This document shows positions 1 to 64,000 of a DNA stretch of 64,000 nt, piece by piece; within the stretch, counting starts at the first letter, position 1, and each line of letters starts with the position of its first letter. Under the pieces are notes generated by a model. It worked only from the letters and a program-made list of their open reading frames with translations, ran no database searches and was not told the DNA's origin. The translations under genes and the position numbers were made by a program. This stretch comes from Micromonospora sp. CPCC 205371 (lineage in GTDB: Bacteria > Actinomycetota > Actinomycetes > Mycobacteriales > Micromonosporaceae), in NCBI RefSeq assembly GCF_026130045.1, contig NZ_JAIBNX010000003.1:1-64000 (forward strand), given 5' to 3'.

Positions 1-37
1 CCCCCCCGCGGGCGACCGGGCGGACCGGCCCGCCCGC

Positions 38-2059
38 ATGGCAGGGCCGGCCGTGCTCGCCGCCACCGCCGTGCTGCTCGCGCTCTCCGCCGCCGGGTTG
101 GTGCTGTGGGCCACCCGCGCGGGTGAGGTGCTCCCGCTGTGGGTGGCGCCGGACAGCGCCTGGACGGCGGAGCGGCTGCGCGGGGTGTTGGCCGGGTGGG
201 GTGTGCCGGTCGGCTGGTACACCGGCTACTTCATCCTCCTGGAGCTGCTGCTGGTCGCGGCGAGCGTGGTGGCGGCATGGTTCGTCATGCGCGGCGCGCT
301 GTCGTGGTTCCGGCTGTACCTCGTGTTCGTGCTCGTCCTCTTCGCCACCACCGGCGGCGGGGTTCCGCTGGTGGTGGGCGAGCTGTACCCGGCGGTCGCC
401 GACCCCCTCGATCTGGCCCAGGGCGTGGCGTGGATCGCGCTCTTCCCTCTGGCGTACGTCTTCCCGGACGGGCGCTTCGTTCCACAGTGGAGCCGGTGGC
501 TGGCGGTGGGATGGGCGCTCTGGCTCGCGACCGTCGTGGCTCTGGACTCGACGGGGGAGGGGCCGGTCGCTGCCGCACTGTTGCTGCTGCTCTTCGGCAG
601 CTGCGTCGTGGCTCAGGTGTACCGGTACGCGCGCGTCTCCGGCCCCGTCGAGCGCCTCCAGATCCGGTGGGTGCTGTGCGCGGTGGCACTGCGGTTCGCG
701 TACAACGTGGCCCTCGTCGCCACGCCGCTCGGCGCGGCGCAGGACGAGGTGACGCCGCGTGGCCTCGCGCTCTATGCGGGCCTCATGGCCGTCTCCTACA
801 GCGTGGCCGCCGCCCTGCCCGCCGCCATCGCCGTCGCGATCGTGCGGCACCGGCTCTTCGACATCGACGTGGTGATCAGCCGCACGCTGGTGTACGCGGT
901 GCTGACCGCGTTCGTCATCGGCACGTACGCGCTCGTCGTGGGAGGCGTGGGCGCGCTGTGGCGGGGCGGCGGCTCGATCGCGCTCCCGCTGGTGGCGACC
1001 GGGCTCGTCGCCGTCGCGTTCACCCCGCTGCGCGAGCAGGTGCAGCGCCGCGTCAACAGGCTGGTGTACGGCGAGCGGCACGATCCGTACGGTGTGCTGT
1101 CCAGCCTCGGCCGCCAGCTGGCCGGCGTGGTGCGGCCGGAGGCGGTGGCGCCGGCGATCGTGGAGGCGGTCGCGCGGGCGCTGAAAGCTCCCTACGTGGC
1201 CGTCGACGTCGGCGGCAACGTGGTCGCCTCCCGCGGTGCCGCCCCCGCCGAGGTCGAGCGCTTCGCGCTCCAGCACCGGGGCGAGACGGTGGGCGACCTC
1301 GTCGTCGGCGGGCAGCTCTCGGCCGGCGACCGGCGGCTGCTCGCCGACCTGGCCGGGCAGAGCGGCGCCGCGCTGTACGCGGCACAGGAGTCGGCCCGCA
1401 CCCGCCAGCTCGCCGCCGACCTCCAGCGCACCCGCGAAGACCTCGTAGCCGCCCGCGAGGAGGAGCGCCGCCGCATCCGCCGCGACCTGCACGACTCGCT
1501 GGGCCCGGCGCTCAGTGGGCAGGCGCTCGCCATCGAGGCGGCCCGCTCCCTGCTCGCCGCCGATCCGGCCGCCGCGGACAGGATGCTGCGCGACCTCACC
1601 GCGCACAGCCGGCAGACCCTCGACGAGGTACGCCGCCTGGCCCGCCAGCTCCGCCCGCCCGTGCTCGACGAGCTGGGGCTGGCCGCGGCGCTGGGCGACC
1701 TGCGCGAGCGGTACCGGCCGCAAGGGCTCGACGTCACCGCGGAGGTGCCGCCCCTGCCCGACCTGCCCGCCGCCGTCGAGGTCGCGGTGTACCGCATCGT
1801 CCAGGAGGCGCTCACCAACGTGGTGCGGCACGCCGGCGCCGGCACCTGCGTGGTGTCGCTGGCCCTCGACGGCGCCGCATTCACGGTGTCCGTCGTGGAC
1901 GACGGGTGCGGGATCGGCTCCTCTCCCGCCGGCGTGGGCCTGGCCTCGATGCGCGAACGGGCCGAGGAGCTGGGCGGCACGCTCACCGTCGACTCGTCCT
2001 CGCGCGGCACCACCGTCGCGGCGCGGCTGCCGCTACGCACCCACCCGGAGGGAGACTAA
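38..2059 (+). CDS. Membrane sensor histidine kinase (NarL/HisKA_3 type)
   Basis: Senses an unknown signal and phosphorylates the response regulator encoded 4 bases downstream. The first ~330 of 673 residues are a string of hydrophobic membrane segments. A soluble GAF-like region follows, then a coiled stretch into a HisKA_3 dimerisation helix with the motif RRDLHDSLGP (phospho-acceptor His about residue 485), and a C-terminal HATPase_c domain with an N-box (EALTNVVRHA) and glycine box (DDGCGIG). This order is the standard one for actinobacterial NarL-type kinases. Only 37 bases precede the ATG chosen here, so the true start could lie outside the window. The kinase call is firm; the stimulus is unknown. 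Confidence 0.93.
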   Translation: MAGPAVLAATAVLLALSAAGLVLWATRAGEVLPLWVAPDSAWTAERLRGVLAGWGVPVGWYTGYFILLELLLVAASVVAAWFVMRGALSWFRLYLVFVLVLFATTGGGVPLVVGELYPAVADPLDLAQGVAWIALFPLAYVFPDGRFVPQWSRWLAVGWALWLATVVALDSTGEGPVAAALLLLLFGSCVVAQVYRYARVSGPVERLQIRWVLCAVALRFAYNVALVATPLGAAQDEVTPRGLALYAGLMAVSYSVAAALPAAIAVAIVRHRLFDIDVVISRTLVYAVLTAFVIGTYALVVGGVGALWRGGGSIALPLVATGLVAVAFTPLREQVQRRVNRLVYGERHDPYGVLSSLGRQLAGVVRPEAVAPAIVEAVARALKAPYVAVDVGGNVVASRGAAPAEVERFALQHRGETVGDLVVGGQLSAGDRRLLADLAGQSGAALYAAQESARTRQLAADLQRTREDLVAAREEERRRIRRDLHDSLGPALSGQALAIEAARSLLAADPAAADRMLRDLTAHSRQTLDEVRRLARQLRPPVLDELGLAAALGDLRERYRPQGLDVTAEVPPLPDLPAAVEVAVYRIVQEALTNVVRHAGAGTCVVSLALDGAAFTVSVVDDGCGIGSSPAGVGLASMRERAEELGGTLTVDSSSRGTTVAARLPLRTHPEGD

Positions 2060-2063
2060 GCCT

Positions 2064-2696
2064 GTGATCAGGATCCTGCTCGCCGACGACCACCCCATGT
2101 TCCGGTACGGGCTGCGCGCCGTGCTCGGCTCCGACCCAGGCGTCGAGCTGGTCGGCGAGGCGGGCAGCGGCGACGAGGCGGTCGCGCTCGCCGGCGAGCG
2201 CGGCCCCGACGTGGTGCTGATGGACCTGACCATGCCCGGCCTCAACGGCGTCGAGGCCACCCGGCGCATCCTGGTCGCGTCGCCGCAGGTCAACGTGCTG
2301 GTGGTGACGATGTTCGACGACAGCGCCTCGGTGCTCGCCGCGATCCGGGCCGGCGCGCGCGGATACCTGGTGAAGGGCGCCGACCGCGAGGAGATCCTGC
2401 GGGCCGTGCACGCGGCCGCGGCGGGCGAGGCCATCTTCAGCTCCGCCGCGGCACAGCACGTCACCAACCACCTGGCCGGCGTCCGCCCCGCGCCCGCGCC
2501 GCTGTTTCGGGCGTTGACCAGCCGCGAGCACGAGATCCTGGAGCTGCTCGCTGCCGGCTACACCAACACGGCCATCTCCGAGCGTTTCCACCTGAGCCCC
2601 AAGACAGTCCGCAACTACGTCTCCACGATCCTGTCCAAGCTGGACGCCACGACTCGGGCCGAGGCCATCGCGAAGGCCCGCGCCGCCGGTCTCTAG
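2064..2696 (+). CDS. LuxR/NarL-family response regulator
   Basis: Partner of the upstream kinase. The GTG start at 2064 lies 4 bases after the kinase stop and its ribosome-binding GGAGG overlaps the end of the kinase gene, so the two should be translationally coupled. The 210-residue protein has a receiver domain with paired acidic residues (LLADDHP) near the N-terminus and the phospho-acceptor Asp in LMDLTMPG at about residue 54. It ends in a LuxR-type helix-turn-helix (LTSREHEILELLAAG ... SPKTVRNYVS). It is expected to bind DNA when phosphorylated. The regulon is not evident; no drug-efflux or stress gene is directly attached. Confidence 0.95.
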   Translation: MIRILLADDHPMFRYGLRAVLGSDPGVELVGEAGSGDEAVALAGERGPDVVLMDLTMPGLNGVEATRRILVASPQVNVLVVTMFDDSASVLAAIRAGARGYLVKGADREEILRAVHAAAAGEAIFSSAAAQHVTNHLAGVRPAPAPLFRALTSREHEILELLAAGYTNTAISERFHLSPKTVRNYVSTILSKLDATTRAEAIAKARAAGL

Positions 2697-2787
2697 CAAG
2701 GCAACGCGCACGATCATCGGCATTGATGTGCCAAGCCAGCGTTCTGCGGCGTCGCATGGCGCCGATGGGCCCGTGGGGTCGGGCGGG

Positions 2788-2979
2788 ATCCGTCCGGTAG
2801 CCACGAATCGTCGACGGCGCAAGATGGCTCGCACCGGTCAACGACTGCGTCCACTCATCCACATGCGACGATGCCCAGTTCCACGGGTCGTCGGTGAACT
2901 CTAGGAACCGGCGCATCAGCCGCTCCCGCCAACCGTTCAACATTGCCTCGACCATGTCCTCCGGGCGCAACTGCACCAC
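2788..2979 (-). pseudogene. Fragment of tyrosine recombinase (integrase) N-terminal domain
   Basis: About 64 residues read like the SAM-like core-binding domain of an actinobacterial phage-type integrase: an initial EDMVEAMLNGWR, then MRRFLEFTDDPWNW, and a good match through HVDEWTQSL and APSTIRGYRTD. Compared with family members recalled from memory, about 15-20 residues are missing between NGWR and ERLMRRF, as if deleted in frame. The catalytic domain with its Arg/His/Tyr residues is absent: the reading frame leaves similarity right after RGYRTD. It is a dead remnant that marks an old integration or recombination site. Confidence 0.6.
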
Positions 2980-3093
2980 GCCGGAGACGAGCCGGACGGC
3001 GGGATGCTGATCTGTCCAGATGTACTTGGCGGATTCCGTGGATCAGGTGGTCGATTCTGCCGGCTGCCTGAGGACGGCGGGCGCGCGACGCGG

Positions 3094-3660
3094 TCACACG
3101 GAGCCGAGGAAGGTCAAGGTGCGGTGCCACACGAGCTTGGATGCCGGCTCGTCGTAGTCGGTGCTGTCCGGGTCGGTGAACAAGTGCCCGGCGCCCGGAT
3201 AGCTATGAACCTGTACGGCCGCGCCGGCGTCGGTCATGGCGCTCCGCCAGGCGCTCACGTCGGCGGGTGGAAACAGGTCGTCCTGCTCAGCGATGTGCAG
3301 GTGCACGGGCAGGCCAGCGCGGACCACTGCGGGGTCACCTCCGATGCCGTGATAGAGCAGGAGCCCGGCGGTATTGCGGCGGTCAGCGAGCAGTTCGCCC
3401 GCGACGACCGCGCCCATCGAGAACCCGGCCAGGACGGTGTCGGCGGGTCTATCGCGTATGGCGTCACGGGCCCGCTGCATGATGGTTTCCCATCCAATCC
3501 GGTCGCTGAGCGCGAACCCTTCCTCGATCGAGGCGGCCACCTGGCCCGCATACAGGTCCGGGGCGACAACAAGATGTCCAGCGGCTCGTAGCAGCTCGGC
3601 AGCGGCGAGCACAGCGGGACTTAGGCCATACACGGAGTGGAACAGGGCGATGTTGGTCAC
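3094..3660 (-). CDS. Dienelactone hydrolase family protein
   Basis: Small alpha/beta hydrolase of 188 residues, the usual size for the family. The nucleophile elbow is GFSMG with Ser at about residue 81, where true dienelactone hydrolases often carry Cys. The acid is in AEQDDLF (about 127) and the catalytic His in PGAGHLF (about 159), so the triad is complete. The substrate is unknown; the family acts on lactones and esters in the cytoplasm. The gene stands alone, facing away from the exporter gene downstream, with no close operon partner. Confidence 0.88.
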   Translation of the reverse strand: MTNIALFHSVYGLSPAVLAAAELLRAAGHLVVAPDLYAGQVAASIEEGFALSDRIGWETIMQRARDAIRDRPADTVLAGFSMGAVVAGELLADRRNTAGLLLYHGIGGDPAVVRAGLPVHLHIAEQDDLFPPADVSAWRSAMTDAGAAVQVHSYPGAGHLFTDPDSTDYDEPASKLVWHRTLTFLGSV

Positions 3661-3912
3661 TGAGTGATCGTGCCAGGTACGTTCTTGCGTCGAGTAGATC
3701 GCGGTGGTCGGCGTGACAGCACCCTGGAGGTGCCGAACGTGCGCGCCATCCGGAGCCCACTATCCACCGAGGACGCAGCCGGTCAGCGACACGCCCACGC
3801 GTACACGCCCCTCCATGGAGTTGATCCGGTTCTCAGGGAGCCGATGTCCGGCCGATGAGTTTCCCCGGCCACACCAGTCTTACCCACGAAACCATCGACA
3901 ACGGAGGTAACC

Positions 3913-5439
3913 GTGGCACAGGAGATAGTTCCGTCGACCGAACGGGACCAGCGGCCGGGCCAGGCACATGACCGTTCGCGGTGGTTGGCACTTGGCGTGC
4001 TGTGCACCGGAATGCTGATGATCGTCCTGGACGCCACCGTGGTGAACGTCGCGTTGCCCGCGATCCAGAACGACCTCGGCTTCTCCCAGTCGAGCCTGGC
4101 GTGGGTCGTGAACGCGTACCTGATCGCCTTCGGCGGGCTGTTGTTGCTCGCCGGCCGGATCGGTGATCTGACCTCCCGCCGGGGCGTGTTCCAACTAGGC
4201 CTCGCGGTGTTCACGGTGGCGTCCGTGCTGTGCGGCGTCGCGCAGAGCGCGGCCATGCTGGTCACCGCACGGTTCGCGCAGGGCGTCGGTGGTGCGATGA
4301 CCTCGGCCGTGATCCTCGGCATGATCGTCACGATGTTCCCTGAGCCCCGCGAGCGGGCCAAGGCCATCGGTGTCTACACCTTCGTCGCGTCCGCCGGCGG
4401 ATCGGTCGGTCTGCTCGCCGGCGGTGTACTGACCCAGGCGGTCAATTGGCACTGGATCTTCCTCATCAACGTCCCGATCGGTATCGCGACGGCGGTCGGC
4501 GCCCAACGCCTGCTTCCCCGGGATTCGGCGGGTGCCGTCGTCCGCGGCGTGGACGTTCCCGGCGCGGTGCTGATCACCAGCGCCCTGATGCTCGGCGTGT
4601 ACACCATCGTCGCGCCAGCGGCGCAGTACGGCTGGGATTCGGGCCGCACGCAGGCCATGGCCGCCGTGACGGTGGCCCTGCTGGCCGGCTTCGTGGCGCG
4701 CCAGGCGACCGCCGCGTCGCCGCTGATGCCGTTACGGATCTTCCGCTCCCGCAACGTCGTAGGCGCCAACGCCGTCATGGCGCTGGCCGTGGCCGGCATG
4801 TTCGGGATGTTCTTCCTCGGCGTGCTCTACCTACAGCGGATCCTCGGCTACGACGCCCTCGGCACCGGTCTGGCGTTCCTGCCCACCACCGTGGTGATGG
4901 GAACCCTGTCACTGCGGTACTCCGAGCGGCTGATCACCCGCTTCGGTGCGCGGGCGATGCTGCTGCCCGGCCTGGCGCTGATCGCCGCCGGCCTGGCCTG
5001 GTTCGCCCGAGTACCGACCGAGGGCACGTACGTGATCGATGTACTGCCCTCGGCAGTCCTGCTCGGCACCGGTGTCGGAGTGGCATTCCCCGCGTTGGCC
5101 ACACTCGCCATGTCCGGTGCCACACCCAGCGACGCCGGTCTAGCCTCGGGCCTGGTCAACACCACCACCCAGGTCGGCGCAGCGGTCGGCCTCGCCGTCC
5201 TTGCGACCGTCTCGGCAACGCGCACCACCAGCCTCACCGCGGACGGCGTGTCCACCGTGGCCGCGCTGACCGGAGGGTACCGGTTCGCGTTCGGAGTCAG
5301 CGCCGCCCTCGTGCTCGCCGCCGTCATCGTCGCAGTGACGGTCATCCGACCAGACCGCCGGCGAGCCGCCGCCCCGACCACCGACGAAACCAACCCGCCG
5401 GCACACCGGACCGAACCCATCCCGGTCGAGGTCGCCTGA
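3913..5439 (+). CDS. DHA2-family MFS drug exporter (EmrB/QacA type)
   Basis: A 508-residue integral membrane proton-coupled exporter with about 14 hydrophobic segments, as expected for the DHA2 branch. Family motifs are visible: LDATVVNVALPAI in the first segment (motif D1), GRIGDLTSRRGVF between segments 2 and 3 (motif A), and a QGVGGAM stretch in the fourth (motif B). The GTG start is preceded by GGAGGTAACC, a strong ribosome-binding site. It should export hydrophobic drugs or a secondary metabolite. No regulator is directly adjacent; the TetR gene downstream faces the other way and more likely controls its own divergent neighbour. Confidence 0.93.
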   Translation: MAQEIVPSTERDQRPGQAHDRSRWLALGVLCTGMLMIVLDATVVNVALPAIQNDLGFSQSSLAWVVNAYLIAFGGLLLLAGRIGDLTSRRGVFQLGLAVFTVASVLCGVAQSAAMLVTARFAQGVGGAMTSAVILGMIVTMFPEPRERAKAIGVYTFVASAGGSVGLLAGGVLTQAVNWHWIFLINVPIGIATAVGAQRLLPRDSAGAVVRGVDVPGAVLITSALMLGVYTIVAPAAQYGWDSGRTQAMAAVTVALLAGFVARQATAASPLMPLRIFRSRNVVGANAVMALAVAGMFGMFFLGVLYLQRILGYDALGTGLAFLPTTVVMGTLSLRYSERLITRFGARAMLLPGLALIAAGLAWFARVPTEGTYVIDVLPSAVLLGTGVGVAFPALATLAMSGATPSDAGLASGLVNTTTQVGAAVGLAVLATVSATRTTSLTADGVSTVAALTGGYRFAFGVSAALVLAAVIVAVTVIRPDRRRAAAPTTDETNPPAHRTEPIPVEVA

Positions 5440-5449
5440 GTAACCACCA

Positions 5450-5566
5450 GAAAGGCGTGCCGGATTGCGCCAGTTCGGCGAGTCTGGGCAGCACGGCGAA
5501 ACCGGCTGAGCACCAGCATTCGGCCTCGACAACGAGCCGACGCTCGATCTCGTCCCACGCCTCAGC
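5450..5566 (-). pseudogene. Remnant of a hypothetical protein
   Basis: About 38 codons on the minus strand (AEAWDEIERRLV ... GFAVLPRLAELA) resemble a segment seen in actinobacterial hypothetical proteins in which a DxWxxL ... SFAVLPxLAELA pattern recurs. Both sides break off: upstream lies the IS fragment at 5565-5635, downstream the exporter gene. It is probably the stump of a gene destroyed by insertion and deletion. The similarity is from memory and short, so the call is weak. Confidence 0.3.
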
Positions 5567-5635
5567 GGCCCGCCACCACGCCCGCAACGCCAACCGCCCA
5601 CTGGCCCTACTCGGCATCACCTAACGATTTTGCCG
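5565..5635 (+). repeat. Stray 3' end of an ISAs1-type transposase gene, inverted copy
   Basis: About 71 bases match the reverse complement of roughly 7486-7556 with one visible mismatch. They encode the transposase C-terminus ([18 protein letters not shown], stop) and run a little past the stop codon. The larger remnant at 7481-8250 lies on the opposite strand, so the TetR/membrane-protein gene pair sits between two inverted IS pieces. Confidence 0.8.
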
Positions 5636-5702
5636 CCCTGGCCAGCGGAGCACTTCTGCGGAGCCTGCGGCGCAGAGGGCCCGCGACGGTCGGTGAGCGT
5701 CG

Positions 5703-6377
5703 CTATGCGGAGGCTCTTAGGGGCTCGAGGGCGCCCAGGATGAGGCCGAGGCCGAAGATGAACTCCTCTGCCGGGTCGTAGCCGGCAGCGACGAGCGCCG
5801 CGGCGGACTCGTTGAGGTAGGGGAACTCGTCAGGAGGAAGCTGGGGCAGGTAGACGTCCTCGGTCATGTCCGCGAGCTCGTCGGCGGTTTCGAAGGGCAG
5901 GCTGGCTTCCTGCAGGGCGAAACCGTAGACGTAGCTGTCGAGCAGCCAGTTGGCGTGCGTCGCCATCAGGACCGAGAAGCCGGCCCTCCGCAGGCAGGCG
6001 GTGACCGCTTCGCGGTGGCGGAGGTTCGCGGGCCCAGGCGATGTGCGCGACTCCATCAGGCTGATCGCCCACGGGTGGCGTGCGAGAACCTGTCGGGTGG
6101 ATGCCGCCCGCCGTCGCATCGCCGACTGCCAGTCGGTCTCTGCGGGTGGGAGCTCGATCTCCTCGAACACGATGTCGATCATGGCGTCCAGCAGCTCCTC
6201 CTTGTTCGCCACGTAGTAGTAGAGCGACATCGCGCCCGCGCCGAGCGCGCCGGCCAGCCGGCGCATGCTCAGCCCGTGGACCCCCTCGCGGTCGGCGATC
6301 CGGATGGCCTCGATTACCACCCGTTGCTTGCTCAGCCCCGCGTCTGGCGCGACGTGGCGTTTTTTCTTCCCGGACAC
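5703..6377 (-). CDS. TetR-family transcriptional regulator
   Basis: A repressor-type protein of about 224 residues. The N-terminal helix-turn-helix reads LSMRRLAGALGAGAMSLYYYV followed by NKEELLDAMID, typical of the TetR subgroup with a TetR_C-type ligand domain. I place the start at the GTG at 6377 because GAGGAG lies just upstream. An ATG at 6428 would add residues unlike the family and would put the operator-like repeats inside the gene. The downstream two-thirds is the helical ligand-binding domain. The divergent gene at 6542 and the repeats between them suggest it controls itself and that neighbour. The ligand is unknown. Confidence 0.88.
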   Translation of the reverse strand: MSGKKKRHVAPDAGLSKQRVVIEAIRIADREGVHGLSMRRLAGALGAGAMSLYYYVANKEELLDAMIDIVFEEIELPPAETDWQSAMRRRAASTRQVLARHPWAISLMESRTSPGPANLRHREAVTACLRRAGFSVLMATHANWLLDSYVYGFALQEASLPFETADELADMTEDVYLPQLPPDEFPYLNESAAALVAAGYDPAEEFIFGLGLILGALEPLRASA

Positions 6378-6400
6378 GGGTCTCCTCACTCGCTCGAACG

Positions 6401-6418
6401 GCTTGACAATCGTCAAGC
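6401..6418. promoter_or_regulatory. Perfect inverted repeat upstream of the TetR gene
   Basis: GCTTGAC and GTCAAGC are separated by AATC: a perfect 7-base inverted repeat 24 bases upstream of the TetR start. Its position and symmetry fit an operator, but it may also overlap the -35 region of the tetR promoter. No protein binding can be shown from sequence. Confidence 0.45.
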
Positions 6419-6429
6419 GCACGGTCATC

Positions 6430-6473
6430 GTACAGTGTACTAATCGTAGTACAGTGTACGACGTACGGTGTAC
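6430..6473. promoter_or_regulatory. Three tandem operator-like repeats GTACAGTGTAC
   Basis: GTACAGTGTAC occurs at 6430-6440 and 6449-6459, and a one-base variant GTACGGTGTAC at 6463-6473. Each is a near-palindrome (GTACA/TGTAC), a layout common for TetR operators. They lie between the divergent TetR gene and the membrane-protein gene, about 70-110 bases upstream of the latter, and stand out as AT-rich against the surrounding DNA. Confidence 0.6.
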
Positions 6474-6541
6474 GAATCAGCGAAAACCCCGAACCCGCTC
6501 GACAACCCGCCGGTCATCCGACCGTAACGAAGGAGTAAGAG

Positions 6542-7237
6542 ATGAGATCACCGAAGAAGACCGCCACCACGCCAGCCCGCAGTTTGTTCGTTCGAGGCCG
6601 GCTCGTCGGTGCCGCGGCGATCGCGTTCGCGGTGTTGGTGGTGATCGAGAACGTGTTGTTTGCGGTAACGGGCGCGCTGCCCTACGACGCTCCGATCGAG
6701 GACGTGCTGGCCTACTACGCGGCCAACCGCGACGCGGTCGCGATCGTGTCGGGTCTGGTAGCCCTGTACCTGCCGCTGCTGCTCGTGTTCGTGACGGGCC
6801 TGCACGGCCTCGTGGAGCGGCGCGGCGGAGCGGGCACCGACTGGTCGCGCCTCGCCTTGGCCGCTGGCGCGACGCTGTCGGCCATCTTCGTGCTTGTCAA
6901 CGTCCTGCAGATCGGGCTCGCGCTCTCCGCCAGCGGGCTCGCCGAGCCGACGCCCACGTTCGGGCTCGTCTGGCAGATTCACGCAGCGGCGTTCGCGCTG
7001 GCGCTGCCGATGCTCGGCACCACCTGCATCGGCTCGGCCCTCGCCGCGCACGCGAGCGGGTTGACTCCGGCTTGGCAGCGCCTGCTGGGCATGGTGGGCG
7101 GGAGCCTGCTGCTCGCTGCGGGGCTGGGCAACCTCGCGATCGCCGACGGCTCGCCGCTGATCTTCGTCGGGCTCCTAGGGTTCGTCGCCTGGCTCGTCTG
7201 GCTGCTCGCGACCGGCGTGCGCCTCGTCCGGTCGTGA
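6542..7237 (+). CDS. Six-segment membrane protein (DUF4386-like)
   Basis: A 231-residue protein with about six hydrophobic helices and short loops. The spacing (a first helix AAIAFAVLVVIENVLF, then a loop with ALPYDAPIEDVLAYYAANRD) resembles the DUF4386 group of actinobacterial membrane proteins of unknown function; this is a family impression, not a proven match. The ATG follows AAGGAGTAAGAG, a strong ribosome-binding site. It is divergent from the TetR gene across operator-like repeats, so it is the probable target of that repressor. TetR/DUF4386-type pairs are usually stress or ligand-induced, but no substrate can be named. Confidence 0.7.
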   Translation: MRSPKKTATTPARSLFVRGRLVGAAAIAFAVLVVIENVLFAVTGALPYDAPIEDVLAYYAANRDAVAIVSGLVALYLPLLLVFVTGLHGLVERRGGAGTDWSRLALAAGATLSAIFVLVNVLQIGLALSASGLAEPTPTFGLVWQIHAAAFALALPMLGTTCIGSALAAHASGLTPAWQRLLGMVGGSLLLAAGLGNLAIADGSPLIFVGLLGFVAWLVWLLATGVRLVRS

Positions 7238-7398
7238 CCGAGATGAGGGCGGCGCCGAGGTCGCGCACGCGGGCGAGGACTCCGTGGAGGGCCGCCCGGG
7301 GATGGCAGCCACAGCCTCGATCGCGACCACCCGTGCGTAGCACGCCCAGACCTGCCGCCACGCCGGCGGACGGACCGCTCCTCTCAAAAGAAGACCTG

Positions 7399-7480
7399 AT
7401 GGCCATCCGAACGAACACCCGGAACCTGCTCGATAACCCGCCGATCCCGGTGCAGGCCAAGCTCGCCACCGCCTGGACCA
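7399..7480 (+). pseudogene. Truncated start of a DUF6326-like membrane protein gene
   Basis: An ATG at 7399 opens MAIRTNTRNLLDNPPIPVQA followed by KLATAWT, very like the conserved N-terminus of small four-helix membrane proteins (DUF6326 type) as I recall them. The match stops at about 7480, exactly where the ISAs1-type element begins. The IS piece removed all the membrane helices, so no functional product is expected. Confidence 0.5.
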
Positions 7481-8250
7481 CAGGGTCCCGGCAAAGTCGT
7501 TAGGTGATGCCGAGTAGGGCCAGTGGGCGGTTGGCGTTGCGGGCGTGGTGGCGGGCCGCGGCGGCGATGTTGGTGATACCGGCCAGCCGTAGGGCGCCGA
7601 TGGCGGCGTTTCGGAGGGCGGCCATGACTTGGGGTCCGGTGCCGGTGCGGATTTGGGAGCGGTCTTCGTCGTAGGTGACGTCGCGGACCCAGTGGATCTT
7701 GTTTTCGATCGACCAGTGCCCGCGGATCCAGTCTGCGAGCTGCCACGGTCTTGCTTGGTGCGCTTGCAGATCGGTGATCGCGTAGACAGCCTCGGTGGTG
7801 AAGCGCCTCGGTTCGTCGAGACGGCGCCGACGGCGACGGATCTGGATCGCTTGTGCCGCATGGGGAAACTCGATGCCGGCGGCGACGGACAGGATCTTCA
7901 GGGTGCGGATCTCCCGACGGCCGTGCCCACGGTCGGTGTCCCGGTCGGCTTCAGGTGCCTGTCGCCAGAGCAGACCGGTCAACTGCTCGTGCAGGATGGG
8001 GTGGTTGCCTTTGACGGTCAGGATCCAGTGCGCGCCGCGGTCGGCGAGATAGGCGACGTGGTCACGCTGGCAGTGCAACGCGTCGGCGGTGACGACCACA
8101 CCGCGTAGGTCGCCGATCTGGTCGAGCAGCGTGTCGAAGCGGGTGATCTCGTTGGTCTTGCTGTCGACATCGGTGGAAGCCAACACAACACAACTCAACC
8201 CGGACACCAGTCGCGACTTTGCCGGGGCCCTGACCATGTCATCAACCGGG
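7481..8250 (-). mobile_element. Truncated ISAs1-family insertion element with transposase pseudogene
   Basis: The minus-strand frame from about 8250 to 7500 encodes the C-terminal two-thirds of an ISAs1-family (DDE) transposase: [23 protein letters not shown] (second Asp), [41 protein letters not shown] (catalytic Glu region) and the closing LALLGIT. The N-terminal region is missing. The DGKT(L/V)RG block is reduced to VDDMVRAP and the sequence upstream is unrelated. One end (7481, CAGGGTCCCGGC) looks like the element terminus; the other end is lost, so it should not move on its own. Confidence 0.8.
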
Positions 8251-8328
8251 ATGAGCGGATCGCGCGATCTGGTTGCGACCTGGCGTCCGCTTCTCCTGCC
8301 GATCGTGATCCGGCGCCCGACGCGGTAG

Positions 8329-8931
8329 TCACTCCGGGCGACATGTAGCCCGTGGTCGCCCGTGTCGAAGTACGCACGCCTGACACGTCTCGATCTCACC
8401 CGGCCGGGCCAGCGCCCACGGGTCCTGCGACGGCAACACCATTGCCGCATCGCCTGGCACGCATTCCGGCGCTGTCGCCGACGCTCCAACCGCGTGAGCC
8501 ACCATGCGATGCCCTTCGGGCACGATGAAGTCGAGGTTGCTGTAGTCAGCCGCCGCCGGTCTGCCATCGGCCGCGACCACGCGAACCGGATTGATCACCT
8601 CGTACCAGATCACGACGTCGGGCTGGTCAATCGCCCGCGCGGCCGCCTGGCGGTCGACCTTGGATATGTCCAGCGCGAGCTGCAGGTCCCGGGCGCGGCC
8701 GACGTCAACTTCGGGCCGGTACAACTCGACCACCAACCAGACGATGGAAAGCTCCGCCTGCCGAGCAGCGTCGGCGTCGGCTCCGTTCCGACAACACAGC
8801 ACCGGTATCAGCCCCGATCCCGACACGACGACATCGCCCGGCACGTACCGCGGATCAAGCTCCCGCAACGCCTCCGCGACGGCGTCTACCTCAGGCCCGT
8901 AGAGCACCACGCCCCGCCGCTCCTCACCCAC
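8329..8931 (-). CDS. Hypothetical protein
   Basis: A 200-residue soluble protein I do not recognise. It opens [20 protein letters not shown], has an alpha/beta-looking pattern ([15 protein letters not shown]), and ends in an arginine-rich tail that may have been altered when the neighbouring transposase fragment lost its 5' end. Codon use (strong G/C third positions) supports real coding. The product has no signal peptide or membrane segment. Confidence 0.5.
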
Positions 8932-9134
8932 CCCACCATTCTCAACCCCGCTGATCCGGACCCGGCAGACTCTGGATCTGGTACTCGCTCATAGCCCCGA
9001 GTCGCGCGCTGACCGTCCCCCTGCTACACGCCGTCGACGAGCCGTTGCGTCGAGTACCGGAGGCCGGGGCCGGAACCCGCTCGGGACATCGCCGTTCATC
9101 AGCGTCGTGGAACCCGTAAGGAATACGGTCCGTG

Positions 9135-9653
9135 TCATAGGCCCGTCGGCGGAAAGAACTGGAACAGGTAACGCTCTGCCCCGTGCATGGTGTCGCGTGC
9201 GGCGGCGAACCCGTCCGTGCCCACCCGGTGGTCGACGAACAGCTGGTGCCACGCCGCAGCCGCCTCAGCGCGCCCGTCGGCGCAGGCACGCACCGTCCAG
9301 CGACCAGGCCGCGGCAGGCGGAACTCGGCGGCACTTCGCGGCCCGGCGAGGACCGGCCCGCCGGTCAGCTGCCAGACCTTCAGTCGACCGGTGGGCAGCT
9401 CGATACCGATCCGTTCGATCTCCGACCAACCGCCGGGCTCTGGCGGCACCGCGTCCCAGCATTCGAAGGCCGCCGCCACAACGAACGTGTGGGTGATGGC
9501 CGAGCCGATGCTGAACTGATCCTCACCGGCCGCGCACCAGCCCATACTGGCCGGGAGCGGCGCGTCCGAGGTGTCCGCTTCTACGTCGTGGACGACGAAC
9601 ATCCCATAGTCGGGCCGGACGGTCAGTTCCAGCGCAGCCAGCCTCGTCGGCAT
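9135..9653 (-). CDS. Hypothetical protein, beta-rich
   Basis: A 172-residue soluble protein with many predicted strands and few charged helices: LELTVRPDYGMFVVHDVEAD near the start, then TGRLKVWQLTG and RPGRWTVRACADG, which look like beta hairpins. No motif identifies a function. The pattern recalls small actinobacterial proteins found near toxin or immunity loci, but I cannot assign a family. It stands alone between two unrelated genes. Confidence 0.55.
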   Translation of the reverse strand: MPTRLAALELTVRPDYGMFVVHDVEADTSDAPLPASMGWCAAGEDQFSIGSAITHTFVVAAAFECWDAVPPEPGGWSEIERIGIELPTGRLKVWQLTGGPVLAGPRSAAEFRLPRPGRWTVRACADGRAEAAAAWHQLFVDHRVGTDGFAAARDTMHGAERYLFQFFPPTGL

Positions 9654-9789
9654 CGATGGAAACTATCATGATCCGCCGTTACCGCCGGCGACCCCGGGTT
9701 TTGGTCGTACCGCCGTACATAAGAAGCCGGAGAGCGTGTACACCGTTGCCGCGACGTCGAGACCGGCGGCCGCGATGAGCCAGAAGGCT

Positions 9790-10434
9790 TCAGGTCGTGG
9801 CCGTCTCGTACTGCGGGCGACCCGTGGTGCGGTAGGTCTGGATCGTTAGCCCTTTCGGGGTGGACTGAAGGTCCACCAGCTCCAGTCCTATGTCCAGGCC
9901 GGTGGTGGGAAACAGCCGCGTGCCCTGGCCGACGACCACGGGATAGGTGAGCAGCACGATCTGGTCGACCAATCTGTGGTGCAGCAGCCAGCGGATCAGG
10001 GTGCCACTGCCCCACACTTGCAGCTCACCGCCCGGCTCGGCTCGCAGCTCGCCGACGGCGGCCGCGACGTCCCCGAACAAGACGGTCGTGTTCGCCCATT
10101 GCGGGTCGGTGAGCGAGGTCGAGGCGACATACTTGGGCCGCGTGTTCAACGCCTTTCCCACAGGGTTTCCGGGATCCATGCCTGCTCCCCACGAGCCGGC
10201 GAAGATTTCGTAGGTCCGCCGGCCGAATAGGAACGCGTCAGCGCGCTGGAAAGCCTGACTGATGAACGTCGAGGCCTCGTCGTCGAGCAATGGCGGGCCC
10301 CATCCGAAGCGCTCGAATCCGCCGCTGCCCTCCTCGTCCGGCGCGGCGGCTTCGCGTTGCGTCCCTGCATCAATCCGTCGATGCCCCTGCGTCACTCCGT
10401 CGAGGGACACATTCGTGACGGTCGTCAATTTCAT
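9790..10434 (-). CDS. Dihydrofolate reductase-like (RibD C-terminal) protein
   Basis: A 214-residue protein of the RibD_C/DHFR-like fold, common in actinomycetes. Visible signatures: the opening VTNVSLDGV, LFGRRTYEIFAGSWG, KYVASTSLTDPQWANTTVL and the nucleotide-site stretch LQVWGSGTLIRWLLHH, followed by YPVVVGQGTRLF. These proteins resemble NADPH-dependent reductases, but most have no proven substrate, so it should not be called folate reductase. It has no operon partner. Confidence 0.88.
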   Translation of the reverse strand: MKLTTVTNVSLDGVTQGHRRIDAGTQREAAAPDEEGSGGFERFGWGPPLLDDEASTFISQAFQRADAFLFGRRTYEIFAGSWGAGMDPGNPVGKALNTRPKYVASTSLTDPQWANTTVLFGDVAAAVGELRAEPGGELQVWGSGTLIRWLLHHRLVDQIVLLTYPVVVGQGTRLFPTTGLDIGLELVDLQSTPKGLTIQTYRTTGRPQYETATT

Positions 10435-10624
10435 GGTCCCAGGCCCCTTCGCGCTTGCGTGGTCGTTCAGTATGACTGGACCGCGGCGGCGATCTCATCG
10501 GTCGTGCACTTACCTGCATGCGAAGCGCGCGCCACCACTCCGCCGACCCGTCACGGGCCGTGCACCCACCCAGCCAGCCTGGCCGGCGCACGCTCTCGCC
10601 GATGAGCGGACCGCCCGGTCGGAC

Positions 10625-11020
10625 TCACTCTTGGGGGCCGTCTCCCGTTCGCGCCGGGCGCTCGCGACTCAGATACCGAACCGGCTTGCCGAGCGACTGC
10701 GCGTAGGCAATCTCCCGTCTGGTGGACTCACCTACGTAGCCGCCCGGATCCACGATGTACACCTCGTCAGCCATGCGAATCTTTTGGAAGTGCACGCCGC
10801 CGAGCCGCCCCTTCAGGTCCGAGCTGTCGACTGTCCAGTCGTAGTCCGGCAGATCGGGAAGGCTGAACATTCCGAGGCTGATCACGACGAAACCTTCCAT
10901 CGTGAGCCGCTGGTTGACCTCCGCGAACTCAGCCTCAAACTTGGTCGAGCCGCAGAGCGTGATGACCTTCGCCTCACCCTCAGCCGACCGCAGCGCCTGC
11001 TGGTCCTCCATGAGGTTCAT
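10625..11020 (-). CDS. Nucleoside 2-deoxyribosyltransferase-like small protein
   Basis: A 131-residue protein with the Rossmann-like pattern of the DUF4406/nucleoside deoxyribosyltransferase-like group: VITLCGSTKF at the start, a middle KIRMADEVYIVDPGGYVGES with TRREIAYA, and GKPVRYL near the end. Members are found on phages and in accessory regions. They may hydrolyse or transfer deoxyribosyl groups, but the activity of this type is not settled. The ATG at 11020 fits family length. Confidence 0.75.
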   Translation of the reverse strand: MNLMEDQQALRSAEGEAKVITLCGSTKFEAEFAEVNQRLTMEGFVVISLGMFSLPDLPDYDWTVDSSDLKGRLGGVHFQKIRMADEVYIVDPGGYVGESTRREIAYAQSLGKPVRYLSRERPARTGDGPQE

Positions 11021-11176
11021 GATCGCTGAACGGCAGGACGAGTCTATCGCCGCCCCCTGGACGTCCGCTCATGCCGCCTTCCGTGCGGCCCAGGCGTTGG
11101 CCCGCTGTCATTCTGCGCGCGTAGGTAGCGGCGGCGCGGGATCGGCGGGCGGCCGCCGTGTGTTCGGTGGGTGGCG

Positions 11177-11683
11177 TCACGTGATAGCGAGCAGCACCGC
11201 TTGGCCGCTTGCCGCTGCGGCTCCGTAGAACTGGCGCAGCTGGGTGAAGTACGGCGCGAGGTAGTTGTCGAACTCGTCGGCGCCGCCTGCCCAGATGTTC
11301 GGGTAGATGTCGGCGGCCGCCATGGCGTCGGGGTCGAAGCGGGCACGCAGCGTCTCGACGCTCAGCGCGTCGAGCGCAGTGGCAACCATGCGGACGGTTG
11401 CCGGGCGCAAGAGCCGGGCGGGGCCGTATCCGTTGTCTTCGCCGACCTCGTCGCCGCCAAGGATCGCGGCGTCGGCCGCTGCTTGACCCATCGTCCAGGC
11501 GGTGCCGGTAAGCAGGTAGTGAATGCCGTGCCAGGACTTGTCCAGATCCAGTTCGGGCTCGGGCATCTCGGCGTCGTCGTCATCAAGGTCGCCATAGAGC
11601 AGGGCAGCAACCCTCGCCGGGCCGTCGAGGACCGCCTGCAGCTCGTCGTTCGACAGCCGACGCCCGATCAACACCATTCCCAC
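11177..11683 (-). CDS. DUF1877 (YfbM-like) family protein
   Basis: A 168-residue protein starting at the GTG at 11683 (VGMVLIGRRLSNDELQAVLD), which matches the MGM(I/V) opening of DUF1877 proteins. Further family marks are LDLDKSWHGIHYLLTG in the middle and GPARLLRP followed by VRMVATAL. Function is unknown; such genes are often scattered in accessory regions and sometimes near toxin-immunity loci. A longer reading frame begins at 11860 but its first 59 residues are unlike the family. GGAAGG lies 11-12 bases upstream of the chosen start. Confidence 0.82.
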   Translation of the reverse strand: MGMVLIGRRLSNDELQAVLDGPARVAALLYGDLDDDDAEMPEPELDLDKSWHGIHYLLTGTAWTMGQAAADAAILGGDEVGEDNGYGPARLLRPATVRMVATALDALSVETLRARFDPDAMAAADIYPNIWAGGADEFDNYLAPYFTQLRQFYGAAAASGQAVLLAIT

Positions 11684-12107
11684 GGAGTGCGGTTCCTTCC
11701 CCCCGACAGCGGCGTACCAGGTATTCCATATCGCCGTCGACCAGCCGCGGCAGCATTTTGCGCAGTGCCTGAGCATGCTGACGGACCCGTTTGGTTGCGG
11801 TCTTCTGGTTGTGAACATTCCCCGGCACGTCCTGCAGAGGTCCGCAGCGGCAGGCAACATAGAGGCAGTCGAGATGCGCCCACACCTGTTGGCCGGTCAA
11901 GGTCGTCACGGTGACCGTGGTGACTAGCTGCGGCTCGCGCCCGTCGACAAAGTGGATCTCGATGTGAAGACCGGGCCGGTGGTAGGCAAGTCCGGTCTCG
12001 GTTCGTTCGGGGCCGAGGAAGCCGGCCTCTGCGAGAAACGTGAACAGTACAGGACCGTCCTGCCAGATCGGATCCCGCCGATCCGCTCGCCGTCCAATGA
12101 CCACCAT
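11583..12107 (-). CDS. Hypothetical protein overlapping the DUF1877 gene
   Basis: An unrecognised 174-residue protein. Its middle looks genuinely coding: PVLFTFLAEAGFLGPERTET, IEIHFVDGREPQLVTTVTV, LDCLYVACRCGPLQDVPG. The last ~33 codons run through the start of the DUF1877 gene in another frame and look like random sequence, so the natural stop may have been lost by a frameshift. Another minus-strand frame (from 12187) gives an equally natural-looking N-terminus (VGLTGWWSLDGERIGGIRSG), which also points to a frameshift near 12070. Confidence 0.5.
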   Translation of the reverse strand: MVVIGRRADRRDPIWQDGPVLFTFLAEAGFLGPERTETGLAYHRPGLHIEIHFVDGREPQLVTTVTVTTLTGQQVWAHLDCLYVACRCGPLQDVPGNVHNQKTATKRVRQHAQALRKMLPRLVDGDMEYLVRRCRGEGTALRGNGVDRASAVERRAAGGPRRPGEGCCPALWRP

Positions 12108-12220
12108 CCTGTCAGGCCAACGGGGACACGCCGATCGCTCGTTCTCACCATTGGCACGTGCGCGTCCAGCGAATCGAGTGTCAACACGACGGTGTCAGGA
12201 CGTGATTACGAGGCGGGAAT

Positions 12221-12811
12221 GTGGAAACTGGACGGATGCGCGGATGGGTGCACGTCGGCCGGTTGTGGACCAACGGCGAGCCGTTCCTCGCGATGGATGC
12301 CGTCCTGCGGGAGGGCTGGCGCGGTGGCAGCGACGAGGACCTGTACGAGGTACGCATCGTCGGGCTCGGACCGGAGGTCACCAGCATTCCAGTGGGGGCT
12401 GGTGCGGCGGTCCTGGTCGGCGGTGACGGCGTGGTCCGCGACGACAGTTGGATGGAGGTGCTTGAGGCCAACGACGGTGCGCTGGCAATCGTGCAGGCTG
12501 CTGGTGCCGAATACCCGCACGTCATCGCCCAGGCGTTGGACTACCCCGATCGCGGGGACATCGACGGTGGGACGCTACGGGTGGAAAGCGGCGAACTGGC
12601 AATCTTCAGCGCCGCGGTGGACGGTGTCGATCCGTTGCTGCCGGCCCGTTCCGGACCGATGCCAACAGCCCATGGATGGCCTACGGGTCAAGCCGACCCC
12701 GGTTTGTTGATCCCGGCCAGGCATCGCACCTACCGGCTCGCCGTCCGGTGGTACACCGAACTGCCTGACGATGGGTGTTTCGCACGCTGGCTGTTACTTC
12801 CCGGCGGATAG
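12221..12811 (+). CDS. Hypothetical protein
   Basis: A 196-residue soluble protein of unknown family. It shows alternating strands and acidic loops (GGDGVVRDDSWMEVLEANDG, YRLAVRWYTELPDDGCF) and no membrane segment. The start is uncertain: METGRMRGWVHVG could also begin at the second Met. It lies head to head with the preceding minus-strand gene, leaving about 110 bases for divergent promoters. Confidence 0.5.
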   Translation: METGRMRGWVHVGRLWTNGEPFLAMDAVLREGWRGGSDEDLYEVRIVGLGPEVTSIPVGAGAAVLVGGDGVVRDDSWMEVLEANDGALAIVQAAGAEYPHVIAQALDYPDRGDIDGGTLRVESGELAIFSAAVDGVDPLLPARSGPMPTAHGWPTGQADPGLLIPARHRTYRLAVRWYTELPDDGCFARWLLLPGG

Positions 12812-12919
12812 CCCACCCGACGCGCTCGCAGGCCAGCCCAGGGTCGCGAATTCGCCGCGCGTCCCGCCCCGCACGGCCACCTACCCCGGGGTACCTTCCC
12901 GGCCAGTAGACCCGGCGCT

Positions 12920-13645
12920 ATGGTGATGCGCGTGATCGAGCCATTGCCCGACGATGTGGCCGAGATTCGGGCGCTAGCGGCCGCGGTGACCAGCCCAGGC
13001 GACGAACTCACCCGCGTGCACCTGATCGAGTCCCGCGCCGAGCCGTGGGCCGCTGGCTCGGTCAACCGCGCCGGCGGCCCACCGGTCGGCGGCGCCGAGG
13101 AGACCCCGGCCCCCCTCGGGGGCAACTACATGCAACACCTCCTCCCCGTCGGCCCGGCGACGGCCCCGCAGCTGCGGTCGACGAAGGCCCTGGCCGACGC
13201 GCGGGCGGTGGCGCTGTTCATCTCGGACGCCCGGGACAACGGCGCCTTCGAGGAGAACACCCAGGAGACCGCGGTCGTCGTGCTGACCGAGGAGGACGTC
13301 GCCAAGGGCGAATGGGTCGGGCCTCCGGTCGGCGACCCCGCGCCGCAAGCGTTCGACCTGTACGCGGTCGACGTGCCAGCGCGGGTGTTTGGCGAGCCCG
13401 ACTTCGACACCTACGACGAAGGCGACGGCCCGCTCGGCGGCGGCTACGAAAGTGCGGAGATGGAGGAGCTCGCCAGCAGGCTGCTGTCGGCCGACCGGCT
13501 CGGCGGCGCCGTGATGCACGCCTTGGACAGCGAGCCCGGCGACGACTTCATCGGCCAGATCAGCGAGTTTGTGGTCGACGTCAATCTAGGCGACGCGGGC
13601 ACGATGTTCATCTTCGCCAGCCGGGCGTTCTGGACGAGCCTGTAA
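12920..13645 (+). CDS. Hypothetical protein, possibly DUF1963/YwqG-like
   Basis: A 241-residue acidic soluble protein. A glycine/proline-rich GGPPVGGAEETPAPLGGNYMQ resembles the GGxP...HLLQ stretch that opens DUF1963/YwqG-like proteins. The part ARAVALFISDARDNGAFEEN and the C-terminal DDFIGQISEFVVDVNLGDAG, ending in a strand FIFASRAFW, also fit a domain that binds nothing identifiable. The likeness is weak. Several closely spaced ATG/GTG codons (12920, 12926, 12932) make the start uncertain. Confidence 0.55.
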   Translation: MVMRVIEPLPDDVAEIRALAAAVTSPGDELTRVHLIESRAEPWAAGSVNRAGGPPVGGAEETPAPLGGNYMQHLLPVGPATAPQLRSTKALADARAVALFISDARDNGAFEENTQETAVVVLTEEDVAKGEWVGPPVGDPAPQAFDLYAVDVPARVFGEPDFDTYDEGDGPLGGGYESAEMEELASRLLSADRLGGAVMHALDSEPGDDFIGQISEFVVDVNLGDAGTMFIFASRAFWTSL

Positions 13646-13789
13646 GGCGCAAGTCCGACGGCAGCGAACGCAGGTACCGGCCGAATCGCGGCACAGTGAA
13701 CGCCACCGTGCCCGCCGTCCACGGCCCGCCGTCCAGCACGCGTATGACACGCCAACTAAATCCGGACGCCGCCACCTTGGCTTGGACAG

Positions 13790-14196
13790 GACACCACCAG
13801 CAACCTTCTCGCCCGTCTGATGCAATGCCCGAGGGTTGGCGTAGGCGGCGGACCCGTCACGGCAGACCACCCGCACTTGCGGATGCTCCCGCAGCCACGC
13901 CGCCAGGGTGGCGGCCATGCGGTCCGGCAACACGTCAATATGGCGGTGCGTGACCGCGTCGATCAGCCACGGCCAGCGACCGGCAGATCTGCCAAGCGCC
14001 GAACGTGATACCCGTGCACCCGCTGCGACGGTCGGTCGCACTGCGGGCAGGCCACCGCAACCGATGGCGTCCGGGCCCCGCACAACCAGCCTCGCCCGTC
14101 CTCTACCACCTCGTCGATCAGCAACGAGGACAGCTGCGGCAACAACACCTTGATCACGTCGGAGGCACACCGGCAAGGAGTGTGCCCTACCGCCAC
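13790..14196 (-). pseudogene. Degenerate ISL3-family transposase
   Basis: Two overlapping minus-strand frames carry pieces of an ISL3 transposase. From 14196: LLPQLSSLLIDEVVEDGRGW and the zinc-finger CPQC...RVHGYHVRRLADLPVAG. After a frame change near 13980: WLIDAVTHRHIDVLPDRMAA and TLAAWLREHPQVRVVCRDGS, the family's first DDE block. The central and C-terminal domains are missing. It abuts the attachment-site core of the neighbouring integrase, suggesting repeated insertions at the same spot. Confidence 0.7.
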
Positions 14197-14202
14197 CGAC
14201 CA

Positions 14203-15915
14203 CTAAGGACAGCCCCACCACCGTCTCCGTGCCAGAGCCGTTGTCTTGACAGACCCCCACGGGGCGGCGGTTCGAGTCCCGTTCGGCCCACCAACCTCGC
14301 CATTGCGCACACCGGTGGGTTGGGTGGCTGTCCTGATGCCGGCGTGGTCGATGGCGGTGCCCCGCTCGTCGAAGAGGATGCCGGCGTCTTGTCCTGGGAT
14401 CTTGAATATGGGGATCACTCTCCCTTCCTGGTTGATGCGGATCTCGGCGACGAGGGCTTCGATGGCTCGTTTGCGTTCGCCGGAGGTGCCCTCGGCGATG
14501 GTGTGGTGCAGGTAGGCACGTAGCCGTTCGATGGTGCCGGGCGGTGGTGGGGCCGGCTCGGCGTCGAGGCTGGCGGCGAGGTCGTCGCGGTGCGCCTTCA
14601 GTTGTGTGATCTTGTGCCGGAGTTCGGCGATGCGGGGTCCGGCGGTGGCGTCGTCCATGGTGCCGTTCTCGAACGCGGTGTGGTACCGGTCGGTCGCGGT
14701 CTGGGTGGTGTTGATCTGGGCGGTGATGGCGTCGAGTTCGGCGTGCCGGTCGGCGTGAGTGTCGTGGAACTCTTGCCGGGCTTCGGTGATGACCTTGTCC
14801 AGGATGGTGTGGGCGTTGGTGTAGAAGTCGTAGAGGGCTTGCAGGACGGCCACGTCGGCGGCGTCGGCGGCGAGGCGGACGCCGTTGCAGCCGGCGGCGC
14901 CGTAGCGGTTACGGGAGAAGCAGGTGTAGTAGCGGTATCTGGCGTTGCGGCCTCGTACGGCGGTGCCGATGTACTTGCGTCCGCAGTCGGGGCAGGTGAT
15001 CAGCCCGGTGAGGTGGTACTCGCTGGGTGAGGCGGCGCGTTGGGTGTGCGCGTCGGCGCGGGCGCCGGCGATGTTCCGGGCCGTGTTGAAGGTGTCGCGG
15101 TCGATGAGCGGGGTGTGGGCCTCGGTGACGTAGACGTCGCGGTAGGCGATGTCGCCGGTGTAGGCGGGGTTGTCGAGGATGCGGGCGATGGTGTAGCCGG
15201 ACCAGGGTTTGCCGGTGCGGTTGCGTACGCCGCGTTGGTTGAGTTCGGTGGCGATGGCGCGGGTGCCGAGCCGTTCCTGTGTGTACAGGCGGAAGATGTC
15301 GCGCAGGATTGGGGCCTCTTCGGGGTGGGGGACGAGTTTCTGGGTGTCGCGGTCGACGTGGTAGCCGTAGGGGCGGGTGCCGCCGGGCCATTTTCCTTTG
15401 CCGGCCTTGGTGGTCATGCCGTTGATCACCCTGTCGATGATGGTTTCTCTCTCGAATTCGGCGAAGACGCCGAGGAGTTGGACGAGCATCCGTCCGATCG
15501 GGGTGGATGTGTCGAATGGTTCGGTGGCGGAGCAGAACGCGACTCCGGCCTCGTCGAGTTCGTGGAGCAGGTCGAGTAGGTCGGACAGGCGGCGTGAGAA
15601 TCGGTCGACGCGGACGACGAGTAGGACGTCGTATTGGCCGGCTTTGGCGGCGCGGAGTGCGCGTTGTAGGTCGGGGCGTTCGGTGGTGGCGCCGGAGGCG
15701 TCGTCGCTGAATTCCAGGACGAGGGTCCAGCCGGGCTGGGACTTGATGTAGTTCTTGAGGGCGGCGAGTTGGGCGTCGATGGAGAAGGGTTGGTGTTCGT
15801 CGTCGGTGGAGCGGCGGGTGTAGATGGCGATCCGGCGCAGGCCGGGCTCGCGGCCCAGCGCTGTGCTGGTGTAGCGGCGTTTGCCGCGCCTGGGTTTCGG
15901 GGTGGCGCTGGGCAT
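14203..15915 (-). CDS. Large serine recombinase (integrase)
   Basis: A 570-residue site-specific recombinase that should integrate and excise the element. The catalytic resolvase domain has IAIYTRRSTDDEHQPFSIDAQ (minus its last residue counts the serine at about 36), VVRVDRFSRRLSDLLDLL and a GRMLVQLLGVFAEFERE helix. A Recombinase domain (GGTRPYGYHVD) and a zinc ribbon (CPDCGRKY ... YYTCFSRNRYGAAGC) follow, then a coiled-coil stretch. The ATG at 15915 is preceded by GAAGGAAG. The last ~33 codons read antisense through a tRNA-like 3' end, so the C-terminal tail is probably set by the integration site. Confidence 0.93.
   Translation of the reverse strand: MPSATPKPRRGKRRYTSTALGREPGLRRIAIYTRRSTDDEHQPFSIDAQLAALKNYIKSQPGWTLVLEFSDDASGATTERPDLQRALRAAKAGQYDVLLVVRVDRFSRRLSDLLDLLHELDEAGVAFCSATEPFDTSTPIGRMLVQLLGVFAEFERETIIDRVINGMTTKAGKGKWPGGTRPYGYHVDRDTQKLVPHPEEAPILRDIFRLYTQERLGTRAIATELNQRGVRNRTGKPWSGYTIARILDNPAYTGDIAYRDVYVTEAHTPLIDRDTFNTARNIAGARADAHTQRAASPSEYHLTGLITCPDCGRKYIGTAVRGRNARYRYYTCFSRNRYGAAGCNGVRLAADAADVAVLQALYDFYTNAHTILDKVITEARQEFHDTHADRHAELDAITAQINTTQTATDRYHTAFENGTMDDATAGPRIAELRHKITQLKAHRDDLAASLDAEPAPPPPGTIERLRAYLHHTIAEGTSGERKRAIEALVAEIRINQEGRVIPIFKIPGQDAGILFDERGTAIDHAGIRTATQPTGVRNGEVGGPNGTRTAAPWGSVKTTALARRRWWGCP
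14269..14293 (+). other. tRNA 3'-end attachment-site core (att) within the integrase gene
   Basis: GGTTCGAGTCCC at 14269-14280 followed by GTTCGGCCCACCA is the T-loop, acceptor strand and CCA end of a tRNA gene. The 5' bases do not form the T-stem properly and no other tRNA parts lie upstream, so this is only the 3' portion, as left at one end of an element integrated into a tRNA gene. The acceptor implies a tRNA starting GGGCCGA; tRNA-Lys is a guess. I found no second copy in the window. Confidence 0.7.
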
Positions 15916-15983
15916 AGGGCGTCTTCCTTCGTGACGTAGGCAGCCCCGGGTGTTCGGGCCGCCTCCGGATGCTGATGGGGGTT

Positions 15984-16012
15984 GGGGTGGTGGGAGGGGT
16001 TCCCACCACCCC
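15984..16012 (-). terminator. Strong hairpin between small gene and integrase
   Basis: GGGGTGGTGGGA and TCCCACCACCCC form a perfect 12-base stem with a 5-base loop, immediately downstream of the minus-strand gene ending at 16020 and upstream of the integrase start. It fits a terminator that isolates integrase expression. There is no T-tract on the minus-strand side, as is usual in actinomycetes. Confidence 0.6.
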
Positions 16013-16019
16013 GTGTTCT

Positions 16020-16286
16020 TTATGCTGCCTGGTCGGGATGTGCGCGCCAGTAGCGGGCGACCAGGACTGCGAGGGCTTTTACGGCTTCGGTTTCTTCCTC
16101 GGCTGTCATGGTGACCGTTTCTATTCTTCCGACGCGTACATCGGTTATGGTGGCGGGTGCGCGGCGACGGCGGTCAGGGGTACGCCGACGTTTCGTCGGC
16201 GGTTTGTTCGTGGTGTCGCCGCTATTTGGTGCGGTGTTTTCATCATACCCGTTTCGGGCGGTATCGCCTGCGGCGTGGTAATGCAT
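16020..16286 (-). CDS. Small hypothetical protein of integrative element
   Basis: An 88-residue frame whose C-terminal half (ETVTMTAEEETEAVKALAVL then VARYWRAHP) looks like short helical proteins found next to integrases on actinomycete integrative elements. The N-terminal half is low-complexity and arginine-rich, so the true start may be further in, for instance around residue 45-60. Function unknown; an excisionase or regulator role is possible only by position. Confidence 0.45.
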   Translation of the reverse strand: MHYHAAGDTARNGYDENTAPNSGDTTNKPPTKRRRTPDRRRRAPATITDVRVGRIETVTMTAEEETEAVKALAVLVARYWRAHPDQAA

Positions 16287-17048
16287 ATTCCTCCGGAATT
16301 GATGTCACCGATTCGTGCGGGGGAGAAGATGGGCAACATTGGCGACGGTTCCTTTCTGGACTGGTCGGATCTGCCTGATTCGAGAATTGTTGCGTTGTCT
16401 GTGATGGTGCATGCTGTCCTCTGGCGCGGGCGGCGCCGGCCGAGGCCGCGACGGCGCCCATGGACGGTGGAACAGGTGGCCTCCTTCATGCGGGTAATGG
16501 GCCGAGGCGGTACCGGGACTTGGATCTTGCCGGTGCCCCGGGGGTGCGCGTTGCCGACGCTGGTCGCGGGTGGGCGTCATGGTGATCGCTCCTTACTTCT
16601 TGTCGTCGGGGCTGCCGGCGACCACGGGTTCAGACATGGCCGTACCGGGGGTGCTCGGGGAAGGTCCTTTGTGGAGTTGGTTGTTTAGCTGGATTGCTCG
16701 GGCGGGGCGCGGGATGGTAGCTCCGGGCGTCTGTCAGGGGAAGGGGTGCGGATCTGTCAGGGTCTGTCACCGCAGCCGGTTGTCAGGTCGTGTCAGGTGC
16801 TGACAGACGCGCAGCGTGTCTCAGGTCGCTCCACAGAGGACCGATGGGCATGGTTCTTGCCGGCCCAGTCGTGGCCTTCGCCAGTCCGTGGGGTCGCAGT
16901 GTCCTGGACGGCGCCGAAGGTTGCCGGTGGCGTCGCTGTCATGGCGCTGTGCGGCCGACAGCGGGGTCGCGGCAGCCTCGGCGGGGTTGGTCCGGTTGCC
17001 TTCCGGCTTTGTGGCGGCACGGGCTGGCACGGGCGGGTGTTGCTGTGG
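16287..17048. other. Non-coding stretch of integrative element
   Basis: No reading frame here has convincing coding character on either strand; frames present are cysteine-, arginine- or proline-rich shadows. The left part (about 16080-16420) is visibly richer in A/T than its surroundings. The right part holds the TGTCAG repeats. The region may be the element's origin or transfer region, but nothing proves it. Confidence 0.5.
16731..16806. repeat. Cluster of TGTCAG repeats (iteron-like)
   Basis: CTGTCAG occurs at 16731 and 16754, CTGTCAC at 16764, TGTCAGG at 16781 and 16791, and the inverse CTGACAG at 16800: five direct copies or variants and one inverted copy in 76 bases. Further CTGTCGG, CTGACAG, CTGTCAA and CTGTCAG copies lie at about 17981, 18026, 18123, 18225 and 18673, so the motif occurs on both sides of the Replic_Relax gene. 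Confidence 0.6.
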
Positions 17049-17927
17049 TCACGCCGCTGCCTCCTTACGGGTGAAGACGGTCGCGGCGAGGTCGGCCAGC
17101 CGTAGCAGGCCGCCGGGGTGACGGTGCAGCCACCACACCGCTTCGGGGGGACTGGCACCGGTACGGACCGCGTCGTCGCGGGCGGTGGTGGCGACCGGCA
17201 GCGCGATCCCCTCCTGGTCGAGGTGTTGGTGCAGGTGGCGTTCCCGGGCGGCGGCGTGGAGCCAGAACAGCACCGGCCAGACCCGGCCGGTGACCTTGGC
17301 CAACGCCGCATAGTCGAACAGCTTGTCCACCAGCACCCCAAGCGGTTCCGTGCCCGTGTCGTACTCGACGAAGAACGGCACCCGCGCCTCGTGCTCGACC
17401 CAGATGCCGTGCCCGTCCGGGCGGATCCGCGGTTTGTACACCAGGATCTGGACGTCGTCGCCGGGTTCGGCGAAGGCGCCCCGTCCCTGCATCCGCGATG
17501 CCGGCCACCACCGCTCCAGCCGAGCTTCGGGGTGGGTGCGGGCGTAGCCGGCCAGCTCGATGAAGAACTGGTTGACGCCGAGCAGGTGCGGCAGGTTAGC
17601 CCGGTTGGTCAGGTGCCAGCGCCGCTTGCGGGCCGCATCGCGGCGGGGCAGCTCGTCGCCGCGTTGGGCGGAGACGACGTCGACGCCGAGTTGGTCGAGG
17701 ACGTAGTGGTAGGGGTGGGAGCCACCGTCGGGTCGCTGGGGCCGGAACCGGGCCAGCACGCCCAGGGCGGCGAGCTTGCGCAGGCGTTCCTGGGCGAAGT
17801 CGACGGACGGGAACAGGGCGTGGGCGATCTGGGCGGTGGTGAGCACGCCGTGGTCGGCCAGCCAGCCGAGCAGGACGTGGTCACGGTCGGTGAGCGCGGA
17901 TTGGATGCGCAGGACGTGATCGGTCAT
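17049..17927 (-). CDS. Replication-relaxation (Replic_Relax) family protein
   Basis: A 292-residue protein of the Replic_Relax family, found on actinomycete integrative and conjugative elements. The N-terminal winged-helix part reads LTDRDHVLLGWLADHGVLTT then QIAHALFPS and YHYVLDQLGVDVV. The middle carries HLLGVNQFFIELAGYAR and a nuclease-like core (EHEARVPFFVEYDTGTEPLG, LFDYAALAK), with PVLFWLHA following. The role is presumed in DNA processing for replication or transfer. The usual FtsK/TraB-type translocase gene is absent nearby, so the element may be incomplete or of a mobilisable type. Confidence 0.82.
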   Translation of the reverse strand: MTDHVLRIQSALTDRDHVLLGWLADHGVLTTAQIAHALFPSVDFAQERLRKLAALGVLARFRPQRPDGGSHPYHYVLDQLGVDVVSAQRGDELPRRDAARKRRWHLTNRANLPHLLGVNQFFIELAGYARTHPEARLERWWPASRMQGRGAFAEPGDDVQILVYKPRIRPDGHGIWVEHEARVPFFVEYDTGTEPLGVLVDKLFDYAALAKVTGRVWPVLFWLHAAARERHLHQHLDQEGIALPVATTARDDAVRTGASPPEAVWWLHRHPGGLLRLADLAATVFTRKEAAA

Positions 17928-19272
17928 AGGCAGCCTCCTATAGGTCGTTGTTCCCCCGGGGAGACCCCAAGACAGAGGGTCTGTCGGAGCAAGGCGCCCG
18001 CCGCCGACAGCGGCCGTGGCCTGCCCTGACAGATCCGGGAGGGGTCCGTTTCGGGGTCCGGATGAAGGTGGACCACCATCCGGAGGCCCGAACGGAGCCC
18101 CGGACGGAGGTCAAGGCGGGATCTGTCAACGCCGTAGGACCGGCCAGGCCGGATGGCCACCGCCGATGGCGCAGGTTGATGGTGGACAGGCACGTGGTAC
18201 TCCTCGAACACGGGACGGATGGGACTGACAGGTGCTTGCACCCGAGGTCAGGTCGGGTACGTCGAACGGCCTCGGGTGTTGCGCGGGATGCTCGGCCTCG
18301 TCGTCCTTGGACGCGAGGAGGGCAGGCTGTAGCCCTGCCGGAAGACGAGCCCCCTGGCCGGGCTTGGACGGTGCTGAGTGTTCCCTCTGTGGAGTTGTCA
18401 ACGAACGTGTACCAAGCGGTAGTTACCGGGCAGATCGGGGCAGAGTTTGGGTAGGTGGCATCGCCGTCCGATGAGACGACGACGTGCGGCGGTACAACGG
18501 GGAACAGAAGAGGCTCAGCGGCAGCGCGACCCCTCCGGGGTGTGCCGCTGACACAGCTCCGCACGGCGGGGCCGTCCACATTGGCGCGGTGTCCGCCGCC
18601 GACCTGCCTCAAGGGCTCGGTGGGCACCCATACGGACGCCTGGTGCGCCAAGCAAACGACGCGGCAGGCTCGCTGTCAGGTGGGGCGTCGTCGCCGACCG
18701 GCCCTACGGGGCGGGTGGGCACCCATGCGACGCTGATCCATCGGACGCACGAACCCTGTGCGGGTATGCAACGTGCTGGTGGTGCGAAGTAGCCCATCCA
18801 CTGTAGACGATCGAAGGTTCGCGCGATAGCCCATTACAGATCTCGAAGATCCGGGCATGGGTACGTTCAGGTCCGCCGACCGTTCCCCGGCTCCATAGAA
18901 CCAGGGCCTGGTCCGGGCCGATGTAGATCCGTCCAACCGGCGCGGAGAGATTCCCAAAGACTGATGTACTCGCGTTCTGGCTGGGGTTCACCCCGGAGCG
19001 AACAGCCCGCACCCCGGACGTCGGGCTCGCTGTGGCCGTAGTCATGGATCAGCTGGCTCCGCCGGCTGCCGCTTGACAGGCGCCGAATCGGTGTGCGGCG
19101 CCGGCAACGGTGATGACGTGGGTGCTGCTGCTGCCCGCCTCCAATGGGTGATATCAGCCCTAAACACACAGTTTGTCCGTCAAAGTCCTGGTTGGAACGC
19201 CGACCTTTTAGGCCTTCAGCCGAGCTGATGAGCGGCAGCCATCAGCGCGATCCGTTAGAGAGGAAGACGACG
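17928..19272. other. Long intergenic region of the integrative element
   Basis: More than 1.3 kb with no convincing gene. Frames present are short and low in typical actinobacterial codon bias. It contains scattered TGTCAG-type motifs (see the repeat entry) and G/C-rich inverted pieces around 18690-18720. Degraded genes or a cis-acting region such as an origin of transfer are both possible. Confidence 0.5.
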
Positions 19273-20610
19273 ATGCCGAAGACGACAGGCCCGAGGACCC
19301 GCAGGTCAAAGAGGCGTGGCGGGCGGACCGGCAGTTCCGTACGTTCCGGCCTGGTCCGCTCGCTGCCGTCCACTGGCGCCCGCCCCGCCGGCATCATCCG
19401 AATGGCGACGGCGGATGTTCAGCCTGAGCCAACCGCCGATGTCCCGCTTCGCACCCACGATGGCGATCGGCCTTTCTGGATGTTGGGCCCGGAACCCGCT
19501 TGGTGCGTCTTCGGCCACTTCGACGATGACCGGCTCGACGACCGCCGCCACGTCAGCGCCGCCGCCGAGATCAAGCTCTCCCTTGTCGACTCACAGGACC
19601 GCGGGTCGAGCCTCGCGATGGAGAACCGGTGGGAGCCCGCCCGGTTGCGCGTCGACCTGGTCCAGCGACTCACCGAAGCCCAACCCGCCGTGCGGCTGTT
19701 CCGCGACAACCAGTCCGACAAGCCCTGGGTAACCTGCACCCTTACCGAAGCCGAAACCCTCGCAACCAACCTCGCCATCGCAGCTGAGCGTGGGGAGGAA
19801 GCACTTCCCACCGAACCAGCCTCCGACGACTCCCCGTTCTGGCAGACGACCGCGTGCCCGCCGTGGTGCAACTCGGGACACGAGGTACGCGACTTCTACG
19901 ACGATCGCACCCACATAGACCTGGACCGTGGATGGGCAACGATCGACCTGCACCTCGAACGTGCAGACGAGAAGGAGCCCGAACAGCTCCAGGTACTCGT
20001 CCTACGCGACTACCAAGCTGTGATCGGGGTAGTCAGCCTGAGCAAGTCCGGGGCGGCCGGGGTGGATCTCACGCCCGCCGAAGCCCGCAACCTGGCCCGC
20101 CACCTTTGTCATCTCGTCGAGGCCAGCCGTCAGGCGCCCGACCAAGACAGTTGTTGGCCCGGTCACGGCGGACACCCCGACCCGTTGCGGCGGGATCTGA
20201 CGCACCGCAAGAAGCAGTTCCCCTGCCCCCACCGCATCCCCTGGTGCAGCGGCCACTCGAAGCGCGAGATCAAGGACGCACGGACCCCCGGCGACGGAAT
20301 CCTGCACCACGGCGACATCGACAGCGTGCCCTTCTCGATAGGTTCGATCACCGGCACGGTCGATGTGGCCGTTGAGTACCTGACCGAGGGCGACCGGCAG
20401 CCGTTCGCATACCTCCAAGTCGTGGGGGGCGACGGCGGCGCCGAACTCGACGCCATCAGCATCGACCACACCATCGCCGCCCTGCATAGGGCAAAGGCGC
20501 TCATCGAGGCCAACCACCCCGACCTCGTTCCGACCGCGACGAGCACCGCTGTCACCTACGTTGGCGCGCCATCTGCTCGTGCAAGCCGACCGCTGCCGAA
20601 CGCGGCGTAG
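19273..20610 (+). CDS. Protein with three DUF6907-like repeats
   Basis: A 445-residue protein built of three related modules, each opening with a Cys/Trp/His signature: PAWCVFGHFDDD (about residues 70-80), CPPWCNSGHEVRD and IPWCSGHSKRE. After each comes a strand-rich segment in the style of a small single-domain protein family, DUF6907, common on actinomycete mobile elements. Modules 2 and 3 keep helices that close the unit (DLTPAEARNLARHLCHLVEA; ISIDHTIAALHRAKALIEA). The start is the ATG at 19273 after GAGAGGAAG. The Cys/His pairs suggest metal binding. Function is unknown. Confidence 0.75.
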   Translation: MPKTTGPRTRRSKRRGGRTGSSVRSGLVRSLPSTGARPAGIIRMATADVQPEPTADVPLRTHDGDRPFWMLGPEPAWCVFGHFDDDRLDDRRHVSAAAEIKLSLVDSQDRGSSLAMENRWEPARLRVDLVQRLTEAQPAVRLFRDNQSDKPWVTCTLTEAETLATNLAIAAERGEEALPTEPASDDSPFWQTTACPPWCNSGHEVRDFYDDRTHIDLDRGWATIDLHLERADEKEPEQLQVLVLRDYQAVIGVVSLSKSGAAGVDLTPAEARNLARHLCHLVEASRQAPDQDSCWPGHGGHPDPLRRDLTHRKKQFPCPHRIPWCSGHSKREIKDARTPGDGILHHGDIDSVPFSIGSITGTVDVAVEYLTEGDRQPFAYLQVVGGDGGAELDAISIDHTIAALHRAKALIEANHPDLVPTATSTAVTYVGAPSARASRPLPNAA

Positions 20611-20657
20611 CCCGGACGCCGATAGCGCCTCGGACGACACCCACAGACCTACGGTTC

Positions 20658-20700
20658 CAGGATCCGGCTGCGCGGACAGCCTCGCCGTAGCCGGATCCTG
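20658..20700 (+). terminator. Hairpin downstream of the DUF6907 gene
   Basis: CAGGATCCGGCT and AGCCGGATCCTG form a perfect 12-base stem around a 19-base loop, starting 48 bases after the stop codon of the DUF6907-type gene. The position fits a transcription terminator. No T-tract follows. Confidence 0.55.
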
Positions 20701-20860
20701 TGGGTGGCAGTGCCTCAACCTCGGGCGGTCAGCGCGTCGCCAGTTCCCGCGGCGCGGCCTGCGGGGCCGCCGCTACTCATCCCACCTGGACGCCGTACGC
20801 AACTGATCGAAACCTGAACTTTGCATGGCTCCTTGGAAAGGCCTCCTGGAGGGAGCACTC

Positions 20861-21760
20861 CTATGGCCGCAATGCTGCACGCTGCTCGGCCGCAAGTATC
20901 TGGTTAATTCTGCGGATCCTGGCGTCGGCGGCGTCGTATCCGGTGATCCTTAGGAACCCGGCGCTGTCGACGCGATCGTGGTAGTGCAGCACTACGGGAT
21001 CGGTGAGCATCGGGTCGGCAAGGTGCGTCGGGTAGTTGTACCGCGATGGGAGAGGGCGTACCGCCAATCCCAGTTCGCGTGTCATGAGGCCGAAGGAGAC
21101 CTGGTCCGTGAAGAACGTGAGATCGCCAAGGATCTCCGGATGGGCCAGGAGCCACTTGTTCCATCTCGGCCAGGCGTCCCGTATCGCCTCGAACGCCTCG
21201 CGCGTCAACACGTAGACGCCGCCGTTGAAGTTGTGCGCGAAGGTGGGCTCGCGGGAGTGCGTGGAGAGGGCGACTTCTGGCTCGGCATCGAAGCCCGCAG
21301 CTGCGAAGATCCATCTCCAGTGATCGTGCGACGGCTTTGCGTTGTCGACAACCTTGGCGGCAACCATCTCCAGGTCCGAGAACAGGCCGCTGACGTCATC
21401 GGCGAAGGCGGCATCGCAGTCGGTGAGGACGATCAGATCGGCGTCCTGGAACGCCCCGCTGTGTAGCTGGCTGAGCTTGTTCGAGGGAGGATGGCGCTGG
21501 TCGAACCGAGGGACGGCGCGCATCTCGACGCCTTGGTCGCGTAGGAAGTCGAGGCGCCGGAGGTCCACTCCGTCGACGACGTGCACCACCAGTTCATGGG
21601 GTTGGCGTCGGGCGATTCGTAGGAGCGTCGTGCTCCAGATCCATGCCTGATGGGTGTACTTCGGGTCGTGGTCAACGACGCAGGAGAACTTGACCGACGC
21701 GTCATGCGGCGAGCGCCCCTCCATAGAGCCAGCGACTCGCCGCTGGTCAGACGGGCACAC
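20861..21760 (-). CDS. Glycosyltransferase-like protein (GT-A fold)
   Basis: A 299-residue protein with a GT-A type nucleotide-sugar fold: an opening KFSCVVDHDPKYTHQAWIWS, the metal-binding-like IVLTDCDAAF (DxD) near the middle, and NFNGGVYVLTREAFEAIRDA followed by FFTDQVSFGLMT, typical of transferases that handle a hexose nucleotide. Last gene of a minus-strand operon; its GTG start overlaps the dioxygenase stop by 14 bases (an ATG at 21724 is the alternative). The sugar donor and acceptor are unknown. Confidence 0.75.
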   Translation of the reverse strand: MCPSDQRRVAGSMEGRSPHDASVKFSCVVDHDPKYTHQAWIWSTTLLRIARRQPHELVVHVVDGVDLRRLDFLRDQGVEMRAVPRFDQRHPPSNKLSQLHSGAFQDADLIVLTDCDAAFADDVSGLFSDLEMVAAKVVDNAKPSHDHWRWIFAAAGFDAEPEVALSTHSREPTFAHNFNGGVYVLTREAFEAIRDAWPRWNKWLLAHPEILGDLTFFTDQVSFGLMTRELGLAVRPLPSRYNYPTHLADPMLTDPVVLHYHDRVDSAGFLRITGYDAADARIRRINQILAAEQRAALRP

Positions 21761-22466
21761 CGTTGATCGTCTCAGCGGGACGCTGGTACCCCAGCATTAC
21801 CTGGAGCCGTTGGTCGTGTACCCAAAGGTCCGGGTGTAGCGGGTCAGAGAGCGGTCGAATCCAGCGTTCGACGAAGCTCATCAGGACCGCTGTCCGCGGA
21901 CGGCCAGAGGAGTTGAAGCCCGAGCGGTGCCAGGTTGCCGCCGCCATCACCAACAGCGTTCCGGGCTCTGCCAGGAACGTCTCGGCCGCACTCGGCCACG
22001 GCGCAGATGGCCGCCGCGGTGGCACGTGCGAACCAGGGACGAGGCGGGTTGCCCCGTTGTGCTCGTCGAACTGGTCCAAGGCCAGGACGCATTGGAGGCC
22101 AAGTAGGCCGCCGCTTACCAGCTCAGGCATTTCGTTGTACGGGTAGTCGATGTGCCAGTCGTCGATGGGCTGGTCAGGGTTGACCACATTGAGGCTGTAG
22201 TCGGACAGCAGGTAGTACCGGCCGAGGAGCTCATCGAGAACGTCGGCGAGGCCGGGTTTGACCAGCATGTCGGCGAAGATCGGATCGTGCCGGTAGAGAT
22301 CCCATACCCGCGTGGACTTCGGGTATCGGTTCGCGTACTCGCCGTCGGCGAGGATGTCCGCAGCGCTCTTGAGGGCGCTGCATTGGTCGGGTGTCGCGTA
22401 GCCCGGCCAGATGGCGTAGCCGCGCCGGCGGACCTCGTCGGCGACCAGGGCAGGGACGATGGTCAT
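21747..22466 (-). CDS. Phytanoyl-CoA dioxygenase-type Fe(II)/2-oxoglutarate oxygenase
   Basis: A 239-residue member of the PhyH family, cytosolic non-haem iron oxygenases that hydroxylate, desaturate or chlorinate small molecules. The iron ligands are visible: WHID (His about 105, Asp about 107) and the distal His in ATWHRSGFN (about 180), with the 2-oxoglutarate-binding Arg shortly after (PRTAVLM). NGATRLVPGSH is the typical family linker. Its start overlaps the stop of the preceding 71-residue gene by 4 bases (ATGA). It probably tailors the product of the surrounding cluster. Confidence 0.88.
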   Translation of the reverse strand: MTIVPALVADEVRRRGYAIWPGYATPDQCSALKSAADILADGEYANRYPKSTRVWDLYRHDPIFADMLVKPGLADVLDELLGRYYLLSDYSLNVVNPDQPIDDWHIDYPYNEMPELVSGGLLGLQCVLALDQFDEHNGATRLVPGSHVPPRRPSAPWPSAAETFLAEPGTLLVMAAATWHRSGFNSSGRPRTAVLMSFVERWIRPLSDPLHPDLWVHDQRLQVMLGYQRPAETINGVPV

Positions 22467-22678
22467 GCCTCGCTCCTCGGATCGGACGTGGCCACGCGGA
22501 GTTCGATCAGGTCGGCGCGCCGGTCGTGCCGGGACAGGTCGACCAGGACGCCGTCCTGGTCCAGCAGGGCGACGATCGTGTCGGCGAAGGCGTCGAGATC
22601 GTCGTCGTCGCGGCGTACCGCGAATGTCCGGACGGTCGTCGCCAATGGCTCAACCTCGTCGACTCCAACGTCGCTCAT
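22463..22678 (-). CDS. Small acidic hypothetical protein
   Basis: A 71-residue protein (MSDVGVDEVEPLATTVRTFA at the start) rich in Asp and Glu, with a run of four aspartates. It lies 5 bases after the large glycosyltransferase stop and overlaps the oxygenase start by 4 bases, so it is translated as part of the operon. The size and charge recall small helper or carrier-type proteins, but no phosphopantetheine DSL motif is present. Unknown function. Confidence 0.65.
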   Translation of the reverse strand: MSDVGVDEVEPLATTVRTFAVRRDDDDLDAFADTIVALLDQDGVLVDLSRHDRRADLIELRVATSDPRSEA

Positions 22679-22683
22679 CCCAA

Positions 22684-24360
22684 TCACCCTCTCAGAAGGT
22701 GGTCTGCCTGTTCGGCGAGCACGGTGTCCGCGCCGGCCAGGCGGAGCGGTTGTCGTGCCGCCCACCCTCCGATCGTTGTCAGGTAGTCGGCCACCTCCGT
22801 TTCGGGTAGTGCGCCGAGGTCGAGGAGCACGACTGCCGCAGCAGTGGACCGGAGCAGTCGCGCCGCGCGGCGCTGGAACGCGTCCGGCCGGATCGTGGAG
22901 GCGTTGATCGATTCGGCCGAGACACTCAGCAGCGCAGGGGAAGGCGGCCGCTGTCGAAGCCATCGTTCGGCTGCTGGTGAGGGGCTGCGCTGGATGAGTA
23001 GCCGGATGCCCTGATCCACGATCGCCTGCGGTGGCACTGCGCCTGGGTCACAGTCCACCAGTGCCGCAACTGGCCTGCCAGGCACGGTTGCCGGCTGCCC
23101 GCTTCTGCTGAGCGACGCAAGCCCCACCACGCCGACGCCGTCTTGGCGGCTGTCGAGGACCGCCGCGTTCCTGAGGGTCTCGGGCAGCTGGGCGCGAAGT
23201 TTGTCCGGTTCGATCGAGGTGGGCGCGATGAGGACCAGGAGGAGCAGCTTGGGCGGCAGCTCCGGCGGGCGGGTCGGCTCGGCGCGGTGCTGGATGGCAC
23301 GAACCACGGCGTGGAGGGCCGTCGTCGACGCCGGGAGCCTCGCTGTCCTGGGCTGCCGGGTGAGGGCGTCGCGGATCAGCGGTTCGAGGCTGCTGCGGTC
23401 TGGTGCCCCGACGGCTCCGCCGAACTGGGCGGCGATCCGGTGGGCGTGTTCATCGAGCCCTTCCATGAACGACACGTCCGGCACGAGGACGAGCTGCCCG
23501 CGTCCCGAGAGCGCCTCGGAAAGGGCGTTGTTGCCAGGCTTGATGACGGCGACGTCCGCAGCGGCGAGCAGGGCCGGCAGGTGCGGCTCGAACCGTCGCA
23601 CCGTGACGGTGGCGGTTTCGTGGAGCGGGCGGCCGGCGTAGTAGGGGCCTGTGACCAGTACGAACCGTGCCGGATGTCCTTCCTCGGCCAATGCTGCCGC
23701 GATCGCCTGGCATGCGGAGAATAGGCGGTCGCCGTACCCGTCGGGCATCTGGTCGCCGCCCGCTCCGCCGTTGACGACGACGAGCGGCGCGCCGTTGGGT
23801 ACGTACGCCGACCGGACCGCCGCGACCTCGTCCCGGGCCGGCGCGCGAGCGATGTTGCCGATGAAGGTGAATCGGCCGCTGGACTCCACCGCGGCCAGCG
23901 AGTCGCCGCTGTGGCCTTCCTGGAGGAAGGCGTCGTGCTCTTGGGCGATGAGGATCTGGTCGTAATGGGCGAAGTCACCGCGCTGGCGGATCTGGTCGAA
24001 GGAGAGCCCGTCGAGCCGTCGCATGACCAGGAGCCGGGGGCGGTCGGCCAAGGCGGGCAGCCGCCGGTACCGCGCGTCGGGGTAGGTGTCCTCGATGACC
24101 ACGGCTGGGTCGAGCCGGTCGAGGAGCCGGTCGAGCAGGTCGGTGTAGAGGTCTTCGGCGATGGCCGAGGGGACCCGGTGCAGGAGCGGGAAGTTGATCA
24201 CCCGCACGGGCGTGTTCCGGTATAGGGCGAGGGAACTGGCCTGGCTGATCACGATGGGCCGGAGCCTGCCGGCGTTCTGGACGGCTTCGGCGATCAGCAG
24301 GGCCCGGCGGATGTGGCCGAAGCCGATGCCGTTCTTGACCAGGAAGACGGCGTTTCTCAT
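22684..24360 (-). CDS. GT28-like glycosyltransferase with C-terminal extension
   Basis: A 558-residue protein. Residues 1 to about 370 look like a GT-B enzyme of the MurG/UDP-GlcNAc transferase type: KNGIGFGHIRRALLIAEAV near the N-terminus, a central VNGGAGGDQMPDGYG, and a nucleotide-binding IKPGNNALSEALSGRGQLVL followed by EGLDEHAHR. About 190 further residues form an unassigned alpha/beta domain (LLLLVLIAPTSIEPDKLRAQ, ALVDCDPGAVPPQA) with no counterpart in plain GT28 enzymes. Overlaps the preceding GT4 gene by 4 bases. Sugar donor and acceptor unknown. Confidence 0.78.
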   Translation of the reverse strand: MRNAVFLVKNGIGFGHIRRALLIAEAVQNAGRLRPIVISQASSLALYRNTPVRVINFPLLHRVPSAIAEDLYTDLLDRLLDRLDPAVVIEDTYPDARYRRLPALADRPRLLVMRRLDGLSFDQIRQRGDFAHYDQILIAQEHDAFLQEGHSGDSLAAVESSGRFTFIGNIARAPARDEVAAVRSAYVPNGAPLVVVNGGAGGDQMPDGYGDRLFSACQAIAAALAEEGHPARFVLVTGPYYAGRPLHETATVTVRRFEPHLPALLAAADVAVIKPGNNALSEALSGRGQLVLVPDVSFMEGLDEHAHRIAAQFGGAVGAPDRSSLEPLIRDALTRQPRTARLPASTTALHAVVRAIQHRAEPTRPPELPPKLLLLVLIAPTSIEPDKLRAQLPETLRNAAVLDSRQDGVGVVGLASLSRSGQPATVPGRPVAALVDCDPGAVPPQAIVDQGIRLLIQRSPSPAAERWLRQRPPSPALLSVSAESINASTIRPDAFQRRAARLLRSTAAAVVLLDLGALPETEVADYLTTIGGWAARQPLRLAGADTVLAEQADHLLRG

Positions 24361-25505
24361 CGCGCCCCGGCCCGAGCGGTCGTGCCGGCCTCAGCAAGTC
24401 CGAGGAGGGTGAGGAGCGCCCGCCGGGCGCGTTCGCGGCCGTGCCGTTCTTCGATGGTCTTGCGGGCGGCGCGCCCGAGTCGCTGCCGCTCGGCGTGGTC
24501 GTCGGCGAGATCGAGTACGTTCGCGGCCATCGCGGCGACGTCGTGCTCGGCGACGAGTCGCCCGTTGACCTTGTCGGTGATGGCCTCGGGGATCCCCGCG
24601 TGGTTGGTGGCGATGACCGGTAGTCCGGCCGCCATGGCTTCGAGGATTGCCAGCGGTTGGCCTTCGGTGTCGCCGTCTTGCGGCGATGTGACGGCGTGGT
24701 GGAGCAGGATGTCCGCGCCGCGGATGAGGGCGAGGGTGTCGGGGTGTGGGAGTCGGCCGTGGACGTGAACCCGACCGGTCAGCTCGTGCCTGTCCACGTA
24801 CTGGCGGACTTCGCCCATCAGAGGACCGTCGCCGACCAGATCCAGGACCACGTTCTGGTGGCGGCTGGCGGCGTCGCGGAAGGCTTCCAGCAGCAGGAGC
24901 GGCGCCTTCTTCGGTACCAGGCGGCCGACGGCGACGCACCGGACGTCTGGGCTGCGGTCGCGGGTTGTGACTGGGCGAGGTGGCGGGAGTTCGACGCTGT
25001 AGCGGACGACGTGGATCTTCTCGGCTGGCAGCCCGAGGGTTGCGAGGGCGTCGGCGGCGACTGCGCTGGGGACGATGATCCCGGCCGCCAGGTCGTAGCG
25101 GCGGTAGGCGTCGCGCCACCGCTGCTCGGTCAATCTGGCCGAGAAGTCGACGCCGTGTCCCCGTAGCCACACGCGGACCGGCTGGCGAAGGAGGAAGTCG
25201 AACCAGCGGTCCGCGAAGTCCAGGTACTCGACGAGCACCGCCTCGACCCGGTGCGTTGCGAGGAAGTCGACGACCGCGTCGAGGCGTTCGGCTGACGGTG
25301 CCGGATCGCCGGGAAGCGGGTCGAAGGCGAGGACGGGACATTCGCCGGCGTCCCAGGCTTGGCCGTGGAGGACCGACTCACCTCTCGGAGGGGGGTCCGC
25401 GACGATGGCGGTCCCGCCTGGCAGCAGCTCACGGGTGTCCCAGCGGATGAAGGTCTCGCTGATCACGCCGATCTCGGGCAGGAAGACACAGAGTGGCCGG
25501 GACAC
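24357..25505 (-). CDS. GT4-family glycosyltransferase
   Basis: A 382-residue GT-B enzyme. The C-terminal domain carries the GT4 marks: CVAVGRLVPKKAPLLLLEAF (donor loop), LVGDGPLMGEV, VHVHGRLPHPD, and the EX7E-like GQPLAILEAMAAGLPVIA. The N-terminal domain holds VRVWLRGHGVDF, which resembles colanic-acid-type transferases. It is the first gene of its operon and its start lies 137 bases from the divergent argS start, so they share a promoter region. Confidence 0.9.
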   Translation of the reverse strand: MSRPLCVFLPEIGVISETFIRWDTRELLPGGTAIVADPPPRGESVLHGQAWDAGECPVLAFDPLPGDPAPSAERLDAVVDFLATHRVEAVLVEYLDFADRWFDFLLRQPVRVWLRGHGVDFSARLTEQRWRDAYRRYDLAAGIIVPSAVAADALATLGLPAEKIHVVRYSVELPPPRPVTTRDRSPDVRCVAVGRLVPKKAPLLLLEAFRDAASRHQNVVLDLVGDGPLMGEVRQYVDRHELTGRVHVHGRLPHPDTLALIRGADILLHHAVTSPQDGDTEGQPLAILEAMAAGLPVIATNHAGIPEAITDKVNGRLVAEHDVAAMAANVLDLADDHAERQRLGRAARKTIEERHGRERARRALLTLLGLAEAGTTARAGAR

Positions 25506-25642
25506 GCCGAACAGTATCGGGCGCCCTGGCGATGGTGGCTAGGCCCCAACAACGATGACAGGCGGCGAGGCACTGTGGCGTGCTCGTGGCGGGGGGTAAT
25601 CCATTAAAGCTACACACGGAAGGTCGACTAGATTGGTATCCC
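25506..25642. promoter_or_regulatory. Divergent promoter region between GT4 gene and argS
   Basis: The only substantial gap between the downstream operon and argS. It has an A/T-richer patch (TAATCCATTAAAGC) about 45 bases before the argS start and GGAAGG about 20 bases before it. No T-box anti-terminator pattern (stem I with a specifier, TGGN loop) is visible, so tRNA-dependent control is not supported. Promoter positions are not resolved. Confidence 0.35.
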
Positions 25643-27367
25643 ATGGCGACCCTGGAAAAGCTGCTACAAGATCGGCTAGCGTCCGCGTTCGAGGCTGTGG
25701 CCGGGGTTCCGGCCGACCCGAGTGTGCGCCGATCCCAGCACGCGGACTTCCAGGCCGATGGTGCCCTCGCTCTGGCCCGCCAGCTAGGGCGTAAGCCCCG
25801 GGATATCGCCGCCGACGTGGTTCAGCGAGCTCGGCTTGATGATCTATGCGCGTCGGTGGAGATCTCGGGGCCGGGGTTTATCAACCTGACTGTCGCCAAC
25901 GACGCGATCGCGCCGCTGCTCGCCGCCATGAACCGGGACGAACGGCTCGGCGTGCAGTCCGTCGCGGCTCCTGACACCGTGGTGGTCGACTACTCGGCGC
26001 CGAACGTTGCGAAGGAGATGCACGTCGGCCACCTTCGGTCGACGGTGATCGGGGATGCTGCGGTCCGGGTGCTGGAGTGGCTCGGCCACCGCGTGATCAA
26101 GGCCAACCACCTCGGGGACTGGGGCACCCCGTTCGGAATGTTGATCGAGCACCTGCTCGATATCGGCGAGACCGAGGCCGCCCACGAGTTGTCGCTGGGG
26201 GACCTCAACACCTTCTACCAGGCGGCCAGGACGAAGTTTGACGCCGACGACACGTTCAAGGAGCGGGCCCGGACTCGGGTCGTCGCCCTGCAAAGCGGGG
26301 ACGAGCAGACCCGCCGGATGTGGCGCCTGCTAGTCGATGAATCGGAGAAGTACTTCCTGGCCGTGTACGACCGGCTCGATGTGTGCCTTACCGAGAAGGA
26401 CTTCTTCGGCGAGAGCTTCTACAACGACATGCTGATACCGGTCGTTGAGGAACTGGACCGGCTCGGGCTGCTGCGGGAGAGCGACGGCGCCAAGGTTGTG
26501 TTCCCGGAAGGCTTCACCAACCGGGATGGCGACCCACTGCCGATCATCGTGCGGAAACGCGACGGCGGATTCGGGTACGGCGCCACAGACCTGGCAGCGA
26601 TCCGGTACCGGACCCAGGAGTTGGCCGCTACCCGGCTGTTGTACGTGGTTGGGCTGCCGCAGCAGCAGCACTTTGAGATGGTGTACGAGGTCGCCCGGGA
26701 GGCTGGCTGGTTGAGGCCACCGGCCCGCGCCGCCCATATCGGGTTCGGCTCCGTTCTCGGCCCGGACGGCAAGATCTTCCGTACCCGGGCCGGCGATACG
26801 ATCAAGCTGGTCGACCTGATCGACGAGGCGGTCGCGCGGGCGGCGGCTCTGATCGAGGAGAAAAACCCAGACCTCGACGAGTCCACCCGCGCCGAGGTCG
26901 CGCAGATGGTCGGCATCGGCGCGATCAAGTACGCAGACCTGTCCAATGACCGGACGAGAAACTATGTCTTCGACTGGAAGCGGATGCTGTCCTTCGACGG
27001 CAACACCGCCCCATACCTGCAATACGCACGGGCCCGGATTTTGTCGATCTTCCGGCGTGGTGAGGTCACGCCTATGCGGGACCTGGCCACTATCACGGTC
27101 GCCGAGCCGGCTGAGCGGGCCTTGGCGATCGAGCTGCTGGCCTTCGAGGGCGTGGTCTCCGAGGTCGCCGAGTCGCTGGAGTTCCACCGGCTCGCCCTTT
27201 ACCTCTACGGGGTAGCGACTGCGTTTACGGCGTTTTACGAAAAGTGCCCGGTCCTAAAGGCCGACGACCGGGTACGCGAGAGCAGGCTCGCGCTGAGCGA
27301 CCTGACCGCCCGCGTACTCGGCCGCGGGCTTGGCCTGCTTGGTATCGGTACGCCCGACCGTATGTGA
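25643..27367 (+). CDS. argS: Arginyl-tRNA synthetase
   Basis: A 574-residue class I synthetase that charges tRNA-Arg. The ATG at 25643 gives a normal length and the usual Arg_tRNA_synt_N domain. HVGHLRST (signature HIGH, about residues 127-130) is at the catalytic site, FGYGATDLAAI and YVVGLPQQQHF match the conserved core, and the C-terminal anticodon-binding domain runs to the end. It is embedded, on the opposite strand, between two tight operons of glycosyl-, sulfo- and decarboxylase-type genes. A housekeeping argS would be unusual there. A resistant second copy, or one supplying Arg-tRNA to a biosynthetic step, is inferred. Confidence 0.95.
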   Translation: MATLEKLLQDRLASAFEAVAGVPADPSVRRSQHADFQADGALALARQLGRKPRDIAADVVQRARLDDLCASVEISGPGFINLTVANDAIAPLLAAMNRDERLGVQSVAAPDTVVVDYSAPNVAKEMHVGHLRSTVIGDAAVRVLEWLGHRVIKANHLGDWGTPFGMLIEHLLDIGETEAAHELSLGDLNTFYQAARTKFDADDTFKERARTRVVALQSGDEQTRRMWRLLVDESEKYFLAVYDRLDVCLTEKDFFGESFYNDMLIPVVEELDRLGLLRESDGAKVVFPEGFTNRDGDPLPIIVRKRDGGFGYGATDLAAIRYRTQELAATRLLYVVGLPQQQHFEMVYEVAREAGWLRPPARAAHIGFGSVLGPDGKIFRTRAGDTIKLVDLIDEAVARAAALIEEKNPDLDESTRAEVAQMVGIGAIKYADLSNDRTRNYVFDWKRMLSFDGNTAPYLQYARARILSIFRRGEVTPMRDLATITVAEPAERALAIELLAFEGVVSEVAESLEFHRLALYLYGVATAFTAFYEKCPVLKADDRVRESRLALSDLTARVLGRGLGLLGIGTPDRM

Positions 27368-27368
27368 G

Positions 27369-28103
27369 TCACAGATACCCGAGGGTGCGGCACAACGGCC
27401 GCAGACCCTCGGGTATCTCCGCGTTCGTGGGCTGCGGCCGGCCGGGCAGAACCCGGCCGGCCCGGATCCGGTCAGTGAAGTCCCCGATGCCGGACAGGAA
27501 CGGGCCGTGGTCGCGCTTGCCGTACTCGACCATGCCAGCCTCCCACGGAACATCGAGGTACTCGCACAGCTCCCGGCTCACCCGCTCCGGGTGAGCGGTG
27601 AAGTCCTCGTACCGGACTGTGAGGCCGGTAAGCGCCCGCCGCGCCTCGCGGAGGTGAGTTAGGAACAGCTCGACGAGCTCGGTCGATTCGGCCGGTGTCG
27701 CATGGGGGCGGGCCGCGATCGCGGACTCCACCACGTGTACTGGGTGGCGGAGCAGGAATATGTAGCGGGCTTCCGGCCAGCACTCGGCAACGCGGCGCCA
27801 CCGCAACACATTCGTCGGCGTTTTGTCGACCACCAACTGCTTGCCCGAGCGGGCCAGCTCCCGGTGCAGCAACCGGTCCCACAGCAGGTGCTCCAGCTCG
27901 CGTTCATCAAGCTGCGCGACCTGCATGGCAAGCCGCACGAATTGGCTATCCATCCCCACCGTCAAGTCCACCAAGTGCAGCTCGTGAGGAGCATGGATGC
28001 GGGTATGAGTGTCGAGCACACAGCGCAGCAGCGTTGACCCGGACCGGATCGAACTCAGGACGAACACCGGTGACGCAACCAGCCGCTCCAGCAGAGCCTT
28101 CAT
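27369..28103 (-). CDS. PAPS-dependent sulfotransferase family protein
   Basis: A 244-residue protein of the Sulfotransfer family. The 5'-phosphosulfate loop (FVLSSIRSGSTLLRCVL) is at residues 13-29 and the 3'-phosphate binding stretch (IFLLRHPVHVVESAIA) near residue 115. VVDKTPTNVLRWRR is the usual segment between them. RYEDFTAHPERVSRELCEYL shows the family's C-terminal helix. It overlaps the nucleotidyltransferase gene by 4 bases as the last gene of its operon. It is expected to move sulfate from PAPS to a hydroxyl or amine of the cluster product. Confidence 0.87.
   Translation of the reverse strand: MKALLERLVASPVFVLSSIRSGSTLLRCVLDTHTRIHAPHELHLVDLTVGMDSQFVRLAMQVAQLDERELEHLLWDRLLHRELARSGKQLVVDKTPTNVLRWRRVAECWPEARYIFLLRHPVHVVESAIAARPHATPAESTELVELFLTHLREARRALTGLTVRYEDFTAHPERVSRELCEYLDVPWEAGMVEYGKRDHGPFLSGIGDFTDRIRAGRVLPGRPQPTNAEIPEGLRPLCRTLGYL
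27373..27418. terminator. Bidirectional hairpin between argS and sulfotransferase genes
   Basis: AGATACCCGAGGGT at 27373-27386 and ACCCTCGGGTATCT at 27405-27418 form a 14-base perfect stem; GCGG and CCGC extend it. It begins 5 bases after the argS stop, inside the last codons of the convergent sulfotransferase gene, so the same DNA encodes its C-terminus (EGLRPLCRTLGYL). It is well placed to end transcription from both sides. Confidence 0.8.
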
Positions 28104-28615
28104 AGCCGAATCGGCGGCTCTCTATCCAGCCCGAGTATGCGACGCAACTGTCCCGGCGGCGCCGGGTGCTGGCCCAGCACGTCGTGCGCCCGCGCGGTGA
28201 GCAGGCCGAGCGTCGGCGCATGATGGATGACGATCCGGCGGTCCAGCAACGCCCGGAGCACCTCGACGTTGTCGTGCTTGGCCAGGTGCGGATCGATATG
28301 ACCAGCGGCGGCCGCATCGCTTAGGACGTGGTGGAGCAGGTCGCTGCCCAGCGCGGCGTGGCAGGCATCGGTGGTGAACAACTCGATCGGGTACTCGGGG
28401 TCGGGTTGGTAGCCGAGGCCGCGCTGAAGTGCCCCGAACTCGGTCCTGATCAGCTCCAGTTGAACCCTGGCGAGCGGCTCCTTGATCAGGACGAAGCAGT
28501 CGAGGTCGCTGGCCGGGCCGGCGAGACCGGCGGCCACCGAGCCGTAGATGAAGGCGGCGACCAGATCACTACCGAGGTGCTCGTCGAGGAAGGACGCGAT
28601 CACGTCGGCGTTCAC
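28100..28615 (-). CDS. Nucleotidyltransferase (KNTase-like fold)
   Basis: A 171-residue protein with the NTP_transf_2 signature: AAFIYGSVAAGLAGPASDLD (GS...D.D, near residue 20-38), followed by CFVLIKE. This is the active site of minimal nucleotidyltransferases and aminoglycoside adenylyltransferases. The GTG start at 28615 overlaps the stop of the fusion gene (GTGA), a start that makes the protein begin directly at this domain. It may attach AMP to a sugar or amine intermediate, or confer self-protection; no C-terminal domain identifies the substrate. Confidence 0.8.
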   Translation of the reverse strand: MNADVIASFLDEHLGSDLVAAFIYGSVAAGLAGPASDLDCFVLIKEPLARVQLELIRTEFGALQRGLGYQPDPEYPIELFTTDACHAALGSDLLHHVLSDAAAAGHIDPHLAKHDNVEVLRALLDRRIVIHHAPTLGLLTARAHDVLGQHPAPPGQLRRILGLDREPPIRL

Positions 28616-31600
28616 GGCGCGTCGCTCCAGCCCGCAGGCCCCGCGATCGTCGGCCGCACTGCGCCGCCGACCGGTCCGGCGGCGGCGATGTCGGCAAGCA
28701 TGGCCGGTATGAGCGGCTTCGTGGCCTGTGCGAGCTGCTCGACCGCGCGGTCGAGGTCGGCTTGGGTGATCAGTGGGTTTCCGGGACACGCGGCCATGAT
28801 CGTGTAGCTGACGTCCGCGCCGGCGCCGACCCGGTCAGCGAGATCTGCCAGGGTGTGTTCGTCGAAGCAGACCTCACCCGACTGGTACAGCATCGCGTTC
28901 AGCCGCGACGTGTACTGGCTGACGACTCGGGCCGCATGACGCCTGCGCTCCGGAGGGAGGGCACGTATCGCCTGCCGGATCGGGGGTGGGCAGAAGACGA
29001 ACGCGAGGCGGTAGAAATCGACGTCGTTGAGGAGGACGAACAGGCCGGTCTCGTCGATGCGTCGCTCGAGGTAGCGCACGTGTGCCTGGCGGCTCTCCAC
29101 CAGATCGCCCAGCCGCCGCACACCGACGTGGCGCAGCAGTGTCCAGGTCGCCAGGCTCTCGAATCCCCGGGATCCCAGGAACGGTGTGATCAGCCCGAGG
29201 TCCCAGCAGTCGTCCGCCATCACGGCCGTCTCGTGGCGGCTGAACTGGGTAAGGACCCCGCGCTGCCGAAACAGCACATACGAGGATGGGTACGGCGTGA
29301 ACAGGCCCTTGTGCGGATCGAGCGACACGGAGTCGGCTTGTTCGATGCCGGCCAGGTGCCGGCGGCGCAGCCGTTCGCTGAAGATGAGGCTGCCGCCGTG
29401 GCAGGCATCGACGTGGAACCAGACGCCGTGGCGGCGACAGATCTCGGCGAGCGTCGCAAGGTCATCCAAGCCGGTGGTGCGGCAGTTCCCGGCGACCCCG
29501 ACGACCATGAACGGAGTCGTCCCGGCCGGCGGATCCGCTAGGGCCGCCTCGACGTCAGCCGGATCCGTCGTGTACCCGGACCTGGCACCGACGCTGATGA
29601 TGCTGTCCCAGCCCAAACCGAGGTGGAACGCGGCGTCGCTGTGGGAGTAGTGGGCGATCGGACCGGCCATGATGATGGTCGGCCGGGTGTCCATGGCCGG
29701 CAGACCGTGCCGCCGTACCTGCGGGAACCGCTGGCCGAGCGCCACGAGCATCGCGAGGTGGTTGGACAGATGGCCGCCCGTCGCCCACAATCCGGCGACG
29801 TCCTTAACCCCGCGCAGGTCCGTCAACGACGCGGACTCGTAGCCCACCAGGTCACGGAGCCACTCGATGACCTGGATCTCGACGAAGGTCGCCGCGGGCG
29901 CGCTGCGATCGACCGCGATCAGGTTCTGGTTGAGCAGCCGACCGAGCAGACCGCCGGCCATCGCCGCGATGGCATTGCCCGAGTCCGGGAAAGCAAGATA
30001 GCCCGGGTGGGACTGCGACACCGAGTACGGCACGACCTTGGCTTCCAGATCCGCCAGGACCTCGTCCAGGTCGGAGCCTTCCGACGGCAGCGGCCGATCG
30101 AGCAAGGAGGCCAGCTCTGTCGGTGAACAGTACCGGAGGTAAGGCTCACCGCCGTCAGCGCGGTGGACGAAGTCCAAGCCGATGCGGGTGGCAGCAGCCA
30201 GGGACTCCTCGTGCCCCTTCCGCGCCGCGCCGCTTCCGACGAGGTAAATCTCCAGCAACTCGCGATCGAGCCCGCCGATCGCGGTCCCGGCGCTGTGCAA
30301 CAGCTCGTCAACGAGCCGGCCCGGATCGGTGGTGAGGCGCTGGTACCAGTGCTCGGCCCCCATCCGGTGGGCCGCAAGGCGCTCTACACCAATAGCGTCG
30401 AGAGCCTCCACGAGCGCGGCGGTCCTGGGGGCGGATGGGTCAGGCATGCCGCTGGCGTGTCGGCGAAGGCTGCGGCAGATGTCGGCTTCCATGGCGGCCT
30501 CGAACGCCTCCAGACAGGCGACCAGCTGTGCGGGGTCAGCGACCGCGGTCAGGTGGCGGAACAGCCGTACTTCCATCTCGACCGGGATGAAGTCGCCCCA
30601 GAAGTGGCCCAGCTCGTGCCCGTGCAGGACGCCACTGTCCCGATCGCGGGTCGGACGGGTGTGCCGGCCTTCGAGTGCGACGCTGGCCTCCAGCAGCTCT
30701 CTGCGCTGGCGCCAGGTCACCATGTCGACGCCGAGCAGCGCCCGTTCGAAGTCGTCCGCGGGCATCGGGTAGTCGTCCGGCACGTCGGGCCCGCCGTCGA
30801 CGCGTGCGAAGAGCCGCGCGGTCTCCTCTGCGGTGAGGCAGTCGGCGAAGAAGACCCGGTGCCACAGTAGACACTCCGCGGCCCGCGCCGGATCCTCGCT
30901 GGCGTCGACGGACTCCTCGAAATCGATGAGCACGACCTGCCCACCACGCAGGAACATGTTCCGGGGCGCGAAGCCCTGCCACACGAGACCCTGGTCGGTC
31001 ATCGCTGCTCTCAGCGCGGCGAGCGATTCCACGAGCGCCGCGCGTTGAGTGGCGTCGAGGTCCCGCGAGCGCAATCGGTCCTCCAACGTGCGACCAAGGT
31101 TGGGCGCGAAGACCCACGGGTCGCCGTCGGGCACGTCGACCACCGCGTACTCGTCGTGCGCCTTGATACTGAGCGGGGCGGCTCGCGACGCGGCGGACAA
31201 AGCCGGCTTGATCCGGCTCTGGTGCCGGGACCGCGCCGCGACCGACTCGGCCGGCCACCTCAGCGCGACCAGTTCGTGGCTGGCGGCGCGAACCAGATGC
31301 GCCTGCCGGGACGGGTGGATGGGGACGGCGGTCTGCTCCAGGCGCGGCTGAGCCTCGACGAACCTGGTGACGTCCGGATGGCGCGCGACGAGGTCCCGGA
31401 CCAGGCTGACAACCGGTCCGGCACCACCGACCGCCGGAGCGCTGCCACCCTGGGCTTCCTGTGCTGGCGGGCGAGGCGTTCCAGCAAGCAGCGCCACCGC
31501 AGCGCCCGGGTCGTGCACGGCTATGGCGAGTGCCGCCTCGACCGTCTTGGGCGGGGCGTCCCGTTCGAGCTGAGCCAGCACGACCGCGTACCGGTCGGCG

Positions 31601-31707
31601 AACCGCCACGACAGCGCGCCCGCCGACGACAATGTCGCCCGCCATGCCGATACCCGACCCGCCCGCTGCGTGGCGGCATCGGCTGCCGCGGAGGTCGCCG
31701 CGGTCAC
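28612..31707 (-). CDS. Fusion of kinase-like domain and PLP-dependent group II decarboxylase
   Basis: A 1031-residue protein. The last ~500 residues are a group II (pyridoxal_deC) decarboxylase: LWATGGHLSNHLAM, HVDACHGGS (Asp about 767, pairs with the PLP nitrogen) and DPHKGLFTPYP with the PLP lysine at about 800. The first ~360 residues contain a protein-kinase-like segment: WQGFAPRNMFLRGGQVVLID followed by FEE at 243-264 keeps the metal-binding Asn and Asp but not the catalytic Asp of HxD. Group II decarboxylases act on Glu, diaminobutyrate or aromatic amino acids. Overlaps its neighbours by 4 bases on both sides. Confidence 0.82.
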   Translation of the reverse strand: MTAATSAAADAATQRAGRVSAWRATLSSAGALSWRFADRYAVVLAQLERDAPPKTVEAALAIAVHDPGAAVALLAGTPRPPAQEAQGGSAPAVGGAGPVVSLVRDLVARHPDVTRFVEAQPRLEQTAVPIHPSRQAHLVRAASHELVALRWPAESVAARSRHQSRIKPALSAASRAAPLSIKAHDEYAVVDVPDGDPWVFAPNLGRTLEDRLRSRDLDATQRAALVESLAALRAAMTDQGLVWQGFAPRNMFLRGGQVVLIDFEESVDASEDPARAAECLLWHRVFFADCLTAEETARLFARVDGGPDVPDDYPMPADDFERALLGVDMVTWRQRRELLEASVALEGRHTRPTRDRDSGVLHGHELGHFWGDFIPVEMEVRLFRHLTAVADPAQLVACLEAFEAAMEADICRSLRRHASGMPDPSAPRTAALVEALDAIGVERLAAHRMGAEHWYQRLTTDPGRLVDELLHSAGTAIGGLDRELLEIYLVGSGAARKGHEESLAAATRIGLDFVHRADGGEPYLRYCSPTELASLLDRPLPSEGSDLDEVLADLEAKVVPYSVSQSHPGYLAFPDSGNAIAAMAGGLLGRLLNQNLIAVDRSAPAATFVEIQVIEWLRDLVGYESASLTDLRGVKDVAGLWATGGHLSNHLAMLVALGQRFPQVRRHGLPAMDTRPTIIMAGPIAHYSHSDAAFHLGLGWDSIISVGARSGYTTDPADVEAALADPPAGTTPFMVVGVAGNCRTTGLDDLATLAEICRRHGVWFHVDACHGGSLIFSERLRRRHLAGIEQADSVSLDPHKGLFTPYPSSYVLFRQRGVLTQFSRHETAVMADDCWDLGLITPFLGSRGFESLATWTLLRHVGVRRLGDLVESRQAHVRYLERRIDETGLFVLLNDVDFYRLAFVFCPPPIRQAIRALPPERRRHAARVVSQYTSRLNAMLYQSGEVCFDEHTLADLADRVGAGADVSYTIMAACPGNPLITQADLDRAVEQLAQATKPLIPAMLADIAAAGPVGGAVRPTIAGPAGWSDAP

Positions 31708-32531
31708 GCCGGTACTCCCGCCGGTCGATACCGCTGCTCCAACTCGGCCAGGATCTCGGCCTTCACGTCCGGCTCCTGGGTGTGGTACATCGAACCGGCT
31801 GCGACCTTGCGGTCACAGTGGAACACGTCCAGCGGCCATGCCTCGGGAAACGCGATCTGCCGGCCTCCTGTCGTGCCGACGTGGGACACAAGGTCTTCCC
31901 AGTTGTAGCTCAGGTCCGGGCGGTCGATGAACACGTCCAGATCCCACGCCCCGAACCGTTCTGCAACGGGGACGAAGCGCGCCACGTCGTACGCGATGAA
32001 ATGCGCCGACAACCGGTTGACCGACCGCACCCCAGATTCGACCGCTGGACCTTCGTCGGCCAGCTTCCACGACCACTGGTCGTAGTCGTTCACCTTGGAC
32101 AGCACCGGAACCTGCGGATGCCGCTCGAACAACTCCCGACATGCGGTCAAGACGTCGAACGATCGCTCGGTCCGGTACATGACCACGTCTCCCTCGATGA
32201 CGATCAGATACGGAGCCCGCGGTGTGAAAAAGCGACGGTGGCCGTTGTTTGAGGGATCGCCGCTCGCCACATGCCGGTGGCGCCGACGAAGTTGCAGCTC
32301 GTCGACGCCCCACGCATCCAGCAGCGCCGGAAGCTGTTCGGCGACGTCTTGGGGAGTCCCGTCAGCTCGTAGGACCACCTCAAACGATTGGGACGTCCCG
32401 TTGGTCAGCGCTTCGAGGCACCGCGGCAGCGTCGTCTTGAGAAGGTCGAGTTCGGAGTGGAACAGGAAGGCGATCCGGAACATCGGACCGGATGGCCCGT
32501 CCTGCGGCTCAATTGATCGCGCGCTGTCCAT
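31704..32531 (-). CDS. Glycosyltransferase-like protein (GT-A fold)
   Basis: First gene of the upstream operon, 275 residues from the ATG at 32531 (an upstream start at 32621 adds an arginine-rich stretch that looks spurious). MFRIAFLFHSELDLLKTTLP opens a GT-A-like domain; YLIVIEGDVVMYRTERSFD carries an acidic pair in the place of DxD, and WDLDVFIDRPDLSYNWEDLV follows. It resembles family 2-type transferases only loosely. Its stop overlaps the fusion gene start by 4 bases. Donor and acceptor unknown. Confidence 0.7.
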   Translation of the reverse strand: MDSARSIEPQDGPSGPMFRIAFLFHSELDLLKTTLPRCLEALTNGTSQSFEVVLRADGTPQDVAEQLPALLDAWGVDELQLRRRHRHVASGDPSNNGHRRFFTPRAPYLIVIEGDVVMYRTERSFDVLTACRELFERHPQVPVLSKVNDYDQWSWKLADEGPAVESGVRSVNRLSAHFIAYDVARFVPVAERFGAWDLDVFIDRPDLSYNWEDLVSHVGTTGGRQIAFPEAWPLDVFHCDRKVAAGSMYHTQEPDVKAEILAELEQRYRPAGVPA

Positions 32532-32679
32532 CAGCCTCTTCCACGGTCTACATCGGCGTGTAGCGACAACTCGGTCAAGCGAACGAGCGTAGCGGTACCT
32601 TCCTCTCCGCGCTTCCCGCATTACCCTCAGTCACCTCCGTCCAGCCCGAGGGCGCTGCTGCGTGCAGGCTGGCCGGCGC

Positions 32680-33528
32680 TCATGGTGCCGCGGGTTCATA
32701 ACGGACGGCGATTGGCAGGTGATCTGATGCGCTGCGGGCTTGCCAGTTGTCGATGACGACGCATTCGCGGACGGCGTCGAGCATGCGGCGGGTGGCGAGG
32801 ACACCGTCTATGGGCCTGGCGCCATTGCTCTCCGTGGGCCAGTGCCCGGTCGTGATCGGCCGCGAGTGTCCAAGTACGACAGCGGCGTCGTGCAGGCCGC
32901 CGTCGGCGAGGATGCGAGCGGCGGCCCGGTTGGCTACCGCGAGGTCTGCTCCCTCGCCTGTGTCCCACCAGGGCTGCGGCCACGCCAGCTCCCGCCCCTC
33001 ACGGTCCCGGAAGTAGTACGGGTTGTTCCAGTCCCCACCCACCAACCCCGGCCCGGTGGTCATCGCGCCCACCAGGTGGGTGGCCTCGTCGGGGCGGCAC
33101 AGGCCACCGGCGCGGGGCGGTGCGTGATAGCAGGCATGCCGGACCCGGTGCCCGTCGCCGACGTTCAACTCGACGCAGATCAGTGCGTGCCACCAGCCAG
33201 CACCGGAGTACACGCGCATGCTGCCGGGGGTGGCCCAGATGCCAGGTCGCCACATCAGCCCGATGGCGAGGTCGTCGTGCCCGCCGGGTGCGGCGGCGAC
33301 CGGCCCGTTGAGATCCTGACCGACACGGCACGCCATCCCGGTGGCGTCGGCGAGCCGCAGTATTGCAGCCTGGGCGCGCTGCTCGCTGTGCCCCGGCAGC
33401 TCCTGGACCGCGACCACGTCCGGTTTGGCGTCCCGGATTACCGCCTCGACCAGCCGGTGCCGGGTCAGCTCGTCGGCGGTGCGGTGGCGGTCGTAATCCC
33501 GCGTGTTGTACGTCATGAACGTGATCAC
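32680..33528 (-). CDS. Endonuclease/exonuclease/phosphatase-fold protein
   Basis: A 282-residue protein with the four marks of the EEP fold: FMTYNTRDYD at the start, VAVQELPGHSE (metal-binding Glu), GGDWNNPYYF (Asp and Asn) and SASDHLPIAV (Asp-His) at the end. Such enzymes cut DNA, RNA, lipids or phosphate esters; no signal peptide is visible, so it probably acts in the cytoplasm. Its GTG start overlaps the 44-residue gene upstream by 4 bases, and it is the last of three coupled genes including a DUF5753 regulator. Confidence 0.85.
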   Translation of the reverse strand: MITFMTYNTRDYDRHRTADELTRHRLVEAVIRDAKPDVVAVQELPGHSEQRAQAAILRLADATGMACRVGQDLNGPVAAAPGGHDDLAIGLMWRPGIWATPGSMRVYSGAGWWHALICVELNVGDGHRVRHACYHAPPRAGGLCRPDEATHLVGAMTTGPGLVGGDWNNPYYFRDREGRELAWPQPWWDTGEGADLAVANRAAARILADGGLHDAAVVLGHSRPITTGHWPTESNGARPIDGVLATRRMLDAVRECVVIDNWQARSASDHLPIAVRYEPAAP

Positions 33529-33659
33529 GGCGCTATCCCCGTCCGCGCCCGTGCGACCCGGTCCTGGTGGTGAGCCGTAGCCACATGCGGCCGGGCGGTC
33601 CGTCCGGCGACTGGGTTGTCGCCTGCGGCGAGGCGGGGAGCCCTTGATGCCCGCGTCAT
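33525..33659 (-). CDS. Small arginine-rich hypothetical protein
   Basis: A 44-codon frame beginning MTRASRAPRLAAGDNPVAGR. It overlaps the regulator stop (ATGA at 33659-33656) and the nuclease-fold start (GTGA at 33528-33525), each by 4 bases. The double overlap argues for translation. Regulators with DUF5753 are often followed by a small DUF397 protein, but I see no DUF397 signature here. Function unknown. Confidence 0.45.
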   Translation of the reverse strand: MTRASRAPRLAAGDNPVAGRTARPHVATAHHQDRVARARTGIAP

Positions 33660-34555
33660 GCCAGCTCCTTGGCGCGCGTCTCGACGAGGGTCAGGGACTT
33701 GGACGGGCTCAGCGCGTCGGCCGTCAGCCGTTCGTGTAGATGGTCGTATCGCTGGGCCAGCGTTGCCTCGATGACGAGGTGGCCGCCGAGGTGCGGGACG
33801 ATGGTGACGGGCGGGTGTCCCTGGGACATTCGCAGCGCGACAAAGGGGCCATCGATACCCGTGGCTTGGCTTGCTTGCGTGGGCAGGATCCGGATCTCGG
33901 TGTTCCGGTCCGGGCGGTCGGTGAGGTGCCGTAGGTGGTCGAGCTGGGCGGCGAGAATCTCGACTCCGCCAGCCGGGCGGTGCAGCACCTGCTCGTCGAG
34001 GATGGCGCATAACCTGGGCGGTGGACTGCCCACGAGGATGTCCTGTAAGCGCATCCGCCGATGCACCTGCGCCTCAATGCTGCTGTCGTCGGCATCCGGG
34101 GCTGCGGACCGCAGCGAGGCGTAGGTGTAGTCGTTGGTTTGCAGCAGGTCTGGGATGGTGATGGCGGCGTAGGGGCAGATCTGCTCGGCCTGTGCGTAGA
34201 TCCAGTCCAGCGGCGGCTGGTGCCGGATCGAGCTATCGCGGGGCGTCGGGTGCGCGTCGGAAATTGGGTCCAGGTGCCACTGGTGGATCTGCCACGCTCG
34301 GCGGGCCAGCTGGAGCAGATCGTCGCGGGTGGTCTGGTCGTAGATCCCGTACACATCCAAGAGCGGCTCGACGTACTGGTCCCGACGGAACGGCCATTCG
34401 GCGCGTTCGAGGCGGGCCAGCGTGGAGAACTCGATGCCGATCTCGGCGGCCACGTCCTTGAGGGTGAGGCCGCGCTCTTCCCGGATCTGGCGCATGCAGT
34501 GGCCAAGCCATCGTGCACGGAGCGTACGGATGAACCGCGGTCGTGATGTTGGCAT
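33656..34555 (-). CDS. XRE-family regulator with DUF5753
   Basis: A 299-residue regulator. The helix-turn-helix is IREERGLTLKDVAAEIGIEF followed by STLARLERAEW near residues 25-50, and the remainder matches the DUF5753 ligand-type domain common in Streptomyces and Micromonospora regulators (YAAITIPDLLQTNDYTYASL, DEQVLHRPAGG, HLGGHLVIEA). I use the ATG at 34555, with GGAAGG upstream, rather than 34612. Such proteins often control an adjacent small gene or a secondary-metabolite locus; the coupled partner here is the 44-codon gene and a nuclease-fold protein. Confidence 0.88.
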   Translation of the reverse strand: MPTSRPRFIRTLRARWLGHCMRQIREERGLTLKDVAAEIGIEFSTLARLERAEWPFRRDQYVEPLLDVYGIYDQTTRDDLLQLARRAWQIHQWHLDPISDAHPTPRDSSIRHQPPLDWIYAQAEQICPYAAITIPDLLQTNDYTYASLRSAAPDADDSSIEAQVHRRMRLQDILVGSPPPRLCAILDEQVLHRPAGGVEILAAQLDHLRHLTDRPDRNTEIRILPTQASQATGIDGPFVALRMSQGHPPVTIVPHLGGHLVIEATLAQRYDHLHERLTADALSPSKSLTLVETRAKELA

Positions 34556-34773
34556 TGTCGCCGTTGCCTTCCGGGCGGGTTGCGGGTGCGATATCGGTCT
34601 GGGTGAGGTCATTGGGGGTGGGCCGGAGGGTGAACACGGTGCGGGTTAATGTCGGCGGCCCTGCCCATTCGGGAGGCCAAACGGGCGGGTCGCCTACCGT
34701 GGTTCGCCCTCCGGCCCTTGTCCGCTCCAGCGACTGGGGGGTGTCGGCTGGGCGGGGCCTGCGGGAGCGGCGG

Positions 34774-35379
34774 CTATCGGGTCGGCTGCCGCCACATCGA
34801 CCACATCGGAGGTCCGCTCTCGGGCAGGAAGAATTGCGCCTGCGGCTGGGCGTAGCCGTGGCGGGCGTACAGGTCTCGGGCGCCGGAGGAGGTGGCGACC
34901 AGGTAGGCGGGTAGACCGGCGGCGTCGAGCTGCTGGTTGCGGTGGGACAGCAGGGCGCTGCCCAGGCCGGTGCATTGCGAGTCTGGGTGCACGCCGAGCC
35001 AGGCCAGGTAGTGGTGCGGCTGCTGCGGGTGATGTTGAGCGAACGTGTCGTCCAGCAGCCGGAACCGGGCCGCGTGTTCGCCGCACGCGGTGGTGCGGAG
35101 CCTGTCGTATTCGGCCAGGTCCGGCGGGGTGTAGGCGTGGTCGAACCAGACCGCTGCGGCGTCCAGATTGTCGGTGACCTCGATGTAGCCGTGGGCGAGG
35201 GTGTAGCCGACCAGCGCTGTGCAGAAGCGCTGGTACACCTGACGGCGTTCGTCCCGGTCCGGGACCAGCCACGGCCCGTCCGGGGTGTCGAGGAACGCCT
35301 CGACCAGCGTGCTGGTGATGCGGTCGGTGTCGGCGGCGGTGGCCAGGCGGATCGTCACGACCTGTTCGGGGTGGGTCAT
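34774..35379 (-). CDS. GNAT-family N-acetyltransferase
   Basis: A 201-residue protein with the GNAT acetyl-CoA site: YLAWLGVHPDSQCTGLGSAL then LSHRN, which is the V/I-x-P-x-x-QG-x-G motif with CTGLG in place of QGLG. The start (MTHPEQVVTIRLATAADTDR) is the ATG at 35379, overlapping the transporter stop by 4 bases. Substrate unknown. It closes a row of four genes (methyltransferase, GPP34, APC transporter, GNAT). Confidence 0.87.
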   Translation of the reverse strand: MTHPEQVVTIRLATAADTDRITSTLVEAFLDTPDGPWLVPDRDERRQVYQRFCTALVGYTLAHGYIEVTDNLDAAAVWFDHAYTPPDLAEYDRLRTTACGEHAARFRLLDDTFAQHHPQQPHHYLAWLGVHPDSQCTGLGSALLSHRNQQLDAAGLPAYLVATSSGARDLYARHGYAQPQAQFFLPESGPPMWSMWRQPTR

Positions 35380-36929
35380 CGCGGGCTCGTCTTCGTGAAC
35401 GCGGGGCCGGGGATCAGGTCTGGTTGGGCGGTGCCGGTAGGGCTGAGACGGATGGCGGCGGTGGAGCTGTCGGCGCCCAAGCCGATGGCGGCGTACACGC
35501 TCCGCCGGGCGGTGCGCAGGATGAGTGCCCACCCAACACCGAGGACGATCGCGGTGGCGTAGGCGGCGGGGAACGCCCACCGCACCGGCGAGGAGTTCGG
35601 GATGTTGAGCAGTTCGCCGAATTCGGCGACGGTGACCACGAGGGTCGCGGTGAGGATGAGTGCGGCGAGGACCGGGGCGATCAGCCGCCGCAACACCGGC
35701 TCGCCGTGCCGGTGGCGGGCGAAGAAGCCGACCACGGCGATCGACGTCGCCGCCATCAGGATGAGGATGCCGAGCCCGCCGCCGATCCCGCCCCAGAAGA
35801 ACAGGTGGGTGATCGGATCCCAGCCCGCCGCCGCGTACAGGATGAGCACGGCTGCGGCGGTGGCGGACTGGAGGAGGGAGCCGAGTTTCGGGGCGCCGGT
35901 GCGGCGGCTGGTGCGTCCCAGCCGGCCGGGCAGTACTTGTTCGCGGCCGAGCGCGAACAGGTAGCGGGAGACGGTGTTGTGAAAGGCCAGCAGCGCCGCG
36001 AACAGGGAGGTCAGGAACAGCAGGTGCCCGAGGTCGATGAGTGCGGCGGGGACGTGTGGGGCGGCGAGGTTGAAGAACAGCTCCGTGCCCTGGTCCCTGG
36101 CTGCTTGCACGATCCGGTCCGGGCCGGCGGCGACGGTCATCGCCCACGCGGACACGCCGTACAGCACGCCGATGATGCCGATGGCCAGGTACGTCGCCCT
36201 CGGGACTGTCCGCTGTGGATCCTTTGCCTCCTCGGAGAACACGGCGGTCATCTCGAACCCGGCGAACCCGGCGATCCCGCCGACCAGCAGCGCCACCGCC
36301 CCAGCTGACAGCAGCAGGCCGGGTGCGAGGGCGGCGAAGCTGACCTGCCCGTCGGCGGGGTGGGTAAGCAGGACGATGTCGAACACGACGGCGACGGCGA
36401 TCTCCGCCACCAGCAGCACGCCGAGGACGTAGCCGTTGAGGTCGACCCGCCGCACGCCCAGCACGGCGACCAGCAGCCACGCGGCGAGGGCGCACACCCA
36501 CCAGGCCACTTGCCAGCCGAAGGTCACCTCCAGCACGGTGGCGGCCACGACACCGAAGGCGCCGTAGATGCTGATTTGCATGGCGTTGTAGGCGACCACC
36601 GCGACGAACGCGGCTCCCACCCCCGGTATCCGGCCGAGGCCGTGGGCGACGTACGTGTAGAAGGCGCCGGCGTTGACGACCCGGCGGGACATGGCGATGT
36701 AGCCGACCGCGAACACCGCCAGGATCACCGCGACCGCCAGATAGGCCACCGCGATACCGATGAACTCGGTCACCGCGAACCCGGTCGTCGCCGAACCCGC
36801 CACCACGGTCAGCGGAGCTGCCGCGGCCATCACGAAGAACACCACCGCCGGAACACCAAGCCGGTTACGGGCCAAGGCGGTGGACACGTTGCTGACCTGG
36901 CGTGGTCGCGCAGGATCGGTCAGGGCCAT
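35376..36929 (-). CDS. APC-superfamily amino acid or polyamine transporter
   Basis: A 517-residue membrane protein with about 12 hydrophobic segments. FVMAAAAPLTVVAGSATTGF in the first segment carries the family's unwound region, and GIAGFAGFEMTAVFSEEAKD then PQRTVPRA matches the APC consensus with its GFE motif. It probably imports or exports an amino acid or amine. The ATG at 36929 gives normal length; an in-frame start at 37088 adds unlike residues. Stop overlaps the GNAT gene. Confidence 0.9.
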   Translation of the reverse strand: MALTDPARPRQVSNVSTALARNRLGVPAVVFFVMAAAAPLTVVAGSATTGFAVTEFIGIAVAYLAVAVILAVFAVGYIAMSRRVVNAGAFYTYVAHGLGRIPGVGAAFVAVVAYNAMQISIYGAFGVVAATVLEVTFGWQVAWWVCALAAWLLVAVLGVRRVDLNGYVLGVLLVAEIAVAVVFDIVLLTHPADGQVSFAALAPGLLLSAGAVALLVGGIAGFAGFEMTAVFSEEAKDPQRTVPRATYLAIGIIGVLYGVSAWAMTVAAGPDRIVQAARDQGTELFFNLAAPHVPAALIDLGHLLFLTSLFAALLAFHNTVSRYLFALGREQVLPGRLGRTSRRTGAPKLGSLLQSATAAAVLILYAAAGWDPITHLFFWGGIGGGLGILILMAATSIAVVGFFARHRHGEPVLRRLIAPVLAALILTATLVVTVAEFGELLNIPNSSPVRWAFPAAYATAIVLGVGWALILRTARRSVYAAIGLGADSSTAAIRLSPTGTAQPDLIPGPAFTKTSPR

Positions 36930-36969
36930 AGAGGACTCCAGCGAGGACGAGGGGTAAAGGGGCGCAGGG

Positions 36970-37605
36970 TCAGGTGTGGTGGGCGACGAGCGCGTTGCCG
37001 ACCGCAGCCCGGGTGTGCGCGAGCAATTCGGCGGCCGGAGCCGAGACTGTGCTGAGCAGGTGCCGCAGGTAGCCGCGCGCCCAGTCACGGTGATCCGCGT
37101 CGCGGATCAGGTACTCGTCCAACCCGGTCGCCTCGGCCAGCCCGGCCAGGAACACGTCGTGCTCGTCCAGCGGAGTGCGCTGCCGCAACCCCATCGCCAG
37201 ACGTACGACCGGCCAGGCTGCGGTCTTCATGTCCACCGGCACGTACGTCGTGGACCAGGTCACGAACAGGAACCGGGACGCCTTCCTGCGCACGTGTCCC
37301 GCCCGGATCAGCCGGGTCGTGACCTGCTCGTAGCCGTCGTCGGACAGGAACGTCAGCCAGGTCCGCACCGTGTGCCGGGTCCGCTCCGCCGCGATCTGGT
37401 CGAAGATCCCGTGGGCGACCGCATCGGCCGGTGGCACGGCCGGATGTGCAACGTGGACGAGACCGTCAGCGATGCGGATCCGGCCCGCGTATAGCAGCTC
37501 ACCGAGCAACGCCGCGGCCAACCCCCAACCCGCCGCCTGTGCGTGAACGCGAAGCTCACCGGAGGTGTCGTCATGGGCAAGCCGGAAGAAGTCGTCAGCC
37601 AACAT
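36970..37605 (-). CDS. GPP34 (GOLPH3-like) family protein
   Basis: A 211-residue protein of the GPP34 phosphoprotein family: LADDFFRLAHDDTSGELRVH at the start, GLAAALLGELLYAGRIRIAD and the later DVFLAGLAEATGLDEYLI are typical of actinobacterial members. Eukaryotic relatives bind phosphoinositides and Golgi glycosyltransferases; the bacterial role is not established. The start at 37605 overlaps the methyltransferase gene by 11 bases, so the two are probably co-expressed. Confidence 0.87.
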   Translation of the reverse strand: MLADDFFRLAHDDTSGELRVHAQAAGWGLAAALLGELLYAGRIRIADGLVHVAHPAVPPADAVAHGIFDQIAAERTRHTVRTWLTFLSDDGYEQVTTRLIRAGHVRRKASRFLFVTWSTTYVPVDMKTAAWPVVRLAMGLRQRTPLDEHDVFLAGLAEATGLDEYLIRDADHRDWARGYLRHLLSTVSAPAAELLAHTRAAVGNALVAHHT

Positions 37606-38485
37606 CGCGCCCACCCCCGTCCAGACCGGACAGGTCAGCGGCGCTAGCCGCGTCAGCGCCCTTGACGGCGACGCCAACCCAGCCGGGGATCCGCGACGCC
37701 TTCTCCACCTCGGCCGGGCCATCCAGCTCACCGGGCTCAGGACGCCAGAACGCCACCCCGCATACGCCCGGCTCGACCACCTCACCCCAGACGCCGAGCA
37801 ACTCCGTCACCTGCTGGCGGGACCGCAGCGTCAACGGTGCCGTCCGCTCGCTGTACTCCCGCGCAACCCGTACCTGCTCCGGCGTCATCGCGCTGGGGGC
37901 CGATGCGTGGGAGATCACCAGCCACGAGCCGTCCGGGACCGAGTCCCGCAGCCGGGCCAGGATCGAGGTCGGGTCGTCCGAATTGGACACGAAGTGCAGC
38001 ACCGCGCCCAGGACGACGGCGATTGGCTGGGTCCAATCCAGTACTGCCGCCAGCTCCGGATGCCCAACGACCGTGTCGGGGTCGCGCAGGTCGGCGACGA
38101 CCGCGACCGCTCGTTTGTCCTCCTCAAGGAGATAGCGGGCGTGGGCCACCGCTACCGGGTCGATGTCCACGTACCCGATGCGGGTCTGCGAGTCGACTCG
38201 CCAGGCGATCTCATGGAGGCTGCCCCTGGTCGCGGGTAGCCCGCAGCCGATGTCGAGGATCTGGCGCGCGCCTGCATCGAGGGCGTACCGAACCGCGCGG
38301 CTCAAAAACGCTCGGTTTGCCCTCGCCCAGTACCTGGCTTCAGGCTCGGCGGCGAGGAGATCGGCGGCCATGGACCGGTCTGGAGCGAACGTGTGTGCGT
38401 CGCCAAGCAGCGCCGCGTACACACGTGACGGGACAGGCTCATGGATTCCGCCGCCGCCCGGTACAACGCTTTCCGGCCACGTCAT
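37595..38485 (-). CDS. SAM-dependent methyltransferase (Methyltransf_19 type)
   Basis: A 296-residue protein of the Methyltransf_19 group (common in actinomycetes, substrate unproven). The opening SRVYAALLGDAHTFAPDR fits, ILDIGCGLPATRGSLHEIAW is the SAM-binding motif, RIGYVDIDPVAVAHARYLL the second, and VLGAVLHFVSN the acceptor-side loop. The start at 38485 is the most family-like. First gene of the row running to 34774. Confidence 0.88.
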   Translation of the reverse strand: MTWPESVVPGGGGIHEPVPSRVYAALLGDAHTFAPDRSMAADLLAAEPEARYWARANRAFLSRAVRYALDAGARQILDIGCGLPATRGSLHEIAWRVDSQTRIGYVDIDPVAVAHARYLLEEDKRAVAVVADLRDPDTVVGHPELAAVLDWTQPIAVVLGAVLHFVSNSDDPTSILARLRDSVPDGSWLVISHASAPSAMTPEQVRVAREYSERTAPLTLRSRQQVTELLGVWGEVVEPGVCGVAFWRPEPGELDGPAEVEKASRIPGWVGVAVKGADAASAADLSGLDGGGRDVG

Positions 38486-38861
38486 GACCGAACCACCGCA
38501 GCCGACCAGCGCGACGCGGCGTCCTTGTGCGCCGATAGCTGGAGTTGGATGTCCACCGCTGCCTCCCCGAGTATTCGGGGTCCGGCAGCCCACCTCCGGT
38601 GGGGGCAATGGTGATGAGCCGCCGGACCAGTCCTAGCGGGCGCAGCGCTACAGCCCAGGGCAGACCTCTTTCGAGGCTGCCGACGGGAGCAGTTCCGCAC
38701 CCCCTGGCCGATGCAGGGACAGTCATGCGGCCGGGTGCGACACCTGGAAAGGATGTCCGCGCATGACCGTTGCACCGGCCAGCGACCGGCGAACGTTGCG
38801 TGCCGGTCTGAGAACGGACCGTAGGGCTACTTCCGGCAGCGGACAGGTACGGTTCCTACCC
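38486..38861. other. Intergenic region
   Basis: No convincing gene. It includes a small hairpin CCCCGA-GTAT-TCGGGG at 38565-38580 and a second weak stem after it, and the start of the preceding minus-strand operon reads away from the left edge. It may hold the operon promoter, but no promoter is clear. Confidence 0.4.
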
Positions 38862-40085
38862 CTACCCCAGAAGGCCGACCTTCACCGCGAGATCGTTCGC
38901 CTCCCGGCGCAGCGACGGCGGCCCTTCCAACAGCTCGGCTGTGATCTTCCGGGCATAGCCGTTGTAGCGGATCGTCTCCGGCGCCGTCTCGTACGCCTCT
39001 CGCAGCGTGCCCACCGTCGCCTGATGGTCACGCTTGAGGTAATGACCACGAGCGACCTCGATCAAATGGCGGGCGCGGCGCGGCCGGGACGGGATCAACG
39101 CCGCCGGAGTGCGGTCCGCGGTCTGCAACGCGCTGCCGCCCTTGCGCAGCTCCACCTCGACGGTCACCGCGTGCGCGCCCATGATGACCCGGCTGAATGA
39201 TGTCCAGCGCTGGTAGAAGCCCTCCGGAAGCCGGCGCGATACCGCATCCGCGGCATCCCAGTACCGCCACGCACGGCCGGCCTCGCCGGCGCGGGCCGCG
39301 GTGTACGCAGCCTCAAACTGCAAGGCGCCGTACAAGGCCAGCAGCTCGTCAGTTGCGTCTTCCAACTGAGGCTCTACCGCGGTCAGAGCATCCAGGTTGA
39401 CGGCCATCGCGGTGTCCCAGTCGCCCGCGTCGCGGTGCGCCTGCGCCGCGAACCACACCGCCCCCGCCAGCGCCGCCGGATCACCTGACTCCTGCGCCGC
39501 CAGAACAGCCCTGTCGACCACCCGCCAGAGCAGGTCCGCCGCCCCCGACTGGTAGGCAAGGAACATCTGAGTGAGGCCGAGCGTCTCCGCGAGCACTGCG
39601 TGTGCCCGGTTCTGGGCATCCCCCTGGTAGGCGCGCGTCGCGACCTGCGCATCCCGGATCAGGTCCGGCAGCAACGCGCCGACAACGGTGCGGTGATCCG
39701 GCGCGGCATGCCGGGCACGCCACGCCGTGGCCAGCCGAGCCCGAATATGTTCGAGCGGTTGAGGTTCCTCGTTCACCGACATCGGCCAGCGATTCAGCGC
39801 CTCCCGCACCGCTGGCAGGCTCGCGTGCCCAGGCCCCGACACCAGATCGGCGTGGCCATGATCCTCTTCCGTCAACTCGCGCACGTTGACCTTCAGCGCG
39901 CGGGCGATCTGGGTCAGCATCGGCAGCCGTGGCGGCAGGATCCGACCTGTCTCGACCGCCTTCACCCACTCGGCCGAGCGACCGACCAGGCCACCGAGCA
40001 CAGCTCTGGTCTTGCCGGCGCGTTCCCGGTACAGCTTGATCCGCTGCCCCGTGGTCAGGTTCGGCGTGTCGTCATGGGCCTGCAT
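38862..40085 (-). CDS. XRE-type regulator with TPR-like C-terminal domain
   Basis: A 407-residue protein: an N-terminal helix-turn-helix (TGQRIKLYRERAGKTRAVLG ... SAEWVKAVETGR, residues 12-48) followed by about 300 residues of helical repeats. This layout is frequent in actinomycete regulators and fits ligand- or peptide-responsive control. The gene stands alone with about 410 non-coding bases before the next one, so autoregulation is likely but not shown. Confidence 0.85.
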   Translation of the reverse strand: MQAHDDTPNLTTGQRIKLYRERAGKTRAVLGGLVGRSAEWVKAVETGRILPPRLPMLTQIARALKVNVRELTEEDHGHADLVSGPGHASLPAVREALNRWPMSVNEEPQPLEHIRARLATAWRARHAAPDHRTVVGALLPDLIRDAQVATRAYQGDAQNRAHAVLAETLGLTQMFLAYQSGAADLLWRVVDRAVLAAQESGDPAALAGAVWFAAQAHRDAGDWDTAMAVNLDALTAVEPQLEDATDELLALYGALQFEAAYTAARAGEAGRAWRYWDAADAVSRRLPEGFYQRWTSFSRVIMGAHAVTVEVELRKGGSALQTADRTPAALIPSRPRRARHLIEVARGHYLKRDHQATVGTLREAYETAPETIRYNGYARKITAELLEGPPSLRREANDLAVKVGLLG

Positions 40086-40495
40086 CGGAGCCTCCTGGCG
40101 AGGTCAACGGTGGCATCTACGACCGTACGTGCAGGAAATCATGCCCGCCAGCCAGCCGCCCCAGGGCAATCACCCGCCGGGCACGCCGATCCGGCCGTAT
40201 CCCGCTGGATGTCCGCCTCTCGATCGGGCACCTACCAGCCCTTGCCATACGTCGCGACGCGACGTCGGACGACGTCACAGCGACTAGCACTGCCCAGACA
40301 TCTAGGAAAGCGCTCTCCGAACTCAGCACTTCACACATTCTCAGTATTCGCCAACCAAGGCATAACGGACAACCTGGCGTTGTGCCTGGTCAGTACCCGC
40401 GTCGGTAGAAGCGCCGACGTTGGAAGATCGCGTCTGTTCCGTTGCGGAGCCTTAACCGGCCGACTTGGGTCGCCTCGCCGCACTGACTCCTCGGG
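40086..40495. other. Intergenic region
   Basis: About 410 bases without a convincing reading frame on either strand. It separates the minus-strand regulator from the next minus-strand gene and probably holds the regulator promoter. No repeat or strong hairpin was seen. Confidence 0.4.
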
Positions 40496-41047
40496 TCATG
40501 ACGGCCGTCCGCCAAACGCCCAGTTGTGCACCTCGATGTCGGAGTACCGGTCCGGGGTCAGGACGGCGCGCGCTATGTCGGGGTCCGGCGCCCGGACCAG
40601 GACCGCCGTACCCAGCCAGGCAGCGCTGTCGTCGGACAGCAACGGCCCGTACGCGATCAGGCCATCGCGGTCGGTCGGCACGACGACATCGGCGGCCTGC
40701 CCCGCGCCTAGGCCGAGCACGAGGTACCGGTTGCCACCGGTCCGGCCCCCGGGGAAGTCCCACATGGTGCGGCCCAGCCGGTTGCGCCACCGACGCAGCA
40801 GCACGTCCCGGTACACACCGGCCTGGTAGTTGGGCTCCTCGAAGGCGAAGACCCGAGCGGCAGCGGCGTCCGGCAGATCGATGATATGCACGCTGCCGGT
40901 CGGTGCGTCACCTTCGTCGGCGAAGGTCGGGCCGCGGGCGATTATCTGCGCCGCGTACCGGTCCATGTAGGACCAGTGCTCTTCCAGCAGCTTGTCGCGC
41001 AGCGCCACAGAGCCGCGCCGGTCGCGGTGGTAGCAAAAGAACTCCAT
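40496..41047 (-). CDS. YciI-like domain protein
   Basis: A 183-residue protein starting at the ATG at 41047 (MEFFCYHRDRRGSVALRDKL). The first ~100 residues look like the YCII fold: HWSYMDRYAAQIIARGPTFA, then GSVHIIDLPDAAAARVFAFE and PNYQAGVYRDVLLRRW. About 85 further residues form a tail of unknown type. YCII domains act as small dimeric dehydratase- or isomerase-like proteins; function here unknown. GGAGGTAAAG lies upstream. Confidence 0.75.
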   Translation of the reverse strand: MEFFCYHRDRRGSVALRDKLLEEHWSYMDRYAAQIIARGPTFADEGDAPTGSVHIIDLPDAAAARVFAFEEPNYQAGVYRDVLLRRWRNRLGRTMWDFPGGRTGGNRYLVLGLGAGQAADVVVPTDRDGLIAYGPLLSDDSAAWLGTAVLVRAPDPDIARAVLTPDRYSDIEVHNWAFGGRPS

Positions 41048-41114
41048 GCCCAAATCTTTACCTCCACGCCGGGACGCGTACGCAGGTGGGTGACCCACCC
41101 GGTCACGTTGCCTG

Positions 41115-43448
41115 CTACCGGTTGCGGAGTCGGGTCACGCGGCCGATGGCTTTGCGTTCAACGGCGAATGCCTGTGCCACGCGCGGGTCGCCGTGGCGCT
41201 GGCCGCGCCGCCAGGTGCGCCTGGCCATGCGGCGGTTGCCGTGCAGGGCATAGAGGGCGCCAAGTCGCGCCAGTGCAGCGCCGATGGTTTCCGGGTCGGC
41301 ACCGGGTTCTGCAATTGCCGCGTGGTAGGCGTCCTCGGCATCGTCGGCATGGTCGCACTGGTTGATGCGGCCAAGTTGCAGCGCGGCATGCGCCAGGTCG
41401 TCGCCATCGGCTAGCTCCAGCAGGCGCTCAGATGCCCTCGCCAGAACGGTGTCGTCGCCGAGCCGTTCGGCCAGCCATGCCAACTCGGTGGCGGCGTCTC
41501 TGGCGATCTCAGCGTTCCCGAGAAGCATTGCCTGTTCAAGGGCGTGCGCCGCCGTGATCGGGGCAGACATTTGCTGCATCAGGCCGAGTTTGAACCAGGC
41601 CAGCGCCGCGATGTCCGGGGCGTCGCTGCCGCTGGCGATATCCCACAGCTCGACGGCTCGGGCACGATCGACGCAGGCGTGCAGCTCCACTGGTGCCATC
41701 GCGGCGGCCAGCCGCTCCCGCAGGCCGTCGCCCTCGGAGAGGGCCTGGTCGACGGCTACGCGCAGGCGGGCGCGTTGGCGGGCGTCGGGAAAGGCACCGC
41801 GCAACGCGAATTCGGTGAAGGCCGGCAGCAGAGCGCTCAGGGTTGGCGGGGTTGCGGTGACACAGGCATCGACGAGGTACGCGAGCGCGTTGCGGTCGCT
41901 GCCGACGCGCCGAAGCAGCCGCGCTCGCAGAATGGTCACCTCCTCCGGGCTCAGGTAACGGGCCGCCAGGCGTACGCCGGCCTCCGCGTCATCGGGACGG
42001 CCTTCCACTGTCGCCAGGTGCGCCAGGCTGCTCGCCGCCCACGCCGCGACCGAAGGCGGCGCGGCCTCGGACAGGTACTCCAGCAACGGCCGTACGCCAG
42101 GGATCAGGCAGACCTTCTGGGCGGCGGCGAACCGCTCACCGAAGGCGAGCAGCATTGGGCGGGCCAGCTCGCGTCGCTTGGCGTTGTCGGTGTCCGTCAA
42201 CGACCGGAACAGGTCGGCCGCGCGTTCGTCATCGCCCTCCGCGGCGGCCAGCGACGCCTCCATCACATCGGCTGGCACCGACAACTCCGGTGCGCTTGCG
42301 CTCCAGTGAGCGCGGATCCGAGCGAGCACCTGCCGAACCATTTCGGCGTCCTCGCGGGCCCCATGGGCAGACGCCAGCGCCAGCAACACATCCCCCGCGG
42401 ATGGCCCGTCGGCGGCGGCATACTCCTCAAGGATCGCCACGGCTTCGTCGACTCGACCTGCTGCCGCCATCAACTGCACATACTGGCCGGCATCCTTTCC
42501 ACGCAGGCCATGCAGGTCGAGAAGGGTTCGGTAGGCGTCAGCCGCGCCCGATGCGTCGCCTTGCTCGGCCAGCATGGCCGCAAAACGCCGTGTGTACGGC
42601 GCATGCGACTGGCCAGCCGTGTCGACCGCTCGTCTCATGGCGGCCACCGCCGAGTCCCGGTCGTCGTCGAGCCAGGCAAGGCCGCCCAGCAGGTCCCACG
42701 CGTTTGGGACCAGTGCCGTCTCGCTGCTCACGACCTGACGTGCCAGGCTGCGTGCGGCAGGATGGTCGCCGTCACGGGCGGCGCGGCGGGCAAGCCAGAA
42801 TATCGCGGCGGGCGAGGCGATCGGATGCCGCCGAGCGACAACTTCGCCATACTGGCGTGACGCCTGCGCTGGCTGGTCGAGCCGTTCGGCGAGTTCGGCC
42901 AGCCGCAGCGAAGCCAGTGCGACCGCGTCCGGGTCGTCACTGGCAACGGCGAGCCGGTACGACGCCTCCGCAGCATCGAGATCGGCCGGGCTCCCGTGAA
43001 GTTCGTCGTCGCCCCGCTCCACGAACTCCAGTGCCGTAAGCGCACCAGACGCAACTGCCTGGCGATGGCGGTCGCTCCATTGCTCGGAACCGACGAGAGT
43101 AAACGCCCCGAACAAGGGGCGGTATCGGCCCCGGTCGTCCCGTTCCAACACCGCGGGTACCCGCACCGCCCAGTCCAGTGCTGAGGCCACCTTCTCCTCG
43201 TTGTCCACCAGCCCGGCAGCGATTCGCCAAGCCGTCATCAGGTTCCGAGCTTGCGTGCACAGTGCCAATGGCGCGTGCCACCCGCGACGGTCCACCTGCT
43301 CCCACGACAGCGCCGCCATGACCAGCCCATACGCCAGCGGATTCTCACGTTCGGCGCGCGTCAACCTTGCCTCGGCGGCATCCTGCCGCTCGAACATCTC
43401 GTTGAAGTCGTCGACCATCGCCGCAATCGACCCCGACACCTCGGTCAC
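41115..43448 (-). CDS. Large TPR-repeat protein
   Basis: A 777-residue, mostly helical protein with repeated helix pairs of about 34 residues in which alanines and leucines recur (PEDAYDAY-type units; SWEQVDRRGWHAPLALCTQA, ATELAWLAERLGDDTVLARA). No enzyme motif or membrane segment. TPR-rich proteins of this size occur beside kinase-, STAND- or nuclease-type defence genes, but none is directly attached here. It lies on the minus strand, divergent from the jet operon, and may be unrelated. Confidence 0.75.
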   Translation of the reverse strand: MTEVSGSIAAMVDDFNEMFERQDAAEARLTRAERENPLAYGLVMAALSWEQVDRRGWHAPLALCTQARNLMTAWRIAAGLVDNEEKVASALDWAVRVPAVLERDDRGRYRPLFGAFTLVGSEQWSDRHRQAVASGALTALEFVERGDDELHGSPADLDAAEASYRLAVASDDPDAVALASLRLAELAERLDQPAQASRQYGEVVARRHPIASPAAIFWLARRAARDGDHPAARSLARQVVSSETALVPNAWDLLGGLAWLDDDRDSAVAAMRRAVDTAGQSHAPYTRRFAAMLAEQGDASGAADAYRTLLDLHGLRGKDAGQYVQLMAAAGRVDEAVAILEEYAAADGPSAGDVLLALASAHGAREDAEMVRQVLARIRAHWSASAPELSVPADVMEASLAAAEGDDERAADLFRSLTDTDNAKRRELARPMLLAFGERFAAAQKVCLIPGVRPLLEYLSEAAPPSVAAWAASSLAHLATVEGRPDDAEAGVRLAARYLSPEEVTILRARLLRRVGSDRNALAYLVDACVTATPPTLSALLPAFTEFALRGAFPDARQRARLRVAVDQALSEGDGLRERLAAAMAPVELHACVDRARAVELWDIASGSDAPDIAALAWFKLGLMQQMSAPITAAHALEQAMLLGNAEIARDAATELAWLAERLGDDTVLARASERLLELADGDDLAHAALQLGRINQCDHADDAEDAYHAAIAEPGADPETIGAALARLGALYALHGNRRMARRTWRRGQRHGDPRVAQAFAVERKAIGRVTRLRNR

Positions 43449-43582
43449 GACCTGCGACGCTACCGCGACCCCAGGCTAGGAGGAAGAGCCGATCCATGCC
43501 GATCCGAGCCGGGATCCCGACCCCGGAATTCCGCCAGAGCAAGCCCGCGCGTCCCCGCTCTCCTTGGGGCCAGGTTGGCGTC

Positions 43583-44389
43583 TCACCCGCCAATGTCCCG
43601 GTTGTAGTCCGCCGGCCAGCCGTGCGAGGTTTCCGCGATCAGCAGACGCTGTACTCTCGGGTCCCCCCAAATATGCGCCAGGTCGGCCAGTAACGGCCGC
43701 ATGGTTGCGTCCTCTTCGATGCCGTCGTGGAGAAGGTCGGGCAACCAGGTCAGCCGGTTCTGCTCCAGCTTGGCCCTGGACGCTGCCAACCTCCGGTTTG
43801 CTGACCTGTCGCGCACCATCTCCGCGCGTTCGCGATCCTCGGTGGTGGCATGTTTCTCGGCGAGCCGTCGCGCCGAATCAACGTACTGCGGCACCGGCCC
43901 AAGGTCCGGATCGTCGATGATCCGGTACTGGGCTACTTGCGGCCATGGCAGCCCAGTTTCCGCGTCGATGTCGCCGCTCGGCCACGTCAGCCAAGCCACG
44001 ATACGGTCACGGTGGGACTCGTACAATTCGCGCCTCCGGCGGTCCTGCCGACGATCCGCGAGGGCCTCGTGCATGCGGGCCAGGTTCCCCCATAGCTGCT
44101 CATTGCTTGGCGCAGGACTAGTGAGCGCGGTCAGCCGACCAGTCAGCCGCTCGCCCTCATCATCGAGACCTTTTATGACCCATTCCTCAACCCACCTGTC
44201 CTCGAACTGTCGTACCTCGTCCAAGTCGACCGCAGGCATGGCAGCCCGGACGGCCGCGTCCTGCTCGCGCCAATCCTCCAACGAGATCTCACCGTTGCCC
44301 GCGCGCTGGCGCAGGTCCAACAGCCGTTCGAGCACGTCCACCGGCCAGCCCCACAACTCATCCGCAGCAAGGGCGTCAGCGATTTCCAT
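43583..44389 (-). CDS. Hypothetical protein, mostly helical
   Basis: A 268-residue protein with several long amphipathic helices, many Arg/Glu/Asp and no cysteine-rich motif (DLLHDGIEEDATMRPLLADL, EDRERAEMVRDRSANRRLA). Start at the ATG at 44389 because the frame then begins MEIADALAADELWG. No family is recognised. It lies divergent from jetA with only about 175 bases between starts, so both could share a promoter region. Confidence 0.55.
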   Translation of the reverse strand: MEIADALAADELWGWPVDVLERLLDLRQRAGNGEISLEDWREQDAAVRAAMPAVDLDEVRQFEDRWVEEWVIKGLDDEGERLTGRLTALTSPAPSNEQLWGNLARMHEALADRRQDRRRRELYESHRDRIVAWLTWPSGDIDAETGLPWPQVAQYRIIDDPDLGPVPQYVDSARRLAEKHATTEDRERAEMVRDRSANRRLAASRAKLEQNRLTWLPDLLHDGIEEDATMRPLLADLAHIWGDPRVQRLLIAETSHGWPADYNRDIGG

Positions 44390-44564
44390 CGCATCAGCCT
44401 GGCACAAGGCGGATCCGCTCGCGGTACATGGTGTATCCCACCCTCACGCCGTCAACGGTGGCGGCAAGTGGCGTTCTGGCTGTCACTCGACCGGGTGCTC
44501 GGGCCAACGAACTGTCGGGGGGTCCGGCTACCGTCGTTGGGAGCGGATTCGCGAGGGGAGGGGT

Positions 44565-46124
44565 ATGACGAGCGACGAGCAGGCGCTGCGGGACGCTTCT
44601 GCTGTCGAGGTCGCTGTCGCCGATACCTCGGCGCAGCGTGCGCTTTTCTCTTATCTGACGGCCGAGGTTGCGGAGGAGTATCTCGCGATCATGCGGTTGT
44701 TTACCAGCACTCTTCTTGCTGATCTTTCTGCCGCTGAGGTTGCGGTGCAACTCACTGACCGTGGGCTGTCGCTTGATCAGGACGTGGTGGAGAGTCGTTG
44801 TCAGCAGTTGGTCGTATGGGGCAATCTCGTCCGCTCGGTGCGGGAGACGCGGGTCCCGACGGTCGCCGCCTATCACCGTTCCCGGTCTCGGTATCAGGTC
44901 TCCAAGCTGGGTGGCCGGCTTCATCGGGAGGCTGAGGAGATCCTTCGGGCGGTGGACGGGGCTCGCGAGGTCGCACGTGAGTTGCTCGCGCGGATCGTCG
45001 AGAGCCTCAACCAGATCCTGCTGCAGGTCGGAAACGTGAACCGGTCGATCGATTCCGAGGCGCTGGCGGGCGCGGTCACCGGGGTCTTCAACGACCATCA
45101 GATGTTCACCGAGTCGGTCACCGACTTCTACGCGTACCTTGCTGGCGTGCTGACTCGCTACGACCTTGCGGGCGAGGAGTACGCCCAGTTCAAGGGGCTG
45201 CTGCTGGACTATGTGGATCTGATCAGCGCGGATGTCAACCGCAACGCCCCGGAGATCCTCGAGCGGCTGCTGGTGCTGCTCAAGCTGATCGACCGCGTCC
45301 TGGACAACCTGCCCGTTATGCCTGCCCTGGGCGGCGAGGTGTTGGCGGTGGAGCGGCTGCCTGGTCGGGCTCAGTCGGACTGGGAGCAGCTTGCGCACTG
45401 GTACGGGGCTGGTCATGCGCGGTCCGGGCCAGATCAGTTGCGGGCGGCCGCACGTCAGGCGCTGGGGCAGCTGATCACAAACGCCCGCCGGATGCTGACA
45501 GCATCGGGCACCGGCCTGTCGCGACGTGCGGATCTGCTCAAGCTTGCCTCATGGTTCCACGCTGCCGACAGCGAGACCGCACACCGCCTCTACGATGCGG
45601 CGTTCGGCTGCTATCCCACCCGGCACTTGCTGATCGGTCCGGAGGAGCCGGACGCGTGGGTGGGGCCGGGCACGTCGTGGTGGGATTCGCCGCCGGTGGA
45701 TGTACCGGTGTCGTTGCGTGAGCGAGGAGATCGGGCCGCCCGTGGCCGTAGCTCTCGCGTGCCGGATCCCGGGGCGGAGACGCAGCGGCTGCTGGAGCTG
45801 GCGCGGCGGCAGAGTGAGGCGGGGCGCGCGGCGGCGACCGAGCTCGTCGCTGCCGGCTCATTGCATCGCAGCCGTCTCAGCAGGGCTGCGCGTGAGCTCC
45901 TTCTGCACAAGCTTTCGGGCTTGTTCGCCAATGTCTCGATCAAGCGCGAGATTGTCGAGCAGCCCGACGTTGATCTCGGTCTGGTGCTCAGGGCGATCCC
46001 AACGCCGGGAACGGCGACGGTGGTGACCGGTGACGACGGCACAGTCACGATCGACGACGTCACGCTGATCGCCCTGCCACTTGGCGTTGTGAGCGACGGC
46101 AGCGGGTTGGCGGCCACAGCATGA
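44565..46124 (+). CDS. jetA: Wadjet JetA (DUF2397/TIGR02677) kleisin-like subunit
   Basis: First gene of a four-gene anti-plasmid system. The 519-residue protein opens MTSDEQALRDASAVEVAV, and the stretch ALFSYLTAEVAEEYLAIMRL with LFTSTLLADLS is the hallmark start of the TIGR02677 family. The long helical middle and winged-helix elements match a kleisin-type subunit that links the JetC heads. The ATG at 44565 follows GAGGGGAGGGG. It overlaps jetB by 4 bases. Structural assignment is from family knowledge. Confidence 0.9.
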   Translation: MTSDEQALRDASAVEVAVADTSAQRALFSYLTAEVAEEYLAIMRLFTSTLLADLSAAEVAVQLTDRGLSLDQDVVESRCQQLVVWGNLVRSVRETRVPTVAAYHRSRSRYQVSKLGGRLHREAEEILRAVDGAREVARELLARIVESLNQILLQVGNVNRSIDSEALAGAVTGVFNDHQMFTESVTDFYAYLAGVLTRYDLAGEEYAQFKGLLLDYVDLISADVNRNAPEILERLLVLLKLIDRVLDNLPVMPALGGEVLAVERLPGRAQSDWEQLAHWYGAGHARSGPDQLRAAARQALGQLITNARRMLTASGTGLSRRADLLKLASWFHAADSETAHRLYDAAFGCYPTRHLLIGPEEPDAWVGPGTSWWDSPPVDVPVSLRERGDRAARGRSSRVPDPGAETQRLLELARRQSEAGRAAATELVAAGSLHRSRLSRAARELLLHKLSGLFANVSIKREIVEQPDVDLGLVLRAIPTPGTATVVTGDDGTVTIDDVTLIALPLGVVSDGSGLAATA

Positions 46125-47338
46125 CCCAGCGTGCCATGGGTACCGCGCCGCAATCAGCGCGCGAGCGCGTGGACGCGGCGCGGGCACTGCTGGCGCGTCC
46201 ACTGTTGACCGCCGCCCACGTGGAGGAGTTGGCGCTGGTGCGGCTGCACGCGCCGGCGCTGCGCGGCATGTTCAAGACCATGTTGGGCTACAACCTGTTG
46301 GTCGAGTCGACGTTCGCCCGGCTGACCAAGGGACCGGTGAGCCCCGACGGGCCAGCACGGCCGGCGCGCCGGCCAGATAACAGCACGTTCACGCCGGCCA
46401 CCTATACGCACCTGGCGCTCTTGTGTGCCGCGCTACTCGCTCCGGGTACCGGTGAACAGACCCTTATCTCCACCCTGATCGATCAAGTGCGCTCGGACGC
46501 GGCAAGCATCGGGGTGCGGATCGGCGACTCGCTGCCGGAACGCCGTGCGTTGGTGACCGCGATTGGTCACCTGATCGGGTGGGGCGTGCTGTCGGAAACA
46601 GATGGCACAGCCACCGGCTGGGGTGAACGCCACGACGAGGCGTTGTTGACCATCCACCGGAGCGTGTTGCCCCACCTGCTCACTCGCCCGTTGTCCGACA
46701 TGACCCACCCTGAGCAACTGCTGGCCGTCGATCCGCAGCTGGCCGATCAGCCACGCCGGTCGTTACGCCGCAAGCTGGTGGAGAACCCGCTCGTACGCCG
46801 GGAGGACCTCACCGACGCCGAACGTGACGTGCTGTCGCGCGAGCGTAGCGAGCTGACCCGGATGCTCGCGGAGAACTTCGGGCTGACTCTTGAGGTGCGC
46901 GCGGAGGGCGCGCTCGCCTACGACAGCACGGGCAGCCTGACCGATGTCGCGTTCCCCGGCAGCGGCACGGTCAAGCAGGCCGCTCTGTTGCTGCTCGCGG
47001 AGCTGATCGAAGTGCGCCAGCCCGTAGCGGGCACCACCGCGACGCTGGATGACGGACGCGTCGTGCCGGGCAGCGTAGTCGTCCGGAACGATGTCGACGC
47101 CGTCTTGGCGCGGCTGTCCGAACGGTATCGGCGGGCGTGGGGCGCGGCGCTGGTCGAGCAGCCTGACCGATTGCGCGACGAAGTGATCACCCTGCTTACC
47201 GATCTCGGCCTCGCCACTGAGTGTTCCGCCGGCCTGGTGGTCCATCCAGCCGCTGCCCGGTATCGACCGCAGCCGCAGGCGGCGCAGCCGACGCGTGCCG
47301 CCCGACGCTTGGCCAACCAGCCGGATCAGGAGTTGTGA
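46121..47338 (+). CDS. jetB: Wadjet JetB (DUF2398/TIGR02678) subunit
   Basis: A 405-residue protein matching the TIGR02678 type, which pairs with JetA: an opening of SARERVDAARALLARPLLTA, LRGMFKTMLGYNLLVESTFA, and a winged-helix-like C-terminal part (YRRAWGAALVEQPDRLRDEV). It should associate with JetA and load the SMC-like JetC. Start overlaps jetA by 4 bases; its stop overlaps the jetC ATG by one base. Confidence 0.9.
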   Translation: MTQRAMGTAPQSARERVDAARALLARPLLTAAHVEELALVRLHAPALRGMFKTMLGYNLLVESTFARLTKGPVSPDGPARPARRPDNSTFTPATYTHLALLCAALLAPGTGEQTLISTLIDQVRSDAASIGVRIGDSLPERRALVTAIGHLIGWGVLSETDGTATGWGERHDEALLTIHRSVLPHLLTRPLSDMTHPEQLLAVDPQLADQPRRSLRRKLVENPLVRREDLTDAERDVLSRERSELTRMLAENFGLTLEVRAEGALAYDSTGSLTDVAFPGSGTVKQAALLLLAELIEVRQPVAGTTATLDDGRVVPGSVVVRNDVDAVLARLSERYRRAWGAALVEQPDRLRDEVITLLTDLGLATECSAGLVVHPAAARYRPQPQAAQPTRAARRLANQPDQEL

Positions 47339-50300
47339 TGACCGACGCGTTCGACCAGACGCCGTTGCGGCAGCATCCGCACCGCTGGCGGCTCTCCCGC
47401 GCCGGGTTCGTCAACGTGTGGCACTACTACGAAAACACGTTCGACATCAGCGGCGGCCGGCTGATCCTGCGCGGCACCAACGGGTCGGGCAAGTCACGCG
47501 CTCTGGAGATGCTGCTGCCGTTTCTGCTCGACGCCGACCGGCGCAACATGGGCACAGGGTCGTCGGTCCGGATGGAAGACCTGATGAGCGCGGGTGCCGG
47601 CGACCAGGGCAACCGGCTCGGATACATGTGGCTCGAACTGCGCCGCGACGCGGATCCCGACGAGCGAACCGAGCCGCAGGTCCTAACGCTCGGTGCGCTG
47701 GTCCGTTTCGCCATCAGCACCAAGGAGGCGAAGGTATGGTACTTCACCACGCCGCTGCGGGTCGGTCCGGAGCTGCCCCTGCTGGGGCCGGACCGGCAAC
47801 CGCTGTCCCGTCGCGACCTGGCCGAGCTGATCACGGAGGAGCGCATCACCGACGTTCCCGAAAAGCACCGTGAGCGGGTCCGAGCCGACGTCTTCGGCCT
47901 GACCGGGCATCTCGGCAAAGAGCGCTTTGACGGCCTGACCAAGTTGTTGCACACACTGCGCTCGCCTGATGTCGGCAACCGGATCGAGGAAGGTCGGCTG
48001 CCGGCCATCCTCGCAGATGCCCTGCCGCCGCTGTCCGAGGACGCTCTGACCGACGCCGGCCAGCAACTCGACGGGCTCACCAGCACCCGCGAGGACCAGG
48101 AGCGGTTGGAAGCAGCCCGGGAGGTCGTCCGGACCTTCCTGGACGCCTACCGCAGGTATGTGACCGGCGTGCTCGCCACCGCACTGCAGACCGTGCGCGC
48201 CGGTGCTGGCTCGGTCCACGACGCCGTCCGAAAGGCCGGCAAGCTGGCTGCCCGGGCAGAGGCGCTGACGACCGAGGTCAACACGTCGGGTGAGCGGTTG
48301 AGCGAGCTGAATGAGCAGGCCGAACAGCTTGGCGCAACGCTACAGGGCCTCCGTGAGTCCGCGGCGTACAAGAGCGTCCAGGAATTGGACCAGCTGACCA
48401 CGGTCGTCCGGTCGCTGGCCACAACTGCGGACACTGCGTTGAACGCGGCCGCCGAGCTACGGCGGGGGGAGGAAGACAAGGTCGCGGACTGCGGCCCGCT
48501 GGCGGACGAGGTCGACCAGGCTGCGGTCGATCTGTCCGGGCAGATCCGGCAGACTCGAGACCTGCTCGCCGCGGTTGGCCTCACCGACCACGACATGCCC
48601 GCTGAGCTGCGCGTCGAGCGACGGCAAGGTGCGCGCCCCACCGACGTCGTCCGTACGGTCCGCGATGGCGGACCTGAATCGCTGCGGCGCCCGGCCGCTG
48701 ACCTCCTTACGCTCGTTCCGGCGGACGTTACCGCCGTTGCCGGGACGGCGCGGCGGCTTGCGGAGGCCGCGCGGACCCGCTCAGCCCAGGCGGGCAACCG
48801 AGCTGACGACGCGCGGCGTCTCGCTGACGAGCGAATGAAGGTAGAGGCGGCGGCAGACCAGGCAGACCGGGCCCAGGAGCGCGCAGAAGACGACGCGACT
48901 GCGGCTGAGCAAGCTGCGGAGCAGCGCGACGACGCGGCGCTCACCCTCGTCGACTTGTGGCACGCGTGGATAGCCGCCCCCGCGACCATCGACCTGCTCG
49001 GCAGCGTCGACTGGTCCACGCAGCCAGCGCTCGCGCCGATCCTGACCGAACGGACCGCGTTGTGCGGTGACGGCGACGAGACCGTCTCGTTGGAAGACCT
49101 CGACCGCGCCGCCGACGACGCGGTGAACGCGGCGACTTCCGTCCTGGCCACGGCACTGGGGCGGCTGGACGACGCGGACGCGGCCGACCAGCGCCGCGTT
49201 GACGAACTCGCCGCAGAGCAGGCGCAGCTGCGCGCCGAACGCGATCCGCTCCCGCAGCCACCGACTTGGGTGACGGTGACCACTGGGACACCGCTGTGGC
49301 GATGCCTCGACTTTGTCGAGTCGGTGGAGGCGCAGCACCGGGCCGGCATCGAGGCCGCGCTGCTCGCCTCGGGCCTGCTGACGGCGACCGTGGACCGCGA
49401 CGGTCAGCTCACCGCCGCCGACGGGCAGTTGCTGGTCTCACCGTTCGGTCAACGAGTGCCGCAGGCGCTGTCATCGGTCCTCACCGTAGATACGGCCAGC
49501 CCCATGCCGGCCGAGGTGGTCTTGGCCCTCCTGGACCGGATCGGACTCGGCGATGGCCCCGCCACCACGTGGGTTCGAACGGATGGGAGCTGGGGCAACG
49601 GCCCGCTGCGGGGCCGGCACAGCGTCAGCGCGCCGCGGCACATCGGCGCGGCGGCCCGAGCGGCGGCCAGGGCCGCTCGGCTCGCCGAGATCGATGCCGA
49701 GCTACGCATGTTAAGCGACGCCGCGAGCGTCCGGGAGGGCGAACGAAAGCGCCTCAAATCACGCCACACAGCTGTGCGCGAGCGGCAGCGGTCCGTGCCG
49801 CGATCGGCTGGGCTGCTCAAAGCCAGGACAAACGCCGCGTCGGCGGCGCGGCAGGCCAGCAGAGCCCTCGCCGAAGCCGGACGACTTCGGACTCGCGCCG
49901 ACGCGATGGCGCGCGACTGGGCCGATCGCCAACGGGCGCATCACCAGGCGTGCGCTGAGTTCGGCCTTCCCGTCGACGAGCAGTCGCTACGCAGATACCA
50001 CGACAAGGCCGCACAGGCAGTCGCCGGATGCTCCCGCGTCGGAACAGGTACCGGCGCCGTCGACAGGGCCGCCCGCCGGTACACCGGCGCGGTCGCGAGG
50101 ATCGGGCCCGTCGCCGGGCGCCGCGCCGGTGCCGAACGCGAGGCGGCTTCGAGCTGGGACCGGTGGCACATCGAGGACACGAAGCTGCAGACGTTGATCA
50201 AGACCGTAGGTGCGGCCGCCGCCGAGGTTCAGCGGCAGGTCGCCGATACGGAGACCACGTTGACCAACACCAAGACCGAGATCCGTACCACCAACGATTC

Positions 50301-51492
50301 GGTACAGCAGCTCAGCCGGCAAGCCGGACAGGCCGAGACAGAAGCAGACACGGCCGCAGGCCGGGTCGAGCAGCTACGCACCGATCTGTCCCGCCACGTC
50401 ACCACCGTGCTGGACAAACTCGCCCAGCCGGGCATCATCGACACCGCGTTCTCCTCCGCCCCGGCCCCACCATTTACCGACCTCGCGCCCGACGCGGTCG
50501 ACGCCGACTCCGACCGGTTGCTCACGTCCCTGCGCCGGGGCAGGTCGGACGAGAACGCCCTGATGCGCGCCCAGCGCACCTTCGAACAGGAGATCTCCGG
50601 CAGCTACGACGTGTCCGCCACCATCACCGCCGGCGTGCGGCTCTTCGAACTTGTGGACGCCGACGGCCGGCGGCCCCTCGCCCAGGCTGCCATCGAGATC
50701 GACCGCCAGTGCGAGGTCGGCCGAGCCGCCTTGACCGAACGCGAGCACGAGGTCTTCAGCCGGTTCGTGCTCGGCGAGGTCGGCGAGGAACTGCGGCGAC
50801 GGCTCACCCAGGCCAACAACCTCATTGCGGCGATGAACGCCAGCCTCAAGTCGATACGCACCAGCCACGGCATCGGCGTGCGGCTGACCTGGAAGCTCGC
50901 GGAGGAAGCCAGCGGAGACATCACCAGGATCAAGGAGCTGATCACCACCGCCGCGGCGGTCCGCACACACGCCCAGGACATCGAACTGACCGCGCTGCTA
51001 TCCGCGCGGGTCGCCGCCGAAGCGGTCAAAGACCCATCCGCCGGATACGCCATACACCTGCGCGGAGCGCTGGACTATCGCGCCTGGCACACAGTCGAGG
51101 TCATCATCACCGGTCCCGAACACGGGCGAGAACGGCGGATCAGCCGGCGAGCCAAGCTGTCCCAAGGCGAGACCCGGTTCGTGTCATACGTGACACTCTT
51201 TGCCGCCGTCGATGCGTACCTGTCCGGACTGGAGAACACCGCGATGTCACTGCGGCTGATCCTGCTCGACGACGCCTTCGCGAAGGTCGACGAGCCGACT
51301 ATCGCCGAACTGCTCGGTCTGCTCGTGCGCTTGGATGTCGACTTCGCGATGACCGGGCACGCCCTTTGGGGCTGCGTGCCCCAGGTGCCGGCCCTGGACA
51401 TCTACGAGATCTGCCGAGAAGACGGCACACCCGCCGCGACCGCGCACGTACGCTGGGACGGCCGCAACCGGCACTTCCTCCACGCCACATGA
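47338..51492 (+). CDS. jetC: Wadjet JetC (TIGR02680) SMC-like ATPase
   Basis: A 1384-residue SMC/MukB-type motor. The Walker A is GTNGSGKSRALE (Lys about residue 52), long alternating coiled-coil regions occupy roughly 280-1200, and the C-terminal head has the signature KLSQGETRFVSYV and Walker B RLILLDDAFAKVDE. It should extrude DNA loops to sense circular plasmid DNA. The start is the ATG at 47338; a GTG just before it is an alternative. Confidence 0.93.
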   Translation: MTDAFDQTPLRQHPHRWRLSRAGFVNVWHYYENTFDISGGRLILRGTNGSGKSRALEMLLPFLLDADRRNMGTGSSVRMEDLMSAGAGDQGNRLGYMWLELRRDADPDERTEPQVLTLGALVRFAISTKEAKVWYFTTPLRVGPELPLLGPDRQPLSRRDLAELITEERITDVPEKHRERVRADVFGLTGHLGKERFDGLTKLLHTLRSPDVGNRIEEGRLPAILADALPPLSEDALTDAGQQLDGLTSTREDQERLEAAREVVRTFLDAYRRYVTGVLATALQTVRAGAGSVHDAVRKAGKLAARAEALTTEVNTSGERLSELNEQAEQLGATLQGLRESAAYKSVQELDQLTTVVRSLATTADTALNAAAELRRGEEDKVADCGPLADEVDQAAVDLSGQIRQTRDLLAAVGLTDHDMPAELRVERRQGARPTDVVRTVRDGGPESLRRPAADLLTLVPADVTAVAGTARRLAEAARTRSAQAGNRADDARRLADERMKVEAAADQADRAQERAEDDATAAEQAAEQRDDAALTLVDLWHAWIAAPATIDLLGSVDWSTQPALAPILTERTALCGDGDETVSLEDLDRAADDAVNAATSVLATALGRLDDADAADQRRVDELAAEQAQLRAERDPLPQPPTWVTVTTGTPLWRCLDFVESVEAQHRAGIEAALLASGLLTATVDRDGQLTAADGQLLVSPFGQRVPQALSSVLTVDTASPMPAEVVLALLDRIGLGDGPATTWVRTDGSWGNGPLRGRHSVSAPRHIGAAARAAARAARLAEIDAELRMLSDAASVREGERKRLKSRHTAVRERQRSVPRSAGLLKARTNAASAARQASRALAEAGRLRTRADAMARDWADRQRAHHQACAEFGLPVDEQSLRRYHDKAAQAVAGCSRVGTGTGAVDRAARRYTGAVARIGPVAGRRAGAEREAASSWDRWHIEDTKLQTLIKTVGAAAAEVQRQVADTETTLTNTKTEIRTTNDSVQQLSRQAGQAETEADTAAGRVEQLRTDLSRHVTTVLDKLAQPGIIDTAFSSAPAPPFTDLAPDAVDADSDRLLTSLRRGRSDENALMRAQRTFEQEISGSYDVSATITAGVRLFELVDADGRRPLAQAAIEIDRQCEVGRAALTEREHEVFSRFVLGEVGEELRRRLTQANNLIAAMNASLKSIRTSHGIGVRLTWKLAEEASGDITRIKELITTAAAVRTHAQDIELTALLSARVAAEAVKDPSAGYAIHLRGALDYRAWHTVEVIITGPEHGRERRISRRAKLSQGETRFVSYVTLFAAVDAYLSGLENTAMSLRLILLDDAFAKVDEPTIAELLGLLVRLDVDFAMTGHALWGCVPQVPALDIYEICREDGTPAATAHVRWDGRNRHFLHAT

Positions 51493-52787
51493 CCGGCGCC
51501 AATTCACCGCTGCCGCCGCAGCTGCGGACCTACCTGACCGTTCCCAGCCTGAACGAACTTTGGGCGGCTGTCCGCGCCCGTCTGGAACGCAACGGCCGCC
51601 AGATCACCGGCGTAGTCGCGGTCGACCTCGACGAGATCGGCGCCGACCACCTGTCCGGACTACTCGGGCGCACGGTTGAGCCCGGCCTCGCCCGCCGCAT
51701 CAAGCTGACCGACCTCGACGCGGCATTACGTCGCTCGGCTGCCGGACAGGGCCTGATCTCCATCGTCGAAATCCTGAACGGCAGGCCGGTCACCGACCAC
51801 GCCGCGGCCCGGGAGCAGAAGCAGGAGCAGTGGTCCCGGGTGTGGCAGCAGTTGGACGCGGCACTCGCGGCCGCGGGTTTGGCCGACGCGGCCTGGGTGC
51901 CGGCATGGATCGCCGGTCTACGCCGCACCGGGATACTGACCCGCGCCGGCGCGGATGCGGCCGACCGCGCACTCCACCACGCCGTCACCGCGCTCGAGAT
52001 TCTGCTGCCGGTCGCAGCCGAACCGTCCGGCACCTTGGAGCTCGCAAACTTGGCTACCCGCGCGACCGGCAACGCTCACGGCCTCGACGACACCTCGCTG
52101 GCGTCCGTGGTGCTCCTACGCGCGGCGGCGCATGCCCTCGGGCGCCCCATACCGGCCACGACAACCGACCGGCGAAACCTATGGCTTGCCCTCGGCGTGG
52201 CCACCGACACGGTGTCCGGCACAGTCCTGGCGTGGCGACTTCGCCCCCCAGGCACGGACCGATGGTCCCAGATGATGCGTGACCGCGCCAAGCTGGGACT
52301 GATCACCCACCTGACCCTCCACGAACTCGACCAAGCCGGCGCGGTCGACTTCGCCCCGCCCGAGCAGACCGTCTTCGTCTGCGAGAATCCGCAGGTACTG
52401 CAAGCCGCGGCGCATGCCGGCATCGCACAGCCAGTGTTGTGCCTGTCCGGCAACCCGGCCAGCGTCGGCACCCGGCTTCTTCGCGCGCTGGTTGCGTCGG
52501 GAAACCCGATCCGCTACCACGGCGACTTCGACTGGCCCGGAGTGGCGATCGCCGGACGGATCCTCACACTCGGCGCGACCCCGTGGCGGATGTCAGCGGC
52601 GGACTACCGGGCGGCTGTCGCCCGCCTCGACACCGACCATGCCGTCGCCCTGTCCGGCAGTCCGGTGCCAACCGACTGGGACCCCGCGCTGGCAGCGGCG
52701 ATGTCGAAACACATGTTGGCGGTCCACGAAGAATTCGTCCTCCCCGACCTTCTTGTCGATCTCAGGTCAGCGACACCACGTGCCTGA
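51489..52787 (+). CDS. jetD: Wadjet JetD nuclease subunit (DUF2399-type, TIGR02679)
   Basis: A 432-residue protein expected to cleave plasmid DNA after recruitment by JetABC. It starts MTGANSPLPPQLRTYLTVPS, keeps a helical DUF3323-like N-terminal half, and ends in a Toprim-like domain with VFVCENPQVLQAAA (Glu about 299) and YHGDFDWPGVAIAGR (Asp about 346 and 348), the expected metal-binding residues. Overlaps jetC by 4 bases, so the operon is complete. The next gene faces the other way. Confidence 0.92.
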   Translation: MTGANSPLPPQLRTYLTVPSLNELWAAVRARLERNGRQITGVVAVDLDEIGADHLSGLLGRTVEPGLARRIKLTDLDAALRRSAAGQGLISIVEILNGRPVTDHAAAREQKQEQWSRVWQQLDAALAAAGLADAAWVPAWIAGLRRTGILTRAGADAADRALHHAVTALEILLPVAAEPSGTLELANLATRATGNAHGLDDTSLASVVLLRAAAHALGRPIPATTTDRRNLWLALGVATDTVSGTVLAWRLRPPGTDRWSQMMRDRAKLGLITHLTLHELDQAGAVDFAPPEQTVFVCENPQVLQAAAHAGIAQPVLCLSGNPASVGTRLLRALVASGNPIRYHGDFDWPGVAIAGRILTLGATPWRMSAADYRAAVARLDTDHAVALSGSPVPTDWDPALAAAMSKHMLAVHEEFVLPDLLVDLRSATPRA

Positions 52788-53035
52788 CGGACAAGTCACT
52801 GCGGGCGGGCCGGCGTCTGTGTCGGCCTTGCTTGCTCCCGCCCAGCGGTGAATGAGGGAACGAGTACGTACAACGTGTCGCCCGGTACGCCGGCCTACCT
52901 CGAAGCCACCGGCCCACGAAACCGATACCTCAATACCCGGCACGGATACCGCAACTGGCCCGCCTACAAGATCCCGGGCGACGGGCCGCTGCTACTCCCG
53001 CTGCGGCGCCCGCCAGCCGTATGCCTTTCAGTCGG

Positions 53036-54619
53036 TCAACCTTCTTGATCACCGGAAGCCCGCAACCGTGTGAGGATGTCAGCGATTTCCCGGGTCTCCT
53101 CGTGGTCCGGGCCGTGCAGCACGAGGAGGTCTTCGTGCAGCGGCATCAGTTCCGCGACCGCTTCTTCCGTGTCGCCCTCGGCGAGCAGCAGCATCGCGAT
53201 GTTGCGGCGTAGGTCCACCGCCTCGGTGGAGACGTCGCCGTCGCGGGCGCGGACCTGGGTGAGGACCTGCCGGAACTGCCGTAGTGCGATGGTGGCCTGT
53301 CCCAGACCCGCGCGGCAGTGCGCCGCCTGGCGCAGGCATTCGAGCGCGTCGTCGCTTGTGGGGCCGCCGGTCCGGGTAAAGGCCGCGTACAGGGCGTCGA
53401 ATTCGGGCAGGGCGGTGCGGAAGTCACCGCCGATGACGAGGATCGCGGCACGGCGCTGGCGCAGGCTGAGCACGCGCGGGCTTTCGATGCCGAGGGCCGC
53501 GGCCGCGGGCTCGATGACCTGGTGCAGAGCTTCGGCGGCCTGGGCGTAGCGCTCATCGTCGAGCAGGTCGTCGGAGCGCGATATCGCGGCTCGGATCGCA
53601 CCGCGCAGCTCCGTGGTCGGTGCCGTCTGCGGCGATGGAACTGGGGGCGGGGCCGGCTGGTCGGGCGTGTCGGTCGCGGTCCGGGGCCGTGGCGCGTTGG
53701 GGTGCCGGTAAAGCTGCGTGGGGTCGGGTACACCCGTCGGCGCAAGGCCGGCCGCAGGTGGGCGCGTGCCCGCCTCGGGGAGGAACGGCAGCAAGCGGTC
53801 GTAGACGTCGTACGCGTCCCGGGGCCGCTGTTCGGGCTGCTTGGCGGTGAGGTCGAGGACCAGCCGCTCGAGCGCTTCGGGTACGTCGGCGCGGATCTGT
53901 CGGAGGGGACGTGGCGGCTCGTACATGTGTTGGCGCATCAGTTCGAAGTCGCTGTCGCCGGCGAAGAGTTGCGTGCCGGCGAGGAGTTCGTGCAGGACGC
54001 AGCCGAGGGCGTACAGGTCGCTTTGTGGGCTGATCTGTGCGCCCTGGATCTGTTCCGGCGGCATGTAGTGGTGGGTGCCGACGATGCTGCCGGTCGCGGT
54101 GAGTCGGGTGACGTCGGTGCGCAGGATGGCGGCGATGCCGAAGTCGAGGACCTTGACCTCGCCGGCGGCGGACACCAGGACGTTGTCGGGTTTGAGGTCG
54201 CGGTGCACGACCGGGATGGCGTGCGCGTGGGACAACACGGTGCAGATCTGGGCCGTGATCGCCGCCGCCCAGTCGACCGGTAGCGGCTGGACCGGGTCGA
54301 TGTAGGCCCGCAGCGAGGTGCCGCGCACGTACTCCATGACCAGGTAGACCCGGTCGTAGGTGTGGTCGAGGACCGCGTCGTAGACCTGGGGGACGCCGTG
54401 GTGCTGGATGCGGGCGGTGACCCGGGCCTCGCGGCGGAACCGCTTGGCGAACTCCTCGGCCTGCTCGGCCGACGAGATCACGTCCGGACGGATCAGCTTG
54501 ACGGCGACCTCACGGTCGAGGACACCGTCGTATCCGCGCCAGACCTGGCCCATGCCGCCGCTGCTGATCTCGTCGACCAGCTCGTACCGGCCGGCGATCG
54601 GCTCTACCCGCACCATCAC
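53036..54619 (-). CDS. Ser/Thr protein kinase with TPR-like C-terminal region
   Basis: A 527-residue soluble protein. Residues 1 to about 270 form a Hanks-type kinase: SSGGMGQVWRGYD (P-loop), EVAVKLI (Lys), VVHRDLKPDNVLV (catalytic Asp), LDFGIA (DFG) and GTHHYMPPEQI (activation loop end). No transmembrane segment follows, unlike PknB; instead a proline-rich linker of ~70 residues leads to helical repeats (AEALHQVIEPAAAALGIESP, LRQFRQVLTQVRARDGDVST). Same strand as the type I restriction genes, 82 bases after hsdR. It could regulate or sense for the defence genes. Confidence 0.88.
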   Translation of the reverse strand: MMVRVEPIAGRYELVDEISSGGMGQVWRGYDGVLDREVAVKLIRPDVISSAEQAEEFAKRFRREARVTARIQHHGVPQVYDAVLDHTYDRVYLVMEYVRGTSLRAYIDPVQPLPVDWAAAITAQICTVLSHAHAIPVVHRDLKPDNVLVSAAGEVKVLDFGIAAILRTDVTRLTATGSIVGTHHYMPPEQIQGAQISPQSDLYALGCVLHELLAGTQLFAGDSDFELMRQHMYEPPRPLRQIRADVPEALERLVLDLTAKQPEQRPRDAYDVYDRLLPFLPEAGTRPPAAGLAPTGVPDPTQLYRHPNAPRPRTATDTPDQPAPPPVPSPQTAPTTELRGAIRAAISRSDDLLDDERYAQAAEALHQVIEPAAAALGIESPRVLSLRQRRAAILVIGGDFRTALPEFDALYAAFTRTGGPTSDDALECLRQAAHCRAGLGQATIALRQFRQVLTQVRARDGDVSTEAVDLRRNIAMLLLAEGDTEEAVAELMPLHEDLLVLHGPDHEETREIADILTRLRASGDQEG

Positions 54620-54701
54620 CCCCGCGCGTCGGCGACCCCGCTCCGGGGCTCAGTGTCTCGTGTAGACGTTGACCCGTCCAGGCTGGACGGATTTGGCACG
54701 G

Positions 54702-57700
54702 TCAGGCCGCGTCGTCCTCCACGCCTTCTTGGCGGCGGATCATCCGCCATGCGGCGCTGCGGGCGCTGCGGTTGAGTGAGCTGCGGAAGTCCTCCTGTGG
54801 GTCGAAGTACTTGCGGCCCTTCTCGGCCATGGTGTCGAAGTGGTCCATCATCTTGTCCTCGAAGACCGGGTCGAAGACGTGGCCAAAGTTCTCCTCGTCG
54901 TTGGCGACGGCGGCCAGGCGCACCTTCGGGTCATCGAGGGTCTCGTTGAACGGCGTGATGACGTCCTGTTCGGTGAACTCGGTGCCGTGCCTCTCGTTGA
55001 ACCGGTCGATAAGCTCCGACAACAGCGACTTCTCCGGCTCTCTGGCGCCGCCTGTGCCGTCGCCGAACCCCTTCAGCTCGGTCTCACCCTCGGGAACGAG
55101 GCTGACGTCGTGGTCACCGGTGTGCTCCACCCGCAGGTGGCTCAGATCGACCTCGCCGATGTCGACGCCGCCGTCGTCGCGGCGGGGCAGGCGGTTGAGC
55201 AAGTGCCGCCCGTACAGGTACAGGCGTTCCAGCTCGGCGTCGGCGTAGGGGACGATTCCGGAGAGGAAGCTGTACTTGCGGACGTAGTCGTTGAGGTCCG
55301 CCCGGAATGCCTCGGCGTTCGTCTGGTCTTCCTCGTCGTCGCTGTTGAGCAGGTCGGTGAAGCGTGCCACCGCCGGGTCCAGGTGCCGATACAGCTCGGC
55401 GTGCAGCTTCTCCCACTTCGCCGCGCTTCCGGCGGCCTGCTGCTCGGCCGCCAGGTAGGCCGCCGCGAACTCGTGCATCTCCGCGTCGATGAGCAGTTCC
55501 GCGGCCATCACCTTGCTCTGCGCGGTGAACAGCAGGTTGGGGTCGGATGGCAGGGTGGCGGCTTCCTCGAAGTACGGGCGGAATGCCTCCTTGATGTCCT
55601 CGGCCTCGTTGACGAAGTCCAGCACCGCCAGGTCGGACTGGTCCTTGCGGTCCATGGCGCGGTTGAGCCGGGACAGGGTCTGCACGGCGGAGATTCCGGT
55701 CAGCTTCTTGTTCACGTACATCGTGGTGAGCAACGGTTGGTCGAAGCCGGTCTGATACTTCTCGGCGACGACCAGGATCCGGTACTCGGGCTGGCCGGCG
55801 CCACCGCCACGGGTGGCCTTGTCGTCGGCCCGGGTGTAACCGAACGCCTTGGGCAGCGCCGTCTCCGACAGGCCGCCATTCTCCTTGGCCTCGGTGGTCT
55901 CCTCACCGTCGTAGGTGAGGGTCCCGGAGAACGCCACCAGCACCCCGAGGTCGTGGTAACCGCGGTCGTCGCGGTACCGCTTGATCGACCGGGCCATCTG
56001 CACGGCGCTGTGCCGCGACGCCGTGACCACCATCGACTTGGCCCGGCCGCCGAGCCGGCCGGCGCTGTGCGCCCGGAAATGCTCGACAATGATCTGTGCG
56101 TGCTGGGCGACGGTGGAATCGTGGGTCAGCGCGTACCGGGCCAACAGCGGGTTCGCCTTGGCCGGGTCGACCTCCCGCTCGTCCGGGTTCTCGTTGACCA
56201 GCTTCCAGTACGTGTTGTAGGTGACGTAGTTGCGCAGCGGGTCGAGGATGAACCCCTCCTCGATGGCCTGCCGCATCGAGTACGTGTGGAACGGGTGAAA
56301 CTTTTCGTCCTCGCCGAGCGTTCCGAACTCTTCCAGGGTCTTCGCCTTCGGTGTCGCCGTGAACGCGAAGTAGGACAGGTTCGCGGCCCGCTGCCGGCTC
56401 TTGGCCTTCCGCTTGAGCCGAGCATCGGTGCTGGCCGCCGCGCTGGTCGCGCCCTGGTCGTCGGAGTCAGCGTCCAGGCCGAGATCGCGCAGCACTTCGC
56501 GGACCTTGCCGGCGGCTTCGCCGGTCTGCGACGAGTGCGCTTCGTCCACCAGGATCGCGAACCGGCTGCCCTGAATCTCGGTCGGGTTGCGCCGCAGGTA
56601 ATCCACCAGTGCCGGGAAGGTGTGCAGCGTGACCGTGACGATCTTGCCGGTCTCCCGGGAAAGCGCCTTGGCGAGCTGCTCCGACTTCGCCCCGTGCCGA
56701 TCGTCGATCTTCACGACTAAGCCGGCGGTCTGCTCGAAGCTGCCGACAGTCTCGCGGAGCTGCGAGTCCAGACTCCGCCGATCGGTGATGATGATGACCT
56801 TGTCGAAGAGCGGCGAACCTGGCTTCAGTCCGGCAGCGACCGCGTCCGGGTCCAGCTCGGCCGGGTCGGTCGAGGTGTGCAGCGACGACAGGCGGTGCCC
56901 GAGCCAGGCGATCGTGTTCGACTTCCCCGATCCAGCCGACGCCATGACCAGGTAGTTGTGCCCGGCGCCGTGCCGGGCGGCGTGCGCCGTCAGCTTCCGC
57001 ACCACATGCCACTGGTGATAGCGAGGAAAGATCAACTTCTTTCGGGTACGCCCATCCGCGCCTTTCTCCTTGTGCAGATGGACGAAGCGCTCCAGCATGT
57101 CGAGCCAGTTGTCCCGCTGCCAGATCTCCTCCCACAGGTACGAGGTGGCGTACTTGCCGAAGGCGGTGGCGGGTGGGTTGCCCTTGCCGCCCGGCCGGCC
57201 CGGCCCCTCCGAGCCGGTGTTGAACGGCAGGAACCGGGTCGCCTTGCCCCGCAGTTGGGTGGTCGCGAAGACCAGGTCCGGGTCCACCGCGAAGTTGGCG
57301 ATCACCCGCCGGGCGAAGATCAGCTCGGTGGGGTCTCGCTCCTCCCGGTACTGCTCCTTGGCGTGCTCCACCCCCGACCCGGTCAGCGGGTTCTTCAACT
57401 CCGCCGTGGCGATCGGAATCCCGTTGAGGAAGAGGGCAAGGTCCAGCCGGTTGCCCTTGTCGGCTTGCTTGGTCGCGTAGGGCAACTCGCGCACGACGCT
57501 GAGGCGGTTTTTACCGTAGTCCCCCAGGATGGCATCCGACTCCACGAACGACGGTTTGAAGTACGCGACCCGGATACGAGTCCCGTGGTCCTTCACGCCT
57601 TTGCGCAGCACGTCGAGCAGCCCGTCCGAGGCGATCGCCTGGTCGAGCCGCTTGACGAAGCCCCGCTGCGCCGCAGCCGGATCGCCGCCGTAGAGGTCCA

Positions 57701-57872
57701 CCACGTCAGCCCAATCGGCAGCCTGGGTGTCCCCGATGAACTCGAACAGCCGACCGGTGTCAAACCCTACGTCGGCCCGGTAGTCGACACTGGTCCCCAG
57801 ATCCCACCCGCCGGCGAGAAGGGAAGCAACGATGGCGTCACCAAACGCAGACTCATGATGGATCGGGCTCAC
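54702..57872 (-). CDS. hsdR: Type I restriction enzyme HsdR
   Basis: A 1056-residue motor-nuclease subunit. The N-terminal HsdR_N nuclease region shows RLDLALFLNGIPIATAELKN, a PD-(D/E)xK type site (D...ELK). The helicase part has ASAGSGKSNTIAWL (Walker A), RFAILVDEAHSSQT (DEAH, motif II) and VAEKYQTGFDQPLLTTM (motif V/VI region). It translocates DNA and cuts unmodified DNA away from the recognition site. The GTG at 57872 is 5 bases downstream of the hsdS stop, so the genes are in one operon. Confidence 0.95.
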   Translation of the reverse strand: MSPIHHESAFGDAIVASLLAGGWDLGTSVDYRADVGFDTGRLFEFIGDTQAADWADVVDLYGGDPAAAQRGFVKRLDQAIASDGLLDVLRKGVKDHGTRIRVAYFKPSFVESDAILGDYGKNRLSVVRELPYATKQADKGNRLDLALFLNGIPIATAELKNPLTGSGVEHAKEQYREERDPTELIFARRVIANFAVDPDLVFATTQLRGKATRFLPFNTGSEGPGRPGGKGNPPATAFGKYATSYLWEEIWQRDNWLDMLERFVHLHKEKGADGRTRKKLIFPRYHQWHVVRKLTAHAARHGAGHNYLVMASAGSGKSNTIAWLGHRLSSLHTSTDPAELDPDAVAAGLKPGSPLFDKVIIITDRRSLDSQLRETVGSFEQTAGLVVKIDDRHGAKSEQLAKALSRETGKIVTVTLHTFPALVDYLRRNPTEIQGSRFAILVDEAHSSQTGEAAGKVREVLRDLGLDADSDDQGATSAAASTDARLKRKAKSRQRAANLSYFAFTATPKAKTLEEFGTLGEDEKFHPFHTYSMRQAIEEGFILDPLRNYVTYNTYWKLVNENPDEREVDPAKANPLLARYALTHDSTVAQHAQIIVEHFRAHSAGRLGGRAKSMVVTASRHSAVQMARSIKRYRDDRGYHDLGVLVAFSGTLTYDGEETTEAKENGGLSETALPKAFGYTRADDKATRGGGAGQPEYRILVVAEKYQTGFDQPLLTTMYVNKKLTGISAVQTLSRLNRAMDRKDQSDLAVLDFVNEAEDIKEAFRPYFEEAATLPSDPNLLFTAQSKVMAAELLIDAEMHEFAAAYLAAEQQAAGSAAKWEKLHAELYRHLDPAVARFTDLLNSDDEEDQTNAEAFRADLNDYVRKYSFLSGIVPYADAELERLYLYGRHLLNRLPRRDDGGVDIGEVDLSHLRVEHTGDHDVSLVPEGETELKGFGDGTGGAREPEKSLLSELIDRFNERHGTEFTEQDVITPFNETLDDPKVRLAAVANDEENFGHVFDPVFEDKMMDHFDTMAEKGRKYFDPQEDFRSSLNRSARSAAWRMIRRQEGVEDDAA

Positions 57873-57877
57873 GATCG

Positions 57878-59062
57878 TCAGTCCTCGATTCCCCGCCCAC
57901 TGGCGGCAGACACATCGATCTGGCCAGCAATCGTGGCGGTAATTAGGCTTTGCCGACGCTCGGCCAGCAGCTTTTCTGCGCGCAGAACTCTTTCCCGGGT
58001 TTCATCAAGTTGGGACCGTTCGTTGTCCATCTGTTGCACAACGCGACCCTGCAGATCGTGTGGGAGTAAAGCAATGCGTTGTTTGTGTAGGTCATTTCGA
58101 TTAACCCCTGGAACTGCCGCCCTGGCCTGCTCCATCTCGTATGGAAGTGATCGAAGCAAGTGGTAGCAATAGCGCGGGTTATTCCCATGAAAGTTGCGCA
58201 CGTACAAGGTAGTGTTGTGTGGCCAGTAGTCACCAGGAACCCAGTGAACATTCCCTACCGATCCATACCGGCCGATCACGACGCCAGGCCCCTTCACCAA
58301 TGCCGCATCGTGCCATCCTGTCGCTCCCGCAGTCGTTACGACTGGGATCGGCCCGGGTACTCGATCACCCTCTGCAAGATCGGATCCACGCTGGAGTTGT
58401 AGGGCTCGAATGAGTGGCACTACCTGCGCTCGCGGGTGCATGGCTGGAATCCATGAAACGCCGGTCGCTGACGCGCCGTCGCCCAATCTGGCCCCTGAAA
58501 CCGTGGCCGCTAAAGCCGAATACTCACGCTCCATAATCAGCGCTGATTGTCGATTGAATCCCGCGAGAAGCTTGTCTATAAGCATCATCTTTGCGTCGAG
58601 AAATCGGGTGATCCGGCGCTGCTCATCCAAAGTCGGAAGTTGGACAGTTATATCTGCCAGGTCTTCCCAGTATAGGCGCCACTGTGCAGGCCTGATTCCT
58701 TTTGAGCGTGCTCGAAACTCGGCGATCATGGGAGCTGACCTCAAGAGGAAATGCAGATACCGGGCATCAACTCGAGGATTGATGGAGCACACCAGGTAGT
58801 CTGGGCTGACGAGTCCCTCGAAGTATGAGACTGCAACAGATCCCTGCCATGCTTTCATCTTGTTAATTACTAGGTCACCTCGACGAGTTACCTGGTAGCG
58901 AGAAAGATCGAGAGGGGTTTTGTTAAAATTGTCCTTCCGGGATGATTTGGGCACCACCCCGTGGTCGCGGTAAACAGACAGAACCTGGAGCTCTGGCCGA
59001 CCGATCTCTTCTTTCGGTTTAAGGAGATAACGGAGTCGAAGAGGAGTGGTGTCAACCTTCAT
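57878..59062 (-). CDS. hsdS: Type I restriction specificity subunit HsdS
   Basis: A 394-residue subunit with two target recognition domains separated by helical conserved regions: the first half-closing motif reads VQLPTLDEQRRITRFLDAKM, and the second ends in a similar LLPHDLQGRVVQQMDNERSQ. The recognition domains themselves cannot be read as a target sequence. It overlaps hsdM by 4 bases. Base composition drops to roughly 50-55% GC, clearly below its neighbours, as often seen in hsdS genes acquired or diversified by transfer. Confidence 0.93.
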   Translation of the reverse strand: MKVDTTPLRLRYLLKPKEEIGRPELQVLSVYRDHGVVPKSSRKDNFNKTPLDLSRYQVTRRGDLVINKMKAWQGSVAVSYFEGLVSPDYLVCSINPRVDARYLHFLLRSAPMIAEFRARSKGIRPAQWRLYWEDLADITVQLPTLDEQRRITRFLDAKMMLIDKLLAGFNRQSALIMEREYSALAATVSGARLGDGASATGVSWIPAMHPRAQVVPLIRALQLQRGSDLAEGDRVPGPIPVVTTAGATGWHDAALVKGPGVVIGRYGSVGNVHWVPGDYWPHNTTLYVRNFHGNNPRYCYHLLRSLPYEMEQARAAVPGVNRNDLHKQRIALLPHDLQGRVVQQMDNERSQLDETRERVLRAEKLLAERRQSLITATIAGQIDVSAASGRGIED

Positions 59063-61104
59063 TCGATCACCTCGCCGAGAAGCGCCTGGATCTCGGCCTC
59101 CAGTTCCTTCAGTTCGGCGTCGATCTCGGCGAGCGGCCTGGGCGGCTTGTAGACGTAGAAGTGGCGGGTGAAGGGAATTTCGTAGCCGATTTTGGTCTTT
59201 TCGTGGTCGATCCAGGCGTCCGGGACGTGGGGCAGGATCTCGCGGCGCAGGTATTCGTCTATGTCCTCGTCGAGCGGGACATTTTCGTAGTCGCGTAGCT
59301 CCGGGTCGGGTTCGGGGTTGCCCTTGACGAACTGGACCTCGCCGTCGGGGTCGCGTACGCCAATTACTTCGCGCATCGCCTTCTGGAACGGGGTGCCGGT
59401 GGGCCAGAGAACTCCGGCCTCGGCCATCGTTTTGCGCAGGGTGTCCCAGGCCGCCCGCTTCGTCGTCCAGACCTGACCCACCAGCGGTTTCAGCGCGGTG
59501 GCGAGCGCCTCGGCGTTGGTCGCTTTCTGGATCGGCTTCGAGGTGGCCAGCTCGGTCAGGGTCTCATCGGTGACCTCGAATCGCAGCTTCAGCGGGCGTT
59601 CGACGGTGATGCGGCGGTAGCCGAAGTCCTCGTTGGCGAAGACCTTCACCTTGGCGTGCATCGGGTGCTCAGCGTCCTGGGCGGCGTCGAGCGCCTCCGC
59701 GTACAGCTGGGTGATGATTCTGATCTGGTCTTTGGTCAGGTATTTGCGCTTGTCGCCGAGAGATTTGCGCATCTTGGTGAACTGGTCGCGGGCGTCGAGC
59801 AGGACGACCTTGCCGCGGTGTCCGTTGGACTTACGGTTGGTCAGGATCCAGAAGTAGGTGGAGATGCCGGTGTTGTAGAAGAGCTGGTCGGGCAGGGCGA
59901 CGATGCCTTCGAGCCAGTCGTTCTCCAGGATCCACTGCCGGATGCGGGACTCGCCCGACTCGGCGGCGCCGGTGAACAGCGGGGAGCCGTTGAAGACGAT
60001 GGCGATGCGGCTGCCGCCCTTGCCGTCGGCGGTGACTGGCTTCATCTTCGAGATCATGTGCTGGAGGAAGAGCAGCGAGCCGTCGTTGATCCGGGGCAGG
60101 CCGGCGCCGAAGCGGCCGCTCTCGCCGAGCGTTTCATACTCGTGTTCGACGTCGTCCTTTACCTTCTTCCACTCCACGCCGAAGGGCGGGTTGGCCAGCA
60201 GGTAGTCGAAGTGTTTGGCGCGGTGGCCGTCGTCGCTGAACGAGTTGCCGAACTTGATGTTCTCCGGGTCCTGGCCCTTGATCATCATGTCGGAACGGCA
60301 GATCGCCCAGGACTCTGGATTAAGTTCCTGGCCGAAGACGGTGACCGTGGCGGACGGGTTGAGGGCTTTGATGTGTTCCTCGGCGGCGGAGAGCATGCCA
60401 CCGGTGCCGCAGGCCGGGTCCAGGACCGTGCGGGAGGCGCCAGGGATGCCGAGAGCGTCGTCGTCCGGCGCGATGAGCAGGTTGACCATCAGTTCGATGA
60501 CCTCGCGGGGGGTGAAGTGCTCACCGGCGGTCTCGTTGGACTGCTCGGCGAAGCGCCGGATCAGTTCCTCGAAGACGTAGCCCATCTGGTGGTTGGAGAC
60601 GATGACCTTGGGCTGACCGTCCTCGCCGAGGACGGGCTTGCCGTCCTTGAGCTCGACGGGCCGCAGATCGAGGTCCGCGAATCGACCGACCACCTGGTAG
60701 AGCAGGTTCGCGTTGTCGAGCCGCCGGATCTGCTGGGGGAAGTCGTACTTGTCGAGCACGTCCCGCGCGTTGTCGGAGAAGGCGCCGACGTACGCGAGCA
60801 GGTGCTTCGCCGCTTGGCTCGAGTCCTTGGTGATCGCTTTCAGGGTGTAGCCGCTGGTGTTGTAGAAGCTGTGGCCGGCGGCGCGGCGCAGGAACCGGGG
60901 CAGGTCGACGTTCTCCTGTCCCTTCAGCCGGTCGTACTCTGCGAGGACCTTGTCCTTGGTGGGTTCCAGGACGCATTCCAAGCGGCGCAGGACTGTGAAC
61001 GGCAGGATGACTTTGCCGTAGTCGGACTGCTTGTAGTCGCCGCGGAGGAGATCGGCTACCGACCAGGCGTGGTTCGCCAGCTCGGTGTGCTTGCTGCTAT
61101 TCAA
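59059..61104 (-). CDS. hsdM: Type I restriction methylase subunit HsdM
   Basis: A 681-residue N6-adenine methyltransferase subunit that modifies the recognition site with HsdS. The SAM motif is VLDPACGTGGMLSAAEEH and the catalytic motif DYLLANPPFGVEWK (Asn about residue 305), the normal NPPF. GEHFTPREVIELMVNLLI precedes the SAM site, and the N-terminal helical domain (HAWSVADLLRGDYKQSDYG) is present. Longer than many HsdM proteins because of a C-terminal region of ~180 residues. Follows the extra methylase gene on the same strand by 55 bases. Confidence 0.95.
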   Translation of the reverse strand: MNSSKHTELANHAWSVADLLRGDYKQSDYGKVILPFTVLRRLECVLEPTKDKVLAEYDRLKGQENVDLPRFLRRAAGHSFYNTSGYTLKAITKDSSQAAKHLLAYVGAFSDNARDVLDKYDFPQQIRRLDNANLLYQVVGRFADLDLRPVELKDGKPVLGEDGQPKVIVSNHQMGYVFEELIRRFAEQSNETAGEHFTPREVIELMVNLLIAPDDDALGIPGASRTVLDPACGTGGMLSAAEEHIKALNPSATVTVFGQELNPESWAICRSDMMIKGQDPENIKFGNSFSDDGHRAKHFDYLLANPPFGVEWKKVKDDVEHEYETLGESGRFGAGLPRINDGSLLFLQHMISKMKPVTADGKGGSRIAIVFNGSPLFTGAAESGESRIRQWILENDWLEGIVALPDQLFYNTGISTYFWILTNRKSNGHRGKVVLLDARDQFTKMRKSLGDKRKYLTKDQIRIITQLYAEALDAAQDAEHPMHAKVKVFANEDFGYRRITVERPLKLRFEVTDETLTELATSKPIQKATNAEALATALKPLVGQVWTTKRAAWDTLRKTMAEAGVLWPTGTPFQKAMREVIGVRDPDGEVQFVKGNPEPDPELRDYENVPLDEDIDEYLRREILPHVPDAWIDHEKTKIGYEIPFTRHFYVYKPPRPLAEIDAELKELEAEIQALLGEVIE

Positions 61105-61159
61105 CGGGTTCCTTCCGTCAGGACCGGGACGGGGGCGTTTCTTGGACTATCGGCGGTGC

Positions 61160-63268
61160 TCAGGTTGCGGTGTCGGGTGGGAGCAGTGCTCCTTCGGTGA
61201 GGCCGGCGCCGAGCACGCGGGCGGTTTCGTCGGCGAGGCGGTTCGCGAGGTCGGCGGCGACTCGCATCGCGTGCAGTCGGCGGAACGCCACTGCGTACCG
61301 GTGTTGCTCGGGTAGTGGCAGTAGCGGTATCCGCAGTCGGCGTACGTCGACCCGGACGATACTGGTGCCGGTGGAGGCGGCGGTGAGGTTGTCCTCGGCG
61401 GCGAGGAATCCGGCGAGGAACCACGGGTCGAAGCGAGTGGGATCCGGTCGCAACAGGTAGAGCTGCCGGCCCAGGAGGTAGCCGGCGTCGGCGTCGGCGG
61501 CTACTCGGGCGACGCTGGCGCCGTGGTGCAGGATCTCGGGCAGGATAACGTCGCCGGCCTCGATGGTGATCTCCTCGCCGGTCTGCTCGGTGGGCCCGGA
61601 GGCGGGTCGGCGGGTGAGTACGTCCTGGGCCGTCAAGGTCCTGCCGTGTGCCGTCTCGTCGCGTGACGCGTCCACGGCGTGGCGGTTGATTGTCGGGGCG
61701 CGTACCAGGGTCAACGCGTCACCGCGTAGCAGATCGGCGACGGTTGCGTGCCGCCAGGTCCTGGCTGTGCCACCTGCGGGCGGCCAGTGCTGTCCGCCGC
61801 TGAGTGCGGTCAGGCCGGCGGCGGCGCGCCGCAGTCTGTCCCGCACCGCGAAAGCGGTGGCGGCCAGTTCCTCCGGTGGGGCGGCTGCCGGTGTTGCCCG
61901 GACGTGGCGTGTGGGGGTGATGTCGACGGCCTCGTCGAGCAGGTCGACGACCGGTACGGCGCGGGCCGTGCCCGGGATGGTGTCGAAGGCGTCCGGATGC
62001 AGGTCGTACTCGCGCCAGGTGTCGAGCACGGCATCGCGCAGCGTGGGCCAGTCCACGGTGGGGCGTCGGGCCGGTGTCTGTCCGGCGGTACGCGTATAGG
62101 TGGCGGCTGTGTCGACGAAGAGGACGTGCTGCGCCGCGGTCGTCTGCTGGTGCGGGCGTTGGAGCAGCCACAGGTGCAGCCCGATATGCAGCGGAGGTGC
62201 CACACCGACCGGGAGGGCGATTACGGCGCGCAGTGTGCCGCTGCGGACGAGTTCGGCCCGGATGCGTCGTCCGGCGGCTCGCTCGGCGGTGGCTGGTGGC
62301 ATGAGCATGACGACCCGTCCGCCCTGCTGTGTGTGGCTCAGACAGTGCTGCACCCAGGCCAGTTCCGGCTCACTCTTGGGAGGTAGGGCGAACAGCCATC
62401 GTGGATCGTAGGCCAGTTCCTCGTGGCCCCAGTCCCGGTCCCCGTACGGCGGCGCGCACAGCACCGCCTCCGCCAGCAGCCCGGGGAAGCCGTCGGCCCG
62501 CATGCTGTCACCCGCGCGCACGGTCACCCGAGTGTCCGAGGTCTCCAGCGGGATACGGACCGCGGCCTGAGCTGCCTGGCCAGCGACGACATCCTGCCCG
62601 TACAGCTTGGTCGCGCCGTGCTTCCCTGCTGCGATCAGCAGGCCACCATCGCCGCAGGCGGGGTCGAAGACACTGACGGGGTAGGGCTCGCCGGGGGTGG
62701 AGAGCAGGTCGGCGATCAGCTGGGCCAGCGGGGTGGGGGTCTGATAGTTGCCGCTGGCGGTGTCGTCGGAGTCGTATTCGGCCAGCACCTCGGCGGTCGC
62801 CGCGGCACCCGTCTCGGCGACGCAGCGCAGCAGGGTGCGCAGCACGTCCGCGCTCTCGACGCGATACCGCTGATCGTCGATTCCCGGTACGTGGCCCTGG
62901 TACGGCTCGACCACTTCGCCAACGCGAGACATCAGCGTCTCGTCAGGAAGTGCTATCACGTCCTGGAGGTCGCCCGGGTCCATCCGCCCAGCGGCGAGCA
63001 CCAGAGGGAACAGCGACAACGCCGCCTTGGTCGTCAGGCCGGTACGGAGCACGGTGCGCAGGTCGTCCGCCGGCGAGCCGACCGGAAGCTGCCCACGGGC
63101 GGCCAGCCACCCGCGCACCGCGTCGAGGTCGTACGCCGGGCTGGCTTCCGTCCCTCCGGACGGCGCGGGAAAGTCTGGGTGGCGCCGGCGCCAGTTGCTG
63201 ACCGTGGCACGCGTGACCCCGGCCAGCCGGGATATCTCGGCGGCGGTCACCTGGGCAAGGTCCGGCAT
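61160..63268 (-). CDS. N6-adenine methylase-like protein with N-terminal HTH and altered catalytic motif
   Basis: A 702-residue protein. Residues 8-30 form a helix-turn-helix (AAEISRLAGVTRATVSNWRR). VSVFDPACGDGGLLIAAGKH is the SAM-binding motif I. The expected (N/D)PP(Y/F) motif IV reads CAPPYG with Ala at about residue 272. The last ~230 residues look like a specificity-type domain (LYLLRPDPTRFDPWFLAGFL, RVDVRRLRIPLLPLPEQHRY), so target recognition may be built in. The motif-IV Ala should weaken or abolish methyl transfer. Lies upstream of hsdM on the same strand and may lead the operon. Confidence 0.85.
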   Translation of the reverse strand: MPDLAQVTAAEISRLAGVTRATVSNWRRRHPDFPAPSGGTEASPAYDLDAVRGWLAARGQLPVGSPADDLRTVLRTGLTTKAALSLFPLVLAAGRMDPGDLQDVIALPDETLMSRVGEVVEPYQGHVPGIDDQRYRVESADVLRTLLRCVAETGAAATAEVLAEYDSDDTASGNYQTPTPLAQLIADLLSTPGEPYPVSVFDPACGDGGLLIAAGKHGATKLYGQDVVAGQAAQAAVRIPLETSDTRVTVRAGDSMRADGFPGLLAEAVLCAPPYGDRDWGHEELAYDPRWLFALPPKSEPELAWVQHCLSHTQQGGRVVMLMPPATAERAAGRRIRAELVRSGTLRAVIALPVGVAPPLHIGLHLWLLQRPHQQTTAAQHVLFVDTAATYTRTAGQTPARRPTVDWPTLRDAVLDTWREYDLHPDAFDTIPGTARAVPVVDLLDEAVDITPTRHVRATPAAAPPEELAATAFAVRDRLRRAAAGLTALSGGQHWPPAGGTARTWRHATVADLLRGDALTLVRAPTINRHAVDASRDETAHGRTLTAQDVLTRRPASGPTEQTGEEITIEAGDVILPEILHHGASVARVAADADAGYLLGRQLYLLRPDPTRFDPWFLAGFLAAEDNLTAASTGTSIVRVDVRRLRIPLLPLPEQHRYAVAFRRLHAMRVAADLANRLADETARVLGAGLTEGALLPPDTAT

Positions 63269-63533
63269 GTGACGTCCTGTCGATCGGTACGCGGATGTGT
63301 TCCACCGCGCACACTACACGAAGGCGGGGCCGTGTAAACGGTTTGACAGTGCTTTCATTGACTCACATGCTATGGTTGCTTTCAGTCGGACGGCAGTTCG
63401 CCGCCCGCCTACTGCTCCGGCGAGCCGGACCGCGCCGCGAACGCGTCCGCCGCGCTCCACCTCAGACAGCTCCACCCGGCCTTCTCGCACGCGACCGGCC
63501 TGGGGCTACACCGCGAACAGGGAGAAACGCTTC
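63269..63533. promoter_or_regulatory. Divergent promoter region at the end of the defence island
   Basis: The 265-base gap separates the minus-strand methylase-like gene from the plus-strand gene at 63534. It contains a TTGACA at 63344-63349 and an A/T-rich stretch with CATGCTATGG after it, the sort of DNA that could hold the start of the plus-strand gene, but the spacing is uncertain. GGGAGAAACGCTTC precedes the ATG at 63534. It is the likely source of transcripts for both directions. Confidence 0.4.
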
Positions 63534-64000
63534 ATGAGCGAGACCACAAGCAACCGCCCACCCGGTCGCGACGACGAGACCCGCCCCGACGGCGCATCCC
63601 GCGGCCGGCGGACCACTCGCCGCGTGTCCCGGCCCAGGTCCACGTACCGCACCACCGTCTACCGGGTACACGCCGACCTAGAGAGCCTGGCGACCGTTCT
63701 CAACCACCGCTACCTGCGCGCCAACGACTTCACGACGATGACCACGGAGGTTGCCGGAGCGCCGGCCCTGCTGGTCCACGGGCACGTTCCGCAGCCCGTC
63801 GCCGACTGGTGCCCGGTCGTCACCGGCCTCACCGGTGACACGATGACAGTCAGCCACAGCAGCGCCGGCTGCGTCCTGCTCATCGCCGTCGACGACCAGG
63901 TGTACGCCCTGACCTACGGCACCATCGGACGGTTCATGATCGACCCGGAACGGATCGACCCCGGATTCGGCATCGCATTCGCGATCCGGGCGATCGAACC
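63534..64000 (+). CDS. DUF6119/TIGR04141-type protein (partial)
   Basis: The first ~155 residues of a gene cut by the window edge. After a basic disordered start (GRRTTRRVSRPRSTYRTTVY), the frame has RVHADLESLATVLNHRYLRA and, near its end, LLIAVDDQVYALTYGTIGRF with DPGFGIAFAIRAIEP. The YALTYG...FG...A.R pattern is characteristic of the sporadically distributed TIGR04141/DUF6119 family, found with restriction and phage-defence genes. Function is not known. The start ATG has GGGAGAA upstream. Divergent from the restriction locus. Confidence 0.75.
   Translation, partial: MSETTSNRPPGRDDETRPDGASRGRRTTRRVSRPRSTYRTTVYRVHADLESLATVLNHRYLRANDFTTMTTEVAGAPALLVHGHVPQPVADWCPVVTGLTGDTMTVSHSSAGCVLLIAVDDQVYALTYGTIGRFMIDPERIDPGFGIAFAIRAIE

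What the first reader, a model, noticed from the sequence alone, without database searches (positions are those of the whole stretch)
20861..32531. Possible undescribed biosynthetic cluster built around an arginyl-tRNA synthetase
Nine genes in two minus-strand operons flank argS on the plus strand, mostly joined by 4-nt overlaps. They encode four glycosyltransferase-like proteins, a Fe/2OG oxygenase, a sulfotransferase, a nucleotidyltransferase, a kinase-like/PLP decarboxylase fusion and a 71-residue protein. Seen: order, overlaps, motifs. Known: such enzymes decorate sugars, amines and lipids, and extra aminoacyl-tRNA synthetases in clusters often give self-resistance or feed a tRNA-dependent step. 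Inferred: a sulfated, glycosylated amine product linked to arginine. I recognise no matching pathway.
Basis: partly seen in the sequence, partly recalled or inferred. Interest (0 to 1): 0.8.

Follow-up and report, generated by a model that had tools for sequence, protein, structure and literature searches.

The report
Antibiotic-type cluster carrying extra arginyl-tRNA synthetase
A soil actinobacterium carries an unstudied set of sugar-, sulfate- and amine-forming genes packed around a spare arginyl-tRNA synthetase, and the same pairing recurs in other bacteria with unrelated spare copies, which suggests the product attacks, or is built with, the cell's arginine-loading enzyme.

Summary
Nine genes in two minus-strand operons (20861-25505 and 27369-32621) flank a complete argS (25643-27367, +). 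The genome has a separate housekeeping argS, only 26% identical. The set recurs in 11 distinct genomes (Phytohabitans, Salinispora, another Micromonosporaceae genus, Streptomyces), always with argS inside and with unrelated flanks. A divergent version (type 2) in two other Micromonosporaceae genomes keeps the decarboxylase, GT2-like enzyme, sulfotransferase, kinase-like and nucleotidyltransferase domains, but carries an independently duplicated, housekeeping-type argS. A Roseibium (alphaproteobacterium) plasmid carries the same module without the sulfotransferase, plus a third kind of argS. The module-ArgRS link is well supported; the function is inferred. Most likely this is a biosynthetic cluster for an ArgRS-directed, glycosylated and possibly sulfated amine, with ArgRS as resistant target copy (about 0.5). 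Arginylation of the product by or through this ArgRS is the main rival. A related spare ArgRS, usually without the cluster, occurs in half of Micromonosporaceae genomes, like a resistance gene. No such cluster, and no bacterial ArgRS-inhibitor natural product, turned up in the open papers searched.

The parts
31704..32621 (-). K: GT2/GT-A-like glycosyltransferase (probable true start near 32501), first gene of the right operon; best marker of the cluster
   Evidence: No Pfam family; 69-99% identical in type-1 clusters, 37-38% in type 2, 35% in Roseibium
28612..31707 (-). J: N-terminal RIO/PRPK-like kinase fold (catalytic-loop Asp replaced, WQGFAPRN at about residues 243-250; IDFEE at 262-265) fused to a group II PLP decarboxylase (Lys about residue 800)
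   Evidence: PF00282 E 4e-45; structure model and Foldseek; nearest PDB CSAD/GADL1/GAD; alignments A1, A6
28100..28615 (-). I: Pol-beta-type nucleotidyltransferase with GS...DxD motif
   Evidence: PF01909 E 2e-6; conserved motif in alignment A3
27369..28103 (-). H: sulfotransferase with conserved PAPS-type loops (RSGSTLLR, RHP)
   Evidence: PF13469 E 4e-24; alignment A2 including type-2 members
25643..27367 (+). argS: complete arginyl-tRNA synthetase, 574 aa, HVGH motif, GDWGTPFG variant motif; second argS of the genome
   Evidence: PF03485, PF00750, PF05746; TIGR00456 488 bits; housekeeping copy elsewhere; trees
24357..25505 (-). E: GT4 glycosyltransferase, first gene of the left operon; missing in five of the six Streptomyces clusters
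   Evidence: PF00534 E 7e-33
22684..24360 (-). D: GT-B glycosyltransferase plus C-terminal alpha/beta domain of unknown role
   Evidence: Model pLDDT 81; Foldseek hits OleD, CalG, GtfA, kitacinnamycin GT
22463..22678 (-). C: conserved 71-residue protein of unknown role
   Evidence: Alignment A4 of 8 members, 36-77% identity; purifying selection
21747..22466 (-). B: PhyH-family Fe(II)/2-oxoglutarate oxygenase
   Evidence: PF05721 E 6e-16; conserved in type-1 clusters
20861..21760 (-). A: accessory GT8-like protein (TDCDAAF motif), shared only with Phytohabitans G004
   Evidence: No Pfam; 85% in L033, absent from the other loci

Best explanation
This is an uncharacterised biosynthetic gene cluster with its own resistant target. 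The decarboxylase half of J makes an amine from an acidic or related amino acid. The glycosyltransferases (K, D, E, and accessory A), sulfotransferase, nucleotidyltransferase, kinase-like domain and Fe/2OG oxygenase build and decorate it. The product interferes with arginyl-tRNA synthetase, and the divergent ArgRS in the cluster keeps the producer's Arg-tRNA supply running, as the spare synthetases do in mupirocin, borrelidin, albomycin, agrocin and indolmycin systems. Shown here: gene content, domains, conservation, second-copy status, and repeated recruitment of unrelated ArgRSs to the same module. Inferred: the substrates, the order of steps, the product's target, and resistance.
For: Every cluster genome tested also has another argS. 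Type-1 ArgRS is 26% identical to the window genome's housekeeping ArgRS and about 50% to that of five of the Streptomyces hosts. Type-2 clusters carry a different, independently duplicated ArgRS, 61-67% identical to Phytohabitans-type and G020 housekeeping copies. A Roseibium plasmid with the module carries a third ArgRS lineage, and only 53 of 72,556 plasmid records have argS. ArgRS motifs and anticodon domain are intact and the gene is under purifying selection. A related GTPFG-type ArgRS stands alone in about half of 355 Micromonosporaceae genomes, as expected of a resistance gene held by non-producers. argS is in neither biosynthetic operon. D resembles antibiotic glycosyltransferases. Some Streptomyces versions also have APH(6)-type kinase and GNAT genes next door. 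Spare-synthetase precedents: PMC7916415, PMC12945691.
Against: No product, inhibition or resistance data. No guanidine-forming or aminoacyl-mimic enzyme is recognised that would explain ArgRS specificity. Solo copies could serve another purpose such as stress or growth-phase expression. The Q-to-P change in GDWGTQFG is a lineage trait, not specific to the cluster, and its effect is unknown. On the Roseibium plasmid argS lies about 43 kb from the module, with NRPS genes and transposases between.
Confidence: 0.5

Rival explanations
1. The ArgRS is biosynthetic: it supplies Arg-tRNA for, or itself catalyses (as SbzA does with Ile-tRNA), attachment of arginine to the pathway amine. It may also confer resistance, as AcmD does in the ascamycin cluster.
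For: A decarboxylase-made amine is a natural acceptor, as in valanimycin. SbzA and AcmD show that a spare synthetase can do both jobs (PMC12945691). Catalytic and tRNA-binding domains are intact. Repeated recruitment would also fit a chemical need for Arg-tRNA.
Against: No known aminoacyl-tRNA transferase family in the conserved core; the GNAT gene is only next to some Streptomyces versions. The housekeeping ArgRS could already supply Arg-tRNA. Related ArgRSs exist alone in many genomes lacking the pathway.
Confidence: 0.3
2. The cluster makes a cell-surface or lipid-linked glycan-like decoration, and ArgRS supplies arginine or protects translation only incidentally.
For: Several glycosyltransferases, a sulfotransferase and a PhyH oxygenase also occur in surface-carbohydrate loci; B weakly matches the SpoChoClust_3 oxygenase model.
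Against: No flippase, polymerase or export gene in the conserved block; D's nearest folds are small-molecule glycosyltransferases; patchy, rare distribution.
Confidence: 0.12
3. Chance neighbourhood: argS has nothing to do with the flanking genes.
For: GTPFG-type solo argS is common in this family and sits in varied places; argS is on the opposite strand.
Against: argS stays inside the block in all 11 type-1 genomes although other genes have moved; type-2 clusters and a Roseibium plasmid have unrelated extra argS.
Confidence: 0.05

Closest known systems
Clusters with a spare aminoacyl-tRNA synthetase as resistant target (mupirocin IleRS2, borrelidin ThrRS, albomycin SerRS, agrocin AgnB2 LeuRS, indolmycin TrpRS)
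   Same: Second, divergent, apparently functional synthetase inside or linked to the biosynthetic genes; related copies also found alone in other strains
   Different: Specific for arginine, for which no bacterial example was found here; the biosynthetic enzymes are unrelated; resistance untested
SB-203208 (SbzA) and ascamycin (AcmD/AcmF) clusters
   Same: Extra synthetase in the cluster that can be tied to self-resistance and to aminoacylation of the product
   Different: Ile and Ala instead of Arg; there the aminoacyl transfer and product are known; no AcmF-like second synthetase here
Valanimycin (VlmL seryl-tRNA synthetase with VlmA transferase)
   Same: Dedicated synthetase in a cluster whose acceptor is an amine from a decarboxylated amino acid
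   Different: No VlmA-like (MprF/GNAT) transferase in the conserved core here
Type-2 clusters in G001 (L035), G020 (L036) and the Roseibium plasmid NZ_CP045635.1
   Same: Decarboxylase, K-like GT, kinase-like and nucleotidyltransferase domains (sulfotransferase in the first two) plus an extra argS
   Different: Two radical SAM/SPASM enzymes, no D/C/B found, different domain fusion, unrelated argS lineages

Membership tests
Arginyl-tRNA synthetase | N-terminal, class I catalytic and DALR anticodon domains, HIGH-like motif | tested here: met
   PF03485, PF00750, PF05746; TIGR00456 488 bits; HVGH retained
Arginyl-tRNA synthetase | Charges tRNA-Arg with arginine | not testable with these tools
   Needs enzyme assay
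Cluster-borne resistant aminoacyl-tRNA synthetase | Additional to a housekeeping copy in the same genome | tested here: met
Cluster-borne resistant aminoacyl-tRNA synthetase | Genetically linked to biosynthetic genes across strains | tested here: met
   Roseibium linkage looser
Cluster-borne resistant aminoacyl-tRNA synthetase | Insensitive to the cluster product, which inhibits the housekeeping enzyme | not testable with these tools
   Product unknown
aa-tRNA-dependent biosynthesis (valanimycin type) | Known aminoacyl-tRNA transferase fold (GNAT/Fem, CDPS, LanB-like) encoded in the cluster | tested here: not met
   None in the conserved core by Pfam or fold search; a GNAT gene only beside some Streptomyces versions
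aa-tRNA-dependent biosynthesis (SbzA type) | The synthetase itself transfers the aminoacyl group to a small molecule | not testable with these tools
   Needs enzyme assay
Active RIO/APH-type kinase (J N-terminus) | Catalytic Asp of the HxD loop and metal-binding DFG-like Asp | tested here: not met
   HGD-type loop reads WQGFAPRN in type 1 and GLVPRN/GFVPRN in type 2; IDFEE/IDWED kept; possible pseudokinase or altered chemistry
Group II PLP decarboxylase (J C-terminus) | Catalytic Lys in the HK motif and pyridine-binding Asp | tested here: met
   DPHKG and HVDACHGG invariant in A1
Anti-phage defence system | Strong match of several proteins to defence models | tested here: not met
   Only weak nucleotidyltransferase hits, best 22 bits

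The most novel reading that the evidence does not exclude
The cluster makes an arginine-bearing or arginine-mimicking glycosylated, sulfated amine that poisons ArgRS, and the embedded ArgRS both installs the arginyl group (SbzA-like) and resists the product. This would be a dedicated bacterial ArgRS-inhibitor pathway, with the widespread solo ArgRS acting as environmental resistance.
Probability: 0.15. Interest if true: 0.85.

Novelty: new variant of a known kind. Interest (0 to 1): 0.62.

Why it matters
Spare synthetases in gene clusters have repeatedly revealed antibiotics and their targets. No bacterial natural product known to target ArgRS, and no ArgRS-based cluster, appeared in the open papers searched here, so this points to an unexplored target and chemistry. 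It also offers a testable explanation for the second ArgRS in about half of Micromonosporaceae genomes. Recruitment of unrelated ArgRSs to one enzyme module, across two phyla, makes the link hard to dismiss.

Tried and rejected
Q184P (numbering of the 595-aa ORF) in the GDWGTQFG motif was first read as a cluster-specific resistance mutation; rejected, because the GTPFG form is in 179 of 355 Micromonosporaceae genomes, mostly without the cluster. The changes in the same motif in type-2 (GAQ) and Roseibium (GLQ) ArgRS were not used as evidence, since this position may vary naturally. The HELGH sequence in the J N-terminus (residues 364-368) looked like a zinc motif, but the type-2 counterpart is AELGH, so it was dropped. 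A sampled class-wide search with K found only the window; family and genus searches were needed. K homologues at about 47% (L084-L090) have no argS or J nearby, so they are not the same cluster. PDB profile searches with the J N-terminus, D and K gave nothing useful by sequence. Paper searches found no matching pathway. No tRNA gene or Rfam element lies in the window. A defence-system reading was tested and dropped.
Full report
What is there. The window comes from a Micromonosporaceae genome of the same genus as Phytohabitans maris (P. maris appears to be the held genome G005, with identical argS coordinates). Nine genes on the minus strand form two operon-like groups around a plus-strand argS. 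Right group: K (31704-32621), J (28612-31707), I (28100-28615), H (27369-28103). Left group: E (24357-25505), D (22684-24360), C (22463-22678), B (21747-22466), A (20861-21760). Five junctions overlap by 4 nt. The argS start is best placed at ATG 25643, giving 574 aa like most relatives.

Gene assignments. Pfam places E as GT4, B as PhyH, H as Sulfotransfer_3, I as NTP_transf_2, the J C-terminus as Pyridoxal_deC and argS as a full ArgRS. The decarboxylase is nearest to CSAD, GADL1, GAD and diaminobutyrate decarboxylase structures. The N-terminal half of J reaches no family but its predicted structure (pLDDT 80) matches PRPK/RIO kinases. The catalytic Asp of the HGD-type loop is replaced (WQGFAPRN) while the metal-site Asp (IDFEE) is kept, so its chemistry is uncertain. 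D is a GT-B enzyme closest to small-molecule glycosyltransferases such as OleD, CalG and GtfA, followed by an alpha/beta domain of unknown role. K and A are glycosyltransferase-like by motif only.

Conservation (type 1). A scan of 84,980 genomes with J gave eight full-length relatives, in six Streptomyces, Phytohabitans maris and Salinispora cortesiana. Genus and family searches added G004 and G514. The Salinispora locus L026 appears to be the same genome as G631/G106. With the window's own this makes 11 distinct genomes. All hold K, J, I, H, argS and D, and C and B where the fetched stretch reaches them. argS is within the block every time, although in three Streptomyces the D-C-B group has moved to the other side. 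Flanking genes are not shared across genera. The nine genes compared with P. maris show purifying selection.

Second-copy status. The window genome has one other ArgRS (contig C268, 547 aa, 26% identical, followed by a lysA-like diaminopimelate decarboxylase gene), which looks like the housekeeping copy. Every other cluster genome tested also has at least two argS (G514 was not tested).

Independent recruitment. In G001 and G020 a divergent cluster (type 2) has the decarboxylase (45-48%), K (37-38%), the sulfotransferase (46-48%), a protein joining the kinase-like and nucleotidyltransferase domains, two radical SAM/SPASM enzymes and a GT4. The kinase-like domain is fused to the decarboxylase in type 1 and to the nucleotidyltransferase in type 2, which itself suggests that these domains act together. 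Type-2 clusters carry an extra ArgRS of the housekeeping type; the two group together in the tree (84/98 support). It is adjacent to the first radical SAM gene in one genome and about 1.2 kb away in the other, in different orientations. A Roseibium aggregatum plasmid has radical SAM, radical SAM, decarboxylase (41%), K (35%), epimerase, GDP-mannose dehydratase-like, GT4 and kinase-nucleotidyltransferase (26%), with no sulfotransferase found. The same plasmid carries an annotated argS of a third lineage (35% to the window's). The deposited record repeats itself at its ends (features at 15154-27739 reappear at 206492-219075), so argS is about 43 kb from the module on the true circle, with NRPS genes and transposases between. 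Only 53 of 72,556 plasmid records have argS, many of them chromosome-sized. A random second argS has roughly a 0.2% chance of lying within 10 kb of a given locus in a 9 Mb genome (own estimate), so type 2 alone makes coincidence unlikely.

The wider ArgRS family. The window ArgRS has GDWGTPFG where the reference and Streptomyces housekeeping ArgRSs have GDWGTQFG. This is not cluster-specific: 179 of 355 Micromonosporaceae genomes encode it, and 12 sampled solo loci plus L091 and L092 have no other cluster gene nearby. The tree puts cluster ArgRSs in two branches, one of Micromonosporaceae (with one solo copy, G003) and one of Streptomyces; most sampled solo copies, from genus g30, form a separate clade. 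A widespread solo relative of a cluster-borne synthetase recalls the indolmycin-resistant TrpRS of S. coelicolor (cited in PMC7916415) and fits a resistance gene. It does not prove one.

How it probably works. J makes an amine; glycosyl-, sulfo- and nucleotidyltransfer and hydroxylation decorate it; the product acts on ArgRS; the cluster ArgRS keeps Arg-tRNA made. Only the gene content, domains, conservation and recruitment are shown. The strongest rival is a biosynthetic role, supported by the SbzA and AcmD precedents in which a spare synthetase both transfers or feeds the aminoacyl group and gives resistance (PMC12945691). Against it, no known aminoacyl-tRNA transferase is in the conserved core, though ArgRS itself might do it.

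Verdict. Observation confirmed; cluster real and undescribed in the sources searched; association with ArgRS strongly supported; function inferred.

Noticed in passing
179 of 355 Micromonosporaceae genomes; L118-L129, L091: A second, standalone GTPFG-type ArgRS is present in about half of the family, in varied neighbourhoods (one, L124, beside NRPS-like genes); role unexplained.
   Followed up: partly
L125:8072-9274, L128:11371-11835, L129:10788-12026: Beside the solo ArgRS lies an apparent tryptophanyl-tRNA synthetase (LTGDRPTGRLHLGHYVGSI), possibly a small island of spare synthetases.
   Followed up: no
window 14203-15915 (-), 17049-17927 (-), 19144-20610 (+); L026:21664-22551: Large serine recombinase, Replic_Relax and DUF6907 genes next to the cluster; a Replic_Relax gene also follows the Salinispora cluster, hinting at spread by a mobile element.
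   Followed up: partly
L092:9215-11001 (Salinispora G106 contig C15): A solo GTPFG-type argS is split into two reading frames, apparently decayed, in a genome whose cluster copy is intact.
   Followed up: partly
L084-L090: K-like glycosyltransferases (46-50%) without argS or J; in the two loci read (L086, L089) beside CofD/YvcK-like, epimerase, UDP-glucose dehydrogenase-like and TPP-enzyme-like genes.
   Followed up: partly
L024:852-3458 and equivalents in L022, L023, L028: Streptomyces clusters are flanked by APH(6)-type kinase and GNAT genes (hexapeptide acetyltransferase in some), possible extra self-protection.
   Followed up: partly
L021-L023, L027, L028 between I and H (e.g. L023:13602-14468): Streptomyces versions have an extra HisJ-like PHP phosphatase gene inserted in the right operon.
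   Followed up: partly
NZ_CP045635.1 (L130, L132, L134): The Roseibium plasmid record repeats about 28 kb at its two ends (untrimmed assembly) and carries NRPS/PKS, methylaspartate mutase and aromatic amino acid lyase genes between the module and argS.
   Followed up: partly
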